The notes under the pieces were generated by a model that worked only from the letters and a program-made list of their open reading frames with translations, was not told the DNA's origin and did not search any database. From positions 4,886,001 to 4,950,000 of the forward strand of contig NZ_CP041402.1 of assembly GCF_007018905.1 (NCBI RefSeq): DNA of 64,000 nt, given 5' to 3'. This document shows, one piece after another, positions 1 to 64,000 of this stretch; within the stretch, counting starts at the first letter, position 1; every line of letters begins with the position of its first letter. Position numbers and translations under genes: made by a program. Source of the DNA: Tardiphaga sp. vice304. GTDB lineage: Bacteria; Pseudomonadota; Alphaproteobacteria; Rhizobiales; Xanthobacteraceae.

Positions 1-1277
1 AAATTCTCGCGCACCGCCTCGGGACTGCCACCGACGGGATTGCTGTAGGGCTTGGTGAACACTTCCGCCGGCACCTCGGCGCGCACGATCTCCAGTATCT
101 CCAGTTCGCGGCCTTCCGGCAGGCCGGACGACGCCAACTCGGTACCCTCGAAATAGCTGCCGATGCGCTTGTACTGGTTGAAGAAGATCTGCTTGTTCAT
201 CTCCTCGAAATCGAACGCATAGTTCAGCGCGCGGCGGACGCGCGGGTCCTTGAACTTGTCGCGGCGCAGGTTCATGGCAAAGCCCTGCATGACGCCGGAC
301 GAGCGGTTGAGGAATTCCTCGAGCACGACGCGCTTGTCGGTGACCGCCGGGAAGTCGTAGGCCGTCGCCCAGTTCTTGGCGCTGTTCTCGGTGCGCCAGT
401 CGACCTGGTCGCCCTTGAAGGCTTCTAGCGCCACGGTGCCGTCGCGGAAATATTCGTAGCGCAGCTCATCGAAATTGTGGCGGCCGACATTCACGTTGAG
501 GTCGCGCGCCCAGTAATCCTTGACGCGTTCGACCACGATCGAGCGGCCGGCGACGAATTCCTTGATCTTGTAGGCCGCGCTGCCGAGCGGCGGCTCCTGT
601 GTGGTCGCGGAAATGTCGCGCTTGGCACCGGAGGCATTGGTGCCCTCCCACCAGTGCTTCGGCAGCACCAGGAGCTGGCCGACGATCTGCGGCAATTCGC
701 GATTGCCCGGCCCGTCGAAGGTGAATTTGACGTCGCGCTCGCCCTGCTTCTCGGCCTTCACCACATGGCGGTAATAGGCCGAATATTGCGGGTGATGCTT
801 CTTGAAGGAATCCAGTGAAAAGATCACGTCTTCCGGCGTCACCGGCTTTCCGTCGTGCCATTTCGCCTGCGCGCGCAGGCGGTAAGTGGCCGAGGAAAAA
901 TCTGCGGGATGGCTGACGGATTCGGCGAGCAGGCCGTATTCGGTGGACACCTCGTCGAGCGACGGCGTCGTCAGCGATTCGTAGATCAGGCCGACGGCGG
1001 CGGCGATGTTGCCCTTCACGCCGGACACGACGATGTTGAAATTGTCGAAGGTGCCGAGCGCGATCTGGCGCGCCACGCCGCCCTTGGGGGCTTCCGGATT
1101 GACGTAATCGAAGCGCGGAAAGCCGGCCGGATATTTGATCTCGCCGAACAGCGATAAAGCGTGGCGCCATTCCGCCTCGGGGACCGCGGCTTGCGCAAGC
1201 GCAGGCGCCGCACCGAGCATGGGGACGAGGGCGGCAAAGGCGCTGGTCTGCAGCAGACGTCGTCGGGAGAAGGCCAT
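1..1277 (-). CDS. Extracellular solute-binding protein family 5 (oligopeptide type, YejA-like), C-terminus beyond the window
   Basis: This is the periplasmic binding component of a peptide-type ABC importer. The start is the ATG complementary to 1275-1277, and the frame is open to the window edge, giving about 425 residues without a stop. The N-terminus has a twin-arginine motif (SRRRLL) and a hydrophobic stretch ending in APALAQA, so Tat export is likely. The mature part has family-5 features: WHDGKPVTPEDV in the first third, then KGDQVDWR and RRALNYAFDFEEMNKQIF. The wording resembles the YejA branch (oligopeptide or microcin C) more than DppA, but the substrate cannot be read. The C-terminal 150-200 residues and any permease genes lie outside. 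Family is secure; subfamily is inferred. Confidence 0.85.
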   Translation of the reverse strand, partial: MAFSRRRLLQTSAFAALVPMLGAAPALAQAAVPEAEWRHALSLFGEIKYPAGFPRFDYVNPEAPKGGVARQIALGTFDNFNIVVSGVKGNIAAAVGLIYESLTTPSLDEVSTEYGLLAESVSHPADFSSATYRLRAQAKWHDGKPVTPEDVIFSLDSFKKHHPQYSAYYRHVVKAEKQGERDVKFTFDGPGNRELPQIVGQLLVLPKHWWEGTNASGAKRDISATTQEPPLGSAAYKIKEFVAGRSIVVERVKDYWARDLNVNVGRHNFDELRYEYFRDGTVALEAFKGDQVDWRTENSAKNWATAYDFPAVTDKRVVLEEFLNRSSGVMQGFAMNLRRDKFKDPRVRRALNYAFDFEEMNKQIFFNQYKRIGSYFEGTELASSGLPEGRELEILEIVRAEVPAEVFTKPYSNPVGGSPEAVREN

Positions 1278-1433
1278 GGGCAAGATGCTGAATTCCTGTG
1301 AACCGAAGCGTCGAGTAGAGCGGACATATAAGGCGAGGATTCGACCGATTATGCCGGGTTTCCCTGAGGATACCATCCCCGCATCCTAGCCCATTGCGGC
1401 CAAACGTCCCGCTTAAGCTTTCGTAAGGCAAAA

Positions 1434-1468
1434 CGAAAACGGCCAGGCTGAGCCTGGCCGTTCGTTCC
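1434..1468 (-). terminator. Rho-independent terminator of cycM
   Basis: A perfect GC-rich hairpin with arms ACGGCCAGGCT and AGCCTGGCCGT around a one-base loop is followed on the minus strand by TTTTCGTTTT. It lies about 25 bases past the cycM stop. Confidence 0.8.
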
Positions 1469-1492
1469 AATGGATGCTTTTTGCGGGCTTGT

Positions 1493-2044
1493 TTACTTCG
1501 CGGCCGTCGGCAGCGGCACCGGGGTGTCGGCCAGCGAAGCCAGATAGGCGATCACGTCGGCGCGCTCGCTGTCCTTGGCGATGCCGGCGAAGCCCATCGC
1601 TGTGCCCGGAATATAGGCCTTCGGACTGGTGAGGAACTTGTTGAGCGCATCGAAGGTCCACTCGCCGCCCTTGCCCTTCATGGCAGCCGAGAAGTTGAAG
1701 CCGCCCTTGGCGGTGCCGATCTTCTCGTTGACGGTGCCGAACAGATTCGGACCGACGCGGTTCGGGGCGCCCTTTTCGAAGGTGTGGCAGGCGGCGCACT
1801 TCTTGGCCGCGCCCATGCCCTTTTCGACCGAGGCGGTCTGCAGCAGCTTCTCGATCGGTTCGGAGGGCCCCGCGGCGGCCGCCTTGGCGCCGCCGGCCGC
1901 CTCTTCCTTTACCGCGATGTCGTAACCGGGCTTTTCTATTTTCTTGGGGGAAAAAATCGCGTCTGCCGTGATGCTGGTCGCCATCAGCAGCAGGCAGGTG
2001 CCCAGAATGGCACCGATGATCTTGTTGAGTTCAAAGGAGTCCAT
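1493..2044 (-). CDS. cycM: Membrane-anchored c-type cytochrome, CycM-like
   Basis: A 183-residue class I cytochrome c tethered by an uncleaved N-terminal helix (residues about 9-28). In Bradyrhizobium, CycM carries electrons from the bc1 complex to the aa3 oxidase. The heme motif CAACH is at residues 83-87, and the likely distal methionine is M150 in GTAMGF. The opening MDSFELNKI, an alanine/glycine-rich linker (about 46-62) and the total length match my memory of CycM. It has its own terminator, and kdsB diverges upstream. Family and heme ligands are seen directly; the electron-transfer role is from family knowledge. Confidence 0.88.
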   Translation of the reverse strand: MDSFELNKIIGAILGTCLLLMATSITADAIFSPKKIEKPGYDIAVKEEAAGGAKAAAAGPSEPIEKLLQTASVEKGMGAAKKCAACHTFEKGAPNRVGPNLFGTVNEKIGTAKGGFNFSAAMKGKGGEWTFDALNKFLTSPKAYIPGTAMGFAGIAKDSERADVIAYLASLADTPVPLPTAAK

Positions 2045-2151
2045 CGTCAGTCAGGCTCCGCGCCGTAAGGCGGTGGTGGGCCGTTGATCGGCCGCGTTGT
2101 CTCGGAATCGCGCGTTCGCGGCTGCTAAGGCAGCGAAATTGAGATAACGGT

Positions 2152-2179
2152 TTGCCCCCGCTCTGGCAACCCGTATAAA
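2152..2179 (+). promoter_or_regulatory. Candidate kdsB promoter
   Basis: TTGCCC at 2152-2157 and TATAAA at 2174-2179 are separated by 16 bases, 66 bases before the kdsB ATG. Only base similarity supports it. Confidence 0.4.
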
Positions 2180-2245
2180 CGCCGCAATCCGCCACCCCAT
2201 CCCGCATATCCTGACGCGTTTCCGCTGGGTTCAGACTGCATCGCC

Positions 2246-2986
2246 ATGACCGAGACCCGAACCCTGATTCTGATTCCGGCGCGCATGGCGGCGACCCGCC
2301 TGCCCGGCAAGCCGCTGCTCGACATCGCCGGCCTGCCGATGATCGTGCACGTATTGCGCCGGGCGGAATCAGCCGGGATCGGCCGCGTGGCAGTGGCCAC
2401 CGATACGCCGGAGATCGCGGATGCCGTCCGTGCCTGTGGCGGCGAGGCGGTAATGACGTCTGCCGAGCACCCGTCCGGCTCCGACCGCATTTTCGAGGCG
2501 CTTGGCCTGCTCGATCCGGACGGCAGGATCGATACCGTGATCAATTTGCAGGGCGATTTCCCGACCATCCTGCCGGACAATATCCGCGCCGTTCTGGGGC
2601 CGCTGGCCGACCCGGCCGTGGATATCGCCACATTGGCCGCGGAAATCCATACGGAGGAAGAAAGCACCAACCCCAACGTGGTGAAGGTGATCGGCTCTGC
2701 GCTCGGCCCGCAACGGCTGCGGGCGCTGTATTTTACGCGTGCCACGGCCCCCTGGGGCGACGGGCCGCGCTACCATCACATCGGCCTCTACGCCTACCGG
2801 CGCGCGGCGCTGCAACGCTTCGTGGCACTGCCGCCCTCGCCTCTCGAATGGCGGGAGAAGCTCGAGCAGTTGCGCGCGCTGGAGGCCGGCATGCGCATTG
2901 ACGTCTCCATCGTGGATACCGTACCGCGCGGCGTCGATACGCAAGCCGACCTGGAAACCGCGCGGCGTGTCCTGACCAACACGTGA
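2246..2986 (+). CDS. kdsB: 3-deoxy-manno-octulosonate cytidylyltransferase (CMP-Kdo synthetase)
   Basis: Activates Kdo with CTP for lipid A-core assembly in the cytoplasm. The 246-residue length is normal. The nucleotide-binding N-terminus reads [21 protein letters not shown] (split here as [13 protein letters not shown] and KPLLDIAG), followed by [10 protein letters not shown] and the NLQGDFP segment that carries the metal-binding aspartate. The C-terminal part has [10 protein letters not shown] and [15 protein letters not shown], both typical of KdsB. Its stop is 25 bases before pheA, so the two are probably co-transcribed. No strong ribosome site precedes the ATG. Confidence 0.93.
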
Positions 2987-3011
2987 GCGATCGATCACAG
3001 ACGAGAACACC

Positions 3012-3860
3012 ATGAAAATAGCATTCCAGGGCGAACCCGGCGCAAACTCCCACATCGCCATCGTCGAAGCCTTTCCGGACGCCGAGCCGCTGCCCTGCGC
3101 CACCTTCGAGGACGCGCTGGCGGCGATCTCGTCGGGCGAGGCCGAACTCGGCATGATCCCGATCGAGAACTCGATCGCCGGCCGGGTTGCCGACATCCAT
3201 CATTTGCTGCCGGCATCCGGCCTGTTCATCGTCGGCGAGTGGTTTCTGCCGATCCACCACCAGATGATGGCCCCGCGCGGCACCAAGCTCGACGACATCA
3301 AGACCATCGAGAGCCACGTCCACGCGCTCGGCCAGTGCCGCCGCATCATCCGCAAACTCGGCCTGAAAGCGATCGTCGCCGCCGATACCGCGGGCTCGGC
3401 CCGGGCCGTGGCCGAGCGCGGCGACAAATCCTGCGCCTCGCTGGCGTCGAAGCTCGCCGCCGACATCTATGGCCTCGATATCCTGGCCGAAAATGTCGAG
3501 GATGAGGACCACAACACCACGCGCTTCGTGATTCTGGCCAGGGACGCCAAATGGGCGGCGCAGGGCTCCGGGCCGCTGGTGACGTCGTTCGTGTTCCGGG
3601 TCCGCAACTTGCCGGCCGCGCTCTACAAGGCGATGGGCGGCTTCGCCACCAACGGCGTCAACATGACCAAGCTGGAAAGCTACATGGTCGACGGCAATTT
3701 CTTCGCCACCCAGTTCTATGCCGACGTCGACGGCCACCCCGACGACCGCAATCTGGCTTTCGCGCTGGAAGAGTTGCAGTTCTTCAGCCGCGAATTCCGC
3801 ATCGTCGGCGTCTACCCGGCACACCCCTTCCGCGCCAATTACGGCGAAGCGCCGGAGTAG
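3012..3860 (+). CDS. pheA: Prephenate dehydratase
   Basis: Converts prephenate to phenylpyruvate in phenylalanine synthesis. It is a 282-residue monofunctional enzyme with no chorismate mutase domain. The catalytic half spans residues 1-180 and includes FQGEPGANSH, PIENSIAGRV and the essential TRF motif at 170-172. A C-terminal ACT domain (about 190-275) with GVNMTKLESY corresponds to the phenylalanine-binding ESRP region, so feedback inhibition is expected. It lies 25 bases behind kdsB, an order common in this group of bacteria. Confidence 0.95.
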   Translation: MKIAFQGEPGANSHIAIVEAFPDAEPLPCATFEDALAAISSGEAELGMIPIENSIAGRVADIHHLLPASGLFIVGEWFLPIHHQMMAPRGTKLDDIKTIESHVHALGQCRRIIRKLGLKAIVAADTAGSARAVAERGDKSCASLASKLAADIYGLDILAENVEDEDHNTTRFVILARDAKWAAQGSGPLVTSFVFRVRNLPAALYKAMGGFATNGVNMTKLESYMVDGNFFATQFYADVDGHPDDRNLAFALEELQFFSREFRIVGVYPAHPFRANYGEAPE

Positions 3861-3867
3861 TCGCGCC

Positions 3868-3886
3868 GGCCTCTCCGTCAGAGGCC
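3868..3886. terminator. Hairpin between convergent pheA and YCII gene
   Basis: GGCCTCT and AGAGGCC form a 7-bp stem with a 5-base loop just after the pheA stop. There is no T-run, so it may be only an RNA 3' end stabiliser. Confidence 0.4.
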
Positions 3887-3904
3887 GTGCGCTCGTCAGG
3901 AAGC

Positions 3905-4306
3905 TTACCCCGCGGCGTGATCCGCCAGCGCGTGGGTCGCATCCAGCGCCGCGCCGGGCAGGAACAGGATGATCGGGCGGATCTCGTAAACCGCGGTCGG
4001 ATTGACGCGGCGCAGGTCGCGCGCGGCGGCGATCGCGTCTTCACGCGACGTGCATTCGGCGACGTAGAAGCCCAGCAACTGCTCCTTGGTCTCGGCGAAC
4101 GGGCCGTCGATCACTATCCCGGCCCCGGGGCCACGCAGGGTGAAGGCGTCCTTGGTTGCGCCCAATCGCGCGGCGGGGCCAAGGCGGCCCTCGGCCGTCA
4201 GCCGGTCGTGCACCCCATGCAGGCCGCCCATCACCGCGGCATCTTCTTCCGGCGTCCAGGACGCGACGACGTCTTCCACATGATAGGCCAGTATCGCGTA
4301 AAGCAT
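3905..4306 (-). CDS. YCII-related (DGPF-type) domain protein
   Basis: A 133-residue protein of the YCII/DGPF superfamily (ferredoxin-like fold, mostly uncharacterised, some linked to sigma factors). The family signature is DGPFAETKEQLLGFYV near residues 70-85, with an acidic patch (CTSREDAI) after it. The ATG at 4306 is preferred because GAAAGG lies 8 bases upstream; a GTG three codons earlier is possible. It converges on pheA and diverges from metF. No sigma factor gene is adjacent, so no function is proposed. Confidence 0.8.
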   Translation of the reverse strand: MLYAILAYHVEDVVASWTPEEDAAVMGGLHGVHDRLTAEGRLGPAARLGATKDAFTLRGPGAGIVIDGPFAETKEQLLGFYVAECTSREDAIAAARDLRRVNPTAVYEIRPIILFLPGAALDATHALADHAAG

Positions 4307-4747
4307 CGGTTTCACCTTTCGTCGGGATCGAGCACCAAGGACGTCGCGGCGGCGTCGGTCCCGACATTAGCGGTATCCGGGTGAATGCTCGACACGGCCG
4401 CCTCGGCTAACTCGCGGGCCGACCAGAAGCAGATGCGCCGTCTACCCCGTGGGCCGAACCCTCTTACCTACATCTCGACTTCAATTCCGCCCACGATCTT
4501 AGGCAGGCAAAATACCGAGATAAACAGCTTGAACCGTTGAAATTAACTGCCCACTCAAGGCGATTTCCTTCTATTTATCCGCCCTCGCTTTCATAAAATG
4601 GGCCACTTCCCACGCCTTTCTGCCGGAAAATGGGCTATGTAGTCCCGACTTTCCGCCTATATCGTTGCAGCGCACGGGTGTCCCGGACACCGCTCGCTCG
4701 CAGGACAACCGGTCACCGCCCGCGCGGGCCGCGTGGAGTTAGCCGAC
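4307..4747. other. 441-base gene-free stretch upstream of metF
   Basis: No supported gene is here. Two copies of AAAATGGGC occur at 4596-4604 and 4627-4635, 31 bases apart, and a short palindrome (GGTGTCC-C-GGACACC) sits at 4677-4691. I looked for SAM, SAH and cobalamin riboswitch landmarks and did not recognise any. It presumably holds the promoter and leader of metF-metH. Confidence 0.5.
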
Positions 4748-5647
4748 ATGAGCGATATCGCAGCGCCCGAACCGACCAGGCTTCCCAACATTTCCTTCGA
4801 GTTCTTCCCGCCGAAGACCGAGGAAATGGAACGCAGTCTGTGGGAGACCATCACGCGACTGGCGCCGCTGTCGCCGAAATTCGTGTCGGTGACCTATGGC
4901 GCGGGTGGCTCGACTCGCGAGCGCACCCATTCCACCATCACCCGGATTCTCAATGAGACCGCTTTGGTCCCGGCCGCGCATCTGACCTGCGTCAACGCCT
5001 CGAAGGGCGATATTGACGACGTGGTCGCGCAGTATCACGACGTCGGCGTCCGCCACATCGTGGCGCTGCGCGGCGATCCGACCACCGGGATCGGCACGCC
5101 CTATCTGGCGCATCCCGACGGCTACCAGACCTCGGCGGACCTGGTGGCCTCGATCAAGCGGCGCTATCCGGACATCGACGTCACCGTCTCCGCCTATCCG
5201 GAAAAGCACCCGGAGAGCCCGGACTTCGACGCCGATATCGACGTGCTGAAGGCCAAGGTCGATGCCGGGGCGACGCGCGCCATCACCCAGGTGTTCTTCG
5301 ACAACGATCTGTACTTCCGCTACCTCGACCGCGTCCGCGCTCGCGGCATCGATATCCCGATCCTGCCCGGCATCATGCCGATGCATAATTTCAAGCAGGC
5401 GCGATCCTTCGTCACCCGTGCCGGCACCAGCGTGCCGGCCTGGCTCGATGAGAAGTTCGACGGCCTCGACAACGACGCCGAGACCCGAAAGCTGGTCGCC
5501 GCCACCGTGGCCGCAGGCCAGGTGCAGAAGCTCGCCAAGCAGGGCGTCAGCGACTTCCATTTCTACACCATGAACCGCGCCGATCTCGTTTTCGCCATCA
5601 GCCATTTGCTCGGCTTCCGGCCGAACGGCGCGCAGAAAGCAGCCTGA
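4748..5647 (+). CDS. metF: 5,10-methylenetetrahydrofolate reductase
   Basis: FAD enzyme that makes 5-methyltetrahydrofolate, the methyl donor for MetH. The ATG at 4748 is chosen over the GTG at 4733 because GGAG lies nine bases before it, giving 299 residues. Conserved segments are SFEFFPPKTEEME (near residue 16), SVTYGAGGSTRERT, HLTCV, VALRGDP, AITQVFFDND and LPGIMPMHNF. Only three bases separate it from metH, so the two form an operon supplying and consuming methyl-folate. No PII-like or regulatory extension is seen. Confidence 0.96.
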   Translation: MSDIAAPEPTRLPNISFEFFPPKTEEMERSLWETITRLAPLSPKFVSVTYGAGGSTRERTHSTITRILNETALVPAAHLTCVNASKGDIDDVVAQYHDVGVRHIVALRGDPTTGIGTPYLAHPDGYQTSADLVASIKRRYPDIDVTVSAYPEKHPESPDFDADIDVLKAKVDAGATRAITQVFFDNDLYFRYLDRVRARGIDIPILPGIMPMHNFKQARSFVTRAGTSVPAWLDEKFDGLDNDAETRKLVAATVAAGQVQKLAKQGVSDFHFYTMNRADLVFAISHLLGFRPNGAQKAA

Positions 5648-5650
5648 TCC

Positions 5651-8600
5651 ATGACCGTTCCCGTTTCCGCCAAACGTACCGAACTGCTGAAAGCTGCTGC
5701 CGAACGCATCCTCGTGCTGGACGGTGCCATGGGCACCATGATCCAGGGCCTGCAGTTCGACGAGGCCGCCTTTCGCGGCGAGCGTTACAAGGATTTTCAC
5801 CGCGACCTGCGCGGCAACAACGATCTGCTGATCCTGACCCAGCCGCAGGCGATCGAGGACATTCACGCCGAATATCTGCGCGCCGGCGCCGACATCGTCG
5901 CCACCAACACCTTCTCCTCGACCTCGATCGCGCAGGCCGACTACGACCTCGCCGACATCGCCTATGAGATGAGCTTTGAAGGCGCCCGACTGGCGAAGAA
6001 CGCTGCCATCAAGGTCTCCGCCGAAGACGGCAAACCGCGCTTCGTCGCCGGTGCCATTGGTCCGACCAACCGCACCGCCTCGATCTCGCCCGACGTGTCC
6101 TCGCCGGGCTACCGCGCCGTCACTTTCGACGACCTGCGCATCGCCTATAGCGAGCAGATCAACGGCCTGCTGGACGGCGGCGCCGATCTGCTATTGCTCG
6201 AAACGATCTTCGATACGCTGAACGCCAAGGCCGGGCTCTACGCCATCGCGGAAATCTGCGAGGCGCGCGGCATCGACGTGCCGGTGATGATCTCCGGCAC
6301 CATCACCGACAAGTCTGGCCGCCTGCTGTCCGGCCAGTTACCGGAAGCGTTCTGGAATTCCGTGCGCCATGCCAAGCCGGCGACCATCGGCTTCAACTGC
6401 GCGCTCGGCGCCGAGGATCTGCGCGCGCATATCGCGGATATCGGCCGCGTCGCCGATACGCTGGTCTGCGCCTATCCGAATGCCGGCCTGCCCAATGAAT
6501 TCGGCGCCTATGACGAGAGCCCGGAATTCATGGCCGGGCTGATCGGCGAATTCGCCAAATCCGGCCTCGTCAACATCGTCGGCGGCTGCTGCGGCACCAC
6601 GCCGGACCATATCGCCGCGATCGCCAAGGCCGTGGCACCCCACAAGCCGCGCATCGTACCCGAGATCGAGCCGCGCTTGCGTCTGTCCGGCCTCGAAGCC
6701 TTCGAGCTGACGCCGGAAATTCCGTTCGTCAATGTCGGCGAGCGCACCAACGTCACTGGCTCGGCGAAATTCCGCAAGCTGGTGACCGCCGGCGACTACA
6801 CCGCGGCACTGCAGGTCGCCCGCGACCAGGTCGAGAACGGAGCGCAGATCATCGACGTCAACATGGACGAGGGCTTGCTCGATTCAGAGCAGGCGATGAT
6901 CACCTTCCTCAACCTCGTCGCCGCCGAGCCGGATATCGCCCGCGTCCCGGTGATGGTCGACTCCTCCAAATTCAACGTGATCGAAGCCGGCCTGAAATGC
7001 GTTCAGGGCAAGCCGGTGGTGAACTCGATCTCGATGAAGGAAGGCGTCGACAAGTTCATCCACGAGGCCAAGATCGCGCGTCGCCACGGCGCCGCGGTGG
7101 TCGTGATGGCGTTCGACGAGGTCGGCCAGGCCGATACGTTTGCGCGCAAGACCGAGATCTGCAAACGCGCATACGACATCCTGGTCAACGACCTCGACTT
7201 CCCGCCGGAAGACATCATCTTCGATCCAAACATCTTTGCGATCGCGACCGGCCTTGAAGAGCACAATAATTACGGCGTCGACTTCATCGAGGCGACGCGC
7301 TGGATCCGCCAGAACCTGCCGCACGCGCATATTTCCGGCGGCGTCTCCAACCTTTCATTCTCGTTCCGCGGTAACGAGCCGGTGCGCGAGGCGATGCATT
7401 CGGTGTTCCTGTATCATGCCATCAAGGCCGGCATGGACATGGGCATCGTCAATGCCGGGCAGATGATCGTCTATGACGACATCGATCCCGAACTGCGCCA
7501 GACCTGCGAGGACGTGATCCTCAACCGTGACCCCGGCGCCTCCGAGCGACTGCTCGAGCTTGCGGAAAAATTCCGCGGCCAGGGCAAGGAAGTGAAGGAA
7601 AAGGATCTCGCCTGGCGCGAGTGGCCGGTCGAGCGGCGGCTCAGCCATGCTTTGGTGCACGGCATCACCGAATATATCGACGAGGACACCGAGGCCGCGC
7701 GCCTCACCGTGGCGCGTCCGCTGCACGTCATTGAGGGTCCCTTGATGGACGGCATGAATATCGTCGGCGACCTGTTCGGCGACGGCAAGATGTTCCTGCC
7801 GCAGGTGGTGAAATCCGCCCGCGTGATGAAGCAGGCGGTGGCTTGGCTGATGCCGTTCATGGAACAGGAGAAGGCGGATAATCTCAAAGCCGGCATCAAG
7901 GGCGACGGCCGCAAGAACGCCGGCAAGATCGTGCTCGCCACCGTCAAGGGCGACGTCCATGACATCGGCAAGAACATCGTCGGCATCGTGCTGCAATGTA
8001 ACAATTTCGAGGTGATCGATCTCGGCGTTATGGTGCCGGCGTCGAAGATCATCGAGACTGCCAAGGCCGAGAACGCCGACATCATCGGCCTGTCCGGCCT
8101 GATCACGCCGTCGCTCGACGAGATGAGCTTTCTCGCCAGCGAGATGGAGCGCCAGGGGCTGAAGGTGCCGCTGCTGATCGGCGGCGCCACCACCAGCCGC
8201 GTGCATACCGCGGTGAAAATCGAGCCGAACTACAAGGGCCCGGTGGTCCACGTCAACGACGCCAGCCGCGCCGTCGGCGTCGCCTCGTCGCTGATGTCGG
8301 AAGACAGGCGCGACGCCTATGCCGCGGAAATCCGCGCCGATTACGCCAAGATCTCCGCGGCGCATTTCCGCGCCCAGGCCGACAAGAAGCGTCTGAAGCT
8401 GACGGATGCACGCGCCAACGGCATGGTGATCGACTTCACCAAGGCGCCGCCGCAGAAGCCGACCTTCCTCGGCATCAAGTCGTTCAGCGATTACCCGCTG
8501 GCCGAGCTCGCCGAATACATCGACTGGACGCCGTTTTTCCAGACCTGGGAACTGGCCGGACGCTTCCCGGCGATCCTGAAAGACGACAAGGTCGGCGATG

Positions 8601-9541
8601 TCGCGACCTCGCTCTATGCCGACGCCCAAAAGATGCTGAAGCTGATCGTCGACGAAAAATGGTTCAAGGCGCAGGCGACGATCGGCTTCTGGCCGGCCAA
8701 CGCGGTCGGCGACGACATCGTGCTGTACACCGACGAAACCCGCACCGCGCCGGTCGCCACGCTGCACACGCTGCGCCAACAGCTGGTGAAGCGCGACGGC
8801 CGCTTCAACGCCGCTTTGTCCGACTTCATCGCGCCGGTGGCCTCCGGCGTGCCGGACTATATCGGCGCTTTTGTCGTCACCGCGGGGATCGGCGAGGACA
8901 TCATCGCCAACCGCTTCAAGAACGCCAACGACGACTATTCGGCGATCCTGTGCCAGGCGCTGGCCGATCGTCTCGCCGAAGCCTTTGCCGAGTGCATGCA
9001 TATGCGCGTGCGCCGGGAGTTTTGGGGCTACGCGCCGGACGAGGACCTGCCGGTCGACGAGCTGATCCTGGAAAAATATCAGGGCATCCGCCCGGCCCCC
9101 GGCTATCCCGCGCAACCCGACCATACCGAGAAGGCCACCCTGTTCCGCCTGCTCGACGCCGAGAAGACCGCCGGCGTGACGCTGACCGAAAGCTACGCGA
9201 TGTGGCCGGGCTCGTCGGTGTCCGGCATGTATTACAGCCATCCGGAGAGCTATTATTTCGGCGTCGGCAAGATCGAGCGCGACCAGGTCGATGATTACGC
9301 CACCCGCAAGGGCTGGAGCGTCTCCGAAGCGGAACGCTGGCTGGCGCCGGTGCTGAACTACATTCCGACGCAGGAGCAGTCGGCGCAGGACCGCCGCGTC
9401 AAGGAAGCCATGACCGCCACGCCGGTCCACGCCCCCGAACCGGCCAACGACGTCATCGCCAAAGAGATGGCCACGCATCCGCCGGGCTGCAATTGCGCGG
9501 TACATCTGCAGTTCCGTGGCCGGGCGATCGGCGCGAAGTAA
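5651..9541 (+). CDS. metH: Cobalamin-dependent methionine synthase
   Basis: Full-length 1296-residue MetH, transferring methyl groups from methyl-folate through cobalamin to homocysteine. The homocysteine domain (about 1-330) has zinc ligands C250 and the pair C313-C314. The pterin domain follows, starting at [14 protein letters not shown]. The cobalamin domain has the DVHDIG motif with H770 as the lower cobalt ligand. The C-terminal activation domain has [12 protein letters not shown], which binds SAM for reductive reactivation, and YYFGVGKI. All four modules and key residues are present. It follows metF by three bases. Cobalamin must be made or imported elsewhere in the genome. Confidence 0.97.
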
Positions 9542-9615
9542 TCCACAACGGCGGATTGCGCTTTGTGCCATCCGGGCTAGGCTTGCATCTTGCGGGTGAG
9601 CGGTCCGGAGGTGGC

Positions 9616-9996
9616 ATGAGGCGTTTTCTGGTTTTCCTGTTGCTGGGGCCGCTGATCGGTTTCGCGGTCTTTGCGGTGCGCGACGTGCTCGGCGGCAAGA
9701 TCTATGGCGGCGCCATCGGGCTGCTGGTCGGGCTGCCGTTCGCCTATGTGTTCGGCCTGCCGATCGTGCTGGTGATGTGGTTCGAGGACTGGCTGCTCGA
9801 GCGCAAAATGGGACTGTGGCCGAAGCTGCTGACCTCTGCAGTGACGGGCTACGTCGCCGTCATCGCGCTTCTGGTCGTCGCCACCAGCCGCCCGCTGTCG
9901 CTGCGCGAGATCCTCACCTTCGGGATCGTCGGCGCCATCCCGGCTGTCGTGTGTTCGTGGCTGGCGCGTGGAAAATCACCAACGGCTCAGTCGTAG
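9616..9996 (+). CDS. Small four-helix membrane protein of unknown function
   Basis: A 126-residue protein with about four hydrophobic segments (residues 3-21, 29-55, 70-90 and 96-117) joined by short charged loops such as FEDWLLERKMG. The ATG at 9616 has GGAGG four bases upstream, a strong start. I do not recognise a family. It follows metH by 74 bases and may be read through from it. Its TAG stop lies inside the left end of a repeat element (9993-10094), so the last residues could have been set by the insertion of that element. Confidence 0.7.
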   Translation: MRRFLVFLLLGPLIGFAVFAVRDVLGGKIYGGAIGLLVGLPFAYVFGLPIVLVMWFEDWLLERKMGLWPKLLTSAVTGYVAVIALLVVATSRPLSLREILTFGIVGAIPAVVCSWLARGKSPTAQS

Positions 9997-10094
9997 CCCG
10001 GATGAAGTTAGCGACCGCGGCTCGCGGGCGGTGACGCAATCCAGGAGCCGTCGTACGTATAGATGAGCCGGCCCCGGATTGTCATCCGGGCTAC
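9993..10094. repeat. Family A palindromic repeat, copy 1
   Basis: Begins GTAGCCCGGATG and ends CATCCGGGCTAC. Other copies are at 39473-39563 and 61684-61772. This copy provides the TAG stop codons of the membrane-protein gene on the left and of glpK on the right. Confidence 0.8.
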
Positions 10095-11587
10095 GCCTGG
10101 CTCGCCAGCAATCCTTTCACCGCGCGCGTCCAGCCCGCCAGTTTTCGCGTGCGAGTGGCTTCGCTCATGTTCGGGCGGAAACGATGCTCAAGCCGCCAGT
10201 TGTCGGCGAATTTCTGCGGCTCCGGATAGAGGCCGACATGCAGCCCGGCGAGATAGGCCGCGCCCAGCGCCGTGGTCTCGCTAATAGTCGGGCGATCGAC
10301 CGGCGCGTCCAGCAAGTCGGCGAGGCGCTGCATCGTCCAGTCCGACGCGCTCATGCCGCCATCGACGCGCAGCACGATATTGGCGGCGTCGGCCTCCGGC
10401 CAGTCGGCGCGCATCGCGGCCAGCAGGTCGATGGTCTGGTAGCACACGCTCTCCAGCGCGGCATGCGCCAGCTCGGCGGGGCCGGTGTTACGCGTCAGGC
10501 CAAACAGCGCGCCGCGCACGTCAGGGTTCCAGTACGGCGCACCGAGGCCAACAAAGGCCGGCACCAGATAGACCGACTGCGCATGGTCGGACTGCTCGGC
10601 GAGCGGACCGGTCTCGGCGGCGTTCCTGATGATGCCAAGCCCGTCGCGAAGCCATTGCACCGCGGAGCCGGCGACGAAGATCGACCCCTCCAGCGCGTAG
10701 GTCCGCACGCCCTTGAGCTGATAGGCAACCGTGGTGAGCAGCTTGTGCTGGGACGCCACCGCGGTGGTGCCGGTGTTGAGCAGCGCGAAGCAGCCGGTGC
10801 CGTAGGTCGATTTGATCATGCCGGGCGCAAAGCAGGCCTGGCCGATGGTCGCCGCCTGCTGGTCGCCGGCGATGCCGGCAACGGTGATGGCGCCGCCGAA
10901 CAATTCGGGATCGGTGCTGCCGAAATCGGCGGAAGAATCCTTCACCTCCGGCAGCATCGCCGCGGGAACCCGCAGCAGGCGCAACAGATCTTCGTCCCAC
11001 TGCCCGGTATGGATGTTGAACAGCAGCGTGCGCGAGGCATTAGTGGCGTCGGTGGCATGCACCCGGCCCGCGGTGAGGCGCCACAGCAGATAGCTGTCGA
11101 CGGTGCCGAACAAGAGCTCGCCGCGTTCGGCGCGAACGCGCGCGCCGGGCACGTGATCGAGGATCCAGGCGACCTTGGTGCCGGAAAAGTACGGATCGAT
11201 GATCAATCCTGTCTTCCCGGTGATCGCGGGCTCGTGGCCATCGGCCTTGAGTTGCGCGCACATCTCCGCCGTGCGGCGGTCCTGCCAGACGATGGCGCGG
11301 TGCACCGCTTGGCCGGTCGAGCGGTCCCATACCACCGTGGTCTCGCGCTGGTTGGTGATACCGATCGCAGCAATGTCGCGGGCGGTGATGCCGGCTTTGG
11401 CGATCGCTTCGCGGCAGGTCTGCAGCATCGACGACCAGATGTCGTCCGGCTCGTGCTCGACCCAGCCGGACGCCGGAAAATGCTGCGGAAACTCCTGCTG
11501 CGCGACGGCGGCGATCGAGAGGTCCTCGCGAAAGACCATCGCGCGGGACGAGGTGGTGCCTTGATCGATGGCGAGGATGAAGGGCAT
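10091..11587 (-). CDS. glpK: Glycerol kinase
   Basis: Phosphorylates glycerol with ATP to glycerol-3-phosphate. The 498-residue length is standard for FGGY-family kinases. Features are the phosphate loop DQGTTSSRA (residues 8-16), GITNQRET and WQDRRT in the sugar-binding half, YGTGCF, the [17 protein letters not shown] segment, and [11 protein letters not shown] in the ATPase half. It lies downstream of the pim operon on the same strand, separated by a repeat element at 11617-11775. No glpF or glpD is in the window. Its TAG stop is contributed by the neighbouring family A repeat. Confidence 0.95.
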
Positions 11588-11616
11588 GGGGGTCTCCTCT
11601 CTGACAACTCGCGCAT

Positions 11617-11775
11617 CTTCCTTCTCCCCTTGTGGGAGAAGGTGGCACGGCCGCAGGCCGTGACGGATGAGGGGGCTTTGGCGACAGAGCGCGCGGCCCC
11701 CTCACCCGTCTTCGCTTCGCGAAGCCACCCTCTCCCACCTAGCGAAGCGAAGCTTCGCACGGGGAGAGGGAAGAA
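11617..11775. repeat. Family C intergenic repeat, copy 1
   Basis: Long inverted repeat opening with TTCCTTCTCCCCTTGTGGGA and closing with a CTCTCCC...GGGGAGAGGGA block. Related copies lie at 13909, 43615, 57963, 58856 and 60276. Confidence 0.75.
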
Positions 11776-11778
11776 AGA

Positions 11779-12549
11779 TTATGCCCCGGCCGTCGTGACG
11801 CCGCCGTCGATGACGATGGTCTGGCCGGTCATGAAGGTCGAGGAATCCGAGCCGAGATAGGCCACCGCGCCGGCAATCTCGTGCGGCTCGCCGATCCGGC
11901 GCAACGGCGTGGTGGCGGTGCGGCGCTTGAGACTTTCGGGGTCTTCCCACAACGCCTTCGCGAAATCGGTCTTCACAAGGCCCGGCGCGATGCAATTGAC
12001 GCGGACGCCCTTCGGGCCCCATTCGCCGGCGAGGCTGCGGCACAGCGAGAAATCCGCGGCTTTGGAGATGCCATAACCGCCGATCACCGTGGAGCCGCGC
12101 AACCCGCCGATCGATGAGATGATGATGACGGAGCCGCGGCCGCGCTCGGCCATCGCCGGGATCGCCTCCTTGCACAGCCAGATGTTGCTCTTGACGTTGG
12201 AGCCCATGATTTTGTCGAAAGCTTCGTCAGTGATGTCGAGCAGCGGGCCGTAATAGGGATTGACCGCAGCATTGCAGACCAGGATGTCGATCGGGCCGTA
12301 ATGCTTCACGGTCCCCGCGATCAGCGCCGCAACCTCGTCCTTGCGGGAAATGTTGCAGGGGATGACGTGCGCGTCGCCGCCATCCTTGCGGATACCTTCG
12401 GCGACTTCCTCGCAGGCGTCCTGCTTACGGCTGGACACCACCACTTTGGCGCCGAGCTTGGCCAGCAACTCGGCCGACGCGCGGCCGATGCCGCGGCTCG
12501 AGCCGGTGATGACGGCGACCTTGCCGGTGAGATCGAACGGGTTGTTCAT
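11779..12549 (-). CDS. Short-chain dehydrogenase/reductase
   Basis: A 256-residue classical SDR. The NAD(P) motif TGSSRGIG is at about 15-22, CNAAV follows as the structural NAG-like motif, and the catalytic set includes the serine in IISSIGG and the tyrosine and lysine in YGISK. It is the last gene of the pim-like operon on the minus strand, about 150 bases after pimD with a repeat element between. A role in oxidising a hydroxyacyl-CoA or alcohol intermediate of dicarboxylate breakdown is plausible but inferred. It is not a crotonase, so I do not call it pimE. Confidence 0.85.
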   Translation of the reverse strand: MNNPFDLTGKVAVITGSSRGIGRASAELLAKLGAKVVVSSRKQDACEEVAEGIRKDGGDAHVIPCNISRKDEVAALIAGTVKHYGPIDILVCNAAVNPYYGPLLDITDEAFDKIMGSNVKSNIWLCKEAIPAMAERGRGSVIIISSIGGLRGSTVIGGYGISKAADFSLCRSLAGEWGPKGVRVNCIAPGLVKTDFAKALWEDPESLKRRTATTPLRRIGEPHEIAGAVAYLGSDSSTFMTGQTIVIDGGVTTAGA

Positions 12550-12589
12550 GGAGAGCTCCCTGTTGTTGTTTTTGTTTGCACTTCGCTCT

Positions 12590-12686
12590 CCCCGTCATTG
12601 CGATGAGCCGTTGCGACGAAGCAATCCAGACTGCGCGTGTGGCTCTCTGGATTGCCGCGTCGCTTCGCTCCTCGCAATGACGGGGA
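12590..12686. repeat. Family D repeat, copy 1
   Basis: Inverted repeat with ends CGTCATTGCGA and TCGCAATGACG and an inner GCAATCCAG/CTGGATTGC pair. A second copy is at 48672-48762. Confidence 0.75.
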
Positions 12687-12698
12687 GAGGCCGGTGTT

Positions 12699-13844
12699 CT
12701 AGCCGTTCAAGCCGCCCGCGTCTGTCACGCAACGCAGATGATAGTCGGTATCGCCAAAGGTGCTTTCGATCATGGTCAGCCGCTTGAAGTAGTGGCCGAT
12801 CTTGTACTCCATGGTCATGCCGACGCCGCCATGCAGCTGGATCGCCTGCTCGCCGACGAATTTCAGCGACTTGCCGATCTGCACTTTTGCCGCCGAGACC
12901 GCCTTGGCGCGTTCCGCGGCGTCCTCGAAGTCGCTGGCCATGGTGGCGAACATCGCCATCGAGCGCGCCTGCTCGACCGCGACGAACATGTCGGCGGCAC
13001 GATGCTGCAGCACCTGGAACGTGCCGATCGCGACGCCGAACTGGGTACGGGTCTTGAGATATTCGACGGTGGTCTTCAGCGACTCGTCCATCTCGCCGAC
13101 CGCCTCGGCGCACAATGCGATGCGGGCGTCATCCACCACGGTCTCGATCAGCGGCAGCGCGTTCGCGGGATCTCCGATCGCCGCGTCTGCGCCGACCTGC
13201 ACCGCAGTAAAGGTGATGTCGGCGGCATGCAGGCCGTCCTGCGTCGGATAGCCCTTGATGCTGACGCCGGGGGCATTCGCCGGCACCAGGAACAGGCCTA
13301 TGCCGCTGCGGTCACGCTGGCCGCCATTGGTGCGCGCCGAGACGATCAGCGTGTCGGCGTTCTCGCCGTTCAGCACGACGAACTTCTCGCCGTCGATCAA
13401 CCAGCCGTCGCCGTTCTTCTTCGCGGAGGTGGAGACGTCGCCGAGATCGTAGCGCGAGTTCTTCTCGAGCTGCGCAAAAGCCAGCGTCTTCGAGCCGTCG
13501 ATGATCGCGGGGATGTAGGCTTCCTTCTGCGCGGCAGATCCGCCGCGACGCAAAAAGCCGCCGCCGATGATTACCGTGGGCAGATAGGGCTCGACGACCA
13601 ATGCGCGGCCGAGCGATTCCATCACGATCATGGTCTCGACGGCGCCGGCGCCGAAGCCTCCCTCTTCTTCCGTGAACGGCAGGCCGAGCAGGCCCTGCTC
13701 GGCGAGCTTGCCCCAGACGTTCTTGCTCCAGCCGCCCTTCTCGCCGCGATACTTCTTGCGGTGATCGAAGTCGTACGAGGTCTTCAGGAGACCGTCGACG
13801 CTATCCTTGAGAAGCCGCTGCTCCTCCGACAAATCAAAATCCAT
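12699..13844 (-). CDS. pimD: Acyl-CoA dehydrogenase, small subunit of pimeloyl-CoA dehydrogenase (PimD-like)
   Basis: FAD enzyme introducing the 2,3 double bond into dicarboxyl- or fatty acyl-CoA, probably with PimC. The ATG at 13844 is chosen because AGGA lies nine bases upstream, giving 381 residues. Visible features are MDFDLSEEQRLLKDSV at the N-terminus, FTEEEGGFGAGAVE, and the C-terminal AIQLHGGVGMTMEYKIGHYFKR that contacts FAD. The family sometimes lacks an obvious catalytic glutamate in one subunit of such pairs; I did not place it with certainty. Gene order F-A-B-C-D matches the R. palustris pim operon as I recall it. Confidence 0.8.
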   Translation of the reverse strand: MDFDLSEEQRLLKDSVDGLLKTSYDFDHRKKYRGEKGGWSKNVWGKLAEQGLLGLPFTEEEGGFGAGAVETMIVMESLGRALVVEPYLPTVIIGGGFLRRGGSAAQKEAYIPAIIDGSKTLAFAQLEKNSRYDLGDVSTSAKKNGDGWLIDGEKFVVLNGENADTLIVSARTNGGQRDRSGIGLFLVPANAPGVSIKGYPTQDGLHAADITFTAVQVGADAAIGDPANALPLIETVVDDARIALCAEAVGEMDESLKTTVEYLKTRTQFGVAIGTFQVLQHRAADMFVAVEQARSMAMFATMASDFEDAAERAKAVSAAKVQIGKSLKFVGEQAIQLHGGVGMTMEYKIGHYFKRLTMIESTFGDTDYHLRCVTDAGGLNG

Positions 13845-13908
13845 GTTTCCGTTTCCTGTTTCGCGCGATCCGGTCGCTGCGTCGATTTTTTGCAATGGCA
13901 GTGATGGT

Positions 13909-14045
13909 CACCTCTCCCCAGCGGGGAGAGGTCGGAGTCTCGCGCCAGCGAGGCTTCGGGTGAGGGGGAGCCCATGTTTTACTCGCAGCCGCCCCCTCAC
14001 CCGGCGCTGCGCGCCGACCTCTCCCCGCTGGGGAGAGGTGAAAGA
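13909..14045. repeat. Family C intergenic repeat, copy 2
   Basis: CACCTCTCCCCAGCGGGGAG at the left pairs with CTCCCCGCTGGGGAGAGGTG at the right, with further imperfect pairing inside. It separates pimC from pimD. Confidence 0.75.
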
Positions 14046-14052
14046 AGTGCGC

Positions 14053-15243
14053 TTACAGCCCCAGCACGGCCTTGGTGATGATGTTGCGCTGGATCTCGTT
14101 GGAGCCGCCGTAGATCGAGACCTTGCGGTTGTTGAAATAGCTCGGCGCGATCTGCGCGGTCCATTCCATCGCCTCGTTGCTGCCGTCGTCGCCATGCTCG
14201 TCATAGGGGGCCGCGAACGGGCCGATGACTTCCATCAGCAACTCGGTCGTCGCCTGCTGGATTTCCGAGCCCTTGATCTTCAGCACCGAGGACGCCGGGT
14301 TGGGCTTGCCCTTGCCGTGCTTGCCTTCATCCGCGACGACGCGGAGCTGCGTCAGTTCGAGCGCCTTCAGCTCGATCTCGATCATCGCCAGCTTCTCGCG
14401 GAACTTCTGATCGTCTGCGACCGGCTTGCCGTTCGACTCCACCTGCGACGCCAGCTCCTTGATGCGACGGATGCGCTCCTTGGACACGCCGACGCGGGCG
14501 ATACCGGTGCGCTCGTTGCCGAGCAGGAATTTGGCGTAGTCCCAGCCCTTGTTCTCTTCGCCGACGAGGTTCTCATAGGGCACCTCGACGTCATCGAAGA
14601 ATACTTCGTTGACTTCGCGGCCGCCATCGATGGTGACGATCGGGCGCACGGTGATGCCCGGCGTCTTCATGTCGACCAGGATGAAGGAGATGCCGGACTG
14701 CTTCTTGGCGGTGGGATCGGTGCGGCAGAGACAGAAGATCCAGTCGGCGTATTGCGCCAGCGTGGTCCAGGTCTTCTGGCCGTTGATGATCCACTTGTCA
14801 CCCTTGCGCTCGGCCTTGGTCTTCAAGGACGCGAGGTCGGAGCCGGAGCCGGGCTCGGAGAAGCCCTGGCACCAGAAATCCTCGACCGAGGCGATGCGCG
14901 GCAAAAAGCGCTTCTTCTGCGCCTCGCTGCCGAAGGTGTAGATCACCGGGCCGACCATGCTGACGCCGAAGGCGAGCGGCGCCGGGGCCGGCACCATCTG
15001 CAGCTCTTCGTTGAAGATGTAGTGCTGCACCGAGCTCCAGCCGGTGCCGCCATATTCCTCCGGCCAGTGCGTCACGCCCCAGCCCTTGTCGTTGAGGATG
15101 CGCCACCAGGCGACCATCTCGTCCTTGCCGAGATGGCGGCCCTCGGCCATTTTCTGCCGGGTCGCCGGCGGTACGTGATCCTTGAAAAACGCGCGCACTT
15201 CGTCGCGAAACGCGACTTCTTCCTTGCTGAAGTTGAGATCCAT
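14053..15243 (-). CDS. pimC: Acyl-CoA dehydrogenase, large subunit of pimeloyl-CoA dehydrogenase (PimC-like)
   Basis: A 396-residue flavoprotein of the acyl-CoA dehydrogenase family. Characteristic parts are WPEEYGGTGWS (about 60-70), FCQGFSEPGSGSD-like segment reading WCQGFSEPGSGSDLASL (about 124-140), the TTLAQYADW substrate-side loop, and the C-terminal YGGSNEIQRNII FAD motif. In R. palustris the pimC and pimD products are thought to act together on pimeloyl-CoA. The partner pimD lies about 210 bases downstream, separated by a family C repeat. Confidence 0.83.
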   Translation of the reverse strand: MDLNFSKEEVAFRDEVRAFFKDHVPPATRQKMAEGRHLGKDEMVAWWRILNDKGWGVTHWPEEYGGTGWSSVQHYIFNEELQMVPAPAPLAFGVSMVGPVIYTFGSEAQKKRFLPRIASVEDFWCQGFSEPGSGSDLASLKTKAERKGDKWIINGQKTWTTLAQYADWIFCLCRTDPTAKKQSGISFILVDMKTPGITVRPIVTIDGGREVNEVFFDDVEVPYENLVGEENKGWDYAKFLLGNERTGIARVGVSKERIRRIKELASQVESNGKPVADDQKFREKLAMIEIELKALELTQLRVVADEGKHGKGKPNPASSVLKIKGSEIQQATTELLMEVIGPFAAPYDEHGDDGSNEAMEWTAQIAPSYFNNRKVSIYGGSNEIQRNIITKAVLGL

Positions 15244-15275
15244 CGGATCCTCCTGTGAAAATTAAACGATAATGT

Positions 15276-15403
15276 TGTCGTTCCGGGATGCGACAGACGG
15301 CGAAGCCGGCTGGCGGAGGCCCGGAACCTCGAGATGTTCATCGTCCCATCTCGGGATTCCGGGTTCGCGCGCGGCTCGCGCCGCGTGCGCCCCGGAATGA
15401 CAG
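15276..15403. repeat. Family B repeat, copy 1
   Basis: Opens TGTCGTTCCGGG and closes CCCCGGAATGACAG, with GGAACCTCGAGATGTTCATC inside. It lies between pimB and pimC. Confidence 0.75.
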
Positions 15404-16591
15404 TTAGTGGATGATCTCGAACAGGCCGGCAGAGCCCATGCCGCCGCCGACGCACATGGTGACGACCGCGTATTTCGCCTTGCGGCGGCGGCCTTCGATT
15501 AGCGCGTGGCCGGTCAGGCGGGCGCCCGACATGCCATAGGGATGGCCGACCGAGATCGCGCCGCCATTGACGTTGAGCTTCTCCGGATCGATGCCGAGCT
15601 TGTCGCGGCAATACAGCACCTGCACCGCGAAAGCTTCATTCAACTCCCAGAGGTCGATGTCCTCGACCTTGAGGCCATGACGCTTCAACAGCCGCGGCAC
15701 GGCGTAGATCGGGCCGATGCCCATCTCGTCCGGCTCGCAGCCGGCCGAGACGAAGCCGCGGAAGATGCCGAGCGGGGTGAGACCCTTCGCAGCCGCAGTC
15801 TTGTCGCTCATGATCACGGTGGCGGAAGCGCCATCGGACAGCTGCGAGGCGTTGCCGGCGGTGATGGTGTAGCCGTCGCCGCGCACGGCCTTCAGGCCGG
15901 CGAGGCCTTCGGCGGTGGTCTCGGGGCGCGGGCCTTCGTCCTTGTGGATCGTGATGTCCTTGAACGTGACTTCACCGGTCGCCTTGTCGGCGACGCCCAT
16001 CTTCGTCGTGATGGCGGCGATCTCGTCGTTGAACTTGCCGCCCTGCTGAGCCGCCGCGGTACGGCGCTGGCTCTCCAGCGAGTACTCGTCCTGGCGCTCG
16101 CGCGAGATGTTGTAGCGCTTCGCCACGTTCTCGGCGGTGTCGAGCATCGGCATGTAGACGTCCGACTTGATCTTCATCAGTTCGGGATCGACGGTGTGGA
16201 ACTTGTTGGCGTGGTCGTTCTGCACCAGCGAGATCGACTCGCCGCCGCCGCCGACCGCGATCTCGACACCGTCGAAGATCACCGAGCGTGCCGCCAGCGC
16301 GATCGCCTGCAGGCCCGAAGCGCACTGCCGGTCGATGGTGGTGCCGCCGACGCTGATGGGCAGGCCAGCGCGGAGCAGCGCCTTGCGGGCGATGTTGCCG
16401 CCGGTCGAGCCCTGCTGCAACGCAGCGCCCATCACCACGTCCTCGATCTCGCGGGGATCCAGCCCGGCGCGCTTGACGGCGTGCTCGATGGCGTGGCCGA
16501 GCAAGGTCGCGCCTTCGGTGGCGTTGAGGCCGCCGCGATAGGCCTTGCCGATCGGGGTGCGGGCGGTGGAAACGATTACGGCTTCAGTCAT
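15404..16591 (-). CDS. pimB: Acetyl-CoA acyltransferase (beta-ketothiolase, PimB-like)
   Basis: Cleaves 3-ketoacyl-CoA with CoA in the last beta-oxidation step. The 395-residue chain has the acyl-accepting cysteine C90 in [10 protein letters not shown], the GHPYGMSGA histidine motif near residue 350, and the second catalytic cysteine in MCVGGGMG near the C-terminus. The start overlaps the pimA stop by four bases (ATGA), which suggests translational coupling. Confidence 0.9.
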
Positions 16592-18273
16592 GGGCGGCCT
16601 CCGGTGGCGGTTTGTCGTTGATCGAGTGTTGGCGATGGATGCAGCGCGCGCAAGGCATGGCGCGAGAGTTTTCCGACGGCGGTGCGCGGCAAATCGTCGA
16701 CGAAATCGACCGCGACCGGCAATTCGTGCTTGCCGAGCTTGCCGGACAGGAAATCCCGGAGGTCGTCGAGGCTGAACGGTTCGGCACCGTGCCGCAGCTT
16801 GATGAAGGCTTTCGCGCCCTCGCCGCGATACTGGTCGGGCACACCGATCACGATGACCTCGTGCACCGCCGGGTGCTCATAGATCGCCTGCTCGATCATC
16901 TGCGGATAGACGTTGAAGCCGCCCGAGATGATCATGTCCTTCTTGCGATCGACGATATAAAAATAGCCGTCATCGTCCATGTAGCCGATGTCGCCGGTGA
17001 GAAAGTGCTCGCCGACGAACGAGTCAGCGGATTCCTGCGCCCGGTTCCAGTAGCCTTTGGTGACGTTCGGGCCCTTGATCCGGATCTCGCCGCTCTGGCC
17101 GGTCGGCAGCACCCGCGACGGATCGTCCAGCGAGACGATATCGAGCTCGACGCCCGGCATCATCAGCCCGATCGAGCCCGGCTTATCGGGACCAACGGCG
17201 GGATGCGCGGTGCCCGGCGAACAGGTCTCGGTCATGCCCCAGCCGCTCTTCAGCTTGAGCCCGGTCTTGGCCTCGAACAATCGCGCGACCTCGACCGGCA
17301 GCGGTGCGCCGCCCGATCCGGCCGATACCAGCGACGACAGGTCACGCGTTTCCAGCGACGGATCGGCGGCGATCGCGATCCACATCGTCGGCACGCCGGG
17401 AAATACCGTGGCGCGGTTCTTCTCGATGTCGCCGAGCACGCGGCCGGTGTCGAAGCGCTGGTGCAGCGAGATGGTGTCGCCGACATGGATCCGCTGCAGC
17501 AGGATCACGGTCAGCGCGTAGATATGGAACAGCGGCAACACACAGATCACGCGCTCGATCGTGTTGCGCTCGGCACGCGCTGCTTCGCCCCAGATGGTGT
17601 AGATCGACACCGCTGAGGTGAGATTGCCGTGGCTCAGCATGGCGCCCTTCGGCAGCCCCGTGGTGCCGCCGGTATATTGCAGCAAGGCCACATCATCCGG
17701 CGAAATCGCCGGCCATTGCGACGGCGGCGCAGCGCCTTCGGTGAAGCGCTTGAAGGTCATGATGCGGGCATCATCCGGCAGCGGTATCTGCGGATTGCCG
17801 ACGTCGCCCCAGTCATCGTCCTCGCAGACGATCAGGAGGTCGAGCAGGCCGTTGTCGAGAAATTTGAGCGCCATCGGCAGCAGCGAGGACAGGTTGCTGG
17901 TGACCAGCACGCGAGCGCCGGAGTCACTGAGCTTGTGCGACAGCGCGCGTTCCCCGTCGAGCGGGCTGAGATGCACGAGGCGCGCGCCGGCCTTCAGCCC
18001 GCCGAAGAAGTGGACGGGGTGATCCGGCGTATTGCCGAGGAACAGACCGATCGACGTGTCGCGACCGAAGCCGGCACGAAGGAATGCCGCGGCAGCGGTT
18101 GCGGCCTTCTCGTCGAGTTCGTTGAAACTGAGCGATCGGTCGCGGAATTCGATTGCGGGACGGTCGCCGAAATCGGCTGCCGCTTTCGACAGCAGATCGG
18201 GCAGCGTGCCACGCGCGATCGGCGCATCCCAGCGCACGTCGTCGGGATAGAATTTTTCGCCGGGATAGGTCAT
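16588..18273 (-). CDS. pimA: Acyl-CoA ligase (PimA-like, dicarboxylate or fatty acid)
   Basis: AMP-forming ligase of the ANL superfamily that activates the carboxylic acid. From the ATG at 18273 it has 561 residues. The P-loop is [12 protein letters not shown] (about 200-211), followed by GWGMTET (A5-type motif), [21 protein letters not shown] (written in two parts: [12 protein letters not shown] and FYIVDRKKD), and the C-terminal [10 protein letters not shown] lysine motif required for adenylation. Lies between pimF and pimB. The R. palustris homologue is reported to accept straight-chain dicarboxylic and fatty acids; the substrate here is inferred. Confidence 0.87.
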
Positions 18274-18304
18274 CGAAATGCCTGCTGTTCGGCCTTTCCG
18301 CGGG

Positions 18305-18420
18305 TAGTCCCCGCGAAAGCGGGGACCCATAACCACGGCAGAGGAAGAGAAGCACGAATAGTTCCACAGCATTCCATCGATAAGACAGAGGCTATGGGTC
18401 CCCGCTTTCGCGGGGACGAC
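18305..18420. repeat. Family E repeat (GTCCCCGC hairpin pair)
   Basis: GTCCCCGCGAAAGCGGGGAC at 18307-18326 and the related GTCCCCGCTTTCGCGGGGAC at 18398-18417 flank about 70 bases and can pair locally or with each other. It lies between pimF and pimA. Confidence 0.75.
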
Positions 18421-18464
18421 GTGCTGAGAGGACCGCGCAATGACGCAATCGTCTCCATCAAGGC

Positions 18465-20549
18465 TCAGCCCTTCGCCAATGATGCGAACGTCTTGCCTTC
18501 GTCGGCGAGACGCTTGAGCAGCGCCGATGGCTCCAGCGACGGATCGTTGGTCTGCTTGGCGTAGAACGACAGCCGCTCGGCGATGTGCTTGAGGCCAACG
18601 CTGTCGGCATAGAACATCGGGCCGCCGCGGTAGATCGGCCAGCCGTAGCCGTACAGCCAGATCACGTCGATGTCGGAGGGCCGCGAGGCGACCTTCTCTT
18701 CCAGGATGCGGGCGCCTTCATTGATCATCGGATACATCATGCGCTCGAGGATCTCCTCGTCGCTGACGATGCGGCGGGTGAGACCGAGGCTCTTGCAGGT
18801 GTCGTCGATCAGCTTCTCGACTTCCGGATCCGGAACCGGCGCACGCGAGCCGGCCTCGTATTTGTAGTATCCCTTGCCGGCCTTCTGGCCGAAGCGGCCA
18901 GCCTCGCACAAAGCGTCTGCGATCGGCGAGGTGATGCCGCGGTCCTTGCGCGAGCGCCAGCCGATATCGAGACCGGCGAGATCGCCCATCGCGAACGGAC
19001 CCATCGGCATGCCGAACTTGGTGACGACGGCATCGACCTGCTGCGGCAGAGCGCCCTCGAACAAAAGCTTCTCGGACTGTTTGGAGCGGGCCGCCAGCAT
19101 GCGGTTGCCGACGAAACCATCGGCGACGCCGACCACGGCCGGCACCTTGGCGATCTTGCGGGCAACCGCCACGGCGGTCAGAAGCGCGTCCGGCGCGGTC
19201 TTGTCGGCGCGGACGATCTCGCAGAGCTTCATCACGTTGGCCGGCGAGAAGAAGTGCATGCCGAGCACGTCCTGCGGACGCTTGGTCACCTGCGCGATCT
19301 CGTCGATGTTGAGATAGGAGGTGTTGCTGGCCAGCACGGCACCCGGCTTGGCGTAGGCGTCGAGCGCGGTGAACACTTCCTTCTTGATCGCCATGGTTTC
19401 GAACACCGCCTCGATGATGAGGTCGGCGTCCTTGACGTTCTCAAGGCCGACCACGCCATTGATCAGGCCCATGCGTTTGGCCGGGGCGTCGGCGGGAATG
19501 CCGCCGCGCGCAGCGGTGGCTTCATAGTTCTTCTGCATGATGCCCATGCCGCGCTTCAACTGCTCTTCGCCGGTCTCGATCAGCGTGACCGGAATGCCGG
19601 CATTGGCAAACGACATCGCAATGCCGCCGCCCATCGTGCCGGCGCCGATGATGGCGACGCGCTCGACCGGACGCGGCTTGACGCCTTCCGGAATGTTCTG
19701 GACCTTGGCGGCTTCGCGCTCGGAGAAAAATGCGTAGCGCTGCGCCTTCGACTGGTCGTCCGCGACCAGCTTGAGGAACATCTCGCGCTCCTTCTTCAGC
19801 GCCTCGTCGAACGGCAGATCCAGCGTCCAGCTCACCGCTTCGGCGCAGGCCAAAGGCGCGTTCATGCCGCGGTTCTTCTTGTTGGCTGCCGCCGCCGCGT
19901 TGGTGAAGATCGAGCGATCGGCTTTAGCCGCGGCGAGCTTTGAATCGTCGTTACGCAGCACGCGCAGCGGACGCTTCTCGGCAATCACTTTTCGCGCGAA
20001 GGCTTCGGCACCCGAGGCCGGGCCTTCGACGATCTCTTCGATCAGGCCATTCTTCAATGCTTCAGCGGCACCAATCGGCTCGCCGGTCACGATCATCTTG
20101 ACGCCGAGTTCCGGACCGACCGCGCGCGGCAGGCGCTGCGTGCCGCCGGCGCCGGGCAACAGACCCAGCTTGACTTCCGGCAAGCCGAGTTTGGCTTCCT
20201 TGGTGGCGACACGGAAGTGACAACCGAGCGTGATCTCGAGACCGCCGCCCAGTGCCGTGCCGTGGATCGCGGCGATCACGGGTTTTCCACAATTCTCGAT
20301 TTCCGCAATCACGTCGTTGAGCATCGGCGACTGCGGCGGCTTGCCGAATTCGGTGATATCGGCACCCGCGATGAAGGTGCGGCCGGCGCAAGTCAGCACG
20401 ATCGCCTGCACTTCCGGATCGGCCGCCGCCGCTTTGATCGATTCAAAAATTCCGCGGCGAACCGCCGCACTGAGGGCGTTCACCGGCGGCGAGTCGACCG
20501 TGACGATCGCAACCACATCATGACGTTCGAGCTTGACGACATCGTTCAC
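18465..20549 (-). CDS. pimF: Bifunctional enoyl-CoA hydratase/3-hydroxyacyl-CoA dehydrogenase (PimF-like)
   Basis: A 694-residue fusion performing hydration and NAD-dependent oxidation in beta-oxidation. The crotonase part (1-190) has TFIAGADI, GTALGGGLEI and LPEVKLGLLPGAGGTQRLPR with both catalytic glutamates. The dehydrogenase part starts at about 295 with IGAGTMGGGIA, then SNTSYLNIDEIA, MHFFSPANVMKL and two C-terminal helical domains. The start is a GTG at 20549, six bases after AAGGAG; upstream in-frame ATG starts lack this site. First gene of the pim operon, with an IclR gene divergent across an operator-like palindrome. Confidence 0.9.
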   Translation of the reverse strand: MNDVVKLERHDVVAIVTVDSPPVNALSAAVRRGIFESIKAAAADPEVQAIVLTCAGRTFIAGADITEFGKPPQSPMLNDVIAEIENCGKPVIAAIHGTALGGGLEITLGCHFRVATKEAKLGLPEVKLGLLPGAGGTQRLPRAVGPELGVKMIVTGEPIGAAEALKNGLIEEIVEGPASGAEAFARKVIAEKRPLRVLRNDDSKLAAAKADRSIFTNAAAAANKKNRGMNAPLACAEAVSWTLDLPFDEALKKEREMFLKLVADDQSKAQRYAFFSEREAAKVQNIPEGVKPRPVERVAIIGAGTMGGGIAMSFANAGIPVTLIETGEEQLKRGMGIMQKNYEATAARGGIPADAPAKRMGLINGVVGLENVKDADLIIEAVFETMAIKKEVFTALDAYAKPGAVLASNTSYLNIDEIAQVTKRPQDVLGMHFFSPANVMKLCEIVRADKTAPDALLTAVAVARKIAKVPAVVGVADGFVGNRMLAARSKQSEKLLFEGALPQQVDAVVTKFGMPMGPFAMGDLAGLDIGWRSRKDRGITSPIADALCEAGRFGQKAGKGYYKYEAGSRAPVPDPEVEKLIDDTCKSLGLTRRIVSDEEILERMMYPMINEGARILEEKVASRPSDIDVIWLYGYGWPIYRGGPMFYADSVGLKHIAERLSFYAKQTNDPSLEPSALLKRLADEGKTFASLAKG

Positions 20550-20590
20550 GGCGTTCTCCTTGGACAGCGTTCTTGGCGGTTTCGCACTGC

Positions 20591-20603
20591 GGAATTTAAT
20601 TCC
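20591..20603. promoter_or_regulatory. Candidate IclR-family operator between pimF and iclR-type gene
   Basis: GGAATT-T-AATTCC is a perfect palindrome extended by TGC on the left and ACA on the right. The TGGAAT...ATTCCA theme is usual for IclR-family sites. TTGACA at 20609-20614, just beside it, could be a -35 for the regulator. Confidence 0.55.
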
Positions 20604-20686
20604 ACATCTTGACAAAGAGGGTTATTTTGAAGAGCGTCGCTTGTCAACGAGGGACGCGCGACAAGCGCCGGCAGTTCCAGGGAATC

Positions 20687-21556
20687 ATGAAACGTCCAGC
20701 CAAGAATGTGGCGACAGATCGCAGTTTCGTCGTCGCGCTTGCGCGCGGCCTCGAAGTATTGCGTGCCTTTCGTCCCAATGACGGGCTGCTCGGCAATCAG
20801 GAGATTGCCGCCCGCACCAATCTGCCGAAGCCTACCATTTCGCGGCTGACCTATACGCTGACCAAACTCGGCTACCTTACACCGGTGCCGCGGTTCGAGA
20901 AGTATCAACTCGCGCCGGCAGCTATGGCCCTGGGGTATGCTGCACTTGCGAACCTTGGCGTTAAGCATCTTTCCGAAAGCTTTCGCGACGAGCTGATGCG
21001 GCAGACCGGCGGCGCGGTGGCCGTCGGCGCGCGCGACCGATTGAGCATGATCTATTTCGGGCAGAGCCGCTCCAGCCTCACCGTCGGCGTGCAGCTCGAT
21101 GTCGGCTCGCGTATCCCGATCGCGACGACCGCGATGGGCCGCGCCTATTTCTGGGCGTTGCCGCCCGAGGAACGCGCGCAATTGCTGCGTGAGTTCCGTG
21201 AACATTACGGCAGCCGCTGGTCGAAGATGCGCGACGGACTCGAGCGTTCCGGCGAAATGGTCGCACGTTACGGATTTGTCATTTCCGCAGGAGAGTGGCA
21301 GGACGACGTCCACGCCGTCGGCGTCGCGCTCAAACTGAATGATGGCACCGGACCTTACGCTTTCAATTGCGGTGCGCCGGCGTTTCGCTTTACCGAAGAG
21401 CGATTGCGCACCGACATTGGACCTCGCTTGTTGGCGATGGTAAGGAACATCGAAGCGGCACTGGGCGGCACGTCTGCGCCACCTGCCAGCAAAATCGCAT
21501 CCAAAAAAATCAAACCGGGAGGCAAAGTTGCTCGTGTGGTCGATGGGATCAGATAA
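20687..21556 (+). CDS. IclR-family transcriptional regulator
   Basis: A 289-residue DNA-binding regulator. The N-terminal winged helix (about 12-75) includes ALARGLEVLRAF and NQEIAARTNLPKPTISRLTYTL (written across the recognition helix region, LPKPTISRLTYTL). The C-terminal effector domain has AVGARDRLSMIY and PIATTAMGRAYFWAL, typical IclR ligand-domain phrases. AGGGA lies five bases before the ATG at 20687. It diverges from pimF and precedes the liv transporter by 75 bases, so it probably controls dicarboxylate or fatty acid uptake and oxidation together. The inducer is not known. Confidence 0.87.
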   Translation: MKRPAKNVATDRSFVVALARGLEVLRAFRPNDGLLGNQEIAARTNLPKPTISRLTYTLTKLGYLTPVPRFEKYQLAPAAMALGYAALANLGVKHLSESFRDELMRQTGGAVAVGARDRLSMIYFGQSRSSLTVGVQLDVGSRIPIATTAMGRAYFWALPPEERAQLLREFREHYGSRWSKMRDGLERSGEMVARYGFVISAGEWQDDVHAVGVALKLNDGTGPYAFNCGAPAFRFTEERLRTDIGPRLLAMVRNIEAALGGTSAPPASKIASKKIKPGGKVARVVDGIR

Positions 21557-21631
21557 CCTTCGTCGCGTCGGTGTTTGCGGATTGGGCCTTGCGCGCAATC
21601 AGCTGCGCCAGGCGACCGCAGGCTGCCGCAA

Positions 21632-22438
21632 ATGATGCAGGCACTCGCTCAGCAGAACGCAACCACCTCGGTTGCGCCGCTGCTTGCCGTTCACGACGTC
21701 AGTGTCGTGTTCGGCGGCATCATCGCGTTGAACGGCGTCTCGTTCGATATGCAGAAGGGTCATATCCTCGGCCTGATCGGGCCGAACGGCGCCGGCAAGA
21801 CCACGCTGTTCAATTGTCTCAGCCGCCTTTATCAGCCGAGCAAGGGCGACATCCTGCTCGAAGGCGAGAGCATTCTGAAACGCCCGCCGCACAAGATCTC
21901 CGAAATCGGGATCGGCCGCACGTTCCAGAACGTCGCTTTGTTTCCAAATCTTTCCGTGCGCGACAACGTCCGCATCGGCACGCATGCCCGCACCAACAGC
22001 GACATCGTCAGCGATTCGCTGACGCTGCCATGGGTGCGCCGTGGCGAAGCCGACATCAACCGCCGGGTGAACGAGATTCTCGGCTATCTCGATCTGCACG
22101 ACGTCGCGGACACCGTTACGGCCGGCCTGCCGTTCGGCACCCAGAAGCGCGTCGAACTGGCGCGCGCGCTGGCCGCCGAGCCGAAGATCCTGCTGCTCGA
22201 CGAGCCCGCCGGCGGCCTCAATCACGAGGAAGTCCACATTCTCGGCGACCTGATCCGCCAGATCCGCAACGACCGCGGCGTCACCGTTCTGCTGGTCGAG
22301 CATCACATGGGCTTGGTGATGTCGATCGCCGATCATGTGGTGGCGCTGAACTTCGGCAAGAAGCTGGCGGAAGGCACGCCGCATCAAGTCCAGAACGACC
22401 CGGACGTCATCAAGGCCTATCTGGGGAGCAAGGACTAA
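21632..22438 (+). CDS. livG: Branched-chain-type ABC transporter ATPase, LivG-like
   Basis: Cytoplasmic ATPase of a HAAT-family importer; 268 residues from the ATG at 21632 (a second ATG follows directly). Walker A GPNGAGKTT is at 50-58, Walker B LLLLDEP-type segment ends in D190-E191, and the switch histidine is in VEHHMG. The signature is LPFGTQKR in place of LSGGQ, a variation common in LivG-type subunits. The LivG-specific insertion follows GRTFQNVALFPNLSV. The stop overlaps the livF start by one base. Likely substrate, given neighbours, is a dicarboxylic or fatty acid rather than an amino acid (inference). Confidence 0.92.
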   Translation: MMQALAQQNATTSVAPLLAVHDVSVVFGGIIALNGVSFDMQKGHILGLIGPNGAGKTTLFNCLSRLYQPSKGDILLEGESILKRPPHKISEIGIGRTFQNVALFPNLSVRDNVRIGTHARTNSDIVSDSLTLPWVRRGEADINRRVNEILGYLDLHDVADTVTAGLPFGTQKRVELARALAAEPKILLLDEPAGGLNHEEVHILGDLIRQIRNDRGVTVLLVEHHMGLVMSIADHVVALNFGKKLAEGTPHQVQNDPDVIKAYLGSKD

Positions 22439-23151
22439 TGACCGCGATGCTCAATGTGAAGGACCTGCGCGCTTATTACGGCCAGGTCCAGGCGCTGCAC
22501 GGCCTCGAGTTCGATCTCAAGGAAGGCAGCATGACCACGCTGCTCGGCGCCAACGGCGCCGGCAAGACCACGACGCTGCGGGCGATCTGCAACATGATCC
22601 GCTCCACCGGCACGATCGAATTCGAAGGCGCCAAGCTCGACAACCGCTCGACCGAAAACATCGTGCGACTCGGCATAGCGCATGTGCCGCAGGGCCGCGG
22701 CACCTTCACCAACATGACGGTGGAAGAGAATCTGCAGCTCGGGGCCATCACCCGCAAGGACACCAAGGCGATCTCGTCCGACATCGAGCGGATGTACGAT
22801 CATTTTCCGAAGCTGAGGGAACGCCACGCCCAGCAGGCCGGCACGCTGTCCGGCGGCGAGCAGCAGATGCTGGCCGTGGCGCGCGCGCTTATGCTGCGAC
22901 CGCGCCTGATGCTGCTGGACGAGCCGTCATTCGGCCTGGCTCCCCTGATCGTGCGCGACATGTTCAAGATTCTCGGCAAGATCAACCGCGAGGACAAGGT
23001 CACCATCCTGGTCGTCGAGCAGAACGCGCAGCTCGCGCTGGAACTCGCCGACAAGGCCTATGTGATCGAAACGGGACGCATCGTGATGTCCGGCACCGCC
23101 GACGAGATCGCGAACAACGAAGACGTCCGTAAATCCTATCTGGGATACTGA
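22438..23151 (+). CDS. livF: Branched-chain-type ABC transporter ATPase, LivF-like
   Basis: Second ATPase of the importer, 237 residues. Walker A GANGAGKTT is at 37-45, the LivF mark HVPQGRGTF follows, then signature LSGGEQQ near 138 and Walker B LMLLDEPSFGLAP near 157. Start and livG stop share one base (TAATG), so translation is coupled. Confidence 0.93.
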   Translation: MTAMLNVKDLRAYYGQVQALHGLEFDLKEGSMTTLLGANGAGKTTTLRAICNMIRSTGTIEFEGAKLDNRSTENIVRLGIAHVPQGRGTFTNMTVEENLQLGAITRKDTKAISSDIERMYDHFPKLRERHAQQAGTLSGGEQQMLAVARALMLRPRLMLLDEPSFGLAPLIVRDMFKILGKINREDKVTILVVEQNAQLALELADKAYVIETGRIVMSGTADEIANNEDVRKSYLGY

Positions 23152-23178
23152 GGAAACAGCCTCACTAAGGGAATTGTT

Positions 23179-24057
23179 ATGGAGCTCTTTACCAATCAAG
23201 TCCTGGCTGGCATCGCCACCGGCGCGATCTACGCCTGCATGGCGCTCGCCGTGGTGATGATCTATCAGGCGATCGATCATCTGAATTTCGCACAAGGCGA
23301 AATGGCGATGTTCTCGACATTTTTGGCCTGGCAGATGATGCAGTGGGGCGTGCCGTATTGGGGCGCCTTCGTGCTGACGCTGGTGTTCTCGTTCCTCGGC
23401 GGCATCCTGATCGAGCGGCTGCTGTTCAAGCCGCTGGCCAAGGCGCCGGTGCTGACCCATGTCGCTGGCTTCATCGCGCTGTTCGCGATCATCAACAGCG
23501 TTGCCGGCCTGCTGTGGGATTTCACCATCAAGCAGTTCCCGTCGCCGTTCGGCTCCTCGCCGTTCCTCGGCAGCCAGCTGATCTCGACGCATCAGGCCGG
23601 CATGATCGGCGTCACTCTGGTGCTCTTGATCCTGCTGTTCGGCTTCTTCCGCTACACCCGCGTCGGTCTCGCCATGCGGGCGGCGGCATCAATGCCTGAA
23701 TCGGCGCGGCTGGTCGGCATCAACACCGGCTGGATGATCGCGCTCGGCTGGGGCATGGCGGCCGCGATCGGTTCGATCGCCGGCATGCTGATCGCCCCCG
23801 TGGTGTTCCTCGAGCCCAACATGATGGGCGGCGTGCTGATCTACGGCTTTGCCGCAGCGGTGGTCGGCGGTCTGTCCAGCCCGCTCGGCGCGGTATGCGG
23901 CGGCTTCCTGGTCGGCGTCTTCGAGAACCTGGTCGGCACCTATATTCCCGGCGTCGGCAACGAATTGAAACTGCCTATCGCGCTGGCGCTGATCATCACC
24001 GTGCTGGTCGTCAAACCCAATGGCCTGTTCGGCCGTGCCATCGTGAAGCGAGTTTGA
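23179..24057 (+). CDS. livH: Branched-chain-type ABC transporter permease, LivH-like
   Basis: Inner-membrane permease of 292 residues with about eight hydrophobic segments. The N-terminus GIATGAIYACMALAVVMIYQA and the central MRAAASMPESARLVGIN coupling region are family marks (quoted in short parts: GIATGAIYACMALAV and ESARLVGIN). It follows livF by 27 bases and precedes livM by two. Confidence 0.92.
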   Translation: MELFTNQVLAGIATGAIYACMALAVVMIYQAIDHLNFAQGEMAMFSTFLAWQMMQWGVPYWGAFVLTLVFSFLGGILIERLLFKPLAKAPVLTHVAGFIALFAIINSVAGLLWDFTIKQFPSPFGSSPFLGSQLISTHQAGMIGVTLVLLILLFGFFRYTRVGLAMRAAASMPESARLVGINTGWMIALGWGMAAAIGSIAGMLIAPVVFLEPNMMGGVLIYGFAAAVVGGLSSPLGAVCGGFLVGVFENLVGTYIPGVGNELKLPIALALIITVLVVKPNGLFGRAIVKRV

Positions 24058-24059
24058 TC

Positions 24060-25088
24060 ATGAGCGCCGTTCAAGAAGCATCCACCGCTCCCGTCATCGA
24101 CGCGGTTCCAAAGAAAGCCCTGTCGCTCGGCCCGATGGCGTCGATAGTGGTCCTGGCGCTGCTGATCGCTACGCCGCTGTTCGTGAAGAACTTCTTCATC
24201 TTCCAGATGACGATGTGGCTGATCTACGCGATCGCGGTGCTGGCACTCAACATCCTCACCGGTGCCAGCGGGCAGTTTTCGCTGGGCCAGAGCGCGTTCT
24301 ATGCGATCGGTGCCTATACGTCGGCGATTCTGATCGAACACGGCAACGTCAACTACATCCTGACGCTGCCGGTAGCCGGTCTTGTCTGCTTCATCGCCGG
24401 CTTCCTGTTCGGCCTGCCCGCGCTCCGATTGAGCGGCATCTATCTGGCGCTGGCGACCTTCGCGCTGGCGGTGGCGATGCCGCAGCTGCTCAAGCTCGGC
24501 GTGTTCGAACACTGGACCGGCGGCGTGCAGGGCCTGGTCGTGACCAAACCGGAAGCGCCCGAGATCTTCGCAACGCTGGGGCTGAAAGTCTCGCAGGACA
24601 TGTGGCTGTACTACTTCACGCTGGTCGTCTCGATCATGATCTACGTGTTCTCGGTCAACCTGCTGAAGTCCCGCTCCGGCCGCGCGATGATGGCAATCCG
24701 CGACAACGAGATCGCGGCTTCCGCGATGGGCGTCGATGTCTCGCTGTACAAGACGTTGGCGTTCGGCGTCTCGGCCGGCATCACCGGCGTGGCCGGCGGC
24801 CTCGGCGGCATCGCCGTGCAGTTCGTGGCACCGGACGGCTACACCATCCAGCTCGCGGTCGCCCTGTTCCTCGGCATGGTGGTCGGCGGCGTCGGCTGGT
24901 TGCCCGGTTCGCTCGCCGGTGCTGCCTTCATCGTGTTCGTGCCGAATATCGCCGAGCACATCTCGAAGGGTCTGTCCGGCGCCGTGTTCGGCGTCATCCT
25001 GATCATGATCATCTTCCTGGTGCCGCACGGCGCCCGGCAAATCGCCTATGGGGCCCAGAGCCTGATCGGCAAACTGCGTAAAAACTGA
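24060..25088 (+). CDS. livM: Branched-chain-type ABC transporter permease, LivM-like
   Basis: Second permease, 342 residues, about ten membrane segments, with NILTGASGQFSLGQSAFYAIGAY (family segment, here split as NILTGASGQFSLG and QSAFYAIGAY) and the coupling loop MAIRDNEIAASAMGVDV. The start is two bases behind the livH stop. The first of the six binding-protein genes follows after ten bases. Confidence 0.92.
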   Translation: MSAVQEASTAPVIDAVPKKALSLGPMASIVVLALLIATPLFVKNFFIFQMTMWLIYAIAVLALNILTGASGQFSLGQSAFYAIGAYTSAILIEHGNVNYILTLPVAGLVCFIAGFLFGLPALRLSGIYLALATFALAVAMPQLLKLGVFEHWTGGVQGLVVTKPEAPEIFATLGLKVSQDMWLYYFTLVVSIMIYVFSVNLLKSRSGRAMMAIRDNEIAASAMGVDVSLYKTLAFGVSAGITGVAGGLGGIAVQFVAPDGYTIQLAVALFLGMVVGGVGWLPGSLAGAAFIVFVPNIAEHISKGLSGAVFGVILIMIIFLVPHGARQIAYGAQSLIGKLRKN

Positions 25089-25098
25089 AGGATCTACC

Positions 25099-26325
25099 GT
25101 GACTTCCAGAACTAGCCTGCGCTTCGCTGCCCTTTCCACCGCTGCCGTCGTTCTCACTTTCTCCGGCAGCGCTTTTGCCCAGAAGAAGTACGACACCGGC
25201 GCCACCGACACCGAGATCAAGATCGGCAACATCATTCCCTATAGCGGCCCGGCCTCGGCCTACGGCATCATCGGGAAGATGGAAGAAGCCTATTTCAAGA
25301 TGATCAACGATCAGGGCGGCATCAACGGCCGCAAGATCAACTTCATCACTTATGACGACGCCTACTCGCCGCCGAAGGCCGTCGAACAGGCCCGCAAGCT
25401 GGTGGAATCGGACGAGGTGCTGTTCATCTTCGGGCCGCTCGGCACGCCGTCGAACACCGCGATCCAGAAGTACATGAACGCCAAGAAGGTGCCGCAGCTG
25501 TTCGTGGCCACCGGCGCCACCAAGTTCGGTGAGCACAAGACGTTCCCCTGGACGATGGGCTGGCAGCCCGCCTACCAGAGCGAAGGCCAGATCTTCGGCA
25601 AATACATCCTGACGGAAAAGCCGGCCGGCAAGATCGGCGTGCTGTACCAGAACGACGACCTCGGCAAGGATCTGCTGAAGGGCCTGAAGGACGGCCTCGG
25701 CGACAAGGCGTCGATGATCGTGATGGAGGAAAGCTACGAAGTCTCCGAGCCGACCATCGAGAACCATCTCGTCAAGCTGAAGGCGAGCGGAGCGGACGTG
25801 CTGGTCAGCATCTCGACGCCCAAGTTCGCCGCGCAGGCGATCAAGAAGGTCGGCGAGCTCAACTGGAAGCCGATGTTCTTCCAGAGCAATGTCGGCTCCT
25901 CGGTCGCCTCGGTGATGCGTCCCGCCGGTATCGACAACTCGCAGGGCGTGATGTCGCTGGCCTATGCAAAGGACGGTTCCGATCCGCAGTGGGACAACGA
26001 CGAAGGCATGAAGAAGTATCGCGACTTCGTCGCCAAATACGCGCCCTTCGCCAACCTGGCCGACTCGTCCGCCGTTTATGGCTACGGCCAGGCACAGACC
26101 GTGGTGCAGGTGTTGAAGCAGGCCGGCGACGACCTGACCCGCGCCAACATCATGAAGCAGGCCGCTTCGCTGAAGGACTATGCGACGGACACCATGCTGC
26201 CCGGCGTCAAGCTCAACACCTCGGCGACCGATTACTATCCGATCGAGCAGCTTCGCATGATGCGCTTCACCGGCGAGAAGTGGGACGTGTTCGGTCCGCC
26301 GATCGAAAGCCATCTGGGCAACTAA
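25099..26325 (+). CDS. Periplasmic ABC binding protein, tandem array member 1 of 6
   Basis: Type I periplasmic ligand-binding protein of 408 residues, with a GTG start seven bases after AAGGA. Signal peptide residues 1-27, likely cleaved before QKKYDTG. The mature N-terminus carries TDTEIKIGNIIPYSGPASAYG. It shares KTFPWTMGWQPAYQSE and KQAGDDLTRAN with member 2. Ten bases behind livM, so it is the member most clearly co-transcribed with the permease. The neighbouring pim genes suggest dicarboxylate or fatty acid ligands; the sequence does not show this. Confidence 0.9.
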   Translation: MTSRTSLRFAALSTAAVVLTFSGSAFAQKKYDTGATDTEIKIGNIIPYSGPASAYGIIGKMEEAYFKMINDQGGINGRKINFITYDDAYSPPKAVEQARKLVESDEVLFIFGPLGTPSNTAIQKYMNAKKVPQLFVATGATKFGEHKTFPWTMGWQPAYQSEGQIFGKYILTEKPAGKIGVLYQNDDLGKDLLKGLKDGLGDKASMIVMEESYEVSEPTIENHLVKLKASGADVLVSISTPKFAAQAIKKVGELNWKPMFFQSNVGSSVASVMRPAGIDNSQGVMSLAYAKDGSDPQWDNDEGMKKYRDFVAKYAPFANLADSSAVYGYGQAQTVVQVLKQAGDDLTRANIMKQAASLKDYATDTMLPGVKLNTSATDYYPIEQLRMMRFTGEKWDVFGPPIESHLGN

Positions 26326-26330
26326 TAAAA

Positions 26331-26475
26331 CTGTCGTTCCGGGGCGCGGGCGGCGTGAGCCGAACGCGATCCCGGAACCTCGACATGTTCATCGTCCGAT
26401 ATCGGGATTCCCCGCCACTCCAATTGGAGTGTCTGAGGTTCGCTCGCGCTGACGCGCCCGCGCCCCGGAATAACA
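26331..26475. repeat. Family B repeat, copy 2
   Basis: CTGTCGTTCCGGGGCGCGGG opens it and CGCCCCGGAATAACAG closes it. The inner palindrome CACTCCAATTGGAGTG is present. It begins six bases after the array member 1 stop. Confidence 0.8.
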
Positions 26476-26506
26476 GAGTCACAACAACAAAAGTGCCTAA
26501 CATCTC

Positions 26507-26542
26507 AGCCCCTTGCGACTAACGTCGCAGGGGGCTTTTTCT
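26507..26542 (+). terminator. Terminator after array member 1
   Basis: AGCCCCTTGCGAC pairs with GTCGCAGGGGGCT, followed by a T-run. Bases 26524-26547 are nearly identical to 30774-30796 behind member 4. Confidence 0.85.
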
Positions 26543-26639
26543 TGCTGCCGGAGTCGAAAACGTATTAGGTAAGGGCGGATAAAAAATCCGGCACTGAAAA
26601 TCACGACGCTTTTCAGGTAGCACTCATGGGAGTTTCGAA

Positions 26640-27866
26640 ATGCCTGCCAATCGTTCGCGCGTGGCCCTGACCGTCGCCGCGACCTTCGCGTTTGCCGCCA
26701 CCGGCAGCGTCGCCTTTGCCCAGAAGAAGTACGACACCGGCGCCTCCGATACCGAGATCAAGATCGGCAACATCATGCCGTATAGCGGGCCTGCTTCCGC
26801 CTATGGCGTGATCGGCAAGACCGAAGAAGCCTACTTCAAGATGATCAACGAACAGGGCGGCATCAATGGCCGCAAGATCACCTACATCACCTATGACGAC
26901 GGCTACTCGCCGCCGAAGGCCGTCGAGCAGGCGCGCAAGCTGGTAGAGTCAGATGAGGTTCTGTTCATCGCCAGCGCGCTCGGCACGCCGTCGAACACCG
27001 CGATCCAGAAATACATGAACGCCAAGAAGGTGCCGCAGCTATTCGTTGCCACCGGAGCCACCAAGTTCGGCGAGTTCAAGGACTTTCCGTGGACGATGGG
27101 CTGGCAGCCGGCGTACCAGAGCGAGTCGCGAATTCACGCGGCCTATTTGCTGCGGGAGAAGCCCGATGCCAAGATCGGCGTGATGTACCAGAACGACGAC
27201 TTCGGCAAGGACATGCTGAAAGGCCTCAAGGACGGCCTTGGCGCCAAGGCGTCGATGATCGTCGCCGAGGAAAGCTACGAAGTGTCGGAGCCGACCATCG
27301 ACTCGCACGTCATCAAGCTCAAGGCGGCGGGAGCCGACACGTTCGTCAGCTTCACCACCCCGAAATTTGCCGCGCAAGCGATCAAGAAGGTCGCCGAGCT
27401 CGGCTGGAAGCCGATGTTCATCCAGAGCAACGTCGGCTCCTCGGTCGGCAGCGTGATGAAGCCGGCCGGCTACGCCAACTCGCAGGACATACTGTCCGCG
27501 CACTACGCCAAGGACGGCTCCGATCCGAAGTGGGACAATGACGAGGGCATGAAGAAATTCTACGCCTTCCTCGCCAAATATGCCCCGACCATGGACCGCA
27601 ATGACGGCTCGGTGGTGTACGGCTACGGCCAGGCGCAAACCATCGTCCAGGTGCTCAAGCAGGCCGGCGACAACCTGACCCGCGAGAACATCATGAAGGA
27701 AGCAGCCAACCTGAAGGCGTTCACTCCCGACACGCTGCTGCCGGGCGTCACCATCACCACCACGGCGACCGACTTCTACCCGATCGAGCAATTGCAGATG
27801 CAGCGCTTCAAGGGCGAGACCTGGGAACTGTTCGGCCCGGTATACCAGGGCAAGATCGGCGGGTGA
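26640..27866 (+). CDS. Periplasmic ABC binding protein, tandem array member 2 of 6
   Basis: 408 residues, ATG start with GGGAG eight bases before it. Signal peptide ends near VAFA before QKKYDTG. The closest relative in the array by eye is member 1 (shared KYMNAKKVPQLFVATGATKF region and FPWTMGWQPAYQSE). C-terminal phrase FYPIEQLQMQRF. It sits behind a terminator and a 314-base spacer, so it needs its own promoter or readthrough. Confidence 0.9.
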   Translation: MPANRSRVALTVAATFAFAATGSVAFAQKKYDTGASDTEIKIGNIMPYSGPASAYGVIGKTEEAYFKMINEQGGINGRKITYITYDDGYSPPKAVEQARKLVESDEVLFIASALGTPSNTAIQKYMNAKKVPQLFVATGATKFGEFKDFPWTMGWQPAYQSESRIHAAYLLREKPDAKIGVMYQNDDFGKDMLKGLKDGLGAKASMIVAEESYEVSEPTIDSHVIKLKAAGADTFVSFTTPKFAAQAIKKVAELGWKPMFIQSNVGSSVGSVMKPAGYANSQDILSAHYAKDGSDPKWDNDEGMKKFYAFLAKYAPTMDRNDGSVVYGYGQAQTIVQVLKQAGDNLTRENIMKEAANLKAFTPDTLLPGVTITTTATDFYPIEQLQMQRFKGETWELFGPVYQGKIGG

Positions 27867-27873
27867 CAACAAA

Positions 27874-28019
27874 CTGTCGTTCCGGGGCGCGGGCGGCGTG
27901 AGCCGAACGCGAACCCGGAACCTCGGAATGTTCATCGTCCCATGTCGGGATCCCCGCCACTCCAATTGGAGTGTCTGAGGTTCGCTCGCGCTGAGGCGCT
28001 CGCGCCCCGGAATGACAGC
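27874..28019. repeat. Family B repeat, copy 3
   Basis: Same ends as copy 2 and the same CACTCCAATTGGAGTG palindrome. It starts eight bases after the member 2 stop, so copies 2 and 3 sit at matching positions. Confidence 0.8.
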
Positions 28020-28026
28020 TGAACCC

Positions 28027-28062
28027 AAGGCCCCGCTGCTCCTGCTGCGGGGCCTTATTGTT
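28027..28062 (+). terminator. Terminator after array member 2
   Basis: AAGGCCCCGC and GCGGGGCCTT form a 10-bp stem with a 10-base loop, followed by ATTGTTG. The T-tract is weak. Confidence 0.65.
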
Positions 28063-28129
28063 GATGCGGCGGTGTGAAACGTGTTGGGTCGGCTCGATCT
28101 TCGACCCCCCGCCCGCTTCAAGGACTGCC

Positions 28130-29353
28130 ATGCCCGCCCTGCTTTCCCGCGCCGCTGCCCTGCCGGTCGCTGCCGCCTTCCTCATCGCCTGCGTCGCCGC
28201 CCGTGCCGAGCCGCGCTACGACCCCGGCGCCTCCGACACCACGATCAGGATCGGCAACATCATGCCCTATAGCGGCCCGGCCTCCGCCTATAGCGTCGCC
28301 GGCCGCATCGAGGCGGCCTATTTCCGCATGATTAACGACCAGGGCGGCATCCATGGCCGCAAGATCGAGTTCATCTCCTATGACGACGCCTACAACCCCG
28401 CCAAGGCGGTCGAGCAGGCCCGCAGACTGGTGGAGAGCGACGAGGTGCTGGCGGTATTCGGCCCGCTCGGCACGCCGTCCAATGCTGCGATCCAGCGCTA
28501 TCTCAACGGCAAGCGCGTGCCGCAATTGTTCGTCGCCGCCGGCGCCAGCGGCTTCGGCAACCAGCGCGATTACCCGTGGACGATGGCTTTCCAGCCGCCG
28601 TACCAGAGCGAGGGTCGCATCTACGCCAAATACCTGCTGGCCGAAAAGCCCGATGCGAAGATCGCTGTGCTGTACCAGAACGACGACCTCGGCAAGGAAC
28701 TGTTGAAGGGCCTCAAAGACGGACTCGGCGACAAGGCCGCGATGATCGTCGCCGCCGAGGGCTACGAGGTCACCGAACCGACCGTCGATTCCCGCATCAT
28801 CAATCTGAAGGCCAGCGGCGCCGATACTTTCATCAGCGTGACCACGCCGAAATCCGCCGTGCAGAGCCTGCGCAAGGTCGCCGAACTCGGCTGGAAGCCA
28901 CTCTACATCCAGAGCTATGCAAGTGCATCGGTGGCCACGGTGATGAAGCCCGCCGGCTTCGACAATGCACAGGGCGTCATCTCGGCCTATTACGCCAAGG
29001 ACGGCGCCGATCCGCAGTGGAACACGGACGAGGGCATGCAGCGCTACGCCAGCTTCCTCGCCAAATATGCGCCGGACGTCAGCCGCAGCGACATCTCCGT
29101 GATCTATGGCTATGGCGCAGCACAGACGATGGTGCAGGTGCTCACGCAGGCCGGCGATACGCTGACGCGCGACAACATCATGAAGCAGGCGGCCAGCCTG
29201 GTCGACTTCGTCCCCGACACGGTACTGCCCGGCGTCAGGCTCAACACCTCGGCAACCGATTTCTATCCGATCGAGCAGTTGCAGATGATGCGCTTCACCG
29301 GCGAGAGCTGGCAGATGTTCGGCCCGGTGCTCGACGGACGTCTGGCGGAGTAA
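28130..29353 (+). CDS. Periplasmic ABC binding protein, tandem array member 3 of 6
   Basis: 407 residues from the ATG at 28130 (AAGGA six bases upstream). It is the most diverged of the array at the mature N-terminus, with AEPRYDPGASDTTIRIGN instead of QKKYDTG...EIKIGN. It keeps PYSGPASAY, FAAGASGF-type segment (VAAGASGFGNQRDYPWTM) and QAGDTLTRDN. Some ligand-side positions differ (FQPPYQSEGR), so specificity may differ. No clear terminator follows it before member 4. Confidence 0.9.
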   Translation: MPALLSRAAALPVAAAFLIACVAARAEPRYDPGASDTTIRIGNIMPYSGPASAYSVAGRIEAAYFRMINDQGGIHGRKIEFISYDDAYNPAKAVEQARRLVESDEVLAVFGPLGTPSNAAIQRYLNGKRVPQLFVAAGASGFGNQRDYPWTMAFQPPYQSEGRIYAKYLLAEKPDAKIAVLYQNDDLGKELLKGLKDGLGDKAAMIVAAEGYEVTEPTVDSRIINLKASGADTFISVTTPKSAVQSLRKVAELGWKPLYIQSYASASVATVMKPAGFDNAQGVISAYYAKDGADPQWNTDEGMQRYASFLAKYAPDVSRSDISVIYGYGAAQTMVQVLTQAGDTLTRDNIMKQAASLVDFVPDTVLPGVRLNTSATDFYPIEQLQMMRFTGESWQMFGPVLDGRLAE

Positions 29354-29427
29354 TGCTGTAGGCGAGACTGCCTCCTTCTCCGTCCCCCCGACCACCTCCG
29401 CGTGCTTGTGTGACCCAGCGCTTCTTC

Positions 29428-29456
29428 TTGATGATCTCCTGCGAAAGGTATTTAAT
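29428..29456 (+). promoter_or_regulatory. Candidate promoter of array member 4
   Basis: TTGATG at 29428-29433 and TTTAAT at 29451-29456 are 17 bases apart, 46 bases before the ATG of member 4. Confidence 0.45.
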
Positions 29457-29502
29457 CGCGGCAAGGCCACAACGGCCGTCGAAAATATCAGGGAGCTGAC
29501 GA

Positions 29503-30726
29503 ATGCCCATGCCATTGCGTGCAATTGCGGCCGTGTCTGCCGTTGCCCTCAGCGTCGTGCTTTGCGGCAGCGCACTCGCCCAGAAAAAATACGACATCGG
29601 CGCCACCGATACCGAGATCAAGATTGGTAACATCATCCCTTACAGCGGACCGGCATCCGCCTACGGCATGATCGGCAAGACCGAGGCCGCCTATTTCAGG
29701 ATGATCAACGAGAAAGGCGGCGTCAACGGCCGCAAGATCAGCTTCATTTCGTACGACGATGGCTATAGCCCGCCGAAGGCGGTCGAGCAGGTACGCAAGC
29801 TGGTGGAGAGCGACGAAGTGCTGCTAGTGTTCGGACCGCTCGGTACGCCGTCCAACACCGCGATCCATAAATATCTCAACGGCAAGAAAGTGCCGCAACT
29901 GTTCGTTGCCACCGGCGCGACCAAATGGAACGACCCGAAGAACTTCCCGTGGACGATGGGCTGGCAGCCGAGCTACCAGTCCGAGGCGCAGATCTACGCG
30001 AAATGGCTGATCAAGGAGAAGCCGGACGCCCGTATTGCGGTGCTTTACCAGAACGACGATTTCGGCAAGGACTACCTCAAGGGCCTCAAGGACGGGCTCG
30101 GCAGCAAGGGCGCGATGATCATCGTCGAAGAGAGCTACGAGATCGCCGAGCCGACCGTCGACACCCACATCGTCAAGATCAAGGCACAGAACCCGGACGT
30201 CCTGATCAGTTTCGTCACACCGAAATTTGCCGCCCAGACCATCAGGAAGATCGCCGAACTCGGCTGGAAGCCGCTGCACATGGTCGCCAACGTTTCGGTG
30301 AATGTCGGTAGCGTGATGCAGCCCGCAGGCTTCGAGAACGGCCAGGGCGTGCTGTCGGCAGCCTACGCCAAGGACGGCACCGACGCGCAGTGGAACGACG
30401 ACGCCGGCATGAAGCGGTGGTCGGCCTTCCTCAACAAATACATGCCGGACGCCAACCGCTCCGACAGCAACCACATCTACGGCTACGGCGCGGCCCAGAC
30501 GCTGGTCAAGGTCCTGGAAATGTGCGGCGACGACCTGACCCGCGCCAATGTGATGAAGCAGGCGGCCAGCCTGAAGGACTTCGAAGTCGATACCCTGCTG
30601 CCCGGTATCCGGATCAATACCTCGGCGACCGACTTCGCGCCTATCTCGCAACTGCAAATGCAGCGCTTCAAGGGCGAGCGATGGGAACGGTTCGGCGAAA
30701 CCATCAGTGGCGACGTCACGCAATAG
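29503..30726 (+). CDS. Periplasmic ABC binding protein, tandem array member 4 of 6
   Basis: 407 residues. Signal peptide ends SALAQ before KKYDIGATDTEIKIGN. It belongs with members 5 and 6: all three have ATKWNDPKNFPWTMGW and a cysteine in (M/Q)CGD(D/N)LTR, where members 1-3 have QAGD. The C-terminal phrase is FAPISQLQMQRF. A plausible promoter precedes it and a strong terminator follows, so it looks like an independent unit. Confidence 0.9.
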   Translation: MPMPLRAIAAVSAVALSVVLCGSALAQKKYDIGATDTEIKIGNIIPYSGPASAYGMIGKTEAAYFRMINEKGGVNGRKISFISYDDGYSPPKAVEQVRKLVESDEVLLVFGPLGTPSNTAIHKYLNGKKVPQLFVATGATKWNDPKNFPWTMGWQPSYQSEAQIYAKWLIKEKPDARIAVLYQNDDFGKDYLKGLKDGLGSKGAMIIVEESYEIAEPTVDTHIVKIKAQNPDVLISFVTPKFAAQTIRKIAELGWKPLHMVANVSVNVGSVMQPAGFENGQGVLSAAYAKDGTDAQWNDDAGMKRWSAFLNKYMPDANRSDSNHIYGYGAAQTLVKVLEMCGDDLTRANVMKQAASLKDFEVDTLLPGIRINTSATDFAPISQLQMQRFKGERWERFGETISGDVTQ

Positions 30727-30756
30727 CAACCGGGCAGCGCACCGCGCTCGTCGCAC

Positions 30757-30792
30757 AAAGCCCCCGTGACGGCGTCGCGGGGGCTTTTTCTT
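30757..30792 (+). terminator. Terminator after array member 4
   Basis: AAAGCCCCCG pairs with CGGGGGCTTT around a short inner stem and is followed by T5. Its 3' part nearly repeats the terminator behind member 1. Confidence 0.85.
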
Positions 30793-30885
30793 GCTGAAGG
30801 CGCGCGACCGGTGTTCAATGGAAGCAGGGGTCGCAGAACTCCGGTCAAACGACACGACACAACGCTATCATCAGGGAGACATGGA

Positions 30886-32115
30886 ATGCCCAAGTTGCAT
30901 CTGCATCTGGCTACTCTGCCGGCTGCCTTCGCTTTGCTCGCCGCCGCGACGACGGGGGCGCTGGCGCAAAAGAAATACGATACCGGCGCCAGCGATACCG
31001 AAATCAAGATCGGCAACATCATGCCGTATAGCGGGCCGGCCTCGGCCTATGGCGTGATCGGCAAGACCGAAGAGGCCTACTTCAAGAAGATCAATGCCGA
31101 AGGCGGCATCAACGGCCGCAAGATCACCTTTATCTCCTACGATGACGCCTACAGCCCGCCGAAGACCGTCGAGCAGGCGCGCAAGCTGGTGGAACTGGAC
31201 GAAGTGCTTGTCGTGTTCAATCCACTGGGAACGCCATCGAACTCGGCGATCCACAAATACATGAACGGCAAGAAGGTGCCGCAACTGTTCGTCGCCACCG
31301 GCGCTACCAAGTGGAACGATCCGAAGAACTTCCCGTGGACGATGGGCTGGCAGCCGAGCTACCAGTCCGAAACGCAGATCTTCGCAAAGTATCTTCTGAA
31401 GGAAAAGCCGGCCGCCAAGATCGCCGTGCTCTATCAGAATGACGATTACGGCAAGGACTATCTGAAAGGGCTGAAGGACGGCCTTGGCGCCAAGGCGTCG
31501 TCGATGATCATCATCGAGGAAAGCTATGAGACCTCGGAGCCGACCATCGACAGCCATATCGTCAAGCTGAAATCGCTGAACGCCGATGTCTTCGTTAACA
31601 TCACCACGCCGAAATTCGCGGCGCAGGCGATCAAGAAGGCCGCCGAGATCGGCTGGAAGCCGCTGCACTATCTCAACAACGTCTCGGCGTCGGTCGGCAG
31701 CGTGATGAAGCCCGCCGGCTTCGAGAACGGTCAGGGCATCATCTCTGCCGCCTATCTGAAAGACGTGTCGGACCCGCAATGGGACAACGACCCCGGCATG
31801 AAGACCTTCCTGGCTTTCCTGGAGAAGGACTTTCCGGAAGGCAACAAGCTCGATGGCAGCGTGGTGGTCGGCTACGGCGCGGCCCAGACCCTGGTGCAGG
31901 TGCTGCGGCAATGCGGCGATAACCTCACCCGGGAGAATGTGATGAAGCAGGCGGCCAGCCTGAAGGACTTCCGCACCGAAATGCTGCTGCCCGGCATCAA
32001 GATCAATACCTCGGCCACCGACTTTGCGCCGGTCAGCCAGTTGCAGCTGATGCGCTTCAAGGGCGAGAAATGGGATCTGTTCGGCGAGATCATCAGTTCC
32101 GACGTCGGCGGCTGA
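30886..32115 (+). CDS. Periplasmic ABC binding protein, tandem array member 5 of 6
   Basis: 409 residues from the ATG at 30886 (GGGAG seven bases upstream; an out-of-frame ATG lies between). Signal peptide ends GALAQ before KKYDTGASDTEIKIGN. Shares WNDPKNFPWTMGWQPSYQSE with member 4, and has one extra serine in GAKASSMIIIEESYE, shared with member 6. It has FNPLGTPSN where most members have FGPLGTPSN. Confidence 0.9.
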   Translation: MPKLHLHLATLPAAFALLAAATTGALAQKKYDTGASDTEIKIGNIMPYSGPASAYGVIGKTEEAYFKKINAEGGINGRKITFISYDDAYSPPKTVEQARKLVELDEVLVVFNPLGTPSNSAIHKYMNGKKVPQLFVATGATKWNDPKNFPWTMGWQPSYQSETQIFAKYLLKEKPAAKIAVLYQNDDYGKDYLKGLKDGLGAKASSMIIIEESYETSEPTIDSHIVKLKSLNADVFVNITTPKFAAQAIKKAAEIGWKPLHYLNNVSASVGSVMKPAGFENGQGIISAAYLKDVSDPQWDNDPGMKTFLAFLEKDFPEGNKLDGSVVVGYGAAQTLVQVLRQCGDNLTRENVMKQAASLKDFRTEMLLPGIKINTSATDFAPVSQLQLMRFKGEKWDLFGEIISSDVGG

Positions 32116-32151
32116 TGCTTCATTCCGTTTGACGGAACTTGACAGCAAACG

Positions 32152-32181
32152 GCCCTCCGCCATCCAGCGGAGGGCTTTTTG
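32152..32181 (+). terminator. Terminator after array member 5
   Basis: GCCCTCCGC pairs with GCGGAGGGC around a 6-base loop, followed by T5. Confidence 0.85.
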
Positions 32182-32296
32182 ATTTGAGGCCATGCTGCGA
32201 ACGCGATAGAACAGTTCGCAGATGCAAAAGCATCGAAGTTCAACCAAGAAGATGAGCCGCCGCCTCGCCGCTGCGGACTCACGGGAAGGAAACCGA

Positions 32297-33535
32297 ATGT
32301 CTGCCCGTTACGCCCGGCTTATGCCGATGTCGGCCGCTGCCCTCATGTTGGCCATCGCTGGCCCCGCGCTTGCGCAGAAGAAATACGACACCGGCGCCTC
32401 TGACACCGAAATCAAGCTCGGCAACATCGTGCCCTATAGCGGCCCGGCTTCCGCCTATGGCGTCGTCGGCAAGGCGCAGTCCGCCTACTTCAAGATGATC
32501 AACGAACAGGGCGGCATCAACGGCCGCAAGATCAACTACATCTCCTATGACGACGCCTACAGCCCGCCTAAATCGGTTGAGCAGACCCGCAAGCTGGTCG
32601 AGAGCGACGAAGTGCTTCTGATGTTCAGCGCGCTGGGCACCGCATCCAACACCGCCATCCATAAATACCTCAACGGCAAGAAAGTGCCGCAGCTGTTTCT
32701 CGCCACCGGCGCCACCAAGTGGAACGACCCGAAGAACTTTCCGTGGACGATGGGCTGGCTGCCGAGCTACCAGAGCGAGGGCCGCATCTACGCCAAATAT
32801 CTGATGAAGGAAAAGCCCGGCGCGAAAATCGCCGTGCTCTACCAGAACGATGATTTCGGCAAGGATTATCTGAAGGGCCTGAAGGATGGGCTCGGCGATA
32901 AGGCGTCCTCGATCGTGATCGAGGAAAGCTACGAGCTGACGGAACCGACGGTGGATTCCCACATCGTCAAGATCAAGTCGCTGAACCCCGACGTGGTGGT
33001 TTCCTTCGCGACGCCGAAATTCGCCGCGCAGAGCATCAAGAAGATCGCCGAGCTCGGCTGGAAGCCTTTCCAGATCGTGCCCAATGTCTCCGCCTCGATC
33101 GGCGCGGTGATGAAGCCCGCCGGCTACGAGAACGCGCAAGGCGTGATCTCCGCCGCCTACGCCAAGGACGCCACCGATCCGCAGTGGAAGGACGATTCGG
33201 GCATGAAGGCCTATCACGCCTTCCTCGACAAATACGCGCCAGACATCAACCGCGCCGATAGCTCGGCGATGACCGGCTACAACATCGCCGAAACCATGGT
33301 GATCCTGCTCAAGCAGTGTGGCGATGACCTTACCCGCGCCAATGTGATGAAGCAGGCCGCCAGCCTGAAGGGCATCCAGCAGACCGGCCTGCTGCCGGGC
33401 GTTCTGATCAAGACGAGCGACAAGGATTTCTCGCCGATCGAGCAGTTGCAACTGATGAAATTCGAGGGCGAGCGCTGGGTGCTGTTCGGCGACGTGCTCG
33501 ACGGCGAAGTCGGCGGCGGCGCCACCGGCGGATAG
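32297..33535 (+). CDS. Periplasmic ABC binding protein, tandem array member 6 of 6
   Basis: 412 residues from the ATG at 32297, seven bases after GGAAGGA. Signal peptide ends PALAQ before KKYDTGASDTEIKLGN. It differs from the others at FSALGTASNTAIHKY and MGWLPSYQSE, and has a glycine-rich tail (GEVGGGATGG). It has QCGDDLTRAN like members 4 and 5 but an FSPIEQLQLMKF C-terminal phrase nearer members 1-3. Last gene of the array; no permease follows on this transcript. Confidence 0.9.
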   Translation: MSARYARLMPMSAAALMLAIAGPALAQKKYDTGASDTEIKLGNIVPYSGPASAYGVVGKAQSAYFKMINEQGGINGRKINYISYDDAYSPPKSVEQTRKLVESDEVLLMFSALGTASNTAIHKYLNGKKVPQLFLATGATKWNDPKNFPWTMGWLPSYQSEGRIYAKYLMKEKPGAKIAVLYQNDDFGKDYLKGLKDGLGDKASSIVIEESYELTEPTVDSHIVKIKSLNPDVVVSFATPKFAAQSIKKIAELGWKPFQIVPNVSASIGAVMKPAGYENAQGVISAAYAKDATDPQWKDDSGMKAYHAFLDKYAPDINRADSSAMTGYNIAETMVILLKQCGDDLTRANVMKQAASLKGIQQTGLLPGVLIKTSDKDFSPIEQLQLMKFEGERWVLFGDVLDGEVGGGATGG

Positions 33536-33599
33536 TCTGGCTTCCCTCTCCCCCGCGTGTAGCGAAGCCGCGCGTGGTAGGAGGGCAATAAGAGAACGC

Positions 33600-33751
33600 G
33601 GTCATTTCGGGGCGCGAGCAGCGCGAACTGCGAGCGAACCCCAGCCACTCCAATTGGAGGGGCGGGGAATCTCGAAATGGGACGATGAACATTGCAAGGT
33701 TCCGGGTCTGCGCCAACCGGCTTCGCCGGCGGCCGCATCCCGGAACGACAG
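33600..33751. repeat. Family B repeat, copy 4
   Basis: Opens GTCATTTCGGGGCGCGAG, contains CACTCCAATTGGAGGGG (right arm altered) and closes CCCGGAACGACAG. A decayed piece of a family C repeat lies just upstream at about 33541-33590. Confidence 0.7.
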
Positions 33752-33757
33752 TGGGAT

Positions 33758-34261
33758 TTAAAACTCCGCCGCGATCTTCGCCAGCATCGCCAGCAATGCT
33801 GCCTGGTCGCCCGGGCCGAGCAGTTCGATCAGCCGCGATTCATGGCGCGTCGCCACCAGCTTGCGGGCCCGCGTCAGCGTCGTCCGGCCCTTGTCGGTCA
33901 GCATCAGGACATGGGAGCGGCGATCGCTCGGCGAGCGCATCCGCGTCAAGAGGTCACGGCTTTCCAAGGCATCGAGCATCGCGACGAAGTTAGGCCGCAG
34001 GATCCCCAGCGTATTGGCAATTTCGGTCTGGTTGCGGCCGGGGTTGTTGTCGAGCAGCAGCAGCACCGAAAACTGCGCCGGGGTCAGTTGCAGCGGCGCC
34101 ATGCAGCGCAGGAAGTCCTCGAACACCTTGAGCTGCGCGCGCTTCAGCGCATAGCCGAGCAGTTCGGACAGTTCACCCATCTGCAGCGGGGCGGGCTCCG
34201 ACACCGGCTCGACCGGCAGCGGCTTCGCCTGCTCGCGCGTGTGGATTTTGGTCGCAGCCAT
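33758..34261 (-). CDS. couR: MarR-family transcriptional regulator, CouR-like
   Basis: A 167-residue winged-helix repressor from the ATG at 34261. The helix-turn-helix lies at about 59-100 (LTPAQFSVLLLLDNN then NQTEIANTLGILRPNFVAML), with wing residues DRR at 113-115. In R. palustris, CouR sits next to the p-coumarate transporter and represses couAB, with p-coumaroyl-CoA as inducer. The gene order here (regulator divergent from liv genes, then binding proteins, ligase, crotonase, TRAP) matches what I recall. A shared motif lies in three promoters of the block. The family is certain; the name is inferred from context. Confidence 0.8.
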   Translation of the reverse strand: MAATKIHTREQAKPLPVEPVSEPAPLQMGELSELLGYALKRAQLKVFEDFLRCMAPLQLTPAQFSVLLLLDNNPGRNQTEIANTLGILRPNFVAMLDALESRDLLTRMRSPSDRRSHVLMLTDKGRTTLTRARKLVATRHESRLIELLGPGDQAALLAMLAKIAAEF

Positions 34262-34313
34262 GGTCGATTCCGCAATTGTATCCGGGAGCAGCCCCCGGCA
34301 AAGCTCGCAAGCC

Positions 34314-34342
34314 TTGAGGTTATGATCGATAATCGTTATAAA
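34314..34342 (+). promoter_or_regulatory. Promoter of the second liv operon
   Basis: TTGAGG at 34314-34319 and TATAAA at 34337-34342 are exactly 17 bases apart. A MarR-type site fills the spacer. Confidence 0.6.
34319..34333. promoter_or_regulatory. Candidate MarR (CouR-like) operator, site 1
   Basis: GTTATGATCGATAAT fits GTTAT-N5-ATAA(C/T). It lies between the -35 and -10 of the livH promoter and 58 bases before the marR ATG. A weaker copy (GTTATAAACCATACT) follows at 34335-34349, 16 bases on. Confidence 0.6.
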
Positions 34343-34439
34343 CCATACTAAATATACGGCGGGTTTCAACTGCCGTTGCTGATCGTCGTGTGGCTGTGTA
34401 AACCGCGGCACACACGACACGGGTGGGGAGCGACCGGCC

Positions 34440-35480
34440 TTGAACACGACCATTTTGCTGTTCCTGTTGCAGGACGGCATAACCAACGGCGCGATTTACG
34501 CGCTGCTCGGCCTGGCGCTGGTGCTGGTGTTCGCAGTGACTCGGGTGATCCTGATCCCGCAGGGAGAGTTCATCACCTTTGGCGCGCTGACCTATGCCAG
34601 CCTGTCGGCCGGCCAGGTGCCGGGCACGATCCGGCTGGCGGTCGCGATGGGCGTGGTGGCGTTCGGCTTCGACCTCTTCACCGCCCGCAAATCGCTGCAT
34701 GCAGCCCGCGTGCTGCGCAGCTTCGCCATCAATGTCGCGCTGCCGCTGGCCATCTGGGGCGCGACGCTGGCGCTGGCGGGCCACCAGGCCGGCGTCGCCG
34801 TCAACATCGCGCTGTCGCTCGCCATCGTCGCCGCGATCGGCCTGTATCTCTACCGCATCGCCTTTCAGCCGATCGCGCACGCCTCCGTGCTGGTGCTGCT
34901 GATCGCCTCAGTCGGCTGCCATCTCGCGCTGCAGGGCTTTGGCCTCGTCTTCTTCGGCGCCGAGGGCCAGCGCGCGCCGGCGCTTTCCAGCGCCGTGCTG
35001 ACGCTCGGCCCGCTGCGTTTCACCGGGCAGAGCATCGCGGTCTATGCCATCACCATCGCTTTAATCGTCGGCCTCTGGCTGTTCTTCGGCTTCACGCTGT
35101 ATGGCAAGGCGCTGCGCGCCACCGCGGTCAACCGGCTCGGTGCCCGTCTGGTCGGCATCCGCACCTCGCTCTCCGGCCAGATCGCCTTCCTGCTGGCCTC
35201 GGTGATCGGCGCGATCTCCGGCATCCTGATCATCCCGATCACCACGCTGTATTACGACACCGGATTCCTGATCGGCCTGAAAGGCTTCATCGCGGCGATC
35301 ATCGGCGGTCTGGTCAGCTATCCTCTCACCGCAGTGGCGGCGATCGTGGTCGGTGTCGTCGAGGCGTTCTCGTCGTTCTATGCCAGCAACTTCAAGGAGG
35401 TCATCGTCTTCACGCTGATCCTGCCGGTGCTGGTGCTGCGCTCGCTGGCAGCACCCGCGGTCGAAGAAGAAAAGGATTGA
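34440..35480 (+). CDS. LivH-type permease of an aromatic-acid ABC importer
   Basis: 346-residue inner-membrane permease with about eight to nine hydrophobic segments. The start is a TTG at 34440, with GGGGAG ten bases before it; there is no in-frame ATG nearby. N-terminal GITNGAIYALLGLALVLVFAV and the coupling region ARLVGIRTSLSGQ identify LivH (short parts: GITNGAIYALLGLAL and RLVGIRTSL). It is about 50 residues longer than the livH of the first transporter, with an extra hydrophobic segment near 95-135. Probable CouSTU-type component; p-coumarate uptake is inferred from neighbours. Confidence 0.88.
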   Translation: MNTTILLFLLQDGITNGAIYALLGLALVLVFAVTRVILIPQGEFITFGALTYASLSAGQVPGTIRLAVAMGVVAFGFDLFTARKSLHAARVLRSFAINVALPLAIWGATLALAGHQAGVAVNIALSLAIVAAIGLYLYRIAFQPIAHASVLVLLIASVGCHLALQGFGLVFFGAEGQRAPALSSAVLTLGPLRFTGQSIAVYAITIALIVGLWLFFGFTLYGKALRATAVNRLGARLVGIRTSLSGQIAFLLASVIGAISGILIIPITTLYYDTGFLIGLKGFIAAIIGGLVSYPLTAVAAIVVGVVEAFSSFYASNFKEVIVFTLILPVLVLRSLAAPAVEEEKD

Positions 35481-35485
35481 GCGCA

Positions 35486-37258
35486 ATGAACCAGCGTCTC
35501 CTTCCGATCCTGCTGTTCGCGGCCGTGATGGCAGTGATCCCGTTCATTCCCGGCATGCCGCCGTTCTGGATCGTGCTCCTGGACAATATCGGCCTGGCCG
35601 CGCTGGTGGCGATGGGGCTGGTGATCCTGACCGGCGTCGGCGGTCTCACCTCGTTCGGCCAGGCCGCGTTCTGCGGCTTCGGCGCCTACACCACGGCCGT
35701 GCTGACCACCACCTATGGCCTGTCGCCTTGGCTGACGCTGCCGCTGTCGCTGCTGGTCAGCGGCGGCGTCGCGGTGTTCCTCGGCCTGATCACCGTGCGG
35801 CTCTCCGGCCACTACCTGCCCCTCGGTACTATCGCCTGGGGCATCAGCCTGTTCTATTTGTTCAGCAAGCTGGAATTTCTCGGCCGCAACGACGGCATCT
35901 CCGGCATCCCGCCGCTGTCGATCGGCACGCTGAAGATGCTCGACCCCGGCACGATCTATTTCCCGATCTGGATCGCGGTGATCGTCTGCGCGCTGCTGTC
36001 GATGAACCTGCTGGACTCCCGCACCGGCCGCGCCATCCGCGCGCTGCGCCGCGGCCATGTCGCCGCCGAAGCTTTTGGCGTGCAGACGGCGCGTGCCAAG
36101 CTATTGGTCTTCATCTATGCCGCCGTCCTTGCCGGCCTGTCCGGCTGGCTCTACGCGCATTTCCAGCGCGCGGCCAATCCGACGCCGTTCGGACCGCAGG
36201 CCGGCATCGAATATCTGTTCATCGCCGTGGTCGGCGGCGCCGGCTATGTCTGGGGCGGCGTGCTGGGCGCCGCCATCGTCGTGATCCTCAAGGAAGCGCT
36301 GCAGAGCTACCTGCCGCTTTTGTTCGGCGGCAGCGGCCAGCTCGAGACCATCGTGTTCGGCATCCTGCTGGTCGCGCTGCTGCAATTCGCACCGACCGGG
36401 ATGTGGCCATGGCTGACGTCGCTGTTGCCGTTCAAGGCTGCGCGCAAGCAGCCGGACATCGCGACGGAGCCGCCGCCGAAGCTGGCACTTGAGGCCGAAG
36501 CCGGCGTGCTGCTGCAGGTGGACAAAGCCCGCAAGGAGTTCGGCGGCGTGATCGCCGTCAACGACGTCTCGTTCGACGTGACGGCACGCGAGATCGTGGC
36601 GCTGATCGGCCCCAACGGCGCCGGCAAGAGCACGACCTTCAACCTCATCACCGGCGTGCTGACATCGACTTCCGGCGCCATTTCCGTGCGCGGCCGCAGC
36701 GTCGATGGCGCGCCGCCGCAGGACATCGTCCGGCGCGGCATCGCCCGCACCTTCCAGCACGTCAAGCTGGTGCCGGACATGACCGTGCTGGAAAATGTCG
36801 CGCTCGGCGCGCATCTGCGCGGCCGCAGCGGGGCGATCGCCAGCATGCTGCGGCTCGACCGCGCCGACGAAGCAAAACTGCTGGCCGAGGCCGCGCGACA
36901 GATCGCGCGCGTCGGGCTCGCCGACCAGATCGACCAGCTCGCAGGCTCGCTGTCGCTGGGCCAGCAGCGCATCGTCGAGATCGCCCGCGCGCTTTGCGTC
37001 GATCCGCAACTGCTGCTGCTCGACGAGCCCGCCGCCGGCCTGCGCCACATGGAGAAGCAGCAGCTCGCCGCCCTGCTCCGCACCCTGCGTGACGGCGGCA
37101 TGTCGGTGCTGCTGGTCGAACACGACATGGGCTTCGTCATGGACCTCGCCGACCGCATCGTCGTGCTGGATTTCGGCACCAAGATCGCCGAAGGCACCCC
37201 GGCCGCGATCAAGTCCAATCCTGCCGTCATCAAGGCCTATCTCGGAGCGGTCGCATGA
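35486..37258 (+). CDS. Fused LivM permease-LivG ATPase of the aromatic-acid importer
   Basis: A 590-residue fusion. Residues 1-315 form a LivM-type permease ([26 protein letters not shown] coupling loop). A 35-residue linker with [14 protein letters not shown] leads to a LivG-type ATPase (about 345-590) with Walker [10 protein letters not shown] near 374, GRTFQ-like [10 protein letters not shown], signature LSLGQQR, Walker [12 protein letters not shown] and VEHDMG. The first transporter in this window has these as separate genes. Start is five bases behind the livH stop; its end overlaps livF by four bases. Expression of one chain fixes permease and ATPase in equal amounts. Confidence 0.92.
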
Positions 37259-37986
37259 GTGTCTTGCTCTCCGTCACCGGGGCTCATGTCGCCTACGGCA
37301 AGGTCGAGGCCGTGCGCGCCGTCGATCTCGAAGTCCGCAGCGGCGAGATCGTCACCATCATCGGGGCCAACGGCGCCGGCAAGACCACGCTGCTCAACGC
37401 CGTGATGGGCATCCTGCCGCTCAAGGGCGGCGTGATGTTCGAGGGCGCAGACGTATCGACGCTCGATATCGAGGATCGCGTCGCCGCGGGGCTTTGCTTG
37501 GTGCCGGAACATCGCGAGCTGTTCGCCACCATGAATGTCGAAGACAATCTGCAGCTCGGCGCCTTCCGCATCGACAAGGTGACGGCGGCGCGGTCGTTCG
37601 AGCGCGTCTACAGCCTGTTTCCGCGATTGAAGGAACGCCGCAAACAGCTCGCCGGCACGCTATCCGGCGGCGAACAGCAGATGCTGGCGATGGGCCGCGC
37701 GCTGATGGGCGCGCCAAAACTCCTGATGCTGGACGAGCCGAGCCTCGGCCTCGCGCCGATTATCGTGGCTGATATTTTCCGCATCGTCGCCGAGTTGAAA
37801 GCCGCCGGCGTCGCCGTGCTGCTGGTCGAGCAGAACGCCCAGGCCGCGCTGAAGATCGCGGACCGCGCCTATGTGATGGAGCTCGGCGAGTTCATCCTGA
37901 ATGGTGCTGCGAGCGATATCGCCAGCAACCAGCGCGTGGTCGCGAGCTATCTGGGATTTCAGCACGAAGGTGCCGGCGTGATTTGA
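37255..37986 (+). CDS. LivF-type ATPase of the aromatic-acid importer
   Basis: 243-residue ATPase overlapping the previous stop by ATGA. Walker A GANGAGKTT near 39-47, LVPEHRELF (LivF region, where the first transporter has HVPQGRGTF), LSGGEQQ, and LMLDEPSLGLAP. It converges on a binding-protein gene across a family B repeat. With the livH and fusion genes it completes an importer lacking an adjacent same-strand binding protein; the two binding proteins are on the other strand. Confidence 0.92.
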   Translation: MSVLLSVTGAHVAYGKVEAVRAVDLEVRSGEIVTIIGANGAGKTTLLNAVMGILPLKGGVMFEGADVSTLDIEDRVAAGLCLVPEHRELFATMNVEDNLQLGAFRIDKVTAARSFERVYSLFPRLKERRKQLAGTLSGGEQQMLAMGRALMGAPKLLMLDEPSLGLAPIIVADIFRIVAELKAAGVAVLLVEQNAQAALKIADRAYVMELGEFILNGAASDIASNQRVVASYLGFQHEGAGVI

Positions 37987-37990
37987 TGTG

Positions 37991-38139
37991 GTTGTCGTTC
38001 CGGGGCGCGAGCGCATCAGCGCGAGCGAACCTCAGCCGATCCAATTGGATCGGCGGGGAACCTCGACATGTTCAGCGCAAAACATCTCGGGATTCCGGGT
38101 TCGCGTTCAGCTATCGCCGCCCGCGCCCCGGAATGACAG
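37991..38139. repeat. Family B repeat, copy 5
   Basis: Opens TGTCGTTCCGGGGCGCGAGC, closes CGCCCCGGAATGACAG, and holds CCGATCCAATTGGATCGG, a changed but still perfect palindrome. It lies between convergent genes. Confidence 0.8.
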
Positions 38140-38145
38140 TGAAAA

Positions 38146-39291
38146 CTACTCCGCCGGAACGTACTTGCCGTTCTTGACGGTCAACAGCATGCGCGAGCGG
38201 TCATCGACGCCGTTGCGATCTTTCTCCGTGAAGTTGTAGACGCCCTGCGTCGCGGCCATTTCATTCTCGGACAGCAGTGCCTCGCGAATGGCCTCGCGGA
38301 ATTCCGGCGTGCCGGGCTTGGCGGTCTTCAGCGCCAACGGAATCACGCGCTTCAGCAGCTCGAAGGCATCGTAAGCGTGACCGGCGAACTGGTTGCGGCT
38401 GTTGGCGCCGTACTTGGCTTCATAGGCGGCGTTGAGCACGAGGCCCGGCTTCTTGGTCAGCGCCGAATCCGGCTGGCATTCCGGATACATCACCGGGCCG
38501 GACGCCATCAGCACGCCCTCGGCGGACTTGCCGGCGATGCGGATGAAGTCGATCACGGCGGCGCCATGGGTCTGGTAGATCAGCCCCTTGTAGCCGCGGT
38601 CGCGCAGTTCGGATTGCGGCATCCCGGCGCCGGCGCCGGCCGCACCGACCAGAATCGCGTCGGGATTGGCGGAGATCAGCTTCAAGGCCTGGCCGGTGAT
38701 CGAGGTGTCGGGGCGCGCGAAGCGCTCGTCATCGACGATCTTCATGCCCATCGCGCCGGTCTGCTCCTTGAAGTCGTTGAACCACAGGTCGCCATAGGAA
38801 TCCGAGTAGCCGATATAGCCGAGCGTCTTCACGCCCTTGGCCTTCATGTGGTCGTACGTGACCTTGCCGACGATCGCGACCGGCTGCGGCATGTCGACCG
38901 ACCACTTTTCGCGCGCCGGCGTGAACGGCATCGGCGACAGACTGAAATGCGGAATGCCGGCTTCGTTGGCGACGGTGGACATCGCGATCGACGACGGCAC
39001 GATCGAGGAGCCGATCATCACGTCGGCCTTGGATTCGGTGACAAAGCGGCGTGCATTGGTGGTGGCGGCGGCCGGGTCGCCACCATCGTCCAGCACGATC
39101 AGCTTCAAGGGCACGCCGCCGATTTCCTTGGGCACGAATTCCAGCACGTTGCGCTCCGGCACGCCGAGGGCCGCGGCGGGGCCGGTGGTGGACAGGCTGA
39201 GGCCGATGGTGATCTCGGGGGTCTGCGCCCAGGCGGGCGCGGCAACGGCCAGCGACGCCGCGAGGACGGCAGCGAGGTGAAGCTTGGACAT
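38146..39291 (-). CDS. Periplasmic ABC binding protein for an aromatic acid (CouP-like), copy A
   Basis: 381 residues from the ATG at 39291 (GGAGAG upstream). Signal peptide of about 22 residues ends PAWAQ. Type I binding fold: TIGLSLSTTGPAAALGVPERN, LIVLDDGGDPAAATTNARR (shortened: TIGLSLSTTGPAAALG; LIVLDDGGDPAAA), GYIGYSDSYGD. It is a close paralog of the next gene, about 280 bases away. In R. palustris, homologues beside couSTU bind p-coumarate-type acids; this is knowledge of relatives, not proof. It is distinct from the six-member array in sequence and length. Confidence 0.87.
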   Translation of the reverse strand: MSKLHLAAVLAASLAVAAPAWAQTPEITIGLSLSTTGPAAALGVPERNVLEFVPKEIGGVPLKLIVLDDGGDPAAATTNARRFVTESKADVMIGSSIVPSSIAMSTVANEAGIPHFSLSPMPFTPAREKWSVDMPQPVAIVGKVTYDHMKAKGVKTLGYIGYSDSYGDLWFNDFKEQTGAMGMKIVDDERFARPDTSITGQALKLISANPDAILVGAAGAGAGMPQSELRDRGYKGLIYQTHGAAVIDFIRIAGKSAEGVLMASGPVMYPECQPDSALTKKPGLVLNAAYEAKYGANSRNQFAGHAYDAFELLKRVIPLALKTAKPGTPEFREAIREALLSENEMAATQGVYNFTEKDRNGVDDRSRMLLTVKNGKYVPAE

Positions 39292-39350
39292 GGGTTCTCT
39301 CCGTAAGCGCTGTCGCGCAGGTTGCAACTGCGGGACGACGCGCGCAGAGT

Positions 39351-39388
39351 CGAAAAGCCGGCCCTCTTGGCGAAGGCCGGCTCTTTTA
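39351..39388 (-). terminator. Bidirectional hairpin terminator between the two binding-protein genes
   Basis: AGCCGGCC and GGCCGGCT form the stem, with TTTT on the minus strand and CTTTTAC on the plus strand. It would end the transcript of copy B before copy A. Confidence 0.75.
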
Positions 39389-39472
39389 CTCGGTTATGCA
39401 GGGTGGGCAAAGGCGCTGTTGCGCCGTGCCCACCTTTTCATCCTGCCGGGGTGGCGGGCACATGGTGTTGGC

Positions 39473-39563
39473 GTAGCCCGGATGACAATCCGGGACCGGC
39501 CCCTCCCCATGACTGTGAGCCCCGGATTACGTCATCGCGCGGCGATGACTTCATCCGGGCTAC
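39473..39563. repeat. Family A palindromic repeat, copy 2
   Basis: Ends GTAGCCCGGATG and CATCCGGGCTAC as in copy 1, with AATCCGGGACCGGCCCCT inside. It lies just past the copy B stop. Confidence 0.8.
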
Positions 39564-39571
39564 AGACGGCG

Positions 39572-40720
39572 TTAGTTCGCCGGGACGTACTTGCCATCCT
39601 TCACCGTCAGCAGGATTCGGGCACGGTCGTCGAGGCCGTAGCGATCCTTTTCCGTGAAGTTGTAGACGCCCTGCGTCGCGGCTATTTCCTTCTCGGACAG
39701 CAGCGCCTGGCGGACGGCCTCGCGGAATTCCGGCGTGCCGGGCTTGGCGGTCTTCATGGCCACGGGGATGACGCGCTTCAGGATCTCGAAGGCGTCGTAG
39801 GAGTGCCCGGCGAACTGGCTGCGGCTGTTCGGGCCATACTTGGCCTCATAGGCCGTGTTCAACGCGAGGCCGGGCTTCTTGGTCAGCGCCGAATCCGGCT
39901 GGCCTTCCGGGTTCATCACCGGACCGGACGCCATCAGCACGCCCTCGGCGGCCTTGCCGGCGATGCGGATGAAGTCCATCGAGGCCGCGCCGTGGGTCTG
40001 GTAGATCAGGCCCTTGTAGCCCTTGTCGCGCAGCTCGGTCTGCGGCAGCGCCGCGGCGGTGCCGGAGGCGCCGACCAGGATGGCATCGGGATTGGCGGCG
40101 AGCAGCTTCAGCACCTGGCCGGTCACCGACGTATCCGGTCGCGCGAAGCGTTCTTCGGCAACGATGTTGATGCCCATCGGCACGGCCTGGTTCTTCAGGT
40201 CGCCGAACCACAAATCGCCGTAGCTGTCGGAATAGCCGATATAGCCGAGGGTCTTCACGCCCTTGGATTTCATATGGTCGTACATCACCTTGCCGACGAT
40301 CGGCACCGGCTGCGGCATTGCGACCGACCATTTGGCGCGCTCCGGCGTGATCGGCAGCGGCGACAGCGCGAAGTGCGGAATGCCGGCCTCGTTGGCGACA
40401 TTCGACACCGCGATGCTGGTCGGCGTCACGGCCGAGCCCATGATGATGTCGACCTTGGACTCCGTGACGAAGCGCCGCGCATTGGTGGTCGCCGCGGTCG
40501 GATCGCCGCCGTCATCGAGCACGATCACCTTCAGCGCCGTGCCGCCGATTTCCTTCGGCACGAATTCCAGCGCGTTGCGCTCGGGAATGCCGAGGGCGGC
40601 CGCGGGGCCGGTGGTGGAGGTGGTGAAGCCGATGGTGACCTCGGCGGTCTGCGCCAGTGCAGATCCCGCGAAGGCCAGCGAGGCGGCCACAGCCGCAATC
40701 GCCAAACGATGTCTGGTCAT
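39572..40720 (-). CDS. Periplasmic ABC binding protein for an aromatic acid (CouP-like), copy B
   Basis: 382 residues, signal peptide ends SALAQ. It shares most of its sequence with copy A, including PAAALGIPERNALEFVPKEIGG-like wording and GYIGYSDSYGDLWF. Differences cluster around residues 180-235, which in this fold line the cleft. It follows the feruloyl-CoA synthase gene by 109 bases on the same strand and could be read through from it. One of the pair probably serves the divergent livH-livMG-livF importer. Confidence 0.87.
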   Translation of the reverse strand: MTRHRLAIAAVAASLAFAGSALAQTAEVTIGFTTSTTGPAAALGIPERNALEFVPKEIGGTALKVIVLDDGGDPTAATTNARRFVTESKVDIIMGSAVTPTSIAVSNVANEAGIPHFALSPLPITPERAKWSVAMPQPVPIVGKVMYDHMKSKGVKTLGYIGYSDSYGDLWFGDLKNQAVPMGINIVAEERFARPDTSVTGQVLKLLAANPDAILVGASGTAAALPQTELRDKGYKGLIYQTHGAASMDFIRIAGKAAEGVLMASGPVMNPEGQPDSALTKKPGLALNTAYEAKYGPNSRSQFAGHSYDAFEILKRVIPVAMKTAKPGTPEFREAVRQALLSEKEIAATQGVYNFTEKDRYGLDDRARILLTVKDGKYVPAN

Positions 40721-40829
40721 TGAACTCTCTCCCTGATGGTCTTGTTTTTGTGGCGGTGTTTTAAGGTAGTTCGAACGTCCGAGCAGCCCCTTCTTTAGGT
40801 CAGCATGACGGTAAAGTCAGCTACCCCCG

Positions 40830-42713
40830 TCAAATAGTAATCGCCTTCGCTTCCTCAGTCCCCGCATAGATCGCCTCGATCAGCGCGGCGCGATGCTCCA
40901 GCACGGCGCGCTGGTTCACCGAGCCCTTGTCGGTGACTTCACCGCGGTCGATCGACAGCGGCGTGTCGAGCAGCACGGCACGGGAAATCCGGGTCGAAGA
41001 GCCCGTGGCGCCGGCTAGAAACATGATCAGCCGGTCACGGAAGGCATCGCGGATCAGCGGATCAGCAGAAGCAGCGGCCAGGTCGTTGAGCGGCAGCGTC
41101 GGGTTGATCAGCCGGCAGCCGTCGAGATCGAGGATCACCAGCGCGGACAATTCGTCGCGGTTGATGCCGGCGATGACGACATCGCGGACCAGAGGCGCGC
41201 AGGTGCCGATGAAACGCGCGCGCAGCGGGCCGACGCTGACCCAGGTTCCGGAACCCAGCTTGAAATCCTCCGACAGCCGGCCGTCGAAATCAAAGCCCTT
41301 GCTGAAATCGTCGATATCGACCGGCTTCAGCGCGTCGCCGAAGATGTAGTAGCCCTCCTCGTCGAACGCCTTCGCCGTCAGATCCGGCTGGCGCCAGTAG
41401 CCCGGCGTGATGTTCGGGCCGCGGGCGCGGACTTCCAGCTTGCCGTTGTTCGGCACCAGCTTGGCGTCGTTGCCGGGCACCGGCAGGCCAACATGGCCGG
41501 ACCGGCTGGTCGCGGGGGTCACCGACATAAAGAACGGCGCGGTCTCGGTGGCGCCGAGCCCGGTCAGCATCGGCACCCGCGTGCCGGTGGTCCGCACCGA
41601 GAGATCGTCCAGGCTGTCCCAGACGTGCGGCGACAGGCCCGCACCGCTGAAGAACATCGCATGCAGGCGGCCAAAGAATTTTTCGCGCAATGCGTCGTCG
41701 TCGCGCAGATAGGGCAGCAGCGTCTCGTAGCCCTTGGGGACGTTGAAATATACCGTCGGCGAAATCTCGCGAAGGTTGCGGACAGTCGCGTCGATGCCGG
41801 ACGGCGTCGGCTTGCCCTCGTCGAGATACATCGAGCCGCCGTTGACCAGCGTCAGGCCGATGTTGTGATTGCCGCCGAAGGTGTGATTCCACGGCAGCCA
41901 GTCGATGATCACCGGCGGCTCGTCTTTCAGGAAGGCCAGCGTATCGCGCAGCATGATCTGATTGGCGCACAGCATGCGCTGGGTGTTGATGACCGCCTTG
42001 GGATTGCCGGTCGAGCCCGAGGTGAGCAGGAATTTGGCGATCGTATCGGGACCGATGGCGTCATGCGCGGCGTCCAGACCGGCGGCCTCCGGCGTCGCGA
42101 GGAGATCGCTGAGCATGGTGACGGGGCGGTCCGGCAACGCGCCGCGCGAGACGACGATTTCGGTATCGGCAGGCACGTTGAGGCGGATCGCATCAGCAAA
42201 GGCATCGGCATCATCGACATAGACCAGGCCGGGCGTCAGCAGCCCGATGACATATTTGAGCTTGCCGAAATCCTTCGAGACCAGCGAATAGGCCGGCGAC
42301 ACCGGCGCATAGGGAATTCCGGCATACAGCGCGCCGAAGGCGATCAGCGCGTGATCGACCGAATTGCCGGACAGCACCAGGATCGGCCTGTCCGGCGACA
42401 GTCCGCGCGCCAGCAGCGCCGAGGCGATGCGACGGGCGGCGTCGAGCATCTGGGCGTAGCTGACTTCACGCCAGCTGCCATTCTCGGCGCGCTCCGCCAT
42501 GAACACGCGCTCCGGCGCCTCGGCGGCCCAGTGGGTCAGATAGTCCGTGATGCGGTCGGGGTATTCGCCGATCGGCGTCACCGGGCGCAGGTAGATGGTG
42601 CCGTCGTGGTGACGCTCGATGGTGACGGTGGGATCGCCGAACGAGATCGGGCGCAGCGGATGCGCGGTTTCCGCCCGTTTGGTCTGATCGCCTTTTGCGG
42701 CTGTTGCAGACAT
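40830..42713 (-). CDS. couB: Feruloyl-CoA synthase/4-coumarate:CoA ligase (CouB-like)
   Basis: AMP-forming ligase, 627 residues from the ATG at 42713 (AGGG upstream). Activates hydroxycinnamates with CoA and ATP. The P-loop is LTSGSTGNPKAV at 230-241; WLPWNHTFGGNHNIG and GLGATETAPF are marks of the feruloyl-CoA synthase branch; GRLSEDFKL and EVTDKGSVNQRAVL lie in the C-terminal part. It follows the crotonase by 38 bases. A second enzyme of this branch is at the window end (62927). The substrate range (p-coumarate, ferulate, caffeate) cannot be read from sequence. Confidence 0.87.
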   Translation of the reverse strand: MSATAAKGDQTKRAETAHPLRPISFGDPTVTIERHHDGTIYLRPVTPIGEYPDRITDYLTHWAAEAPERVFMAERAENGSWREVSYAQMLDAARRIASALLARGLSPDRPILVLSGNSVDHALIAFGALYAGIPYAPVSPAYSLVSKDFGKLKYVIGLLTPGLVYVDDADAFADAIRLNVPADTEIVVSRGALPDRPVTMLSDLLATPEAAGLDAAHDAIGPDTIAKFLLTSGSTGNPKAVINTQRMLCANQIMLRDTLAFLKDEPPVIIDWLPWNHTFGGNHNIGLTLVNGGSMYLDEGKPTPSGIDATVRNLREISPTVYFNVPKGYETLLPYLRDDDALREKFFGRLHAMFFSGAGLSPHVWDSLDDLSVRTTGTRVPMLTGLGATETAPFFMSVTPATSRSGHVGLPVPGNDAKLVPNNGKLEVRARGPNITPGYWRQPDLTAKAFDEEGYYIFGDALKPVDIDDFSKGFDFDGRLSEDFKLGSGTWVSVGPLRARFIGTCAPLVRDVVIAGINRDELSALVILDLDGCRLINPTLPLNDLAAASADPLIRDAFRDRLIMFLAGATGSSTRISRAVLLDTPLSIDRGEVTDKGSVNQRAVLEHRAALIEAIYAGTEEAKAITI

Positions 42714-42751
42714 GTTGTTTCGACCCTGTTTATTATTGTTTCGAAGAACGA

Positions 42752-43543
42752 TCAGCCGGGCTGCACTTTTCCTGTCTTGCGATCGAGGAAGTCGCGGATC
42801 CGGTTCTTGGCCTCCTGGTCGCTCTGCGCCACGCTGGCCATCAGCGCTTCCAGCATCAGCCCGGTCTGCGGGCTGGCCTCGGCGATCAGCGGCAGCGCCT
42901 GCAGCACCGCGAAATTGGTCATCGGCGCATTCTGCGCGACGCGCTCGGCGAGTTCGATCGCCTTGGCCAGTGCGCCGCCGGCGTCGGTAAGATACTGCGA
43001 GAAACCGAGCGGCACGCCCTCGGTGGCATTGTACACCCGACCGGTCAGCATCATGTCCGCCATCCGCGCGACACCGACCAGCCGCGGCAGCCGCACCGAC
43101 CCGCCGCCGCCGACAAAGATGCCACGGCTGCCTTCCGGCAGCGCGTAATAGGCGGAGGGATCGGCGACCCGGATATGGCAGGCGCAGGCGAGCTCCAGCC
43201 CGCCACCGATCACCGCGCCCTGCAGGGCAGCAATCACCGGCACGCGGGCGCGCTCGATGCCGTCGAACACGCGGTGCCACATCCGCGAATGCATCAGCCC
43301 GGCGGTCGCGTCGCGTTCCGACAATTCGGAGAGGTCGAGGCCGGCCGAGAAATGCGCGCCGACGCCGTGGATCACCACCGCGCCGATCGCCTCCGGCAGC
43401 GTCGCGAAGGTGCGCTCGAGTTCGAGAATGATGCCATCGTTCAGCGCATTGCGCTTCGCCGGCCGGTTGAGGCCGATGGTCAGCACCCGTCCGCTGGTGT
43501 TCAGCGCGAGCAAGGACGGGGTGATGGAAGCAGCGTCGGCCAT
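42752..43543 (-). CDS. couA: Crotonase: hydroxycinnamoyl-CoA hydratase/lyase candidate (CouA-like)
   Basis: 263-residue enoyl-CoA hydratase family member. Both catalytic glutamates of the family are present, E117 in GGGLELA and E137 in LPEGSRG; the oxyanion loop is AHFSAGLDL. Upstream of couB in one transcript, it would hydrate p-coumaroyl- or feruloyl-CoA and possibly cleave the side chain to an aldehyde and acetyl-CoA. Whether it cleaves or only hydrates is not visible. The PimE-like or general beta-oxidation role is an alternative. A MarR-type site covers its -10. Confidence 0.78.
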   Translation of the reverse strand: MADAASITPSLLALNTSGRVLTIGLNRPAKRNALNDGIILELERTFATLPEAIGAVVIHGVGAHFSAGLDLSELSERDATAGLMHSRMWHRVFDGIERARVPVIAALQGAVIGGGLELACACHIRVADPSAYYALPEGSRGIFVGGGGSVRLPRLVGVARMADMMLTGRVYNATEGVPLGFSQYLTDAGGALAKAIELAERVAQNAPMTNFAVLQALPLIAEASPQTGLMLEALMASVAQSDQEAKNRIRDFLDRKTGKVQPG

Positions 43544-43566
43544 GAAAAGCGATCCTGGTGATAATA

Positions 43567-43581
43567 ATTATAGGATATAAC
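43567..43581. promoter_or_regulatory. Candidate MarR (CouR-like) operator, site 2
   Basis: ATTATAGGATATAAC fits the (A/G)TTAT-N5-ATAA(C/T) form. On the minus strand it overlaps TATAAT (43572 down to 43567), a perfect -10 for couA, 24 bases before the ATG. Confidence 0.6.
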
Positions 43582-43614
43582 TAAATTGAGGGGAGTCAAT
43601 CTTGTGATGCGGCG

Positions 43615-43757
43615 TCTTCCTTCTCCCCTTGTGGGAGAAGGTGGCGCGGACGAAGTCCGCGTCGGATGAGGGGTTACCAAGCTCGGCGCCCGTGGCTACC
43701 CCTCACCCGTGCGCGCTAACGCGCGGCCACCCTCTCCCACAAGAGGTGAGGGAAGGA
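43615..43757. repeat. Family C intergenic repeat, copy 3
   Basis: Opens TTCCTTCTCCCCTTGTGGGA and closes CTCTCCCACAAGAGGTGAGG. It separates couA from the DUF3237 gene. Confidence 0.75.
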
Positions 43758-43774
43758 CCCCGCGCCACGGTGCC

Positions 43775-44236
43775 TTACAGCACCTGATGCACGTCGAGTT
43801 CGACGCGGTCCGGATGCCGCGCGCCGACGCCGATGAACAGGTTGTGCATCAGCCAGCGGTACTTCGCAGCTCCGGTCTCGAATTTCGGCACCGAGCGAAA
43901 ATAGATCAGCGCCGGGTCCACTGCCTCGCCCTTCGCAATGCGGTCGAGCGCCTCCTTCGGGCCAAAGCGGATGCCGATGTTCTCGATGTAGATCACCGCA
44001 CCGTCGTCCAGCTCGAAGGCGTATTTGGCTTCCAGCTCGGTAAAACCGTCCGGGCGGATGATCTGGAAATCCGCGCCGGCCGGATAAATCGTCCCGTGCA
44101 TGCCCTCCCCGATCACCTCGCCGCCAAGGATCGGAATGATGCGCCGCAGGCCGTGGCCGAAATCGCCGGCGACGATCGGCGCACCCACGTGGATCGCGAG
44201 GGTGAAGACGTATTTCGTCTGCAGCTGCGGGGTCAT
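43775..44236 (-). CDS. DUF3237 family protein
   Basis: A 153-residue protein with TKYVFTLAIHVGAP, GGEVIGEGMHGTIYPAGADFQI (quoted in part) and YFRSVPKFETG...YRWLMHNLFIGVG, which fit DUF3237. The function is unknown; the fold is thought to be a beta-barrel. The ATG overlaps the stop of the TRAP large subunit gene by four bases, so it is translated with the transporter. The tight coupling suggests that it acts on, or protects against, the transported aromatic acid or its first product. This is inference. Confidence 0.75.
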   Translation of the reverse strand: MTPQLQTKYVFTLAIHVGAPIVAGDFGHGLRRIIPILGGEVIGEGMHGTIYPAGADFQIIRPDGFTELEAKYAFELDDGAVIYIENIGIRFGPKEALDRIAKGEAVDPALIYFRSVPKFETGAAKYRWLMHNLFIGVGARHPDRVELDVHQVL

Positions 44237-45543
44237 CCGATCATCCGTGTCGGCAGCCAGGTGGCGATCAGCGGGAACAGGATCAGCAGCACCAGCCGGA
44301 TCAGATCGGTGACCACGAAGGGCAGCACCCCCTTGAAGATGGTCGACATGCTGACGTCCTTGATCACGCTCTTGATGACGAACACGTTCATGCCGACCGG
44401 CGGATGGATCAAACCAAGCTCGACCGTCATGACGATGACGATGCCGAACCAGATCGGATCGAAGCCGAGCGCCATCACCACCGGAAACACGATCGGCACG
44501 GTGAGGATCACCATCGCCATCGCGTCCATCAGGCAGCCCAGCACCAGATACATGAGCAGGATCAGTGCCAGCACGCCGTAGCGGCCGATGCCGAGGCTGG
44601 TGAGGAATTCGGTGACGTGCTGAGGCGTCTGGGTGATGGTTAGGAAATAGCCGAAGCACAGCGCGCCGATCAGCACGGTGAACACCGCTGCCGCCGTCCG
44701 CGTCGCCTGCAGCAGCGATTGCAGGATACCTTCGCGATTCAGCTTGCCGCGCAGCACACCGATCAGGAACGCACCGACGGCGCCGACCGCGCCGGCTTCG
44801 GTGGGAATGAAGAAGCCGCCATAAAGCCCCCCGATCACGAAGACGAACAGCAGCAGCGGCGACCACACGTCGCGAATCGCCAGCGCGCGCTCATGCCACG
44901 AGGACTTGGGCCCGGCCGGCAAAAAGTCCGGCTTCACCACGCCGATGACGGCGATGGTGATCATGTGCATCACGATCGCCAGCAGGCCGGGGATAATGCC
45001 GGCGATGAACAGCTTGCCGATGTCCTGCTGGGTGATGATGCCGTAGACCGCCAGCACCGTGGACGGCGGCAGCATCGCGCCGAGCGTGCCGCCGACCGCG
45101 ATCACGCCGGTGGCGAAACTCTGCGGATAGTTGAAGCGCCGCATTTCCGGATAGGCCACCGCGGAAAACGTCGCCGCGGTCGCGACCGAGGAGCCGGAGA
45201 TCGCGGCAAAGCCGCCGCAGGCCGCGATGGTGGCAATGCCGAGCCCGCCCTTCCAGTGGCCGACGAAGGTGTTGGCGGCACGGAACAGTTCGCGACTGAT
45301 GCCGGACACCGACACGAAAGCGCCCATCAAGAGGAACATCGGAATCACGCCGAAGGAATAATCCGTCACCGTGCGCATCGTGGTCTGGCCGATCAGCTTC
45401 AGCGCCGGCGCGAAACCCGTGAGATAGCCGAAGCCGGTGATTCCCACGAGCCCCATCGCCATACCGACCGGCACGCGCAGCAGCATCAGGACGAACAAGG
45501 TGACGAACCCGATCAGCGCGACCGCTTCATTGCTCAAATCCAT
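44233..45543 (-). CDS. tarM: TRAP transporter large permease subunit (TarM/DctM-like)
   Basis: 436-residue inner-membrane protein with about 12 hydrophobic segments, of the DctM family. Marks: GMAMGLVGITGFG near the N-terminus, ISGSSVATAATFSAVAYPEM, GGTLGAMLPPS, and LGLIHPPVGMNVFVIKSV near the C-terminus. It uses the sodium or proton gradient with the small subunit and the periplasmic receptor. Lies five bases behind dctQ-type gene. Homologues in R. palustris (TarPQM) take up p-coumarate and related acids. Confidence 0.9.
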   Translation of the reverse strand: MDLSNEAVALIGFVTLFVLMLLRVPVGMAMGLVGITGFGYLTGFAPALKLIGQTTMRTVTDYSFGVIPMFLLMGAFVSVSGISRELFRAANTFVGHWKGGLGIATIAACGGFAAISGSSVATAATFSAVAYPEMRRFNYPQSFATGVIAVGGTLGAMLPPSTVLAVYGIITQQDIGKLFIAGIIPGLLAIVMHMITIAVIGVVKPDFLPAGPKSSWHERALAIRDVWSPLLLFVFVIGGLYGGFFIPTEAGAVGAVGAFLIGVLRGKLNREGILQSLLQATRTAAAVFTVLIGALCFGYFLTITQTPQHVTEFLTSLGIGRYGVLALILLMYLVLGCLMDAMAMVILTVPIVFPVVMALGFDPIWFGIVIVMTVELGLIHPPVGMNVFVIKSVIKDVSMSTIFKGVLPFVVTDLIRLVLLILFPLIATWLPTRMIG

Positions 45544-45547
45544 GCGA

Positions 45548-46111
45548 TCACTCTGCGGTCTTGATTTTTGAATCGTGGATCTCTTCCGGATGGAAGATCA
45601 GCCGGTAGGTGCGAAACCCGATCAGCAACACGGCGGCGCCGTCGCCGATCCATGACACCAGGAAGAACGGCCATACCGGCAGTTGCAGGTCCATCGTCAC
45701 GAGGTTGCTGTTGTAGGTGTCGACGACCTTGTCGAACAGCGTATAGGTCTGCACGGCGACGACGAACAGCAGCACCAGCGTTGCAAACACGTCGATCCAG
45801 CGCTGATATTTCGGCGTCGCGTTGGCCCATATCAGATCGACGGTGATGTGCGAGCCGCGGTAGGAGGTCGCAGCGATGCCCCAAAAAATCAGGATGCCGA
45901 GCATGAACTGGCCGACATTGTAGTAATCGGGAATCGTCACAGCAAAGAACTTGCGCATCACCACCGCGATGAAGGTGTTGAGCGCAACGATGCCGACGAA
46001 CAATGCCGCGATCCACTCGATCGAGTCGATGAAGCGGTCCATCACGTTCTTGCGCGGCGGATCGGGCGGCCCGGTGATGACGCCGTCGGAAGTGATTTCG
46101 GGAGAAGTCAT
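45548..46111 (-). CDS. tarQ: TRAP transporter small permease subunit (TarQ/DctQ-like)
   Basis: 187 residues from the ATG at 46111; the upstream in-frame start at 46132 has a poorer context. Four hydrophobic segments (about 31-51, 65-85, 103-125, 143-165) match the DctQ fold, with DSIEWIAALFVGIVALNTF and RGSHITVDLIW as family phrases. It lies between the receptor and large-subunit genes; a family B repeat separates it from the receptor gene. Confidence 0.88.
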   Translation of the reverse strand: MTSPEITSDGVITGPPDPPRKNVMDRFIDSIEWIAALFVGIVALNTFIAVVMRKFFAVTIPDYYNVGQFMLGILIFWGIAATSYRGSHITVDLIWANATPKYQRWIDVFATLVLLFVVAVQTYTLFDKVVDTYNSNLVTMDLQLPVWPFFLVSWIGDGAAVLLIGFRTYRLIFHPEEIHDSKIKTAE

Positions 46112-46126
46112 GAGGTTTCCAGAGAG

Positions 46127-46270
46127 TGTCATTCCAGGGCGGAAGCAGCGTCAACCGCGACCGAACCTCAGCCATTCCAATTGGAATGGCGGGGAATCTC
46201 GAATTGTTCAGAACAGATCGAGGTTCCGGGTTCGCACTCGGCTCACGCCATGTGCGCCCCGGAACGACAG
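46127..46270. repeat. Family B repeat, copy 6
   Basis: Opens TGTCATTCCAGGGCGGAAGC, closes GCCCCGGAACGACAG, with GCCATTCCAATTGGAATGGC inside, again a changed but perfect palindrome. Confidence 0.8.
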
Positions 46271-46277
46271 TTTGTTG

Positions 46278-47312
46278 CTACAACCCCGCATCAAACTTCT
46301 TCAGCGCGGCCTTCAGCTCGGCATCGATCGCCTCGGCGTCGCCGCCGGCTTTCTTCACAGCAGCGGCCCAGCTGGTGCGCAGCGGCTCGACGCCCTTTTT
46401 CCATTCGGCGAGCTGTTCCGGCGTCAGCTTGTAGACCTCATGGCCTTCCAGCGCCTTCATCTTCTCGCGGCCATTGGCCTCGAAATCGACCCAGGGATCG
46501 GTGACCTTGGAGGCCCATTCCGGCGTGCAATGGTCGTCGATAATCTTCTTCTGTCCGGCCGACATCGCGTTGTATTTGGCGAGATTGATGTTGTAGGTGA
46601 ACACCGTCGTGTAGAGTGGCGTGTCGATGTGATATTTGACGACCTTGTCGATGCCGAACAGGAAGATCGACCCCCACGGGAACGCGATCTCATCGGCAAC
46701 GCCGCGCTCGATCGCGTCGCGGGATTCCGGCGCCGAGGCCTGCACATTGGTGCCGCCGAACAGTTTCACCATTTCGCCGATCGTGCTCTGCGCCGGGCGC
46801 ACCTTCACGCCGTTCAGATCGCCGGGCACCACGATCTTCTTCTTGCCGTGCAGCGAGCCTGGATCATGGATAAAGGCGAAGCACAGCTTGGTGTCCTTCA
46901 TCTCGGTTTGTGCGTATTTCCGGTACCACTCGTTGAGTGCCAGCGTGCCCTTCTTGCCGTCGGCGAAGACGAACGGGATCTGCCCCGCACTGATGATCGG
47001 GAAGCGGCCGGGCTGGTAGCCGGGATTGACATAGGTGATGTCGGCAATGCCGTCGCGCGCCATGTCGTAGTGGTCGAACGCCTTGCCGAGCTGCTCGGAG
47101 GGAAACACCGACATCTTGATGCTGCCGCCGGAGGCCTTCTCGATGTCGGCCGCCCAGGCCTGCGTCGCCGGCACCAGCGGATGCGCCGGCGGCACCCATA
47201 GCGAGACCTTCATGGTGACGGTCTTGTCCTGCGCCGCCGCAGGATTTATCGCCGGCGGCATCGCCGAAACCACGCACGCAGCCGCCAGCCCTGCGAAAAT
47301 TGCTTTCCTCAT
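46278..47312 (-). CDS. tarP: TRAP transporter periplasmic receptor (TarP/DctP-like)
   Basis: 344 residues with a signal peptide ending near PAAAQ (residue 28). DctP-family sequence: SLWVPPAHPLVPATQAWAADIE, PSEQLGKAFDHYD, and GVKVRPAQST, which holds the conserved arginine that binds the ligand carboxylate. First gene of tarPQM-DUF3237 on the minus strand and divergent from pobA, which uses 4-hydroxybenzoate, so the ligand is probably a phenolic acid. Confidence 0.88.
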   Translation of the reverse strand: MRKAIFAGLAAACVVSAMPPAINPAAAQDKTVTMKVSLWVPPAHPLVPATQAWAADIEKASGGSIKMSVFPSEQLGKAFDHYDMARDGIADITYVNPGYQPGRFPIISAGQIPFVFADGKKGTLALNEWYRKYAQTEMKDTKLCFAFIHDPGSLHGKKKIVVPGDLNGVKVRPAQSTIGEMVKLFGGTNVQASAPESRDAIERGVADEIAFPWGSIFLFGIDKVVKYHIDTPLYTTVFTYNINLAKYNAMSAGQKKIIDDHCTPEWASKVTDPWVDFEANGREKMKALEGHEVYKLTPEQLAEWKKGVEPLRTSWAAAVKKAGGDAEAIDAELKAALKKFDAGL

Positions 47313-47390
47313 CGAGGTCGCTCCCTGTGTCCTGCGAACCCGTCCTCTTGGACGTGATCACCAAGCCTTGATCGGCTCTTTGCGTATATT

Positions 47391-47405
47391 GTTATTTAAT
47401 ATAAC
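47391..47405. promoter_or_regulatory. Candidate MarR (CouR-like) operator, site 3
   Basis: GTTATTTAATATAAC is a perfect GTTAT-N5-ATAAC palindrome between divergent tarP and pobA, inside a larger AT-rich inverted repeat (TATATT...AATATA, 47385-47403). Confidence 0.6.
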
Positions 47406-47442
47406 CATTATTGCAAGCCGGGTTTGCAGGGCGCGCGTCTGA

Positions 47443-48666
<1,224 letters not shown>

Positions 48667-48671
48667 GGATC

Positions 48672-48762
48672 CGTCATTGCGAGCGGTGCGAAGCAATCCA
48701 GCCATGCCGCTAGCTCGGCAAGCAAAGACTGGATTGCTTCGTCGCGAGTGCTCCTCGCAATT
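48672..48762. repeat. Family D repeat, copy 2
   Basis: CGTCATTGCGAG and CTCGCAATT at the ends with GCAATCCAG/CTGGATTGC inside, matching 12590-12686. Confidence 0.75.
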
Positions 48763-48872
48763 ATAAACGCGCGCAACCTGTTTGAAATCCCGTTTTAAAC
48801 TTTGTTGTTCTGTCATCGCTGACAACGTTACGCTCTTATGGAGGCACCCCTCTCCATCGCGAGTATCATTAC

Positions 48873-49292
48873 ATGACTTTCCCCGACATCCCCGACGGCT
48901 TTGCACGCCACGACCGGTCGAGCCCGCTCACTGAACCATGGGAGCCGATCTGGTCGAAACGCACCGACCGGGCGGTGATCATCGGGTTGCGGCTCGCCAC
49001 GCCGCACACCAACTCCCGGGGGCTGGCCCATGGCGGGTTGATTTCCTCACTTGCCGACAACGCCATGGGCTTGAGCTGCGGTCACATGCTGGGCGGCGGC
49101 ACGCGGCTGCTCACCGCCAGCCTTACCGTCGACTTCGTCGGCTCTGCGAAAATCGGGCAATGGCTGCAGATCGCGCCCGAGGTGATCAAGACCGGCCGCA
49201 GACTGTGCTTCGCACAGTGTCTTGTCACAGCCGATAGCACAGTCTGCGCCCGCGCCAGCGCAACCTTCAGCGTGGTGCAGACAAGCGACTAA
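48873..49292 (+). CDS. PaaI-type hotdog thioesterase
   Basis: A 139-residue hotdog-fold protein. The segment NSRGLAHGGLISSLADNAMG contains the HGG and the acidic residue of PaaI-type acyl-CoA thioesterases; LTASLTVDFVGSAK is the usual second strand. The ATG at 48873 has no strong ribosome site. It overlaps the LysR gene tail to tail by four bases. It could release aromatic acids from stalled CoA esters of the nearby cou pathway, but no link is shown. Confidence 0.8.
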   Translation: MTFPDIPDGFARHDRSSPLTEPWEPIWSKRTDRAVIIGLRLATPHTNSRGLAHGGLISSLADNAMGLSCGHMLGGGTRLLTASLTVDFVGSAKIGQWLQIAPEVIKTGRRLCFAQCLVTADSTVCARASATFSVVQTSD

Positions 49293-50194
49293 CGGGCCGC
49301 ACCTGCAAAATTCCAGTCAGCAATCTCCGCCGCCAGGTCGATGAAGGCACGCACCTTGGCCGACAGCAGCCGCGAGGTGGGATAGACGATGTGGATCGGC
49401 ATCGCCGGCAACTCATGGTCTGCCAGCACGATCCTGAGCCGTCCCGCCGCGACGGCGTCGGCCGCCTGATAGGCCAGCACCCAGGTCAGGCCGCCAACGT
49501 GCTCGGCGTGCCAGATCGCGGGGTCCGCGATATTGGTAATGAAATGCGGCGCATGGCTGATGCGAATTTCCTCTCCACCATCGATGAATCGCCACTCCGT
49601 CACGCCGCCCATCCCGCCGAAGTGAATCGTGTCGTGCGCGGCGATGTCGTGCGGCGTTTTCGGTTCACCGCGACGTGCGAGATAAGCCGGCGACGCCACC
49701 ACGATACGCCGCATGCTGCCGATGCTGCGCGCAACAAGACTGGAGTCGGCGAGATGTCCGATGCGGATCGCGGCATCGACGCCGTCCTCCACTAGGTTGA
49801 TGACACGATCCGACAGTCGCAACTCGCCCGATACTTCGGGGTAGCGTTGCAGAAAGCTGGACATCAGCGGCGTCACATGGAGCCGGCCGAAGCCGACCGG
49901 CGCCGACACCACCAGTCGTCCGCTTGGCTGCGTGCGCTCGGCCTGCGCGGAACCTTCGGCCTCCTCGACATCCGCCAGAATCCGGCGCGCACGCTCGAGG
50001 TAGCGCGCGCCGACGTCGGTGAGCGTCACCGAGCGGGTGGTCCGCTGCAACAGCCGGGCGCCGACCCGCTCTTCGAGAGCGGCAATCAGCCGCGTGACAT
50101 TGGAGGCCGACAGCCCCATTTTTCGTGCGGCAGGCGCAAAGCCCCGGAGATCGGCAACCGCGACAAAGGCGGTCATGGCATCGATACGGTCCAT
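49289..50194 (-). CDS. LysR-family transcriptional regulator
   Basis: 301 residues. The helix-turn-helix is at about 16-60 (GFAPAARKMGLSASNVTRLIAALE in two parts, GFAPAARKMGLSAS and NVTRLIAALE). The effector domain has LVVSAPVGFGRLHV and EDGVDAAIRIGHLADSSLVAR, typical of the LysR subgroup that controls neighbouring redox genes. It diverges from the AhpD-like gene, with a T-N11-A palindrome just upstream of its own start. Confidence 0.9.
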   Translation of the reverse strand: MDRIDAMTAFVAVADLRGFAPAARKMGLSASNVTRLIAALEERVGARLLQRTTRSVTLTDVGARYLERARRILADVEEAEGSAQAERTQPSGRLVVSAPVGFGRLHVTPLMSSFLQRYPEVSGELRLSDRVINLVEDGVDAAIRIGHLADSSLVARSIGSMRRIVVASPAYLARRGEPKTPHDIAAHDTIHFGGMGGVTEWRFIDGGEEIRISHAPHFITNIADPAIWHAEHVGGLTWVLAYQAADAVAAGRLRIVLADHELPAMPIHIVYPTSRLLSAKVRAFIDLAAEIADWNFAGAAR

Positions 50195-50199
50195 GTGAC

Positions 50200-50218
50200 T
50201 ATTTCATAATATGAAATA
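50200..50218. promoter_or_regulatory. Candidate LysR binding palindrome
   Basis: TATTTCAT-AAT-ATGAAATA has perfect 8-bp arms and contains TTCATAATATGAA, which fits T-N11-A. It starts six bases before the lysR-type ATG and 95 bases before the ATG of the divergent gene. Confidence 0.6.
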
Positions 50219-50312
50219 ATGTAGTGTCAATTTGAATAATTGTTTCTCTTATTGGGAGATTGCATCTTAGGCGCACCGGAGAGCGACGCTCCCCCAGCCT
50301 AAAGGAAAGCAA

Positions 50313-50864
50313 ATGTCCCGTATCGCCACTCCCGTCTCCATCGAAACATCGCCGGCCGCTTCGCAGCCTTTGCTGCAGGCGGTCAACAAGCAACTCGGCC
50401 TGGTGCCCAACCTGTTCCGTCTGGTGGGCACCAGCCCGGCCGCACTGGAAGGCTATCTCGGCCTCAATGGCGCGCTGGGAAAGGGCAAGCTCGATGCCCG
50501 GACCCGCGAGCGCATCGCTTTGGCCGTCGCTGAAATCAACGGTTGCAGCTATTGCCTGTCGGCTCATTCGTATCTCGGCAAGAACCTGGCGAAACTGTCG
50601 GACAGCGAAATCTCCGCCAACCGTGCCGGCGGTTCGGAAGATCCCAAGGCCAATGCAGCGGTGCGCTTCGCGGTTCGGATCGTGACCGAGCGTGGCCATG
50701 TCTCGGATGACGATCTCGCCTCGGTCCGACAGGCCGGCTATGACGACGCGCAACTGCTCGAGATCGTTCTGCACGTCGCACTGAACACGCTGACAAACTA
50801 CGTCAACGAAGTTGCGAAGACCGAGATCGACTTTCCGGTGGTGACCGTCGCTGCCGCAGCCTGA
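50313..50864 (+). CDS. AhpD-like carboxymuconolactone decarboxylase family protein
   Basis: 183 residues of the AhpD/peroxidase-related branch. The active-site pattern E74-x3-C78-S-Y-C81-x3-H85 (EINGCSYCLSAH) is complete, so it is probably a thiol peroxidase or alkylhydroperoxidase partner, not a lactone decarboxylase. AAAGGAAAG precedes the ATG. Followed after 81 bases by a flavin-binding protein and divergently paired with a LysR gene, suggesting a redox-stress or electrophile response. Confidence 0.85.
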   Translation: MSRIATPVSIETSPAASQPLLQAVNKQLGLVPNLFRLVGTSPAALEGYLGLNGALGKGKLDARTRERIALAVAEINGCSYCLSAHSYLGKNLAKLSDSEISANRAGGSEDPKANAAVRFAVRIVTERGHVSDDDLASVRQAGYDDAQLLEIVLHVALNTLTNYVNEVAKTEIDFPVVTVAAAA

Positions 50865-50945
50865 AACGACGACCGCGCGACGCATCGCCAGCGATGGCAA
50901 TGCGTCGCAGCAGACATGACGTGACAGCGACGAAGGAGTGTTCCC

Positions 50946-51557
50946 ATGTCAGAGCCACAGGCGTTCAACAGCGACGTCGCCTTTACGCCCACCGTCAAGA
51001 CGATCCAGTCGCGCAAGGGCTCACGTGCAGCCTATGCCCGCGTCGAGCAAAACGGTGGCTGGCGCAGCGAAGTCGACGATCACCTCACGGTCTTCCTCGC
51101 CGAGGCCGACAGCCTGTTCCTGGCCACCGCCAGCGCCGACGGCCAGCCGTACATGCAGCATCGCGGCGGGCCGAAGGGCTTCGTCAAAATTCTCGACAAG
51201 CACACGCTGGGTTTTGCGGACTACAGCGGCAATCGGCAATACATCACGCAAGGTAATCTCGCGGAGAATACGAAGGCCCACATCTTCATCATGGACTACG
51301 CGCATCGCCGCCGCGTCAAGCTGTGGGGCACCGCAAGGGTGGTCGAGGACGATCCGGCGCTGCTCGCTTCGCTGATGCCGGCCGGCTACAAGGCGCGGCC
51401 CGAACAGGTGATCCTGTTCAGCATCAGTGCCTGGGACACCAACTGCCCGCAGCACATCCCGCAGAAATTCGACGCGGGTGATGTGGCCGCGGCATTGGCG
51501 GGGCGGGATGCCCGGATTGCCGAGTTGGAAGCGGAACTGGCCAAGTTGAAGAGGTGA
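50946..51557 (+). CDS. Pyridoxamine 5'-phosphate oxidase family flavin-binding protein
   Basis: 203 residues, GAAGGAG eight bases before the ATG. Split-barrel flavin fold: SLFLATASADGQPYMQHRGGP (in parts, ATASADGQPYMQHRGG), GFVKILDKHTLGFADY, GNRQYITQGNL and RRRVKLWGTARVV. The last 25 residues (AALAGRDARIAELEAELAKLKR region) form a predicted short coiled coil. It probably forms an operon with the AhpD-like gene. Substrate is unknown; members can reduce quinones or bind F420 or heme, and FMN is the most likely here. Confidence 0.85.
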   Translation: MSEPQAFNSDVAFTPTVKTIQSRKGSRAAYARVEQNGGWRSEVDDHLTVFLAEADSLFLATASADGQPYMQHRGGPKGFVKILDKHTLGFADYSGNRQYITQGNLAENTKAHIFIMDYAHRRRVKLWGTARVVEDDPALLASLMPAGYKARPEQVILFSISAWDTNCPQHIPQKFDAGDVAAALAGRDARIAELEAELAKLKR

Positions 51558-51577
51558 GATTGCTGAAGAGGTGAGAT

Positions 51578-51695
51578 TGTCGTTCCGGGGCGCGAGCGCA
51601 TCAGCGCGAGCGAACCCGGAACCTCGATATGCTTTGAACATTTCGGGATTCCCGGTTCGCGGTCGGCTCGCGCCGCCCGCGCCCCGGAATGACAG
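51578..51695. repeat. Family B repeat, copy 7
   Basis: Opens TGTCGTTCCGGGGCGCGAGC and closes CGCCCCGGAATGACAG. This copy, like copy 1, lacks the CCAATTGGA palindrome. A short duplication (GAAGAGGTGAGATTG) lies just before it at 51548-51579. Confidence 0.75.
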
Positions 51696-51733
51696 CTCTA
51701 TCGGCAGGAATGCGTCCGCGCTAAACAGCCGCG

Positions 51734-52054
51734 ATGGAAGCTCCCACGCCCGACGACACCAATCCGTGCCAGCCCTGCGGCGCCTGCTGTTCCTATTCCA
51801 GCAACTGGCCGCGCTTTACCACCGAGGACGACGCAGAGCTCGATCTCATCCCGGCGAAGTTCGTCAACGACCGGCTGTCGGGCATGCGCTGCGAGGGCGA
51901 CCGCTGCTCGGCGCTGACCGGAAAAGTGGGCACGCATACCGCCTGCGGGATCTATGCGATCCGGCCGGAAGTGTGCCGGACCTGCCTGCCCGGCGATCCC
52001 GAATGCAACATGGCAAGGCGCCGGCATGGAATGCCCGCATTGCCGCCGGGTTGA
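51734..52054 (+). CDS. Cysteine-rich YkgJ-like zinc/iron-chelating protein
   Basis: A 106-residue protein with cysteines in PCQPCGACC near the N-terminus, then RCEGDRCSAL, TACGIYAIRPEVCRTCLPGDPEC. This arrangement matches the YkgJ/CxxCxxCC family, thought to bind zinc or an iron-sulfur cluster. The function is not known. The ATG at 51734 has only a weak ribosome site. It sits between a family B repeat and the diguanylate cyclase gene, with no clear partner. Confidence 0.78.
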   Translation: MEAPTPDDTNPCQPCGACCSYSSNWPRFTTEDDAELDLIPAKFVNDRLSGMRCEGDRCSALTGKVGTHTACGIYAIRPEVCRTCLPGDPECNMARRRHGMPALPPG

Positions 52055-52217
52055 CGCGGCTCGCTCGCGTATCCCGATGCCATTTTGCACACCCGGATAC
52101 TTCTAAAAAATTCCGTTAAGCTCGTTAGTTAAATGAACGCCGCGAGTAAGGTCAGATTAAAGCTCTGACAGTAGGACTCAACTGGTCCCTCGTTCGGGGA
52201 ATGCCCGTTGAACGCGT

Positions 52218-54434
52218 ATGAGAACATGGCGGTTTTTTTTCCAAGCCCAGCTCGATTTCATTTTTTTCTTTTATGGTCTGGCGTTCATTCTGCTGGGCGC
52301 CGTCTGCTTTGCCATTTCAAAAGCTCAGAGCGGTCGGATCAAATGGAGCATCCTTGGCACTTTTGCCCTGTTGCATGGGATCGGCGAGTGGCTCGACCTG
52401 ACTGCGCTGATGATCGGCGATACGCCGATGTTTGCGGCCCTGCGTGTCGGGGGCATGACGATTTCTTTTATCCTGCTGATGGAATTCGCGCGTATGAATG
52501 CCGGTCAGTTCGATCTTCCGGCGCCCGGCCGATGGATCTATCTGCCTCTGGTCGGCATCGTGGTCTACGCCGCATCGACGGTTAACCTGGGCGCGGCAGC
52601 AGCGCTGGCACGCTACATCTTCGGCTTTCTGGGGTCAGTCGGGGCCGGAATGATTTTCATCGCAGAGGCACGACGATCGACCGGTGGTGCGCGAACTTTC
52701 GCTGGCTTCTCGGCCATCTACTTTTTCCTGTATGGCATCGCGGCCGGCATTATCGTTCGCGAGGTGCCATTTTGGCCGGCCTCGGTCCTTCATTACGCTT
52801 GGTTCATGGCATCAACCGGCATTCCTATTCAGCTCGTACGGGCGCTGCTGGCATGCGCGCTAGCTTTCTCCATCTGGGCAATCTGGGGAATTCTGATCGC
52901 CAGAGAACTCGGCTCGGAGCGCTATGCCTCCTACATCCGCAAACAATTCATAGCTGCCATCGGCGCGATCACCACGATTCTGCTGGTCGGCTGGACGCTC
53001 ACCGAATTTCTGGGCGAAATCTACCGGCGCAATGTCGAACAGACCGCGCGGGGGGACATCGATCTGCTGGCCAGCCGCTTGGCCGGCGAAACGGCCATCG
53101 TCGATGGCATGGTGCTAACACTGGCGCGGACGCCCGGCCTGCTCTCCCCCGTCGGCGACGGTCCCCATCAGGGCGATGGATACGGGCAGGGTGCGCTGGA
53201 CCTCCACGTCAAAGCCGCCGGCGCCACGTCCGGCTATATAATGGATGCATCGAAGAACATCATTGCTGCCTCGACAGAGAACGCGCGGGTCATGACGGAA
53301 GCGCTGCCAAAGCGGCTACAACCATCATTTGATGCCGCTATGACCGGCAAGCCCGGGCGTGATTTCGCGTTCGACAGCGATGGCTCAGGCCGCAGTTACG
53401 TCTCCAGCATGCCGATCCCGAGCGACAAGGGAACGGTCGCGGGTGTCGCCATCCTCAGCAAATCGCTCGACGGGCTCGAAGACGACCTGACCCGTTTTGG
53501 CCGGCCTTATTTTTTCGTCAATCCAGACGGCCTCGTGGTCCTCAGCAATCGCCGCGACTTGTTGTTCAAGCAGTTGTGGCCGCTCGCTGATGGCCAGAAA
53601 AACGAACTGGCGCTGCAACGCCGATGGCTCGGCGATCGCCCGATGATGGCAACCGAGCTGATCGGATCGGAATGGATAACGTTTGACGGCAGGCGGGAAA
53701 TTGTCCGCCGCCGCTTCGCCGAGAACAGCCAATGGTCGCTGCTTGTCGCCATGCCGGCGGAAACGATCGTTGCCAGCCGGCTGATCGGGATCATCGTCAC
53801 GCTGCTGGGAACGGTCATGGCGCTGATCTATTTCATCGGACGCGAGCACAGCATACGGGAAAGCGTCCAGACGGAAAGCCGGCGGGCCTTACAGAAGCTG
53901 GCGCAGGACCTGCGCTTCCAGGCCGTCACCGACCCTCTCACCGGCCTCTTCAACCGCTGGAAATTCGACGATTCGCTGGTTGGCGAAATGGCGCGCTCGG
54001 CGCGCTATGGCACGCCGCTATCTCTGGTGCTGTACGACGTCGATCACTTCAAGCAGGTCAACGACATTCATGGGCATCAGGCGGGAGACGACGTCCTGGT
54101 CCAGCTTTCACAGGTCGTGTCGGACGGCATCCGGAAATCGGATCTGCTGGCGCGCTGGGGCGGCGAAGAATTTGTCATTCTGACGCCCGGCTCAAGCGGG
54201 CCGAAGACTTATCAGGCTGCGCTCAAGCTGTCGCAGAGCATCGCACAGGCGACGTTTGCCGATGTCGGCAGGGTCACCTGCAGCTTCGGCGTCGCGGAGC
54301 ATGTCGAGGGCGACACCGCGGAAAGCCTGATGGCGCGCGCCGATGGGGCGCTGTATCTCGCCAAGATCAATGGGCGCAACCGGGTTGAAATAGCGACGCT
54401 GCCGAACGCCGGCCGGGCGACATCCGTTGCCTAG
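52218..54434 (+). CDS. Membrane diguanylate cyclase with periplasmic sensor domain
   Basis: 738 residues. An N-terminal block of about eight hydrophobic segments (residues 10-260) is followed by a periplasmic region (about 265-525) whose DGMVLTLARTPGL and GYIMDASKNIIAAS phrases suggest a double-Cache sensor. A further membrane segment (about 528-550), a short helix (QTESRRALQKLAQDLRFQA region) and a GGDEF domain follow. The active loop is GGEEF at 648-652, and the inhibitory-site RxxD (RKSD) is at 639-642, so the enzyme should make c-di-GMP and be product-inhibited. The ligand is unknown. Confidence 0.88.
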   Translation: MRTWRFFFQAQLDFIFFFYGLAFILLGAVCFAISKAQSGRIKWSILGTFALLHGIGEWLDLTALMIGDTPMFAALRVGGMTISFILLMEFARMNAGQFDLPAPGRWIYLPLVGIVVYAASTVNLGAAAALARYIFGFLGSVGAGMIFIAEARRSTGGARTFAGFSAIYFFLYGIAAGIIVREVPFWPASVLHYAWFMASTGIPIQLVRALLACALAFSIWAIWGILIARELGSERYASYIRKQFIAAIGAITTILLVGWTLTEFLGEIYRRNVEQTARGDIDLLASRLAGETAIVDGMVLTLARTPGLLSPVGDGPHQGDGYGQGALDLHVKAAGATSGYIMDASKNIIAASTENARVMTEALPKRLQPSFDAAMTGKPGRDFAFDSDGSGRSYVSSMPIPSDKGTVAGVAILSKSLDGLEDDLTRFGRPYFFVNPDGLVVLSNRRDLLFKQLWPLADGQKNELALQRRWLGDRPMMATELIGSEWITFDGRREIVRRRFAENSQWSLLVAMPAETIVASRLIGIIVTLLGTVMALIYFIGREHSIRESVQTESRRALQKLAQDLRFQAVTDPLTGLFNRWKFDDSLVGEMARSARYGTPLSLVLYDVDHFKQVNDIHGHQAGDDVLVQLSQVVSDGIRKSDLLARWGGEEFVILTPGSSGPKTYQAALKLSQSIAQATFADVGRVTCSFGVAEHVEGDTAESLMARADGALYLAKINGRNRVEIATLPNAGRATSVA

Positions 54435-54450
54435 CGACATCGTCACAGGT

Positions 54451-54870
54451 TCAGGCGGTAACGCGATTGTCCTGCACGGCCACTTCGGCTTCGTCGTCGA
54501 GTTCGTCATCGACCGGCGTGAAGGTCGATAGCGGTTTAGTCGACAGCGTGATCGCCTTGCGGTTGCCGTAGGACGATGGCGACGCGGGACGCGACACTGC
54601 CGTCTCATGCGACAGCGCATACAACGTCGAACCGACCCTGCCGCCAAGCTGGATCAACTCGCGTTCGTCGCAGCTCGCGGCAATCGCGATCGCCAGCGAA
54701 TGCAGATGGCTGCGGCGGTAGCAGAACAGCGCCAGCATGGCACGCACGTCGGACGAAACGCTCTCGACGAGCTGCGGCAGGCCATTCTCGCTGGCCCGGT
54801 ACATCGCACCGAGCAGGTCTTCCTGGACTGGACAGAAATCGTTTTCAAAAGCTTGTCGGCTGGACCACAT
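54451..54870 (-). CDS. Hypothetical protein, soluble, helical
   Basis: 139 residues from the ATG at 54870 with GAGGAG six bases before it. Not recognised. The N-terminal two thirds (ENDFCPVQEDLLGAMYRAS, LVESVSSDVRAMLALFCYRR) look helical; the last 30 residues are acidic (VDDELDDEAEVAVQ) and probably disordered. It converges on the diguanylate cyclase gene with 16 bases between stops. Codon pattern is normal for the region, which supports it as a real gene. Confidence 0.65.
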   Translation of the reverse strand: MWSSRQAFENDFCPVQEDLLGAMYRASENGLPQLVESVSSDVRAMLALFCYRRSHLHSLAIAIAASCDERELIQLGGRVGSTLYALSHETAVSRPASPSSYGNRKAITLSTKPLSTFTPVDDELDDEAEVAVQDNRVTA

Positions 54871-55009
54871 GGCTGTTCTCCTCAATCGGGAGGATGCCGC
54901 GCAATTTCCTAACGCAGAGTTAACCAAGAGCCTTAATGGCGATATTGGAACTTGAACTCGTGTTCCGAATCAGGCAGGCGCCGCCGCAATTTGGCCGCGT
55001 TGGAACCGC

Positions 55010-55414
55010 TCAGCGGTTGGCCACAAGCAGAATGGCGAGGCCCAGACCGGTCAAATGGTGCAGGGCCTGGTCGATCCCGATCAGCCACCAGAACCAGGGA
55101 TTGCCGGGTGCGATGCGGTAGCGGGCGACCAGAAAGCCCTTGCTGCGGTCGATCGCAAGATGGATCGCGAAATCGATCAGCCCGATGAACCACAGTTTCG
55201 GCTGCACGGCGGCGACCAGCGCCGTCGTCAGCACGCCATGGATCGAGACATGCGCCAGCAGTGGCAAAGCCCATCCGGTCCGGGCGTCCTTGCCCATCGC
55301 CATCCAGGCGTTCTGCAGGAAGAAGTCCGCAATGACATGCTTGACCGTAAGCGCCAGCATCCAGGCGAGCAGCGGTCCCAGGGCGATCGACGACGAAAAT
55401 GCGGGAAACAACAA
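55010..55414 (-). CDS. DUF3307 membrane protein
   Basis: About 134 residues with four hydrophobic segments; HVIADFFLQNAWMAMGKD, HVSIHGVLTT, IDFAIHLAIDRSKG and WWLIGIDQALHHLTGL fit DUF3307, whose conserved histidines and aspartates lie near the membrane face. The TTG at 55414 is chosen because GAAGGA precedes it at the right distance; an ATG at 55360 would cut into the first membrane segment. It ends an operon with the DUF6537-like and cNMP-binding genes. Confidence 0.7.
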   Translation of the reverse strand: MLFPAFSSSIALGPLLAWMLALTVKHVIADFFLQNAWMAMGKDARTGWALPLLAHVSIHGVLTTALVAAVQPKLWFIGLIDFAIHLAIDRSKGFLVARYRIAPGNPWFWWLIGIDQALHHLTGLGLAILLVANR

Positions 55415-55460
55415 GCAGGCGTCCTTCTCACCGGCAGCGGCGCTATATCCAGTCGGCCAT

Positions 55461-56318
55461 TTATGCCATCGTGGAACCGGGATTGCACGCCCCTGCCCTG
55501 ATCTCCGCAATGACTTTGCGCAATTCTTCCCCCTTCGGATCGCGCGGCACATGGCGGGCCCTGGCGATGGCGGCAGCCAGGTCCGGCAGCACCAGCGGGC
55601 CGTCGAACACCGGCTTGGCCAACCCGTCGATAATCTGGTGCCAGGCCGCCATGCCCGTCCGGTAGCCGGTGCCGTAGCCTTCGATCATGGTCGCCATCTG
55701 CACCACCGCGCCGACCGCCGCCGGCTGCCGGGTCAGCGCGCGATCGATCATGTGCAGCCAGCGCTCGACCCAGACGCGCTCGACCGCATAGCGCGCCGAC
55801 AGCCGCCGCGAATGGCGCAACGAGGACTCTAGCTTGAGACGCTGGATCCCCCACCAGCTCGCATTGCTGAAGCGAATCGGCACGGTCCGATGCGCGCAGC
55901 GGACGATCTCGACCATTCGCAGCAGCGGCCCGCCGGCAATCACCGGCAGCGCGCCAAGCAGCTCGTCGCAGCGAAACCGCCGGACGTCGATCGCATGGCG
56001 GCCCTGACCCGGCGCTTCCTGCAATTTGAGCTGCGCGATGCGGATCGCGTCGAGATAGGCCATCCGCTCCGCCAGCAGCCTTGCGATCTCGGCAAACAGC
56101 GCGTCATCGACGCCGCGCCGGCCAATAAAGCGGCGCAGCCGGTCGCAATACAGCTGCGCATAGGCCTGGCTTTGATAGTCCGTGAGCAGCGCCACCCCAG
56201 CACGCGCCGCGGGCAGCACCTGATCCGGCAGGCCGGCCGGCAGCACGGCCGGCGTGCTGTGATCCGGCCCGACCAGTTCGGTAAGCGTATTGCGGATGAC
56301 GTTGATGAAGCCGGTCAC
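55461..56318 (-). CDS. Stand-alone DUF6537-like protein
   Basis: 285 residues with no transmembrane segment. TDYQSQAYAQLYCDRLRRFIG, RLLAERMAYLDAIRIAQLKL and RYAVERVWVERWLHMIDRAL resemble the C-terminal domain (DUF6537) that follows the catalytic parts of indolepyruvate ferredoxin oxidoreductases. The thiamine-diphosphate and gamma domains are absent, so it cannot be that enzyme alone. It lies 12 bases behind the cNMP-binding gene. The assignment is from memory of the family wording; I cannot align it. Confidence 0.6.
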   Translation of the reverse strand: MTGFINVIRNTLTELVGPDHSTPAVLPAGLPDQVLPAARAGVALLTDYQSQAYAQLYCDRLRRFIGRRGVDDALFAEIARLLAERMAYLDAIRIAQLKLQEAPGQGRHAIDVRRFRCDELLGALPVIAGGPLLRMVEIVRCAHRTVPIRFSNASWWGIQRLKLESSLRHSRRLSARYAVERVWVERWLHMIDRALTRQPAAVGAVVQMATMIEGYGTGYRTGMAAWHQIIDGLAKPVFDGPLVLPDLAAAIARARHVPRDPKGEELRKVIAEIRAGACNPGSTMA

Positions 56319-56330
56319 GACAATTCCTGC

Positions 56331-56990
56331 TCAGGCGGGCTGCGCCGCGCCCGCGATCGACGGCGCCTCGTGCTGCGCCAGTTGCGTTTCCAGCCTGCCG
56401 ATGTTCTCGAACAGCCGCGCCGAGGCCAGCTTCAGAAAGTAGAACCCGAATTCCGGGTTCTGCACGTACAGCTCCTCGACCTGGCTGTAGCTGATGCCCA
56501 GCACGGCGCCGCCCTCGAGACATTCCAGCGTCTGGGTACGCGCATTGGTCGGCGACAGCATGCCGAGTTCACCGACGATGGCGCCGACCGGCAGCTCGAT
56601 CTCGGACTCCACCAGACGGTAGCGGCCACTGACGATGTAGAACATCTCCTCCGCCTTCTCATCCTTGTAGAACAGTACCTCGCCGGTCTGCGTGCGTCGC
56701 TTGGTCATGAACGGCTTCAGCCATTCCATCGAAAGGTCGGAAGATACCGATTTTTTTACGTCGCGGACCAGTTGCAGCATCTGGTGCAGGCGATAGCCGT
56801 TCAGCAGCATCAGCACGCCATGCAACGCCATCACGGAATAATTATGGGTCGGGATCGACAGCAGGATCAGCAGCACGTTGCTCACGACGCCGAACACCCG
56901 CAGCGGGATCATCGTCCGCATCGTGCAGGTCGCCAGCACGAAGATCGTGGCAAACACACTGCCGGCGTGTTGCAGGTCGAAGAGGTCCAT
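56331..56990 (-). CDS. Membrane protein with cyclic nucleotide-binding domain
   Basis: 219 residues from the ATG at 56990 (a TTG three codons earlier is possible). Three N-terminal hydrophobic segments (about 8-25, 31-48, 52-68) precede a cNMP-binding domain (about 85-200) with VLFYKDEKAEEMFYIVSGRYRL, VGAIVGELGMLSPTNARTQT (phosphate-binding cassette, with GELG and an arginine in NARTQT). The layout of three membrane helices and one cNMP domain recalls Popeye-type proteins. No DNA-binding domain follows. First gene of a three-gene operon. Confidence 0.78.
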   Translation of the reverse strand: MDLFDLQHAGSVFATIFVLATCTMRTMIPLRVFGVVSNVLLILLSIPTHNYSVMALHGVLMLLNGYRLHQMLQLVRDVKKSVSSDLSMEWLKPFMTKRRTQTGEVLFYKDEKAEEMFYIVSGRYRLVESEIELPVGAIVGELGMLSPTNARTQTLECLEGGAVLGISYSQVEELYVQNPEFGFYFLKLASARLFENIGRLETQLAQHEAPSIAGAAQPA

Positions 56991-57130
56991 CGGAGCCAAC
57001 CGTTTTCAGGGAGCAATATCCTTGCGGTCGATTATAGCCGATGTCGATGACGAATGCCGCAATGCACCGCGCGGCGTTGACGCAGGGGGGCCGCGCGGGC
57101 ACCGTCCGACCTTCCCTGACGGAGAACGAC

Positions 57131-57913
57131 ATGCCGGACACCACCGACGCCTCCCTGCCGATCCTGACCCAAGACGGCCCCCGCGCCACCATCCGGCTAA
57201 ATCGCGCGAAGCATCTGAACCGGTTGCAGCAGAGCGACCTCGACCATCTTCTGTTGCTGTTCGACCGGATCGAGGCCGATCCGGCGATTCGCGTGCTGGT
57301 GCTGACCGGCACCGGCCGCGCCTTCAGCGCCGGCTTCGACCTCGGCTCGATCGCCGACCGCGCCGGCAGCGCGGCCGCGCAACCGAGCGCCGGCTCGTCG
57401 TTCGAGATCGTCGCCAACCGGCTCGAGGACCTCGCCCTGCCTACGATCTGCCGGCTCAATGGCGGCGTCTATGGCGGCTCCACCGATCTGGCGCTGGCCT
57501 GCGATTTCCGCATCGGCGTGGACAGCTGCGAGATGTTCATGCCGGCGGCCCGGCTCGGGCTGCATTACTACAAGGGCGGCATCAAGCGCTACGTGACAAG
57601 GCTTGGCGTCAACAATGCCAAGCGATTGTTCCTCACCGCGCAGAAGATCGACGCCGCCGAGATGCTGGCGATCGGCTATCTCACCGCATCGGTGCCAATG
57701 GCGGCGCTGGACGAGGAAGTGGACAGGCTCGCGGGGATTCTGGCCGGCAATGCGCCCAGGGCGATGGCCGGCATGAAGCGTGCGATCAACGAATTCGCCC
57801 GCGGCGAACTGGATGAGGAAGCCGCAGACGCCCGCGCCCGCAACAGCATGCGTGGCGACGAGATCAAGGAAGGCATCAAGGCGTTCGGGGAAAAACGGCC
57901 GCCGAGGTTCTGA
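57131..57913 (+). CDS. Enoyl-CoA hydratase/isomerase family protein
   Basis: 260 residues from the ATG at 57131, eight bases after GGAG. Crotonase fold: GRAFSAGFDLGSIAD (oxyanion loop), LNGGVYGGSTDLALACDFRIG and ARLGLHYYKGGIKRYVTRLG. The first catalytic position carries D (GGSTDLAL) where hydratases have E, and the second glutamate is replaced in ARLGLHY, so it may be an isomerase or another crotonase type instead of a hydratase. Diverges from the cNMP-binding gene. No pathway partner is adjacent on the same strand. Confidence 0.8.
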   Translation: MPDTTDASLPILTQDGPRATIRLNRAKHLNRLQQSDLDHLLLLFDRIEADPAIRVLVLTGTGRAFSAGFDLGSIADRAGSAAAQPSAGSSFEIVANRLEDLALPTICRLNGGVYGGSTDLALACDFRIGVDSCEMFMPAARLGLHYYKGGIKRYVTRLGVNNAKRLFLTAQKIDAAEMLAIGYLTASVPMAALDEEVDRLAGILAGNAPRAMAGMKRAINEFARGELDEEAADARARNSMRGDEIKEGIKAFGEKRPPRF

Positions 57914-57962
57914 GGGGTCTCGAAGCTTGTAAGAGAGCCCGGAGCTTCGCGCCAAGCGCTGT

Positions 57963-58136
57963 AGTCCCCTCCCCCCTCGTGGGGGAGGGTGACCGCGCGC
58001 AGCGCGGACGGGAGAGGGGGAGCCAAGAACGCCGGAAGAAGAGCCCCCTCTCCCGTCTCGAATCCGCTTCGCGGCTTCGAGACACCCTCTCCCGCCAGCC
58101 GCCGCTGCGCGACGGCCGTGGGAGAGGGGAAGGAAG
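57963..58136. repeat. Family C intergenic repeat, copy 4
   Basis: Opens CCCTCCCCCCTCGTGGGGGA and closes CCGTGGGAGAGGGGAAGGAA, with GACACCCTCTCCC inside. Most diverged copy. It lies between convergent genes. Confidence 0.7.
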
Positions 58137-58151
58137 AGCTTCGCTTTACTA

Positions 58152-58832
58152 CTACTCCACGAAGGTCGCTACGTCCGGCAACGCCGCTCGCGTGGTCCGA
58201 TAGCTGTTCACCTTGGCATCTGCATCCGGAAATCCGAACGAAATCCCACACACCACGCGGCGATCATCCGCCATGCCGAAGTGCTTCCGCACGACGGCAG
58301 AGTGAAACGCCAAGGCCGCCTGCGGCACCGTGGCAAGCCCCATCGCCTGCGCCGCCAGCATGAAGCTGGTGACATAGCCGCCGCAATCCACCGCGCCGTA
58401 GACGCCGAGCGCCTCGTCGGTGGTGATGATGGCGACATGCGGCGCGCCGAAGAAGTTGAAGTTCTCCATCGCCTGCCTGGCGTAAGCCGCCTTGTCGCCG
58501 CGCTGGATGCCCAGCGTATTATAGAGCTGGAAGCCGCTCTCGCGGCGGCGGTCGAGATAGACGCCGCGATATTCGCGCGGGAACGGGAAGTCACCGGAGT
58601 TCGGCGTGCCGGCGGCGGCAACGGGGTACAGCACGTCGCGGAACGCTTCGGTCGCCGCGCCGGAGGTAATCGTCACCTGCCACGGCTGGCTGTTGCACCA
58701 CGACGCGGTTTTCTGCGCGGCGGTGAGAATGCGCTCGATGGTCGCGCGCGGCACCTGTTCCGGCTTGTAGGCGCGGCAGGAATAGCGCGCGGCGAGCAGG
58801 GTTTCGAGCGTGTCGATGGCGGTGTCGGTCAT
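58152..58832 (-). CDS. Nitroreductase family flavoprotein
   Basis: 226 residues from the ATG at 58832. FMN-dependent NAD(P)H oxidoreductase: ARYSCRAYKPEQVPRATIERIL, ASWCNSQPWQ (FMN-binding), MAAQAMGLATVPQAAL-type segment, and VCGISFGFPDADAKVNSYRT. The closest description is the nitrobenzoate/nitro-aromatic reductase group (SRRxY then NSQPW). Last gene of the acyl-CoA dehydrogenase operon, separated by a family C repeat. Substrate is not readable. Confidence 0.85.
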   Translation of the reverse strand: MTDTAIDTLETLLAARYSCRAYKPEQVPRATIERILTAAQKTASWCNSQPWQVTITSGAATEAFRDVLYPVAAAGTPNSGDFPFPREYRGVYLDRRRESGFQLYNTLGIQRGDKAAYARQAMENFNFFGAPHVAIITTDEALGVYGAVDCGGYVTSFMLAAQAMGLATVPQAALAFHSAVVRKHFGMADDRRVVCGISFGFPDADAKVNSYRTTRAALPDVATFVE

Positions 58833-58855
58833 GAAGTCCTCGGTAGTCGTGGCAT

Positions 58856-59001
58856 CTTCCTTCTCCCCTTGTGGGAGAAGGTGGCACGGCCGAAGGCCGT
58901 GACGGATGAGGGGTAACGGCGAAGCACGGCGCTTGTGGCTACCCCTCACCCGTCCGCGCTATCGCGCGGCCACCCTCTCCCACAAGGGGAGAGGGAAGGA
59001 A
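58856..59001. repeat. Family C intergenic repeat, copy 5
   Basis: Opens TTCCTTCTCCCCTTGTGGGA and closes TCTCCCACAAGGGGAGAGGG. Nearly the same as copy 6, 1.3 kb away. Confidence 0.8.
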
Positions 59002-59008
59002 GACACCG

Positions 59009-60250
59009 TTAGCGTCCCTTAGTAGGGATCTGGTTGAACGGCACGTCCTTGTCGACGCGGATGTCGCCGGGCAGGCCCAGCACGCGCTCGGCGATGATGT
59101 TGCGCAGGATCTCATCGGTGCCGCCCGCAATGCGGATCGACGGCGACTGCAGGATCATCGCCTGGAACGCCCCGGCCGCCTCGCCGTCTCCTTCAGTCAG
59201 CGCGCCCGAGGCGCCCTGCAGGTCGGCGGCGAACATCGCGATGTCCTGCAGCATGGCGCCGGACACCAGCTTGCCGATCGAATTCTCCGGCCCCGGCCGC
59301 TCGCCTTTCGACAGCGCGGAGATTGCGCGGTAGCTGGTATATTTCAGGCCGGAATTTTTCACCGCCCAGTTTGCGAGCTTTGAGCGCACGGCACGGTCGT
59401 CGATCGCAAGCCCGTCCTCCAGCATCAAATTGCTGCAGAACTCGAACAGTTCGGGGAAGCCCGTGGCAAGCCGCGCGCCGATCGACATCCGCTCGTTCAT
59501 CAGCGTCGTCAGCGATACGTTCCAGCCGTCGCCCACCGCGCCGAGCCGCTGGCTGTCGGGAATCCGCACGTTGGTGAAGAACACCTCGTTGAATTCCTGC
59601 ATGCCGTTGGCCTGCTTGATCGGCTTGACCTCGATACCCGCGCTCTTCATGTCCAGGAAGAACATCGTCAGGCCCTTGTGCTTGGGCACGTTGGGATCGG
59701 TACGGGTAATGAGGATGCCGTAGTCGGAGTAATGCGCGCCCGAGGTCCAGATTTTCTGGCCGTTGACGATCCAGTCGGAGCCGTCCTTTTCCGCCCGCGT
59801 GCGGAGGCCGGCGACGTCAGATCCGCCGGCAGGTTCGGAGAACAGCTGGCACCAGATGGTTTCGCCGGATGCCAGCGGCGGCAGATATTTGCGCTTCTGG
59901 TCTTCATCGGCATAGGCCATCACGGTCGGCCCGCACATGCCCTGCCCGATGGCGAACGGCTTCGAGAGCTTGTCGTAGACGCCCTCTTCCTGCTGCCAGA
60001 TCACCCGCTCGATCGGGGTTGCGCCACGTCCACCATATTCCTTCGGCCAGTGCAGGCAGGCCCAGCCGGCGTCGGCTTTCTTCTTCTGCCAGGCCTTCGA
60101 CACCTCGATCATGCCGTCGCGCTTCTCGGAGGCACGCTCGGCCGAGGGTTTTGTCAGCTCGGCCTCGAGCTCCTTCGGCGCATGCGCCGCGATCCAGGCG
60201 CGCGCCGTGGCGCGGAAGGCTGCTTCTTCGGTTGTGTCGTCGAAATTCAT
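59009..60250 (-). CDS. Acyl-CoA dehydrogenase, tandem duplicate 1
   Basis: 413 residues. WPKEYGGRGATPIERVIWQQ, WCQLFSEPAGGSDVAGLRTRAE (two parts), GQKIWTSGAHYSDYG and the C-terminal AGGTDEILRNIIAERVLGLPGD are family marks. It is a clear paralog of the next gene, with the same C-terminal DIRVDKDVPFNQIPT sequence. In this operon with a feruloyl-CoA-synthase-like ligase it may dehydrogenate a phenylpropanoyl-CoA or fatty acyl-CoA side chain. Confidence 0.87.
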   Translation of the reverse strand: MNFDDTTEEAAFRATARAWIAAHAPKELEAELTKPSAERASEKRDGMIEVSKAWQKKKADAGWACLHWPKEYGGRGATPIERVIWQQEEGVYDKLSKPFAIGQGMCGPTVMAYADEDQKRKYLPPLASGETIWCQLFSEPAGGSDVAGLRTRAEKDGSDWIVNGQKIWTSGAHYSDYGILITRTDPNVPKHKGLTMFFLDMKSAGIEVKPIKQANGMQEFNEVFFTNVRIPDSQRLGAVGDGWNVSLTTLMNERMSIGARLATGFPELFEFCSNLMLEDGLAIDDRAVRSKLANWAVKNSGLKYTSYRAISALSKGERPGPENSIGKLVSGAMLQDIAMFAADLQGASGALTEGDGEAAGAFQAMILQSPSIRIAGGTDEILRNIIAERVLGLPGDIRVDKDVPFNQIPTKGR

Positions 60251-60275
60251 CGGTAGCTCCAGTCGGCTCTTCTTA

Positions 60276-60418
60276 CTTCCTTCTCCCCTTGTGGGAGAAG
60301 GTGGCGCGGACGAAGTCCGCGACGGATGAGGGGTTTCCGGGCTCGGAGCTTGTGGCTACCCCTCACCCGGCCGCGCTATCGCGCGGCCACCCTCTCCCAC
60401 AAGGGGAGAGGGAAGAAA
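60276..60418. repeat. Family C intergenic repeat, copy 6
   Basis: TTCCTTCTCCCCTTGTGGGA at the left and CTCTCCCACAAGGGGAGAGG at the right. It sits between the duplicate dehydrogenase genes, at the same position as copy 5 behind the other one. Confidence 0.8.
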
Positions 60419-60421
60419 GCA

Positions 60422-61666
60422 TCAGCGTCCTCTTGTGGGGATCTGGTTGAACGGCACGTCCTTGTCGACGCGGATGTCGCCGGGCAGGCCCAGCACGCGC
60501 TCGGCGATGATGTTGCGCAGGATCTCGTCGGTGCCGCCCTCGACGCGGGTGGCGGGCGAGCGCAGCAGCATCGCCTGGAATTTGCCGGCCGCCTCGGCGT
60601 CGTCCGGACCGCTGAGCACGCCAGCGGCGCCCTGCAGGTCGAGCGCGTAGGTCGCGACATCCTGCAGCATGGTACCCGCGACCAGCTTGCCGATCGAGTT
60701 TTCCGGCCCCGGCCGCTCACCCTTCGACAGCGCCGAGATCGCACGGAAGCTGGTGTACTTCAGCCCGCTGGCGCGCACCGCCCAGCTGGCGAGCTTCGAG
60801 CGCACCGCGCGATCGTCGATCGCCGGACCATCCTCCAGCATCAGGCTGCTGGCGAACTCGAACAGTTCCGGCACGCCGGTGGCCATATTGGCACCGATCG
60901 CCATACGCTCGTTCATCAGGGTGGTCAGCGACACGTTCCAGCCATCGCCGACGGCGCCCAGACGCTGCGCGTCCGGAATTCGCACGTCGGTGAAATACAC
61001 CTCGTTGAACTCGGACTGCCCGTTGGCCTGCTTGATAGGCTTCACCTCGACGCCCGCGCTCTTCATGTCGAGGAAGAACATGGTGAGGCCCTTGTGCTTG
61101 GGCACATTGGGATCGGTGCGGGTGATCAAGATTCCAAAATCGGAATAGTGCGCGCCCGATGTCCATATTTTTTGACCATTGATGATCCAGTCGTCGCCGT
61201 CCTTTTCTGCCCGCGTGCGCAGGCCGGCGACGTCCGAGCCGCCGGCGGGTTCGGAAAACAACTGGCACCAGATGTTCTCGCCGGAGGCCAGCGGCGGCAG
61301 GTAGTGCCGCTTCTGGTCCTCGGCAGCATAGGCCATCATGGTCGGGCCGCACATCCCGTGGCCGATAATGAACAGCGCGCCGAGCTTGCCGAACACGCCC
61401 TCTTCCTGCTGCCAGATCACCCGCTCGATCGGCGACGCGCCGCGGCCGCCATAGTCCTTCGGCCAGTGCGGCACCGCCCAGCCGGCCTCGGCCTTCTTCT
61501 TCTGCCAGGCCTTTGCCACCTCCAGAATATTGCCGCCCTTGAGCTGGATGCGGCCAAGCGAGGCGCGCTTCAGCTCGTCCTCATATTCCTTTGGCGCGTT
61601 GGCCGCGATCCAGGCGCGGGCCTCGCAGCGAAAAGCGGCTTCCTGCGGGGTGTCATCGAAATTCAT
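60422..61666 (-). CDS. Acyl-CoA dehydrogenase, tandem duplicate 2
   Basis: 414 residues from the ATG at 61666; an upstream in-frame extension lies in a repeat element and is not used. It is close to the preceding gene along its whole length (for example GPTMMAYAAEDQKRHYLPPLASGE, quoted in part, and EGGTDEILRNIIAERVLGLP), but the region of residues 28-48 differs (KEYEDELKRASLGRIQLKGG region). Probably diverged in substrate or forms a mixed complex with duplicate 1 or with the third dehydrogenase. Confidence 0.87.
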   Translation of the reverse strand: MNFDDTPQEAAFRCEARAWIAANAPKEYEDELKRASLGRIQLKGGNILEVAKAWQKKKAEAGWAVPHWPKDYGGRGASPIERVIWQQEEGVFGKLGALFIIGHGMCGPTMMAYAAEDQKRHYLPPLASGENIWCQLFSEPAGGSDVAGLRTRAEKDGDDWIINGQKIWTSGAHYSDFGILITRTDPNVPKHKGLTMFFLDMKSAGVEVKPIKQANGQSEFNEVYFTDVRIPDAQRLGAVGDGWNVSLTTLMNERMAIGANMATGVPELFEFASSLMLEDGPAIDDRAVRSKLASWAVRASGLKYTSFRAISALSKGERPGPENSIGKLVAGTMLQDVATYALDLQGAAGVLSGPDDAEAAGKFQAMLLRSPATRVEGGTDEILRNIIAERVLGLPGDIRVDKDVPFNQIPTRGR

Positions 61667-61683
61667 GAGGCTGCCCTTTCTTC

Positions 61684-61772
61684 GTAGCCCGGATGGAGCG
61701 AAGCGCAATCCGGGGACCGGCATTTCGGCGATATCGACATCCCCGGATTTCGCTTCGCTCCATCCGGGCTAC
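61684..61772. repeat. Family A palindromic repeat, copy 3
   Basis: GTAGCCCGGATGGAGCGAAG and CTTCGCTCCATCCGGGCTAC are exact inverse complements, with CAATCCGGGG and CCCCGGATTT inside. It fills the gap between two dehydrogenase genes. Confidence 0.85.
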
Positions 61773-61777
61773 ACAAA

Positions 61778-62905
61778 CTACGCCGCGTTCCGCTGCCGCA
61801 TGCGGTCGATCAACGCGTCTTCCCAATACGACAGGCTGCCGAGGCCGACCGCCAGCGCGTTGGCGCGGCGGTAGTACAAATGGCAGTCGAATTCCCAGGT
61901 GAAGCCCATGCCGCCATGGACCTGGATATTGTTCTTGGCGCAATGCTGGAACGCCTGCGTGGCGCTGATCCGCGCCGAGGCGGCGGCTTCCGGCAATTCG
62001 GAGGCGTTGGTGGAGAGCGCCCAGGCGCCGTAGTAGCAATTCGAGCGCGCCAAAGTTGCCGATACATACATGTCGGCGAGCATGTGCTTGACCGCCTGGA
62101 ACGAGCCGATCTGGCGGCCGAAGGCGATGCGGTCAAGCGCGTAGTCACGCCCCATCTCCAGCGCACGGTCGGCGCCGCCGACCTGCTCGAAGCCGATCAG
62201 CACCGCGGCGCGATCCAGCACGCGCGTCAGGATGCTCCAGCCTTCGCTGGCCGGACCGAGCGACTCAGCCTTGACGTTGGTGAACGTGATTTCCGCCTGG
62301 CCGCGCGACGGATCGATATTGGCCAGCGCACGGGTCTCGACGCCGTCGCAGGTGAGATCGACCAGGAACAGCGAGATGTCGGTCTCGCGTCCGGTCGAGC
62401 CATTGCGCGCCGCGACAATGGCGAAGTCGGCGACCGCGCCATCCGGCACCGGCTTCTTGACGCCGTTGAGCACGCCGTTCGTCGCGGTCAGCTTGATCGA
62501 CGCCGGCGACGGATTGCCGGTGCCCTCGAACAGCGCCAGCGTGCCGACCGCAGTGCCCGCGGCGATCGCCGGCAACCACTTCTGCTTCTGCGCCTCGGTG
62601 CCAGCCAGCATCAACGCTTCCGCGGCGAGATACACCGTGGACGAGAACGGCACCGGCGCCAGCGCGCGGCCCATTTCCTCGGCGATCACGCAGAGCTCCA
62701 GATGGCCCGCGCCGGAGCCGCCGAAGGCTTCGGGAATGGCGACCCCGAGGAAGCCCATGTCGGCGAGACCCTTCCAGAGCTCGCGGTCATAGGTCGCCTT
62801 GCCGTCGATCACGGCGCGCACCGCCTTCGGCGGGCATTTTTCCGAAAGGAAACGCCGGGCCTCGTCGCGAAGCTGCTTCTGGTCGTCGGAGAAATCGAAA
62901 TTCAT
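61778..62905 (-). CDS. Acyl-CoA dehydrogenase, small-subunit type
   Basis: 375 residues. N-terminal MNFDFSDDQKQLRDEARRFL, AIPEAFGGSGAGHLELCVIAEEMG (two parts) and the C-terminal NIQVHGGMGFTWEFDCHLYYRR are of the acyl-CoA dehydrogenase family. Unlike the duplicates, it resembles PimD by length and by the HGG(V/M)GMT-type C-terminus, so a large/small pair is likely here as in pimC-pimD. It starts 21 bases after the ligase stop. Confidence 0.87.
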   Translation of the reverse strand: MNFDFSDDQKQLRDEARRFLSEKCPPKAVRAVIDGKATYDRELWKGLADMGFLGVAIPEAFGGSGAGHLELCVIAEEMGRALAPVPFSSTVYLAAEALMLAGTEAQKQKWLPAIAAGTAVGTLALFEGTGNPSPASIKLTATNGVLNGVKKPVPDGAVADFAIVAARNGSTGRETDISLFLVDLTCDGVETRALANIDPSRGQAEITFTNVKAESLGPASEGWSILTRVLDRAAVLIGFEQVGGADRALEMGRDYALDRIAFGRQIGSFQAVKHMLADMYVSATLARSNCYYGAWALSTNASELPEAAASARISATQAFQHCAKNNIQVHGGMGFTWEFDCHLYYRRANALAVGLGSLSYWEDALIDRMRQRNAA

Positions 62906-62926
62906 GGCGGTTACTCTGTTGCAAGA

Positions 62927-64000
62927 TCAGTTGAGAATAATGACGTCCTCGCCCGGTGAATCGGCGTAGAGCCGCTCCACCAGATCGGCACGGCGGGCGA
63001 GCCCCGCGCGCTGGTTGACGTAGCCCTTGTCGGTGAGTTCGTTGCCGTCGATCGAGGCCGGCTCCACCATCCACATCGCACGCGCGATGCGCCGGCTGCT
63101 GCCGCCATCGGCATGGGCGTTGTGCGCCTCGAGGCCCTGCTTCAGGCAGGCCAGCACTTTAGGATGCTTCACTACTTCGGCGAAGCCCGCGTCCGGCTCG
63201 CCGATCAGCGCGCGGCAGGCGGCGAGATTGGGCCAGGCCAGCAGGCCGATCCAGGCGCGGTCCTGCCCGGCGACCAGCGCGTCCTGCACCACCGGCGTCG
63301 CCGCAGAGATGGCGTCGGTTCGCAGGCTGCCGACATGCACGAAGGTGCCGGTGGTCAGCTTGAAATCCTCCATGACGCGGCCGGAGAAGATCAGGCCCTG
63401 CACCGGATCTTGCTCATCGACGAATACCGCGGCGTCGCCGATCTTGTAGAAGCCTTCCTCGTCGAACGCAGCTTTGGTGAGATCGGGCTGGCGATAGTAT
63501 CCCGGCATCACGTTGACGCCGCGCAGCCGCAATTCGTACTTGCCGTCCGTCGGCACCATCTTCACCTCGACGCCCGGGAACGGCAGGCCGATCAGGCCGA
63601 CGCGCTCGGTGTCCCAATAGGTGCCGGTCGAGGTAGGCGAGGTCTCCGTCGAGCCCCAGCCGGTGTAGAACACGATGCGCTCGCCGGTGGTGCGGATCGC
63701 CAGCGCCTGCATGCGGTCGTAGAGATCGTCGGGCAGCCGCGCGCCGCCATAGGCCATCACGCCGAGGTTCTTGAAGAAGCCGCGGCACAACGCATCGTCC
63801 TTCTCCATCGCTGCCGCCAGCGCGGCATAGCCGGCGGGCACGTTGGCATAATAGGTCGGCGACACCTCGCGCAGATTGCGCAGCGTCTCGTCGAACAGGC
63901 CGGGCACCGGCCGGCCGTCGTCGATATACAGCGTGCCGCCCTCGATCAGCAGCGGATGACACAGCGCGTTGCCGCCCATCGTGTGATTCCACGGCATCCA
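62927..64000 (-). CDS. Feruloyl-CoA-synthase-like AMP-forming ligase, N-terminal part beyond the window
   Basis: C-terminal 357 residues of a ligase of the same branch as couB: MPWNHTMGGNALCHPLL, GWGSTETSPTSTGTYWD, GRVMEDFKLTTG and ELTDKGYVNQRAGLARR correspond to couB segments in the same order. The P-loop lies outside. Gene order ligase-dehydrogenase-dehydrogenases suggests CoA activation then alpha-beta desaturation of a saturated aryl-alkanoate or similar. Family is secure, substrate is not. Confidence 0.87.
   Translation of the reverse strand, partial: WMPWNHTMGGNALCHPLLIEGGTLYIDDGRPVPGLFDETLRNLREVSPTYYANVPAGYAALAAAMEKDDALCRGFFKNLGVMAYGGARLPDDLYDRMQALAIRTTGERIVFYTGWGSTETSPTSTGTYWDTERVGLIGLPFPGVEVKMVPTDGKYELRLRGVNVMPGYYRQPDLTKAAFDEEGFYKIGDAAVFVDEQDPVQGLIFSGRVMEDFKLTTGTFVHVGSLRTDAISAATPVVQDALVAGQDRAWIGLLAWPNLAACRALIGEPDAGFAEVVKHPKVLACLKQGLEAHNAHADGGSSRRIARAMWMVEPASIDGNELTDKGYVNQRAGLARRADLVERLYADSPGEDVIILN

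Follow-up and report, generated by a model that had tools for sequence, protein, structure and literature searches.

Why does a single liv-type importer core in Tardiphaga sp. vice304 have six paralogous binding-protein genes in a row behind it, and which importer do their products serve? We addressed these questions in a stretch of 64,000 nucleotides of the genome, referred to here as the window. We consider it likely that six receptors, mostly separately transcribed, supply one pim-linked HAAT core with dicarboxylic and fatty acids of medium and long chain length. The imported acids would be oxidised by the products of the divergent pim operon.

Six receptor genes beside a pim-linked importer

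The genes of the locus are as follows.

14053..18372, minus strand: pimC, pimB and pimA of the divergent pim beta-oxidation operon (TIGR03204, NF005494, TIGR03205)
18465..20546 (start approximate), minus strand: pimF-like fatty acid oxidation alpha subunit, named from its position; best matches are FadB/FadJ models, below the equivalog cut-offs
20580..20594, no strand assigned: 15-bp near-palindrome TTTCGCACTGCGGAA between pimF and pimR, a candidate operator of the IclR-type regulator
20609..21556, plus strand: IclR-family regulator, pimR-like (PF01614, PF09339)
21632..22438, plus strand: LivG-type ATPase (PF00005 and PF12399)
22438..23151, plus strand: LivF-type ATPase (PF00005)
23179..24057, plus strand: LivH-type permease (PF02653)
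24057..25088, plus strand: LivM-type permease (PF02653)
25099..26325, plus strand: S1 binding protein, 408 aa, 10 nt after livM (PF13458)
26640..27866, plus strand: S2 binding protein, 408 aa (PF13458)
28130..29353, plus strand: S3 binding protein, 407 aa, the most divergent copy (PF13458)
29503..30726, plus strand: S4 binding protein, 407 aa (PF13458); AlphaFold2 model with pLDDT 84.7 and pTM 0.84
30886..32115, plus strand: S5 binding protein, 409 aa (PF13458)
32297..33535, plus strand: S6 binding protein, 412 aa (PF13458)

The six S genes are consecutive on the plus strand behind the core, and all are open and in-frame. Their products share 60.7–74.0% pairwise identity and score 177.6–200.3 bits against PF13458 (cut-off, 31.7), a family with 46 matches genome-wide, 45 of them over the cut-off. 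The row of six paralogous genes for 407–412-residue binding proteins described in the first-pass annotation was thus confirmed. The motifs given there as common to all six are not exact throughout, since S3 has PYSGPASAYS and YPWTMA. Together with two PF02653 permeases and two PF00005 ATPases, the PF13458 proteins make up an importer of the HAAT (liv) type. The BCA_ABC_TP_C tail is over the cut-off in LivG and reaches 24.7 against 25.5 bits in LivF. The NCBIfam models for LivJKHMGF proper all remained below cut-off (LivG 270/362, LivF 252/441, LivH 97/379, LivM 120/366 bits), as did the PRK15404 binding-protein model, matched by S1 only (65 vs 477 bits).

The pim assignments of pimC (858 bits vs a cut-off of 624), pimA (1038 vs 706) and pimB, an acetyl-CoA C-acyltransferase (626.5 vs 615 for NF005494), place a pim operon next to the transporter, with pimA and pimC over cut-off, in a linkage of the RPA3723-3725 type. 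The order pimF, divergent from pimR-livGFHM-S, was found in all the relatives' loci that were long enough, except for the split arrays described below and L080. The pattern TTTCGCA-N-TGCGAAA, with at most two mismatches, is present in 64 of the 74 extracted pim intergenic regions (14 of the 74 aligned rows were viewed); in some of the negative regions, the Afipia rows, the extraction anchor fell within coding sequence. Upstream of S genes, the same palindrome occurs in 3/284 regions at this threshold, against 1/284 for shuffled sequences, and upstream of the six S genes of the window there is none even at four mismatches or fewer. Common control of the S genes by the pim regulator is therefore without support and was rejected.

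The closest described system is that of Rhodopseudomonas palustris CGA009, where RPA3723-3725 lie beside pimFABCDE (PMC3223731); the pim operon, the ABC genes and the tandem paralogous binding proteins are alike, with three binding proteins there and six here. The published identities, 71% and 60%, suit more than one assignment of RPA3723-3725 to S classes, so that this assignment is ambiguous; among the best 120 of 7999 matches of a protein search for their equivalents, no name was decisive.

Receptor classes, selection and the ligand pocket

As the first-pass annotation had proposed, array size was compared across Bradyrhizobium and Rhodopseudomonas, together with a protein tree. In these genera, in Afipia and in the genus of the window, arrays mostly have 2–5 copies and twice have 6, with classes common to more than one genus. 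In a quick tree without bootstrap (85 of 302 rows, the 302 being those left after dropping six repeat loci and copies matching <340 profile positions), the S4 (with S4'), S5 and S6 sets each spanned at least two genera, with an SH-aLRT of 99. Judged from this tree, several receptor classes are older than these genera. Recent tandem amplification in this strain is ruled out, as classes span genera and no two copies share an identical DNA stretch longer than 50 bp.

All six window copies are under purifying selection, with orthologous dN/dS values of 0.088–0.223 (21 pairs). Decaying duplicates without a present role, which the first-pass annotation had named as an outcome that would count against its view, would fit the fragments in 4/71 counted arrays (e.g., L040, L055, L091). 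These broken copies could, however, come from draft-assembly errors, and the open, full-length frames of the window copies and their dN/dS values speak against decay here, making this explanation extremely improbable.

In LivJ, the acidic residue Glu226 meets the amino group. No acidic residue was found at the equivalent position of the S proteins, where five classes have N, S3 has Y and S6 has G or N. A test of divergence pooled over the pocket, specified beforehand, was not significant (p = 0.32). The pocket positions of the C-lobe showed more class-specific divergence (1.08 vs 0.50 bits, p = 0.004), a post hoc result, as the positions were split by lobe after the pooled result had been seen; the N-lobe half did not differ significantly from the rest of its own lobe (p = 0.15). 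Several mapped pocket positions are invariant across copies. One side of the ligand cleft may thus be constant and the other variable, in which case the receptors probably differ in the chain lengths or ends that they favor.

Published data bear on the ligand class. Two of the three R. palustris CGA009 copies bind fatty and dicarboxylic acids in thermal shift assays, with differing profiles, and the third bound no ligand tried; broad uptake via one transporter was proposed (Giuliani et al., 2011; PMC3223731). Fitness data from beta-proteobacteria have been taken to indicate ABC importers of diacids from C7 upwards (PMC12543098). On the opposing side, a 2026 model counts rpa3725 among 20 ranked genes when lignin products are the growth substrate (PMC12844201), which could indicate another ligand. 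A need for many receptors may also be put in doubt by species that have just two copies, and by a small-genome Rhodopseudomonas that grows on C7-C12 diacids. From the pim linkage and the R. palustris data we infer fatty and dicarboxylic acids as the ligand class. The proposal of one importer widened to many such ligands agrees with both and with the missing LivJ acidic residue; the C-lobe divergence adds to it post hoc only, and it needs correcting in that the array is probably not simply one transcript and a second core lies downstream (see below).

The copies could instead be nearly redundant in function and kept to provide more receptor at low substrate. Their tandem arrangement, strong conservation and invariant pocket positions are in line with such a dosage effect, as are the 17 of 71 counted arrays with two full copies. 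Nevertheless, the proteins are only 61–74% identical, the classes have long been kept across genera, the C-lobe pocket positions carry class-specific residues (post hoc), and the two ligand-binding R. palustris copies differ in profile (PMC3223731), so we regard dosage as improbable and favor receptors with different preferences for one core.

Most of the many-receptors-one-importer interpretation is already in print (Giuliani et al., 2011; PMC3223731), and systems of this kind are known. Borrelia burgdorferi Opp has five paralogous OppA proteins on one permease/ATPase set, and the oppA genes are described as independently regulated, each from a promoter of its own (PMC5736914), and in Pseudomonas aeruginosa, five receptors, DppA1-A5, on one ABC importer, DppBCDF, were tested by complementation, in which DppA5 failed (PMC4206461). 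Streptococcus pneumoniae Ami has five binding proteins and four channel proteins (PMC11192437). They differ from the S system in that Opp takes peptides and belongs to another receptor family and phylum, the DppA proteins take di/tripeptides and are of another receptor family, and Ami takes oligopeptides in a Gram-positive organism. Terminators, promoters, hairpins and split arrays are not described for RPA3723-3725 in the accessible part of PMC3223731. What is added here is a separate stop signal for most receptor genes, and a splitting of the array in some relatives without decay. With seven old receptor classes, one core and a known catabolic partner, in genomes where the receptor genes are linked to the core or apart from it, these loci form a natural set for how ABC importers widen. 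Such transporters are relevant to how soil bacteria exploit plastic-derived diacids and the products of suberin and cutin breakdown.

Signals between the receptor genes

The junction of livM and S1 (10 nt) is the sole close one, the remaining gaps being 149–314 nt. These contain the following elements.

26507..26536, plus strand: S1/S2 terminator, 13-pair stem and T tail
28027..28056, plus strand: S2/S3 terminator, found by script and its extent read from the sequence; the inner part was weakly listed in the first scan
29427..29477, plus strand: upstream of S4, promoter-like TTGATG-N17-TTTAAT and small hairpin GGCC-ACAAC-GGCC
30757..30787, plus strand: S4/S5 terminator, 14-pair stem
30790..30842, plus strand: upstream of S5, promoter-like TTGCTG-N17-TTCAAT and hairpin with one G-U pair
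32151..32176, plus strand: S5/S6 terminator, 10-pair stem

Since four of the five gaps in the window have terminators, the array is probably more than a single transcript running on from the core. Across arrays, an intrinsic terminator was found in 192/208 inter-copy gaps, compared to 4.6% of dinucleotide shuffles; the test was also passed on the opposite strand in 135/208 gaps, and many of the 208 are not independent, being drawn from species that are close relatives. Counts for gaps and upstream regions left out the repeat loci (L001, L002, L005, L006, L007, L011), cut or off-type loci (L004, L012, L013, L017, L020, L064, L080), paralogs outside the array (L098-L100) and copies scoring no more than 600 bits. 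As a prediction from sequence, this layout makes a single operon a poor description of such arrays. The terminators may be partial rather than full stops.

The pattern TTG-N20-TTSAAT occurs in 102/284 regions upstream of S genes, against a mean of 0.2, and in many cases a hairpin comes after it. Of the window's copies, S4 and S5 alone fit the pattern, S2 has a degenerate form, and S3 and S6 have no match; a general sigma-70 scan gave no plus-strand site. The exact form CTTG-N20-TTSAAT has three sites genome-wide, one of them at S5; in the 900 nt translated after each of the other two, no binding-protein gene follows directly. In the upstream-region comparison, five regions were without the start motif, and the first six rows per group were viewed.

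In a subset of 15 rows, hairpin pairing was kept in 70/70 cells, with changes on both sides at four of five pairs, a selective result because the subset was picked by loop type. RNAalifold predicted no pairs on a 55-row alignment of the 5' region (55 of 75 non-redundant upstream segments), and the covariance model built on it, R1, was therefore sequence-only and was set aside. At gathering score, Rfam gave no match in the window.

These elements suggest that S1 would be expressed together with the core, and that the other receptors would mostly form their own transcription units, with a terminator and, in many copies, a promoter-like site and a leader hairpin. The receptor mix would then be adjustable apart from the amount of core.

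Split arrays and the second core

The first-pass annotation described only one permease/ATPase set. LivG-, LivF-, LivH- and LivM-type genes do lie directly upstream of S1, but a second complete liv-type core, overlooked there, begins 0.9 kb downstream of S6.

34440..37986, plus strand: second liv-type core, with a LivH-like gene (34440-35480), a LivM-LivG fusion (about 35489-37258) and a LivF-like gene (37255-37986)
38146..39327 and 39572..40720, minus strand: X1 and X2, two CouP-type binding proteins by sequence match to the CouP structure

By its neighbours this core is CouSTU-like: X1 and X2 score 607 and 673 bits against the 3tx6/4f8j/4fb4 sequence, 4F8J being CouP with coumarate, and the downstream system thus has CouP-type binding proteins. 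The core and X1/X2 are of the same type as CouPSTU (RPA1789, RPA1791-1793), which serves aromatic cinnamates and whose binding proteins belong to a different subfamily from S1-S6 (PMC3610893). The S-family profile at E 1e-20 does not pick up X1 or X2.

Five relatives, with completeness estimated at 100% for each, have an array that is interrupted between S2 and S3. In the two for which a tree was run (G015, G003), S1-S2 is the pair that remains beside LivM. In all five, five S copies lie away from the sole LivM ortholog, with omega values of 0.021–0.105; in one relative, the distance between five receptors and the sole orthologous core is 3.1 Mb. As these copies are away from that core and yet constrained, the receptors may act in trans. 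In all five genomes, the separated array is within about 2.4 kb of a CouSTU-type core, which makes a partner switch possible; the separated array may have changed partner to this core.

These findings raise the alternative that two cores share the array, S1-S2 serving the pim-liv core and S3-S6, wholly or partly, the CouSTU-type core. It would account for the complete second core just past S6, for the place of S3-S6 near such a core in the split genomes and for S1-S2 as the LivM-side pair. Against it, binding proteins of the CouP type, outside the S family profile, already accompany the second core, and two Rhodopseudomonas genomes (G019, G020; completeness not stated) keep two-copy S arrays yet lack an ortholog of that core, the best match being partial and at 39%. 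In G008, moreover, the S array stays with pim-liv and the CouSTU-type core is elsewhere. We therefore find a shared array unlikely, and prefer a single pim-linked core that every copy would use.

Being soluble and periplasmic, the receptors need not be encoded beside the core, as the split arrays also suggest. More tentatively, and with somewhat less than even confidence, the receptors may be movable, self-contained cassettes (promoter, leader hairpin, gene and terminator) serving one core in trans, so that receptor repertoire and core would evolve and be expressed independently. If so, the break between S2 and S3 would be a natural demonstration of service in trans.

A receptor array between two liv-type cores

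The window holds six intact tandem binding-protein genes, S1 to S6, whose products share 60.7-74.0% pairwise identity and all clearly exceed the PF13458 cut-off. The coordinates and the lengths of 407-412 residues given in the first-pass annotation match; the motifs it listed as shared (PYSGPASAYG and FPWTM(G/A)) hold in general but are slightly different in S3. On the 5' side of the array are LivG-, LivF-, LivH- and LivM-type genes (the pim-liv core), the gene for an IclR-type regulator (pimR) and, as had been proposed, a divergent pim operon, with pimA and pimC passing the NCBIfam cut-offs. The window genes fell short of the NCBIfam cut-offs for the true branched-chain amino acid LivG/F/H/M and binding-protein models, and the nearest named record to the window LivM is from a Tardiphaga MAG (95% identity). 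The Tardiphaga genome contains 46 PF13458 matches, of which 45 are over the cut-off, so an abundance of such proteins is normal for this organism. Eight S-family matches were found in the genome at E 1e-80, six being the array and one, among the matches listed, lying at 5.485 Mb.

The first pass had described a single transporter set. One core does lie upstream, but a second complete liv-type core, which it did not mention, is found directly 3' of S6, followed by two divergent binding-protein genes.

21632-25088 (+), pim-liv core
25099-33535 (+), S1 to S6
34440-35480, LivH-like gene, second core
ending at 37258, LivM-LivG fusion, second core
37255-37986, LivF-like gene, second core
26337-26360, 27880-27903, 33605-33628 and four more, REP-like repeat sites, of which three fall within or next to the S array

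Matched to the 3tx6/4f8j/4fb4 sequence, the two divergent binding proteins gave scores of 607 and 673 bits, and 4F8J is given as CouP with p-coumarate in an excerpt of PMC3610893. The S array is thus flanked by a CouPSTU-type system on one side and a pim-linked core on the other. At E 1e-20, the S-family profile did not match the CouP-type proteins. At 34440-40720, this CouPSTU-type aromatic acid importer has two such proteins in place of one. An acyl-CoA synthetase-like gene (40830-43280; NF009232, 739 bits, below the cut-off of 777) adjoins the system. The dispersed REP-like repeat (TTCCGGGGCGCG...) has seven window matches at up to 3 mismatches (shuffles, mean 0.00).

Age and transcription layout of the array

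The array is real, and S1-S6 are old, maintained paralogs. In a quick protein tree of 85 rows, of the kind the first pass had called for, the S4/S4' (16 rows; S4' is an extra class in relatives), S5 (11 rows) and S6 (10 rows) sets each included other genera with an SH-aLRT of 99, and S1-S3 fell within one 24-row set (support 98). Array order in the genus is a subset of S1, S2, S3, S4', S4, S5, S6. The dN/dS of window copies against orthologs was 0.088-0.223 (21 pairs), and the longest run of DNA identity between any two window copies was 50 bp.

Copy number across relatives, a comparison also suggested at the outset, was taken from the best 80 of 226 confirmed LivM relatives among species genomes. 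Arrays linked to pim-liv were counted where the sequence ran on for more than 1.5 kb past the final copy. In these 71, the window and the genus stretches among them, full copies numbered 1 in 2, 2 in 17, 3 in 20, 4 in 11, 5 in 19 and 6 in 2 (the window and G001), with additional fragments in four. The S family was present in 18/18 genus genomes at E 1e-80. In the order sample, 8/120 genomes had a match at E 1e-140; three, the window's and two others, all of the window's family, had more than one, and the other five had one each. In G001, the LivM beside the six-copy array is split into two overlapping frames, a frameshift that could be an assembly error, and another LivM (82%) lies at a different site. 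At a separate site, genus genomes (G001 and G003) also have two additional S-family genes, a more distantly related pair.

The array is not simply one operon. Terminators were detected in 4/5 window gaps, with none found in the S3-S4 gap or within 200 nt past S6, in 58/64 gaps of the window and genus stretches, and in 192/208 inter-copy gaps over the loci used, against 4.6% of dinucleotide shuffles; the opposite strand passed the same test in 135/208. The promoter-like pattern TTG-N20-TTSAAT occurred in 102/284 S upstream regions (shuffle mean 0.2), in many copies immediately 3' of the terminator T tract. In the window, S4 (TTTAAT) and S5 match a looser form, the S2 site is degenerate, and there is no match at S3 or S6; a general sigma-70 scan found no plus-strand sites in the array region.

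Often, a small hairpin lies just 3' of this site (mean folding energy -7.6 vs -5.6 kcal/mol for dinucleotide shuffles). The segment was below its own dinucleotide shuffles in 77/95 cases, and a control stretch closer to the gene was below mononucleotide shuffles in 50/99. A 55-row alignment of the region gave no consensus base pairs, perhaps because loop lengths vary. In 15 rows (14 distinct) picked for one loop type, pairing held in 70/70 cells with both-side changes at 4/5 pairs, and covariation was 0.437 vs 0.256 (0/500 shuffles; slid versions at most 0.143). Our interpretation is a leader hairpin of the receptor messages; possibly, the sequence is a DNA palindrome instead.

A near-palindrome, TTTCGCACTGCGGAA, lies ahead of pimF/pimR (20580-20594) and recurs with at most 2 mismatches in 64/74 pim regions; it is a candidate operator of the IclR-type regulator. 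Upstream of S genes it was at chance level (3/284 vs 1/284 shuffled).

Arrays separated from the pim-liv core

Five genus genomes (G003, G004, G007, G015 and G017; each with a listed completeness of 100%, assembled into 2 to 90 contigs) carry a five-copy array away from the pim-liv genes. At E 1e-60, each has a single LivM ortholog, and it adjoins a pair of S copies. By the tree, in which S4' and S4 were resolved for G015, the separated array is S3, S4', S4, S5, S6 in all five. The pair beside LivM is S1, S2 by the tree in G015, G003 and the named strain at L003, and by position only in G004, G007 and G017. In G015, a distance of 3.1 Mb on a single contig separates the array from the core. The separated copies are strongly constrained, with omega at 0.021-0.105 over ten genome pairs in each class, and they have terminators in 18/20 gaps and the promoter-like site at the second, third and fourth copies of all five genomes. 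These natural splits make testable the use of receptors in trans, in which separated S3-S6 receptors would serve the distant pim-liv core. A CouSTU-type core lies within about 2.4 kb of the separated array in 5/5 genomes, and it is therefore possible that the array switched partner to that core. However, a two-copy S array is retained without a CouSTU-type core ortholog in G019 and G020 (4.1 Mb, no completeness figure given; their loci carry the names R. palustris JSC-3b and R. faecalis), and a long distance separates array and CouSTU-type core in G008. A small-genome Rhodopseudomonas, DSM127, grew on C7, C9, C10 and C12 diacids, according to an excerpt of PMC12016538.

Known parallels, ligand pockets and function

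Our literature matches covered the pim operon with solute-binding proteins or transporters, tandem paralogous binding proteins, Rhodopseudomonas diacids with binding proteins, and Tardiphaga. Giuliani et al. (2011; PMC3223731) have already published the core idea, a broad importer with several receptors, for the R. palustris CGA009 locus, which has three copies. In the portions of that paper at hand, a broad-range transporter supplying pimFABCDE is proposed, and in thermal shift assays fatty and dicarboxylic acids were ligands of both RPA3723 and RPA3724, with differing profiles, and RPA3725 bound no ligand. An extract of PMC12844201, the other paper matched by these locus numbers, has rpa3725 among twenty genes ranked by a growth model and says nothing further of it. 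Borrelia OppA1-5, for which the matched text states an own promoter for each oppA gene, and P. aeruginosa DppA1-A5, also from partial text, are systems of the same kind. Among the literature matches listed, seen in part, we recognized no description of the array's expression layout or splitting. This analysis adds the six-copy member, a layout of individually terminated genes in which many copies carry, in our reading, a leader hairpin, a second core, and the natural separation of array and core in some relatives.

Pocket positions were mapped by alignment to the LivJ ligand contacts, which we take to include Tyr18, Cys78, Ser79, Thr102, Glu226 and the Phe276 region, the last placed by eye. 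The equivalents of Tyr18, Cys78, Ser79 and Thr102 are invariant across the seven genus classes; several C-lobe positions are class-specific, and that of Glu226 is N, Y or G. The pooled pocket test, set in advance, was not significant (p=0.32). After a post hoc split, class information in the C-lobe half was 1.08 vs 0.50 bits in the rest (p=0.004; within its own lobe, p=0.012), and lower, 0.13, in the N-lobe half (p=0.024; within its own lobe, p=0.15). That near-redundant copies are kept simply for more receptor seems unlikely to us. We think it probable that one pim-linked core is fed by six receptors for fatty or dicarboxylic acids, and are slightly less confident of this since shared control through the pim regulator is unsupported. 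An AlphaFold2 model of S4 (pLDDT 84.7) matched many periplasmic receptors and weakly supports this ligand class: 4n03, whose title names a fatty acid ABC transporter substrate-binding protein, ranked 4 at 20% identity, and the top matches also included amino acid and aromatic acid binders.
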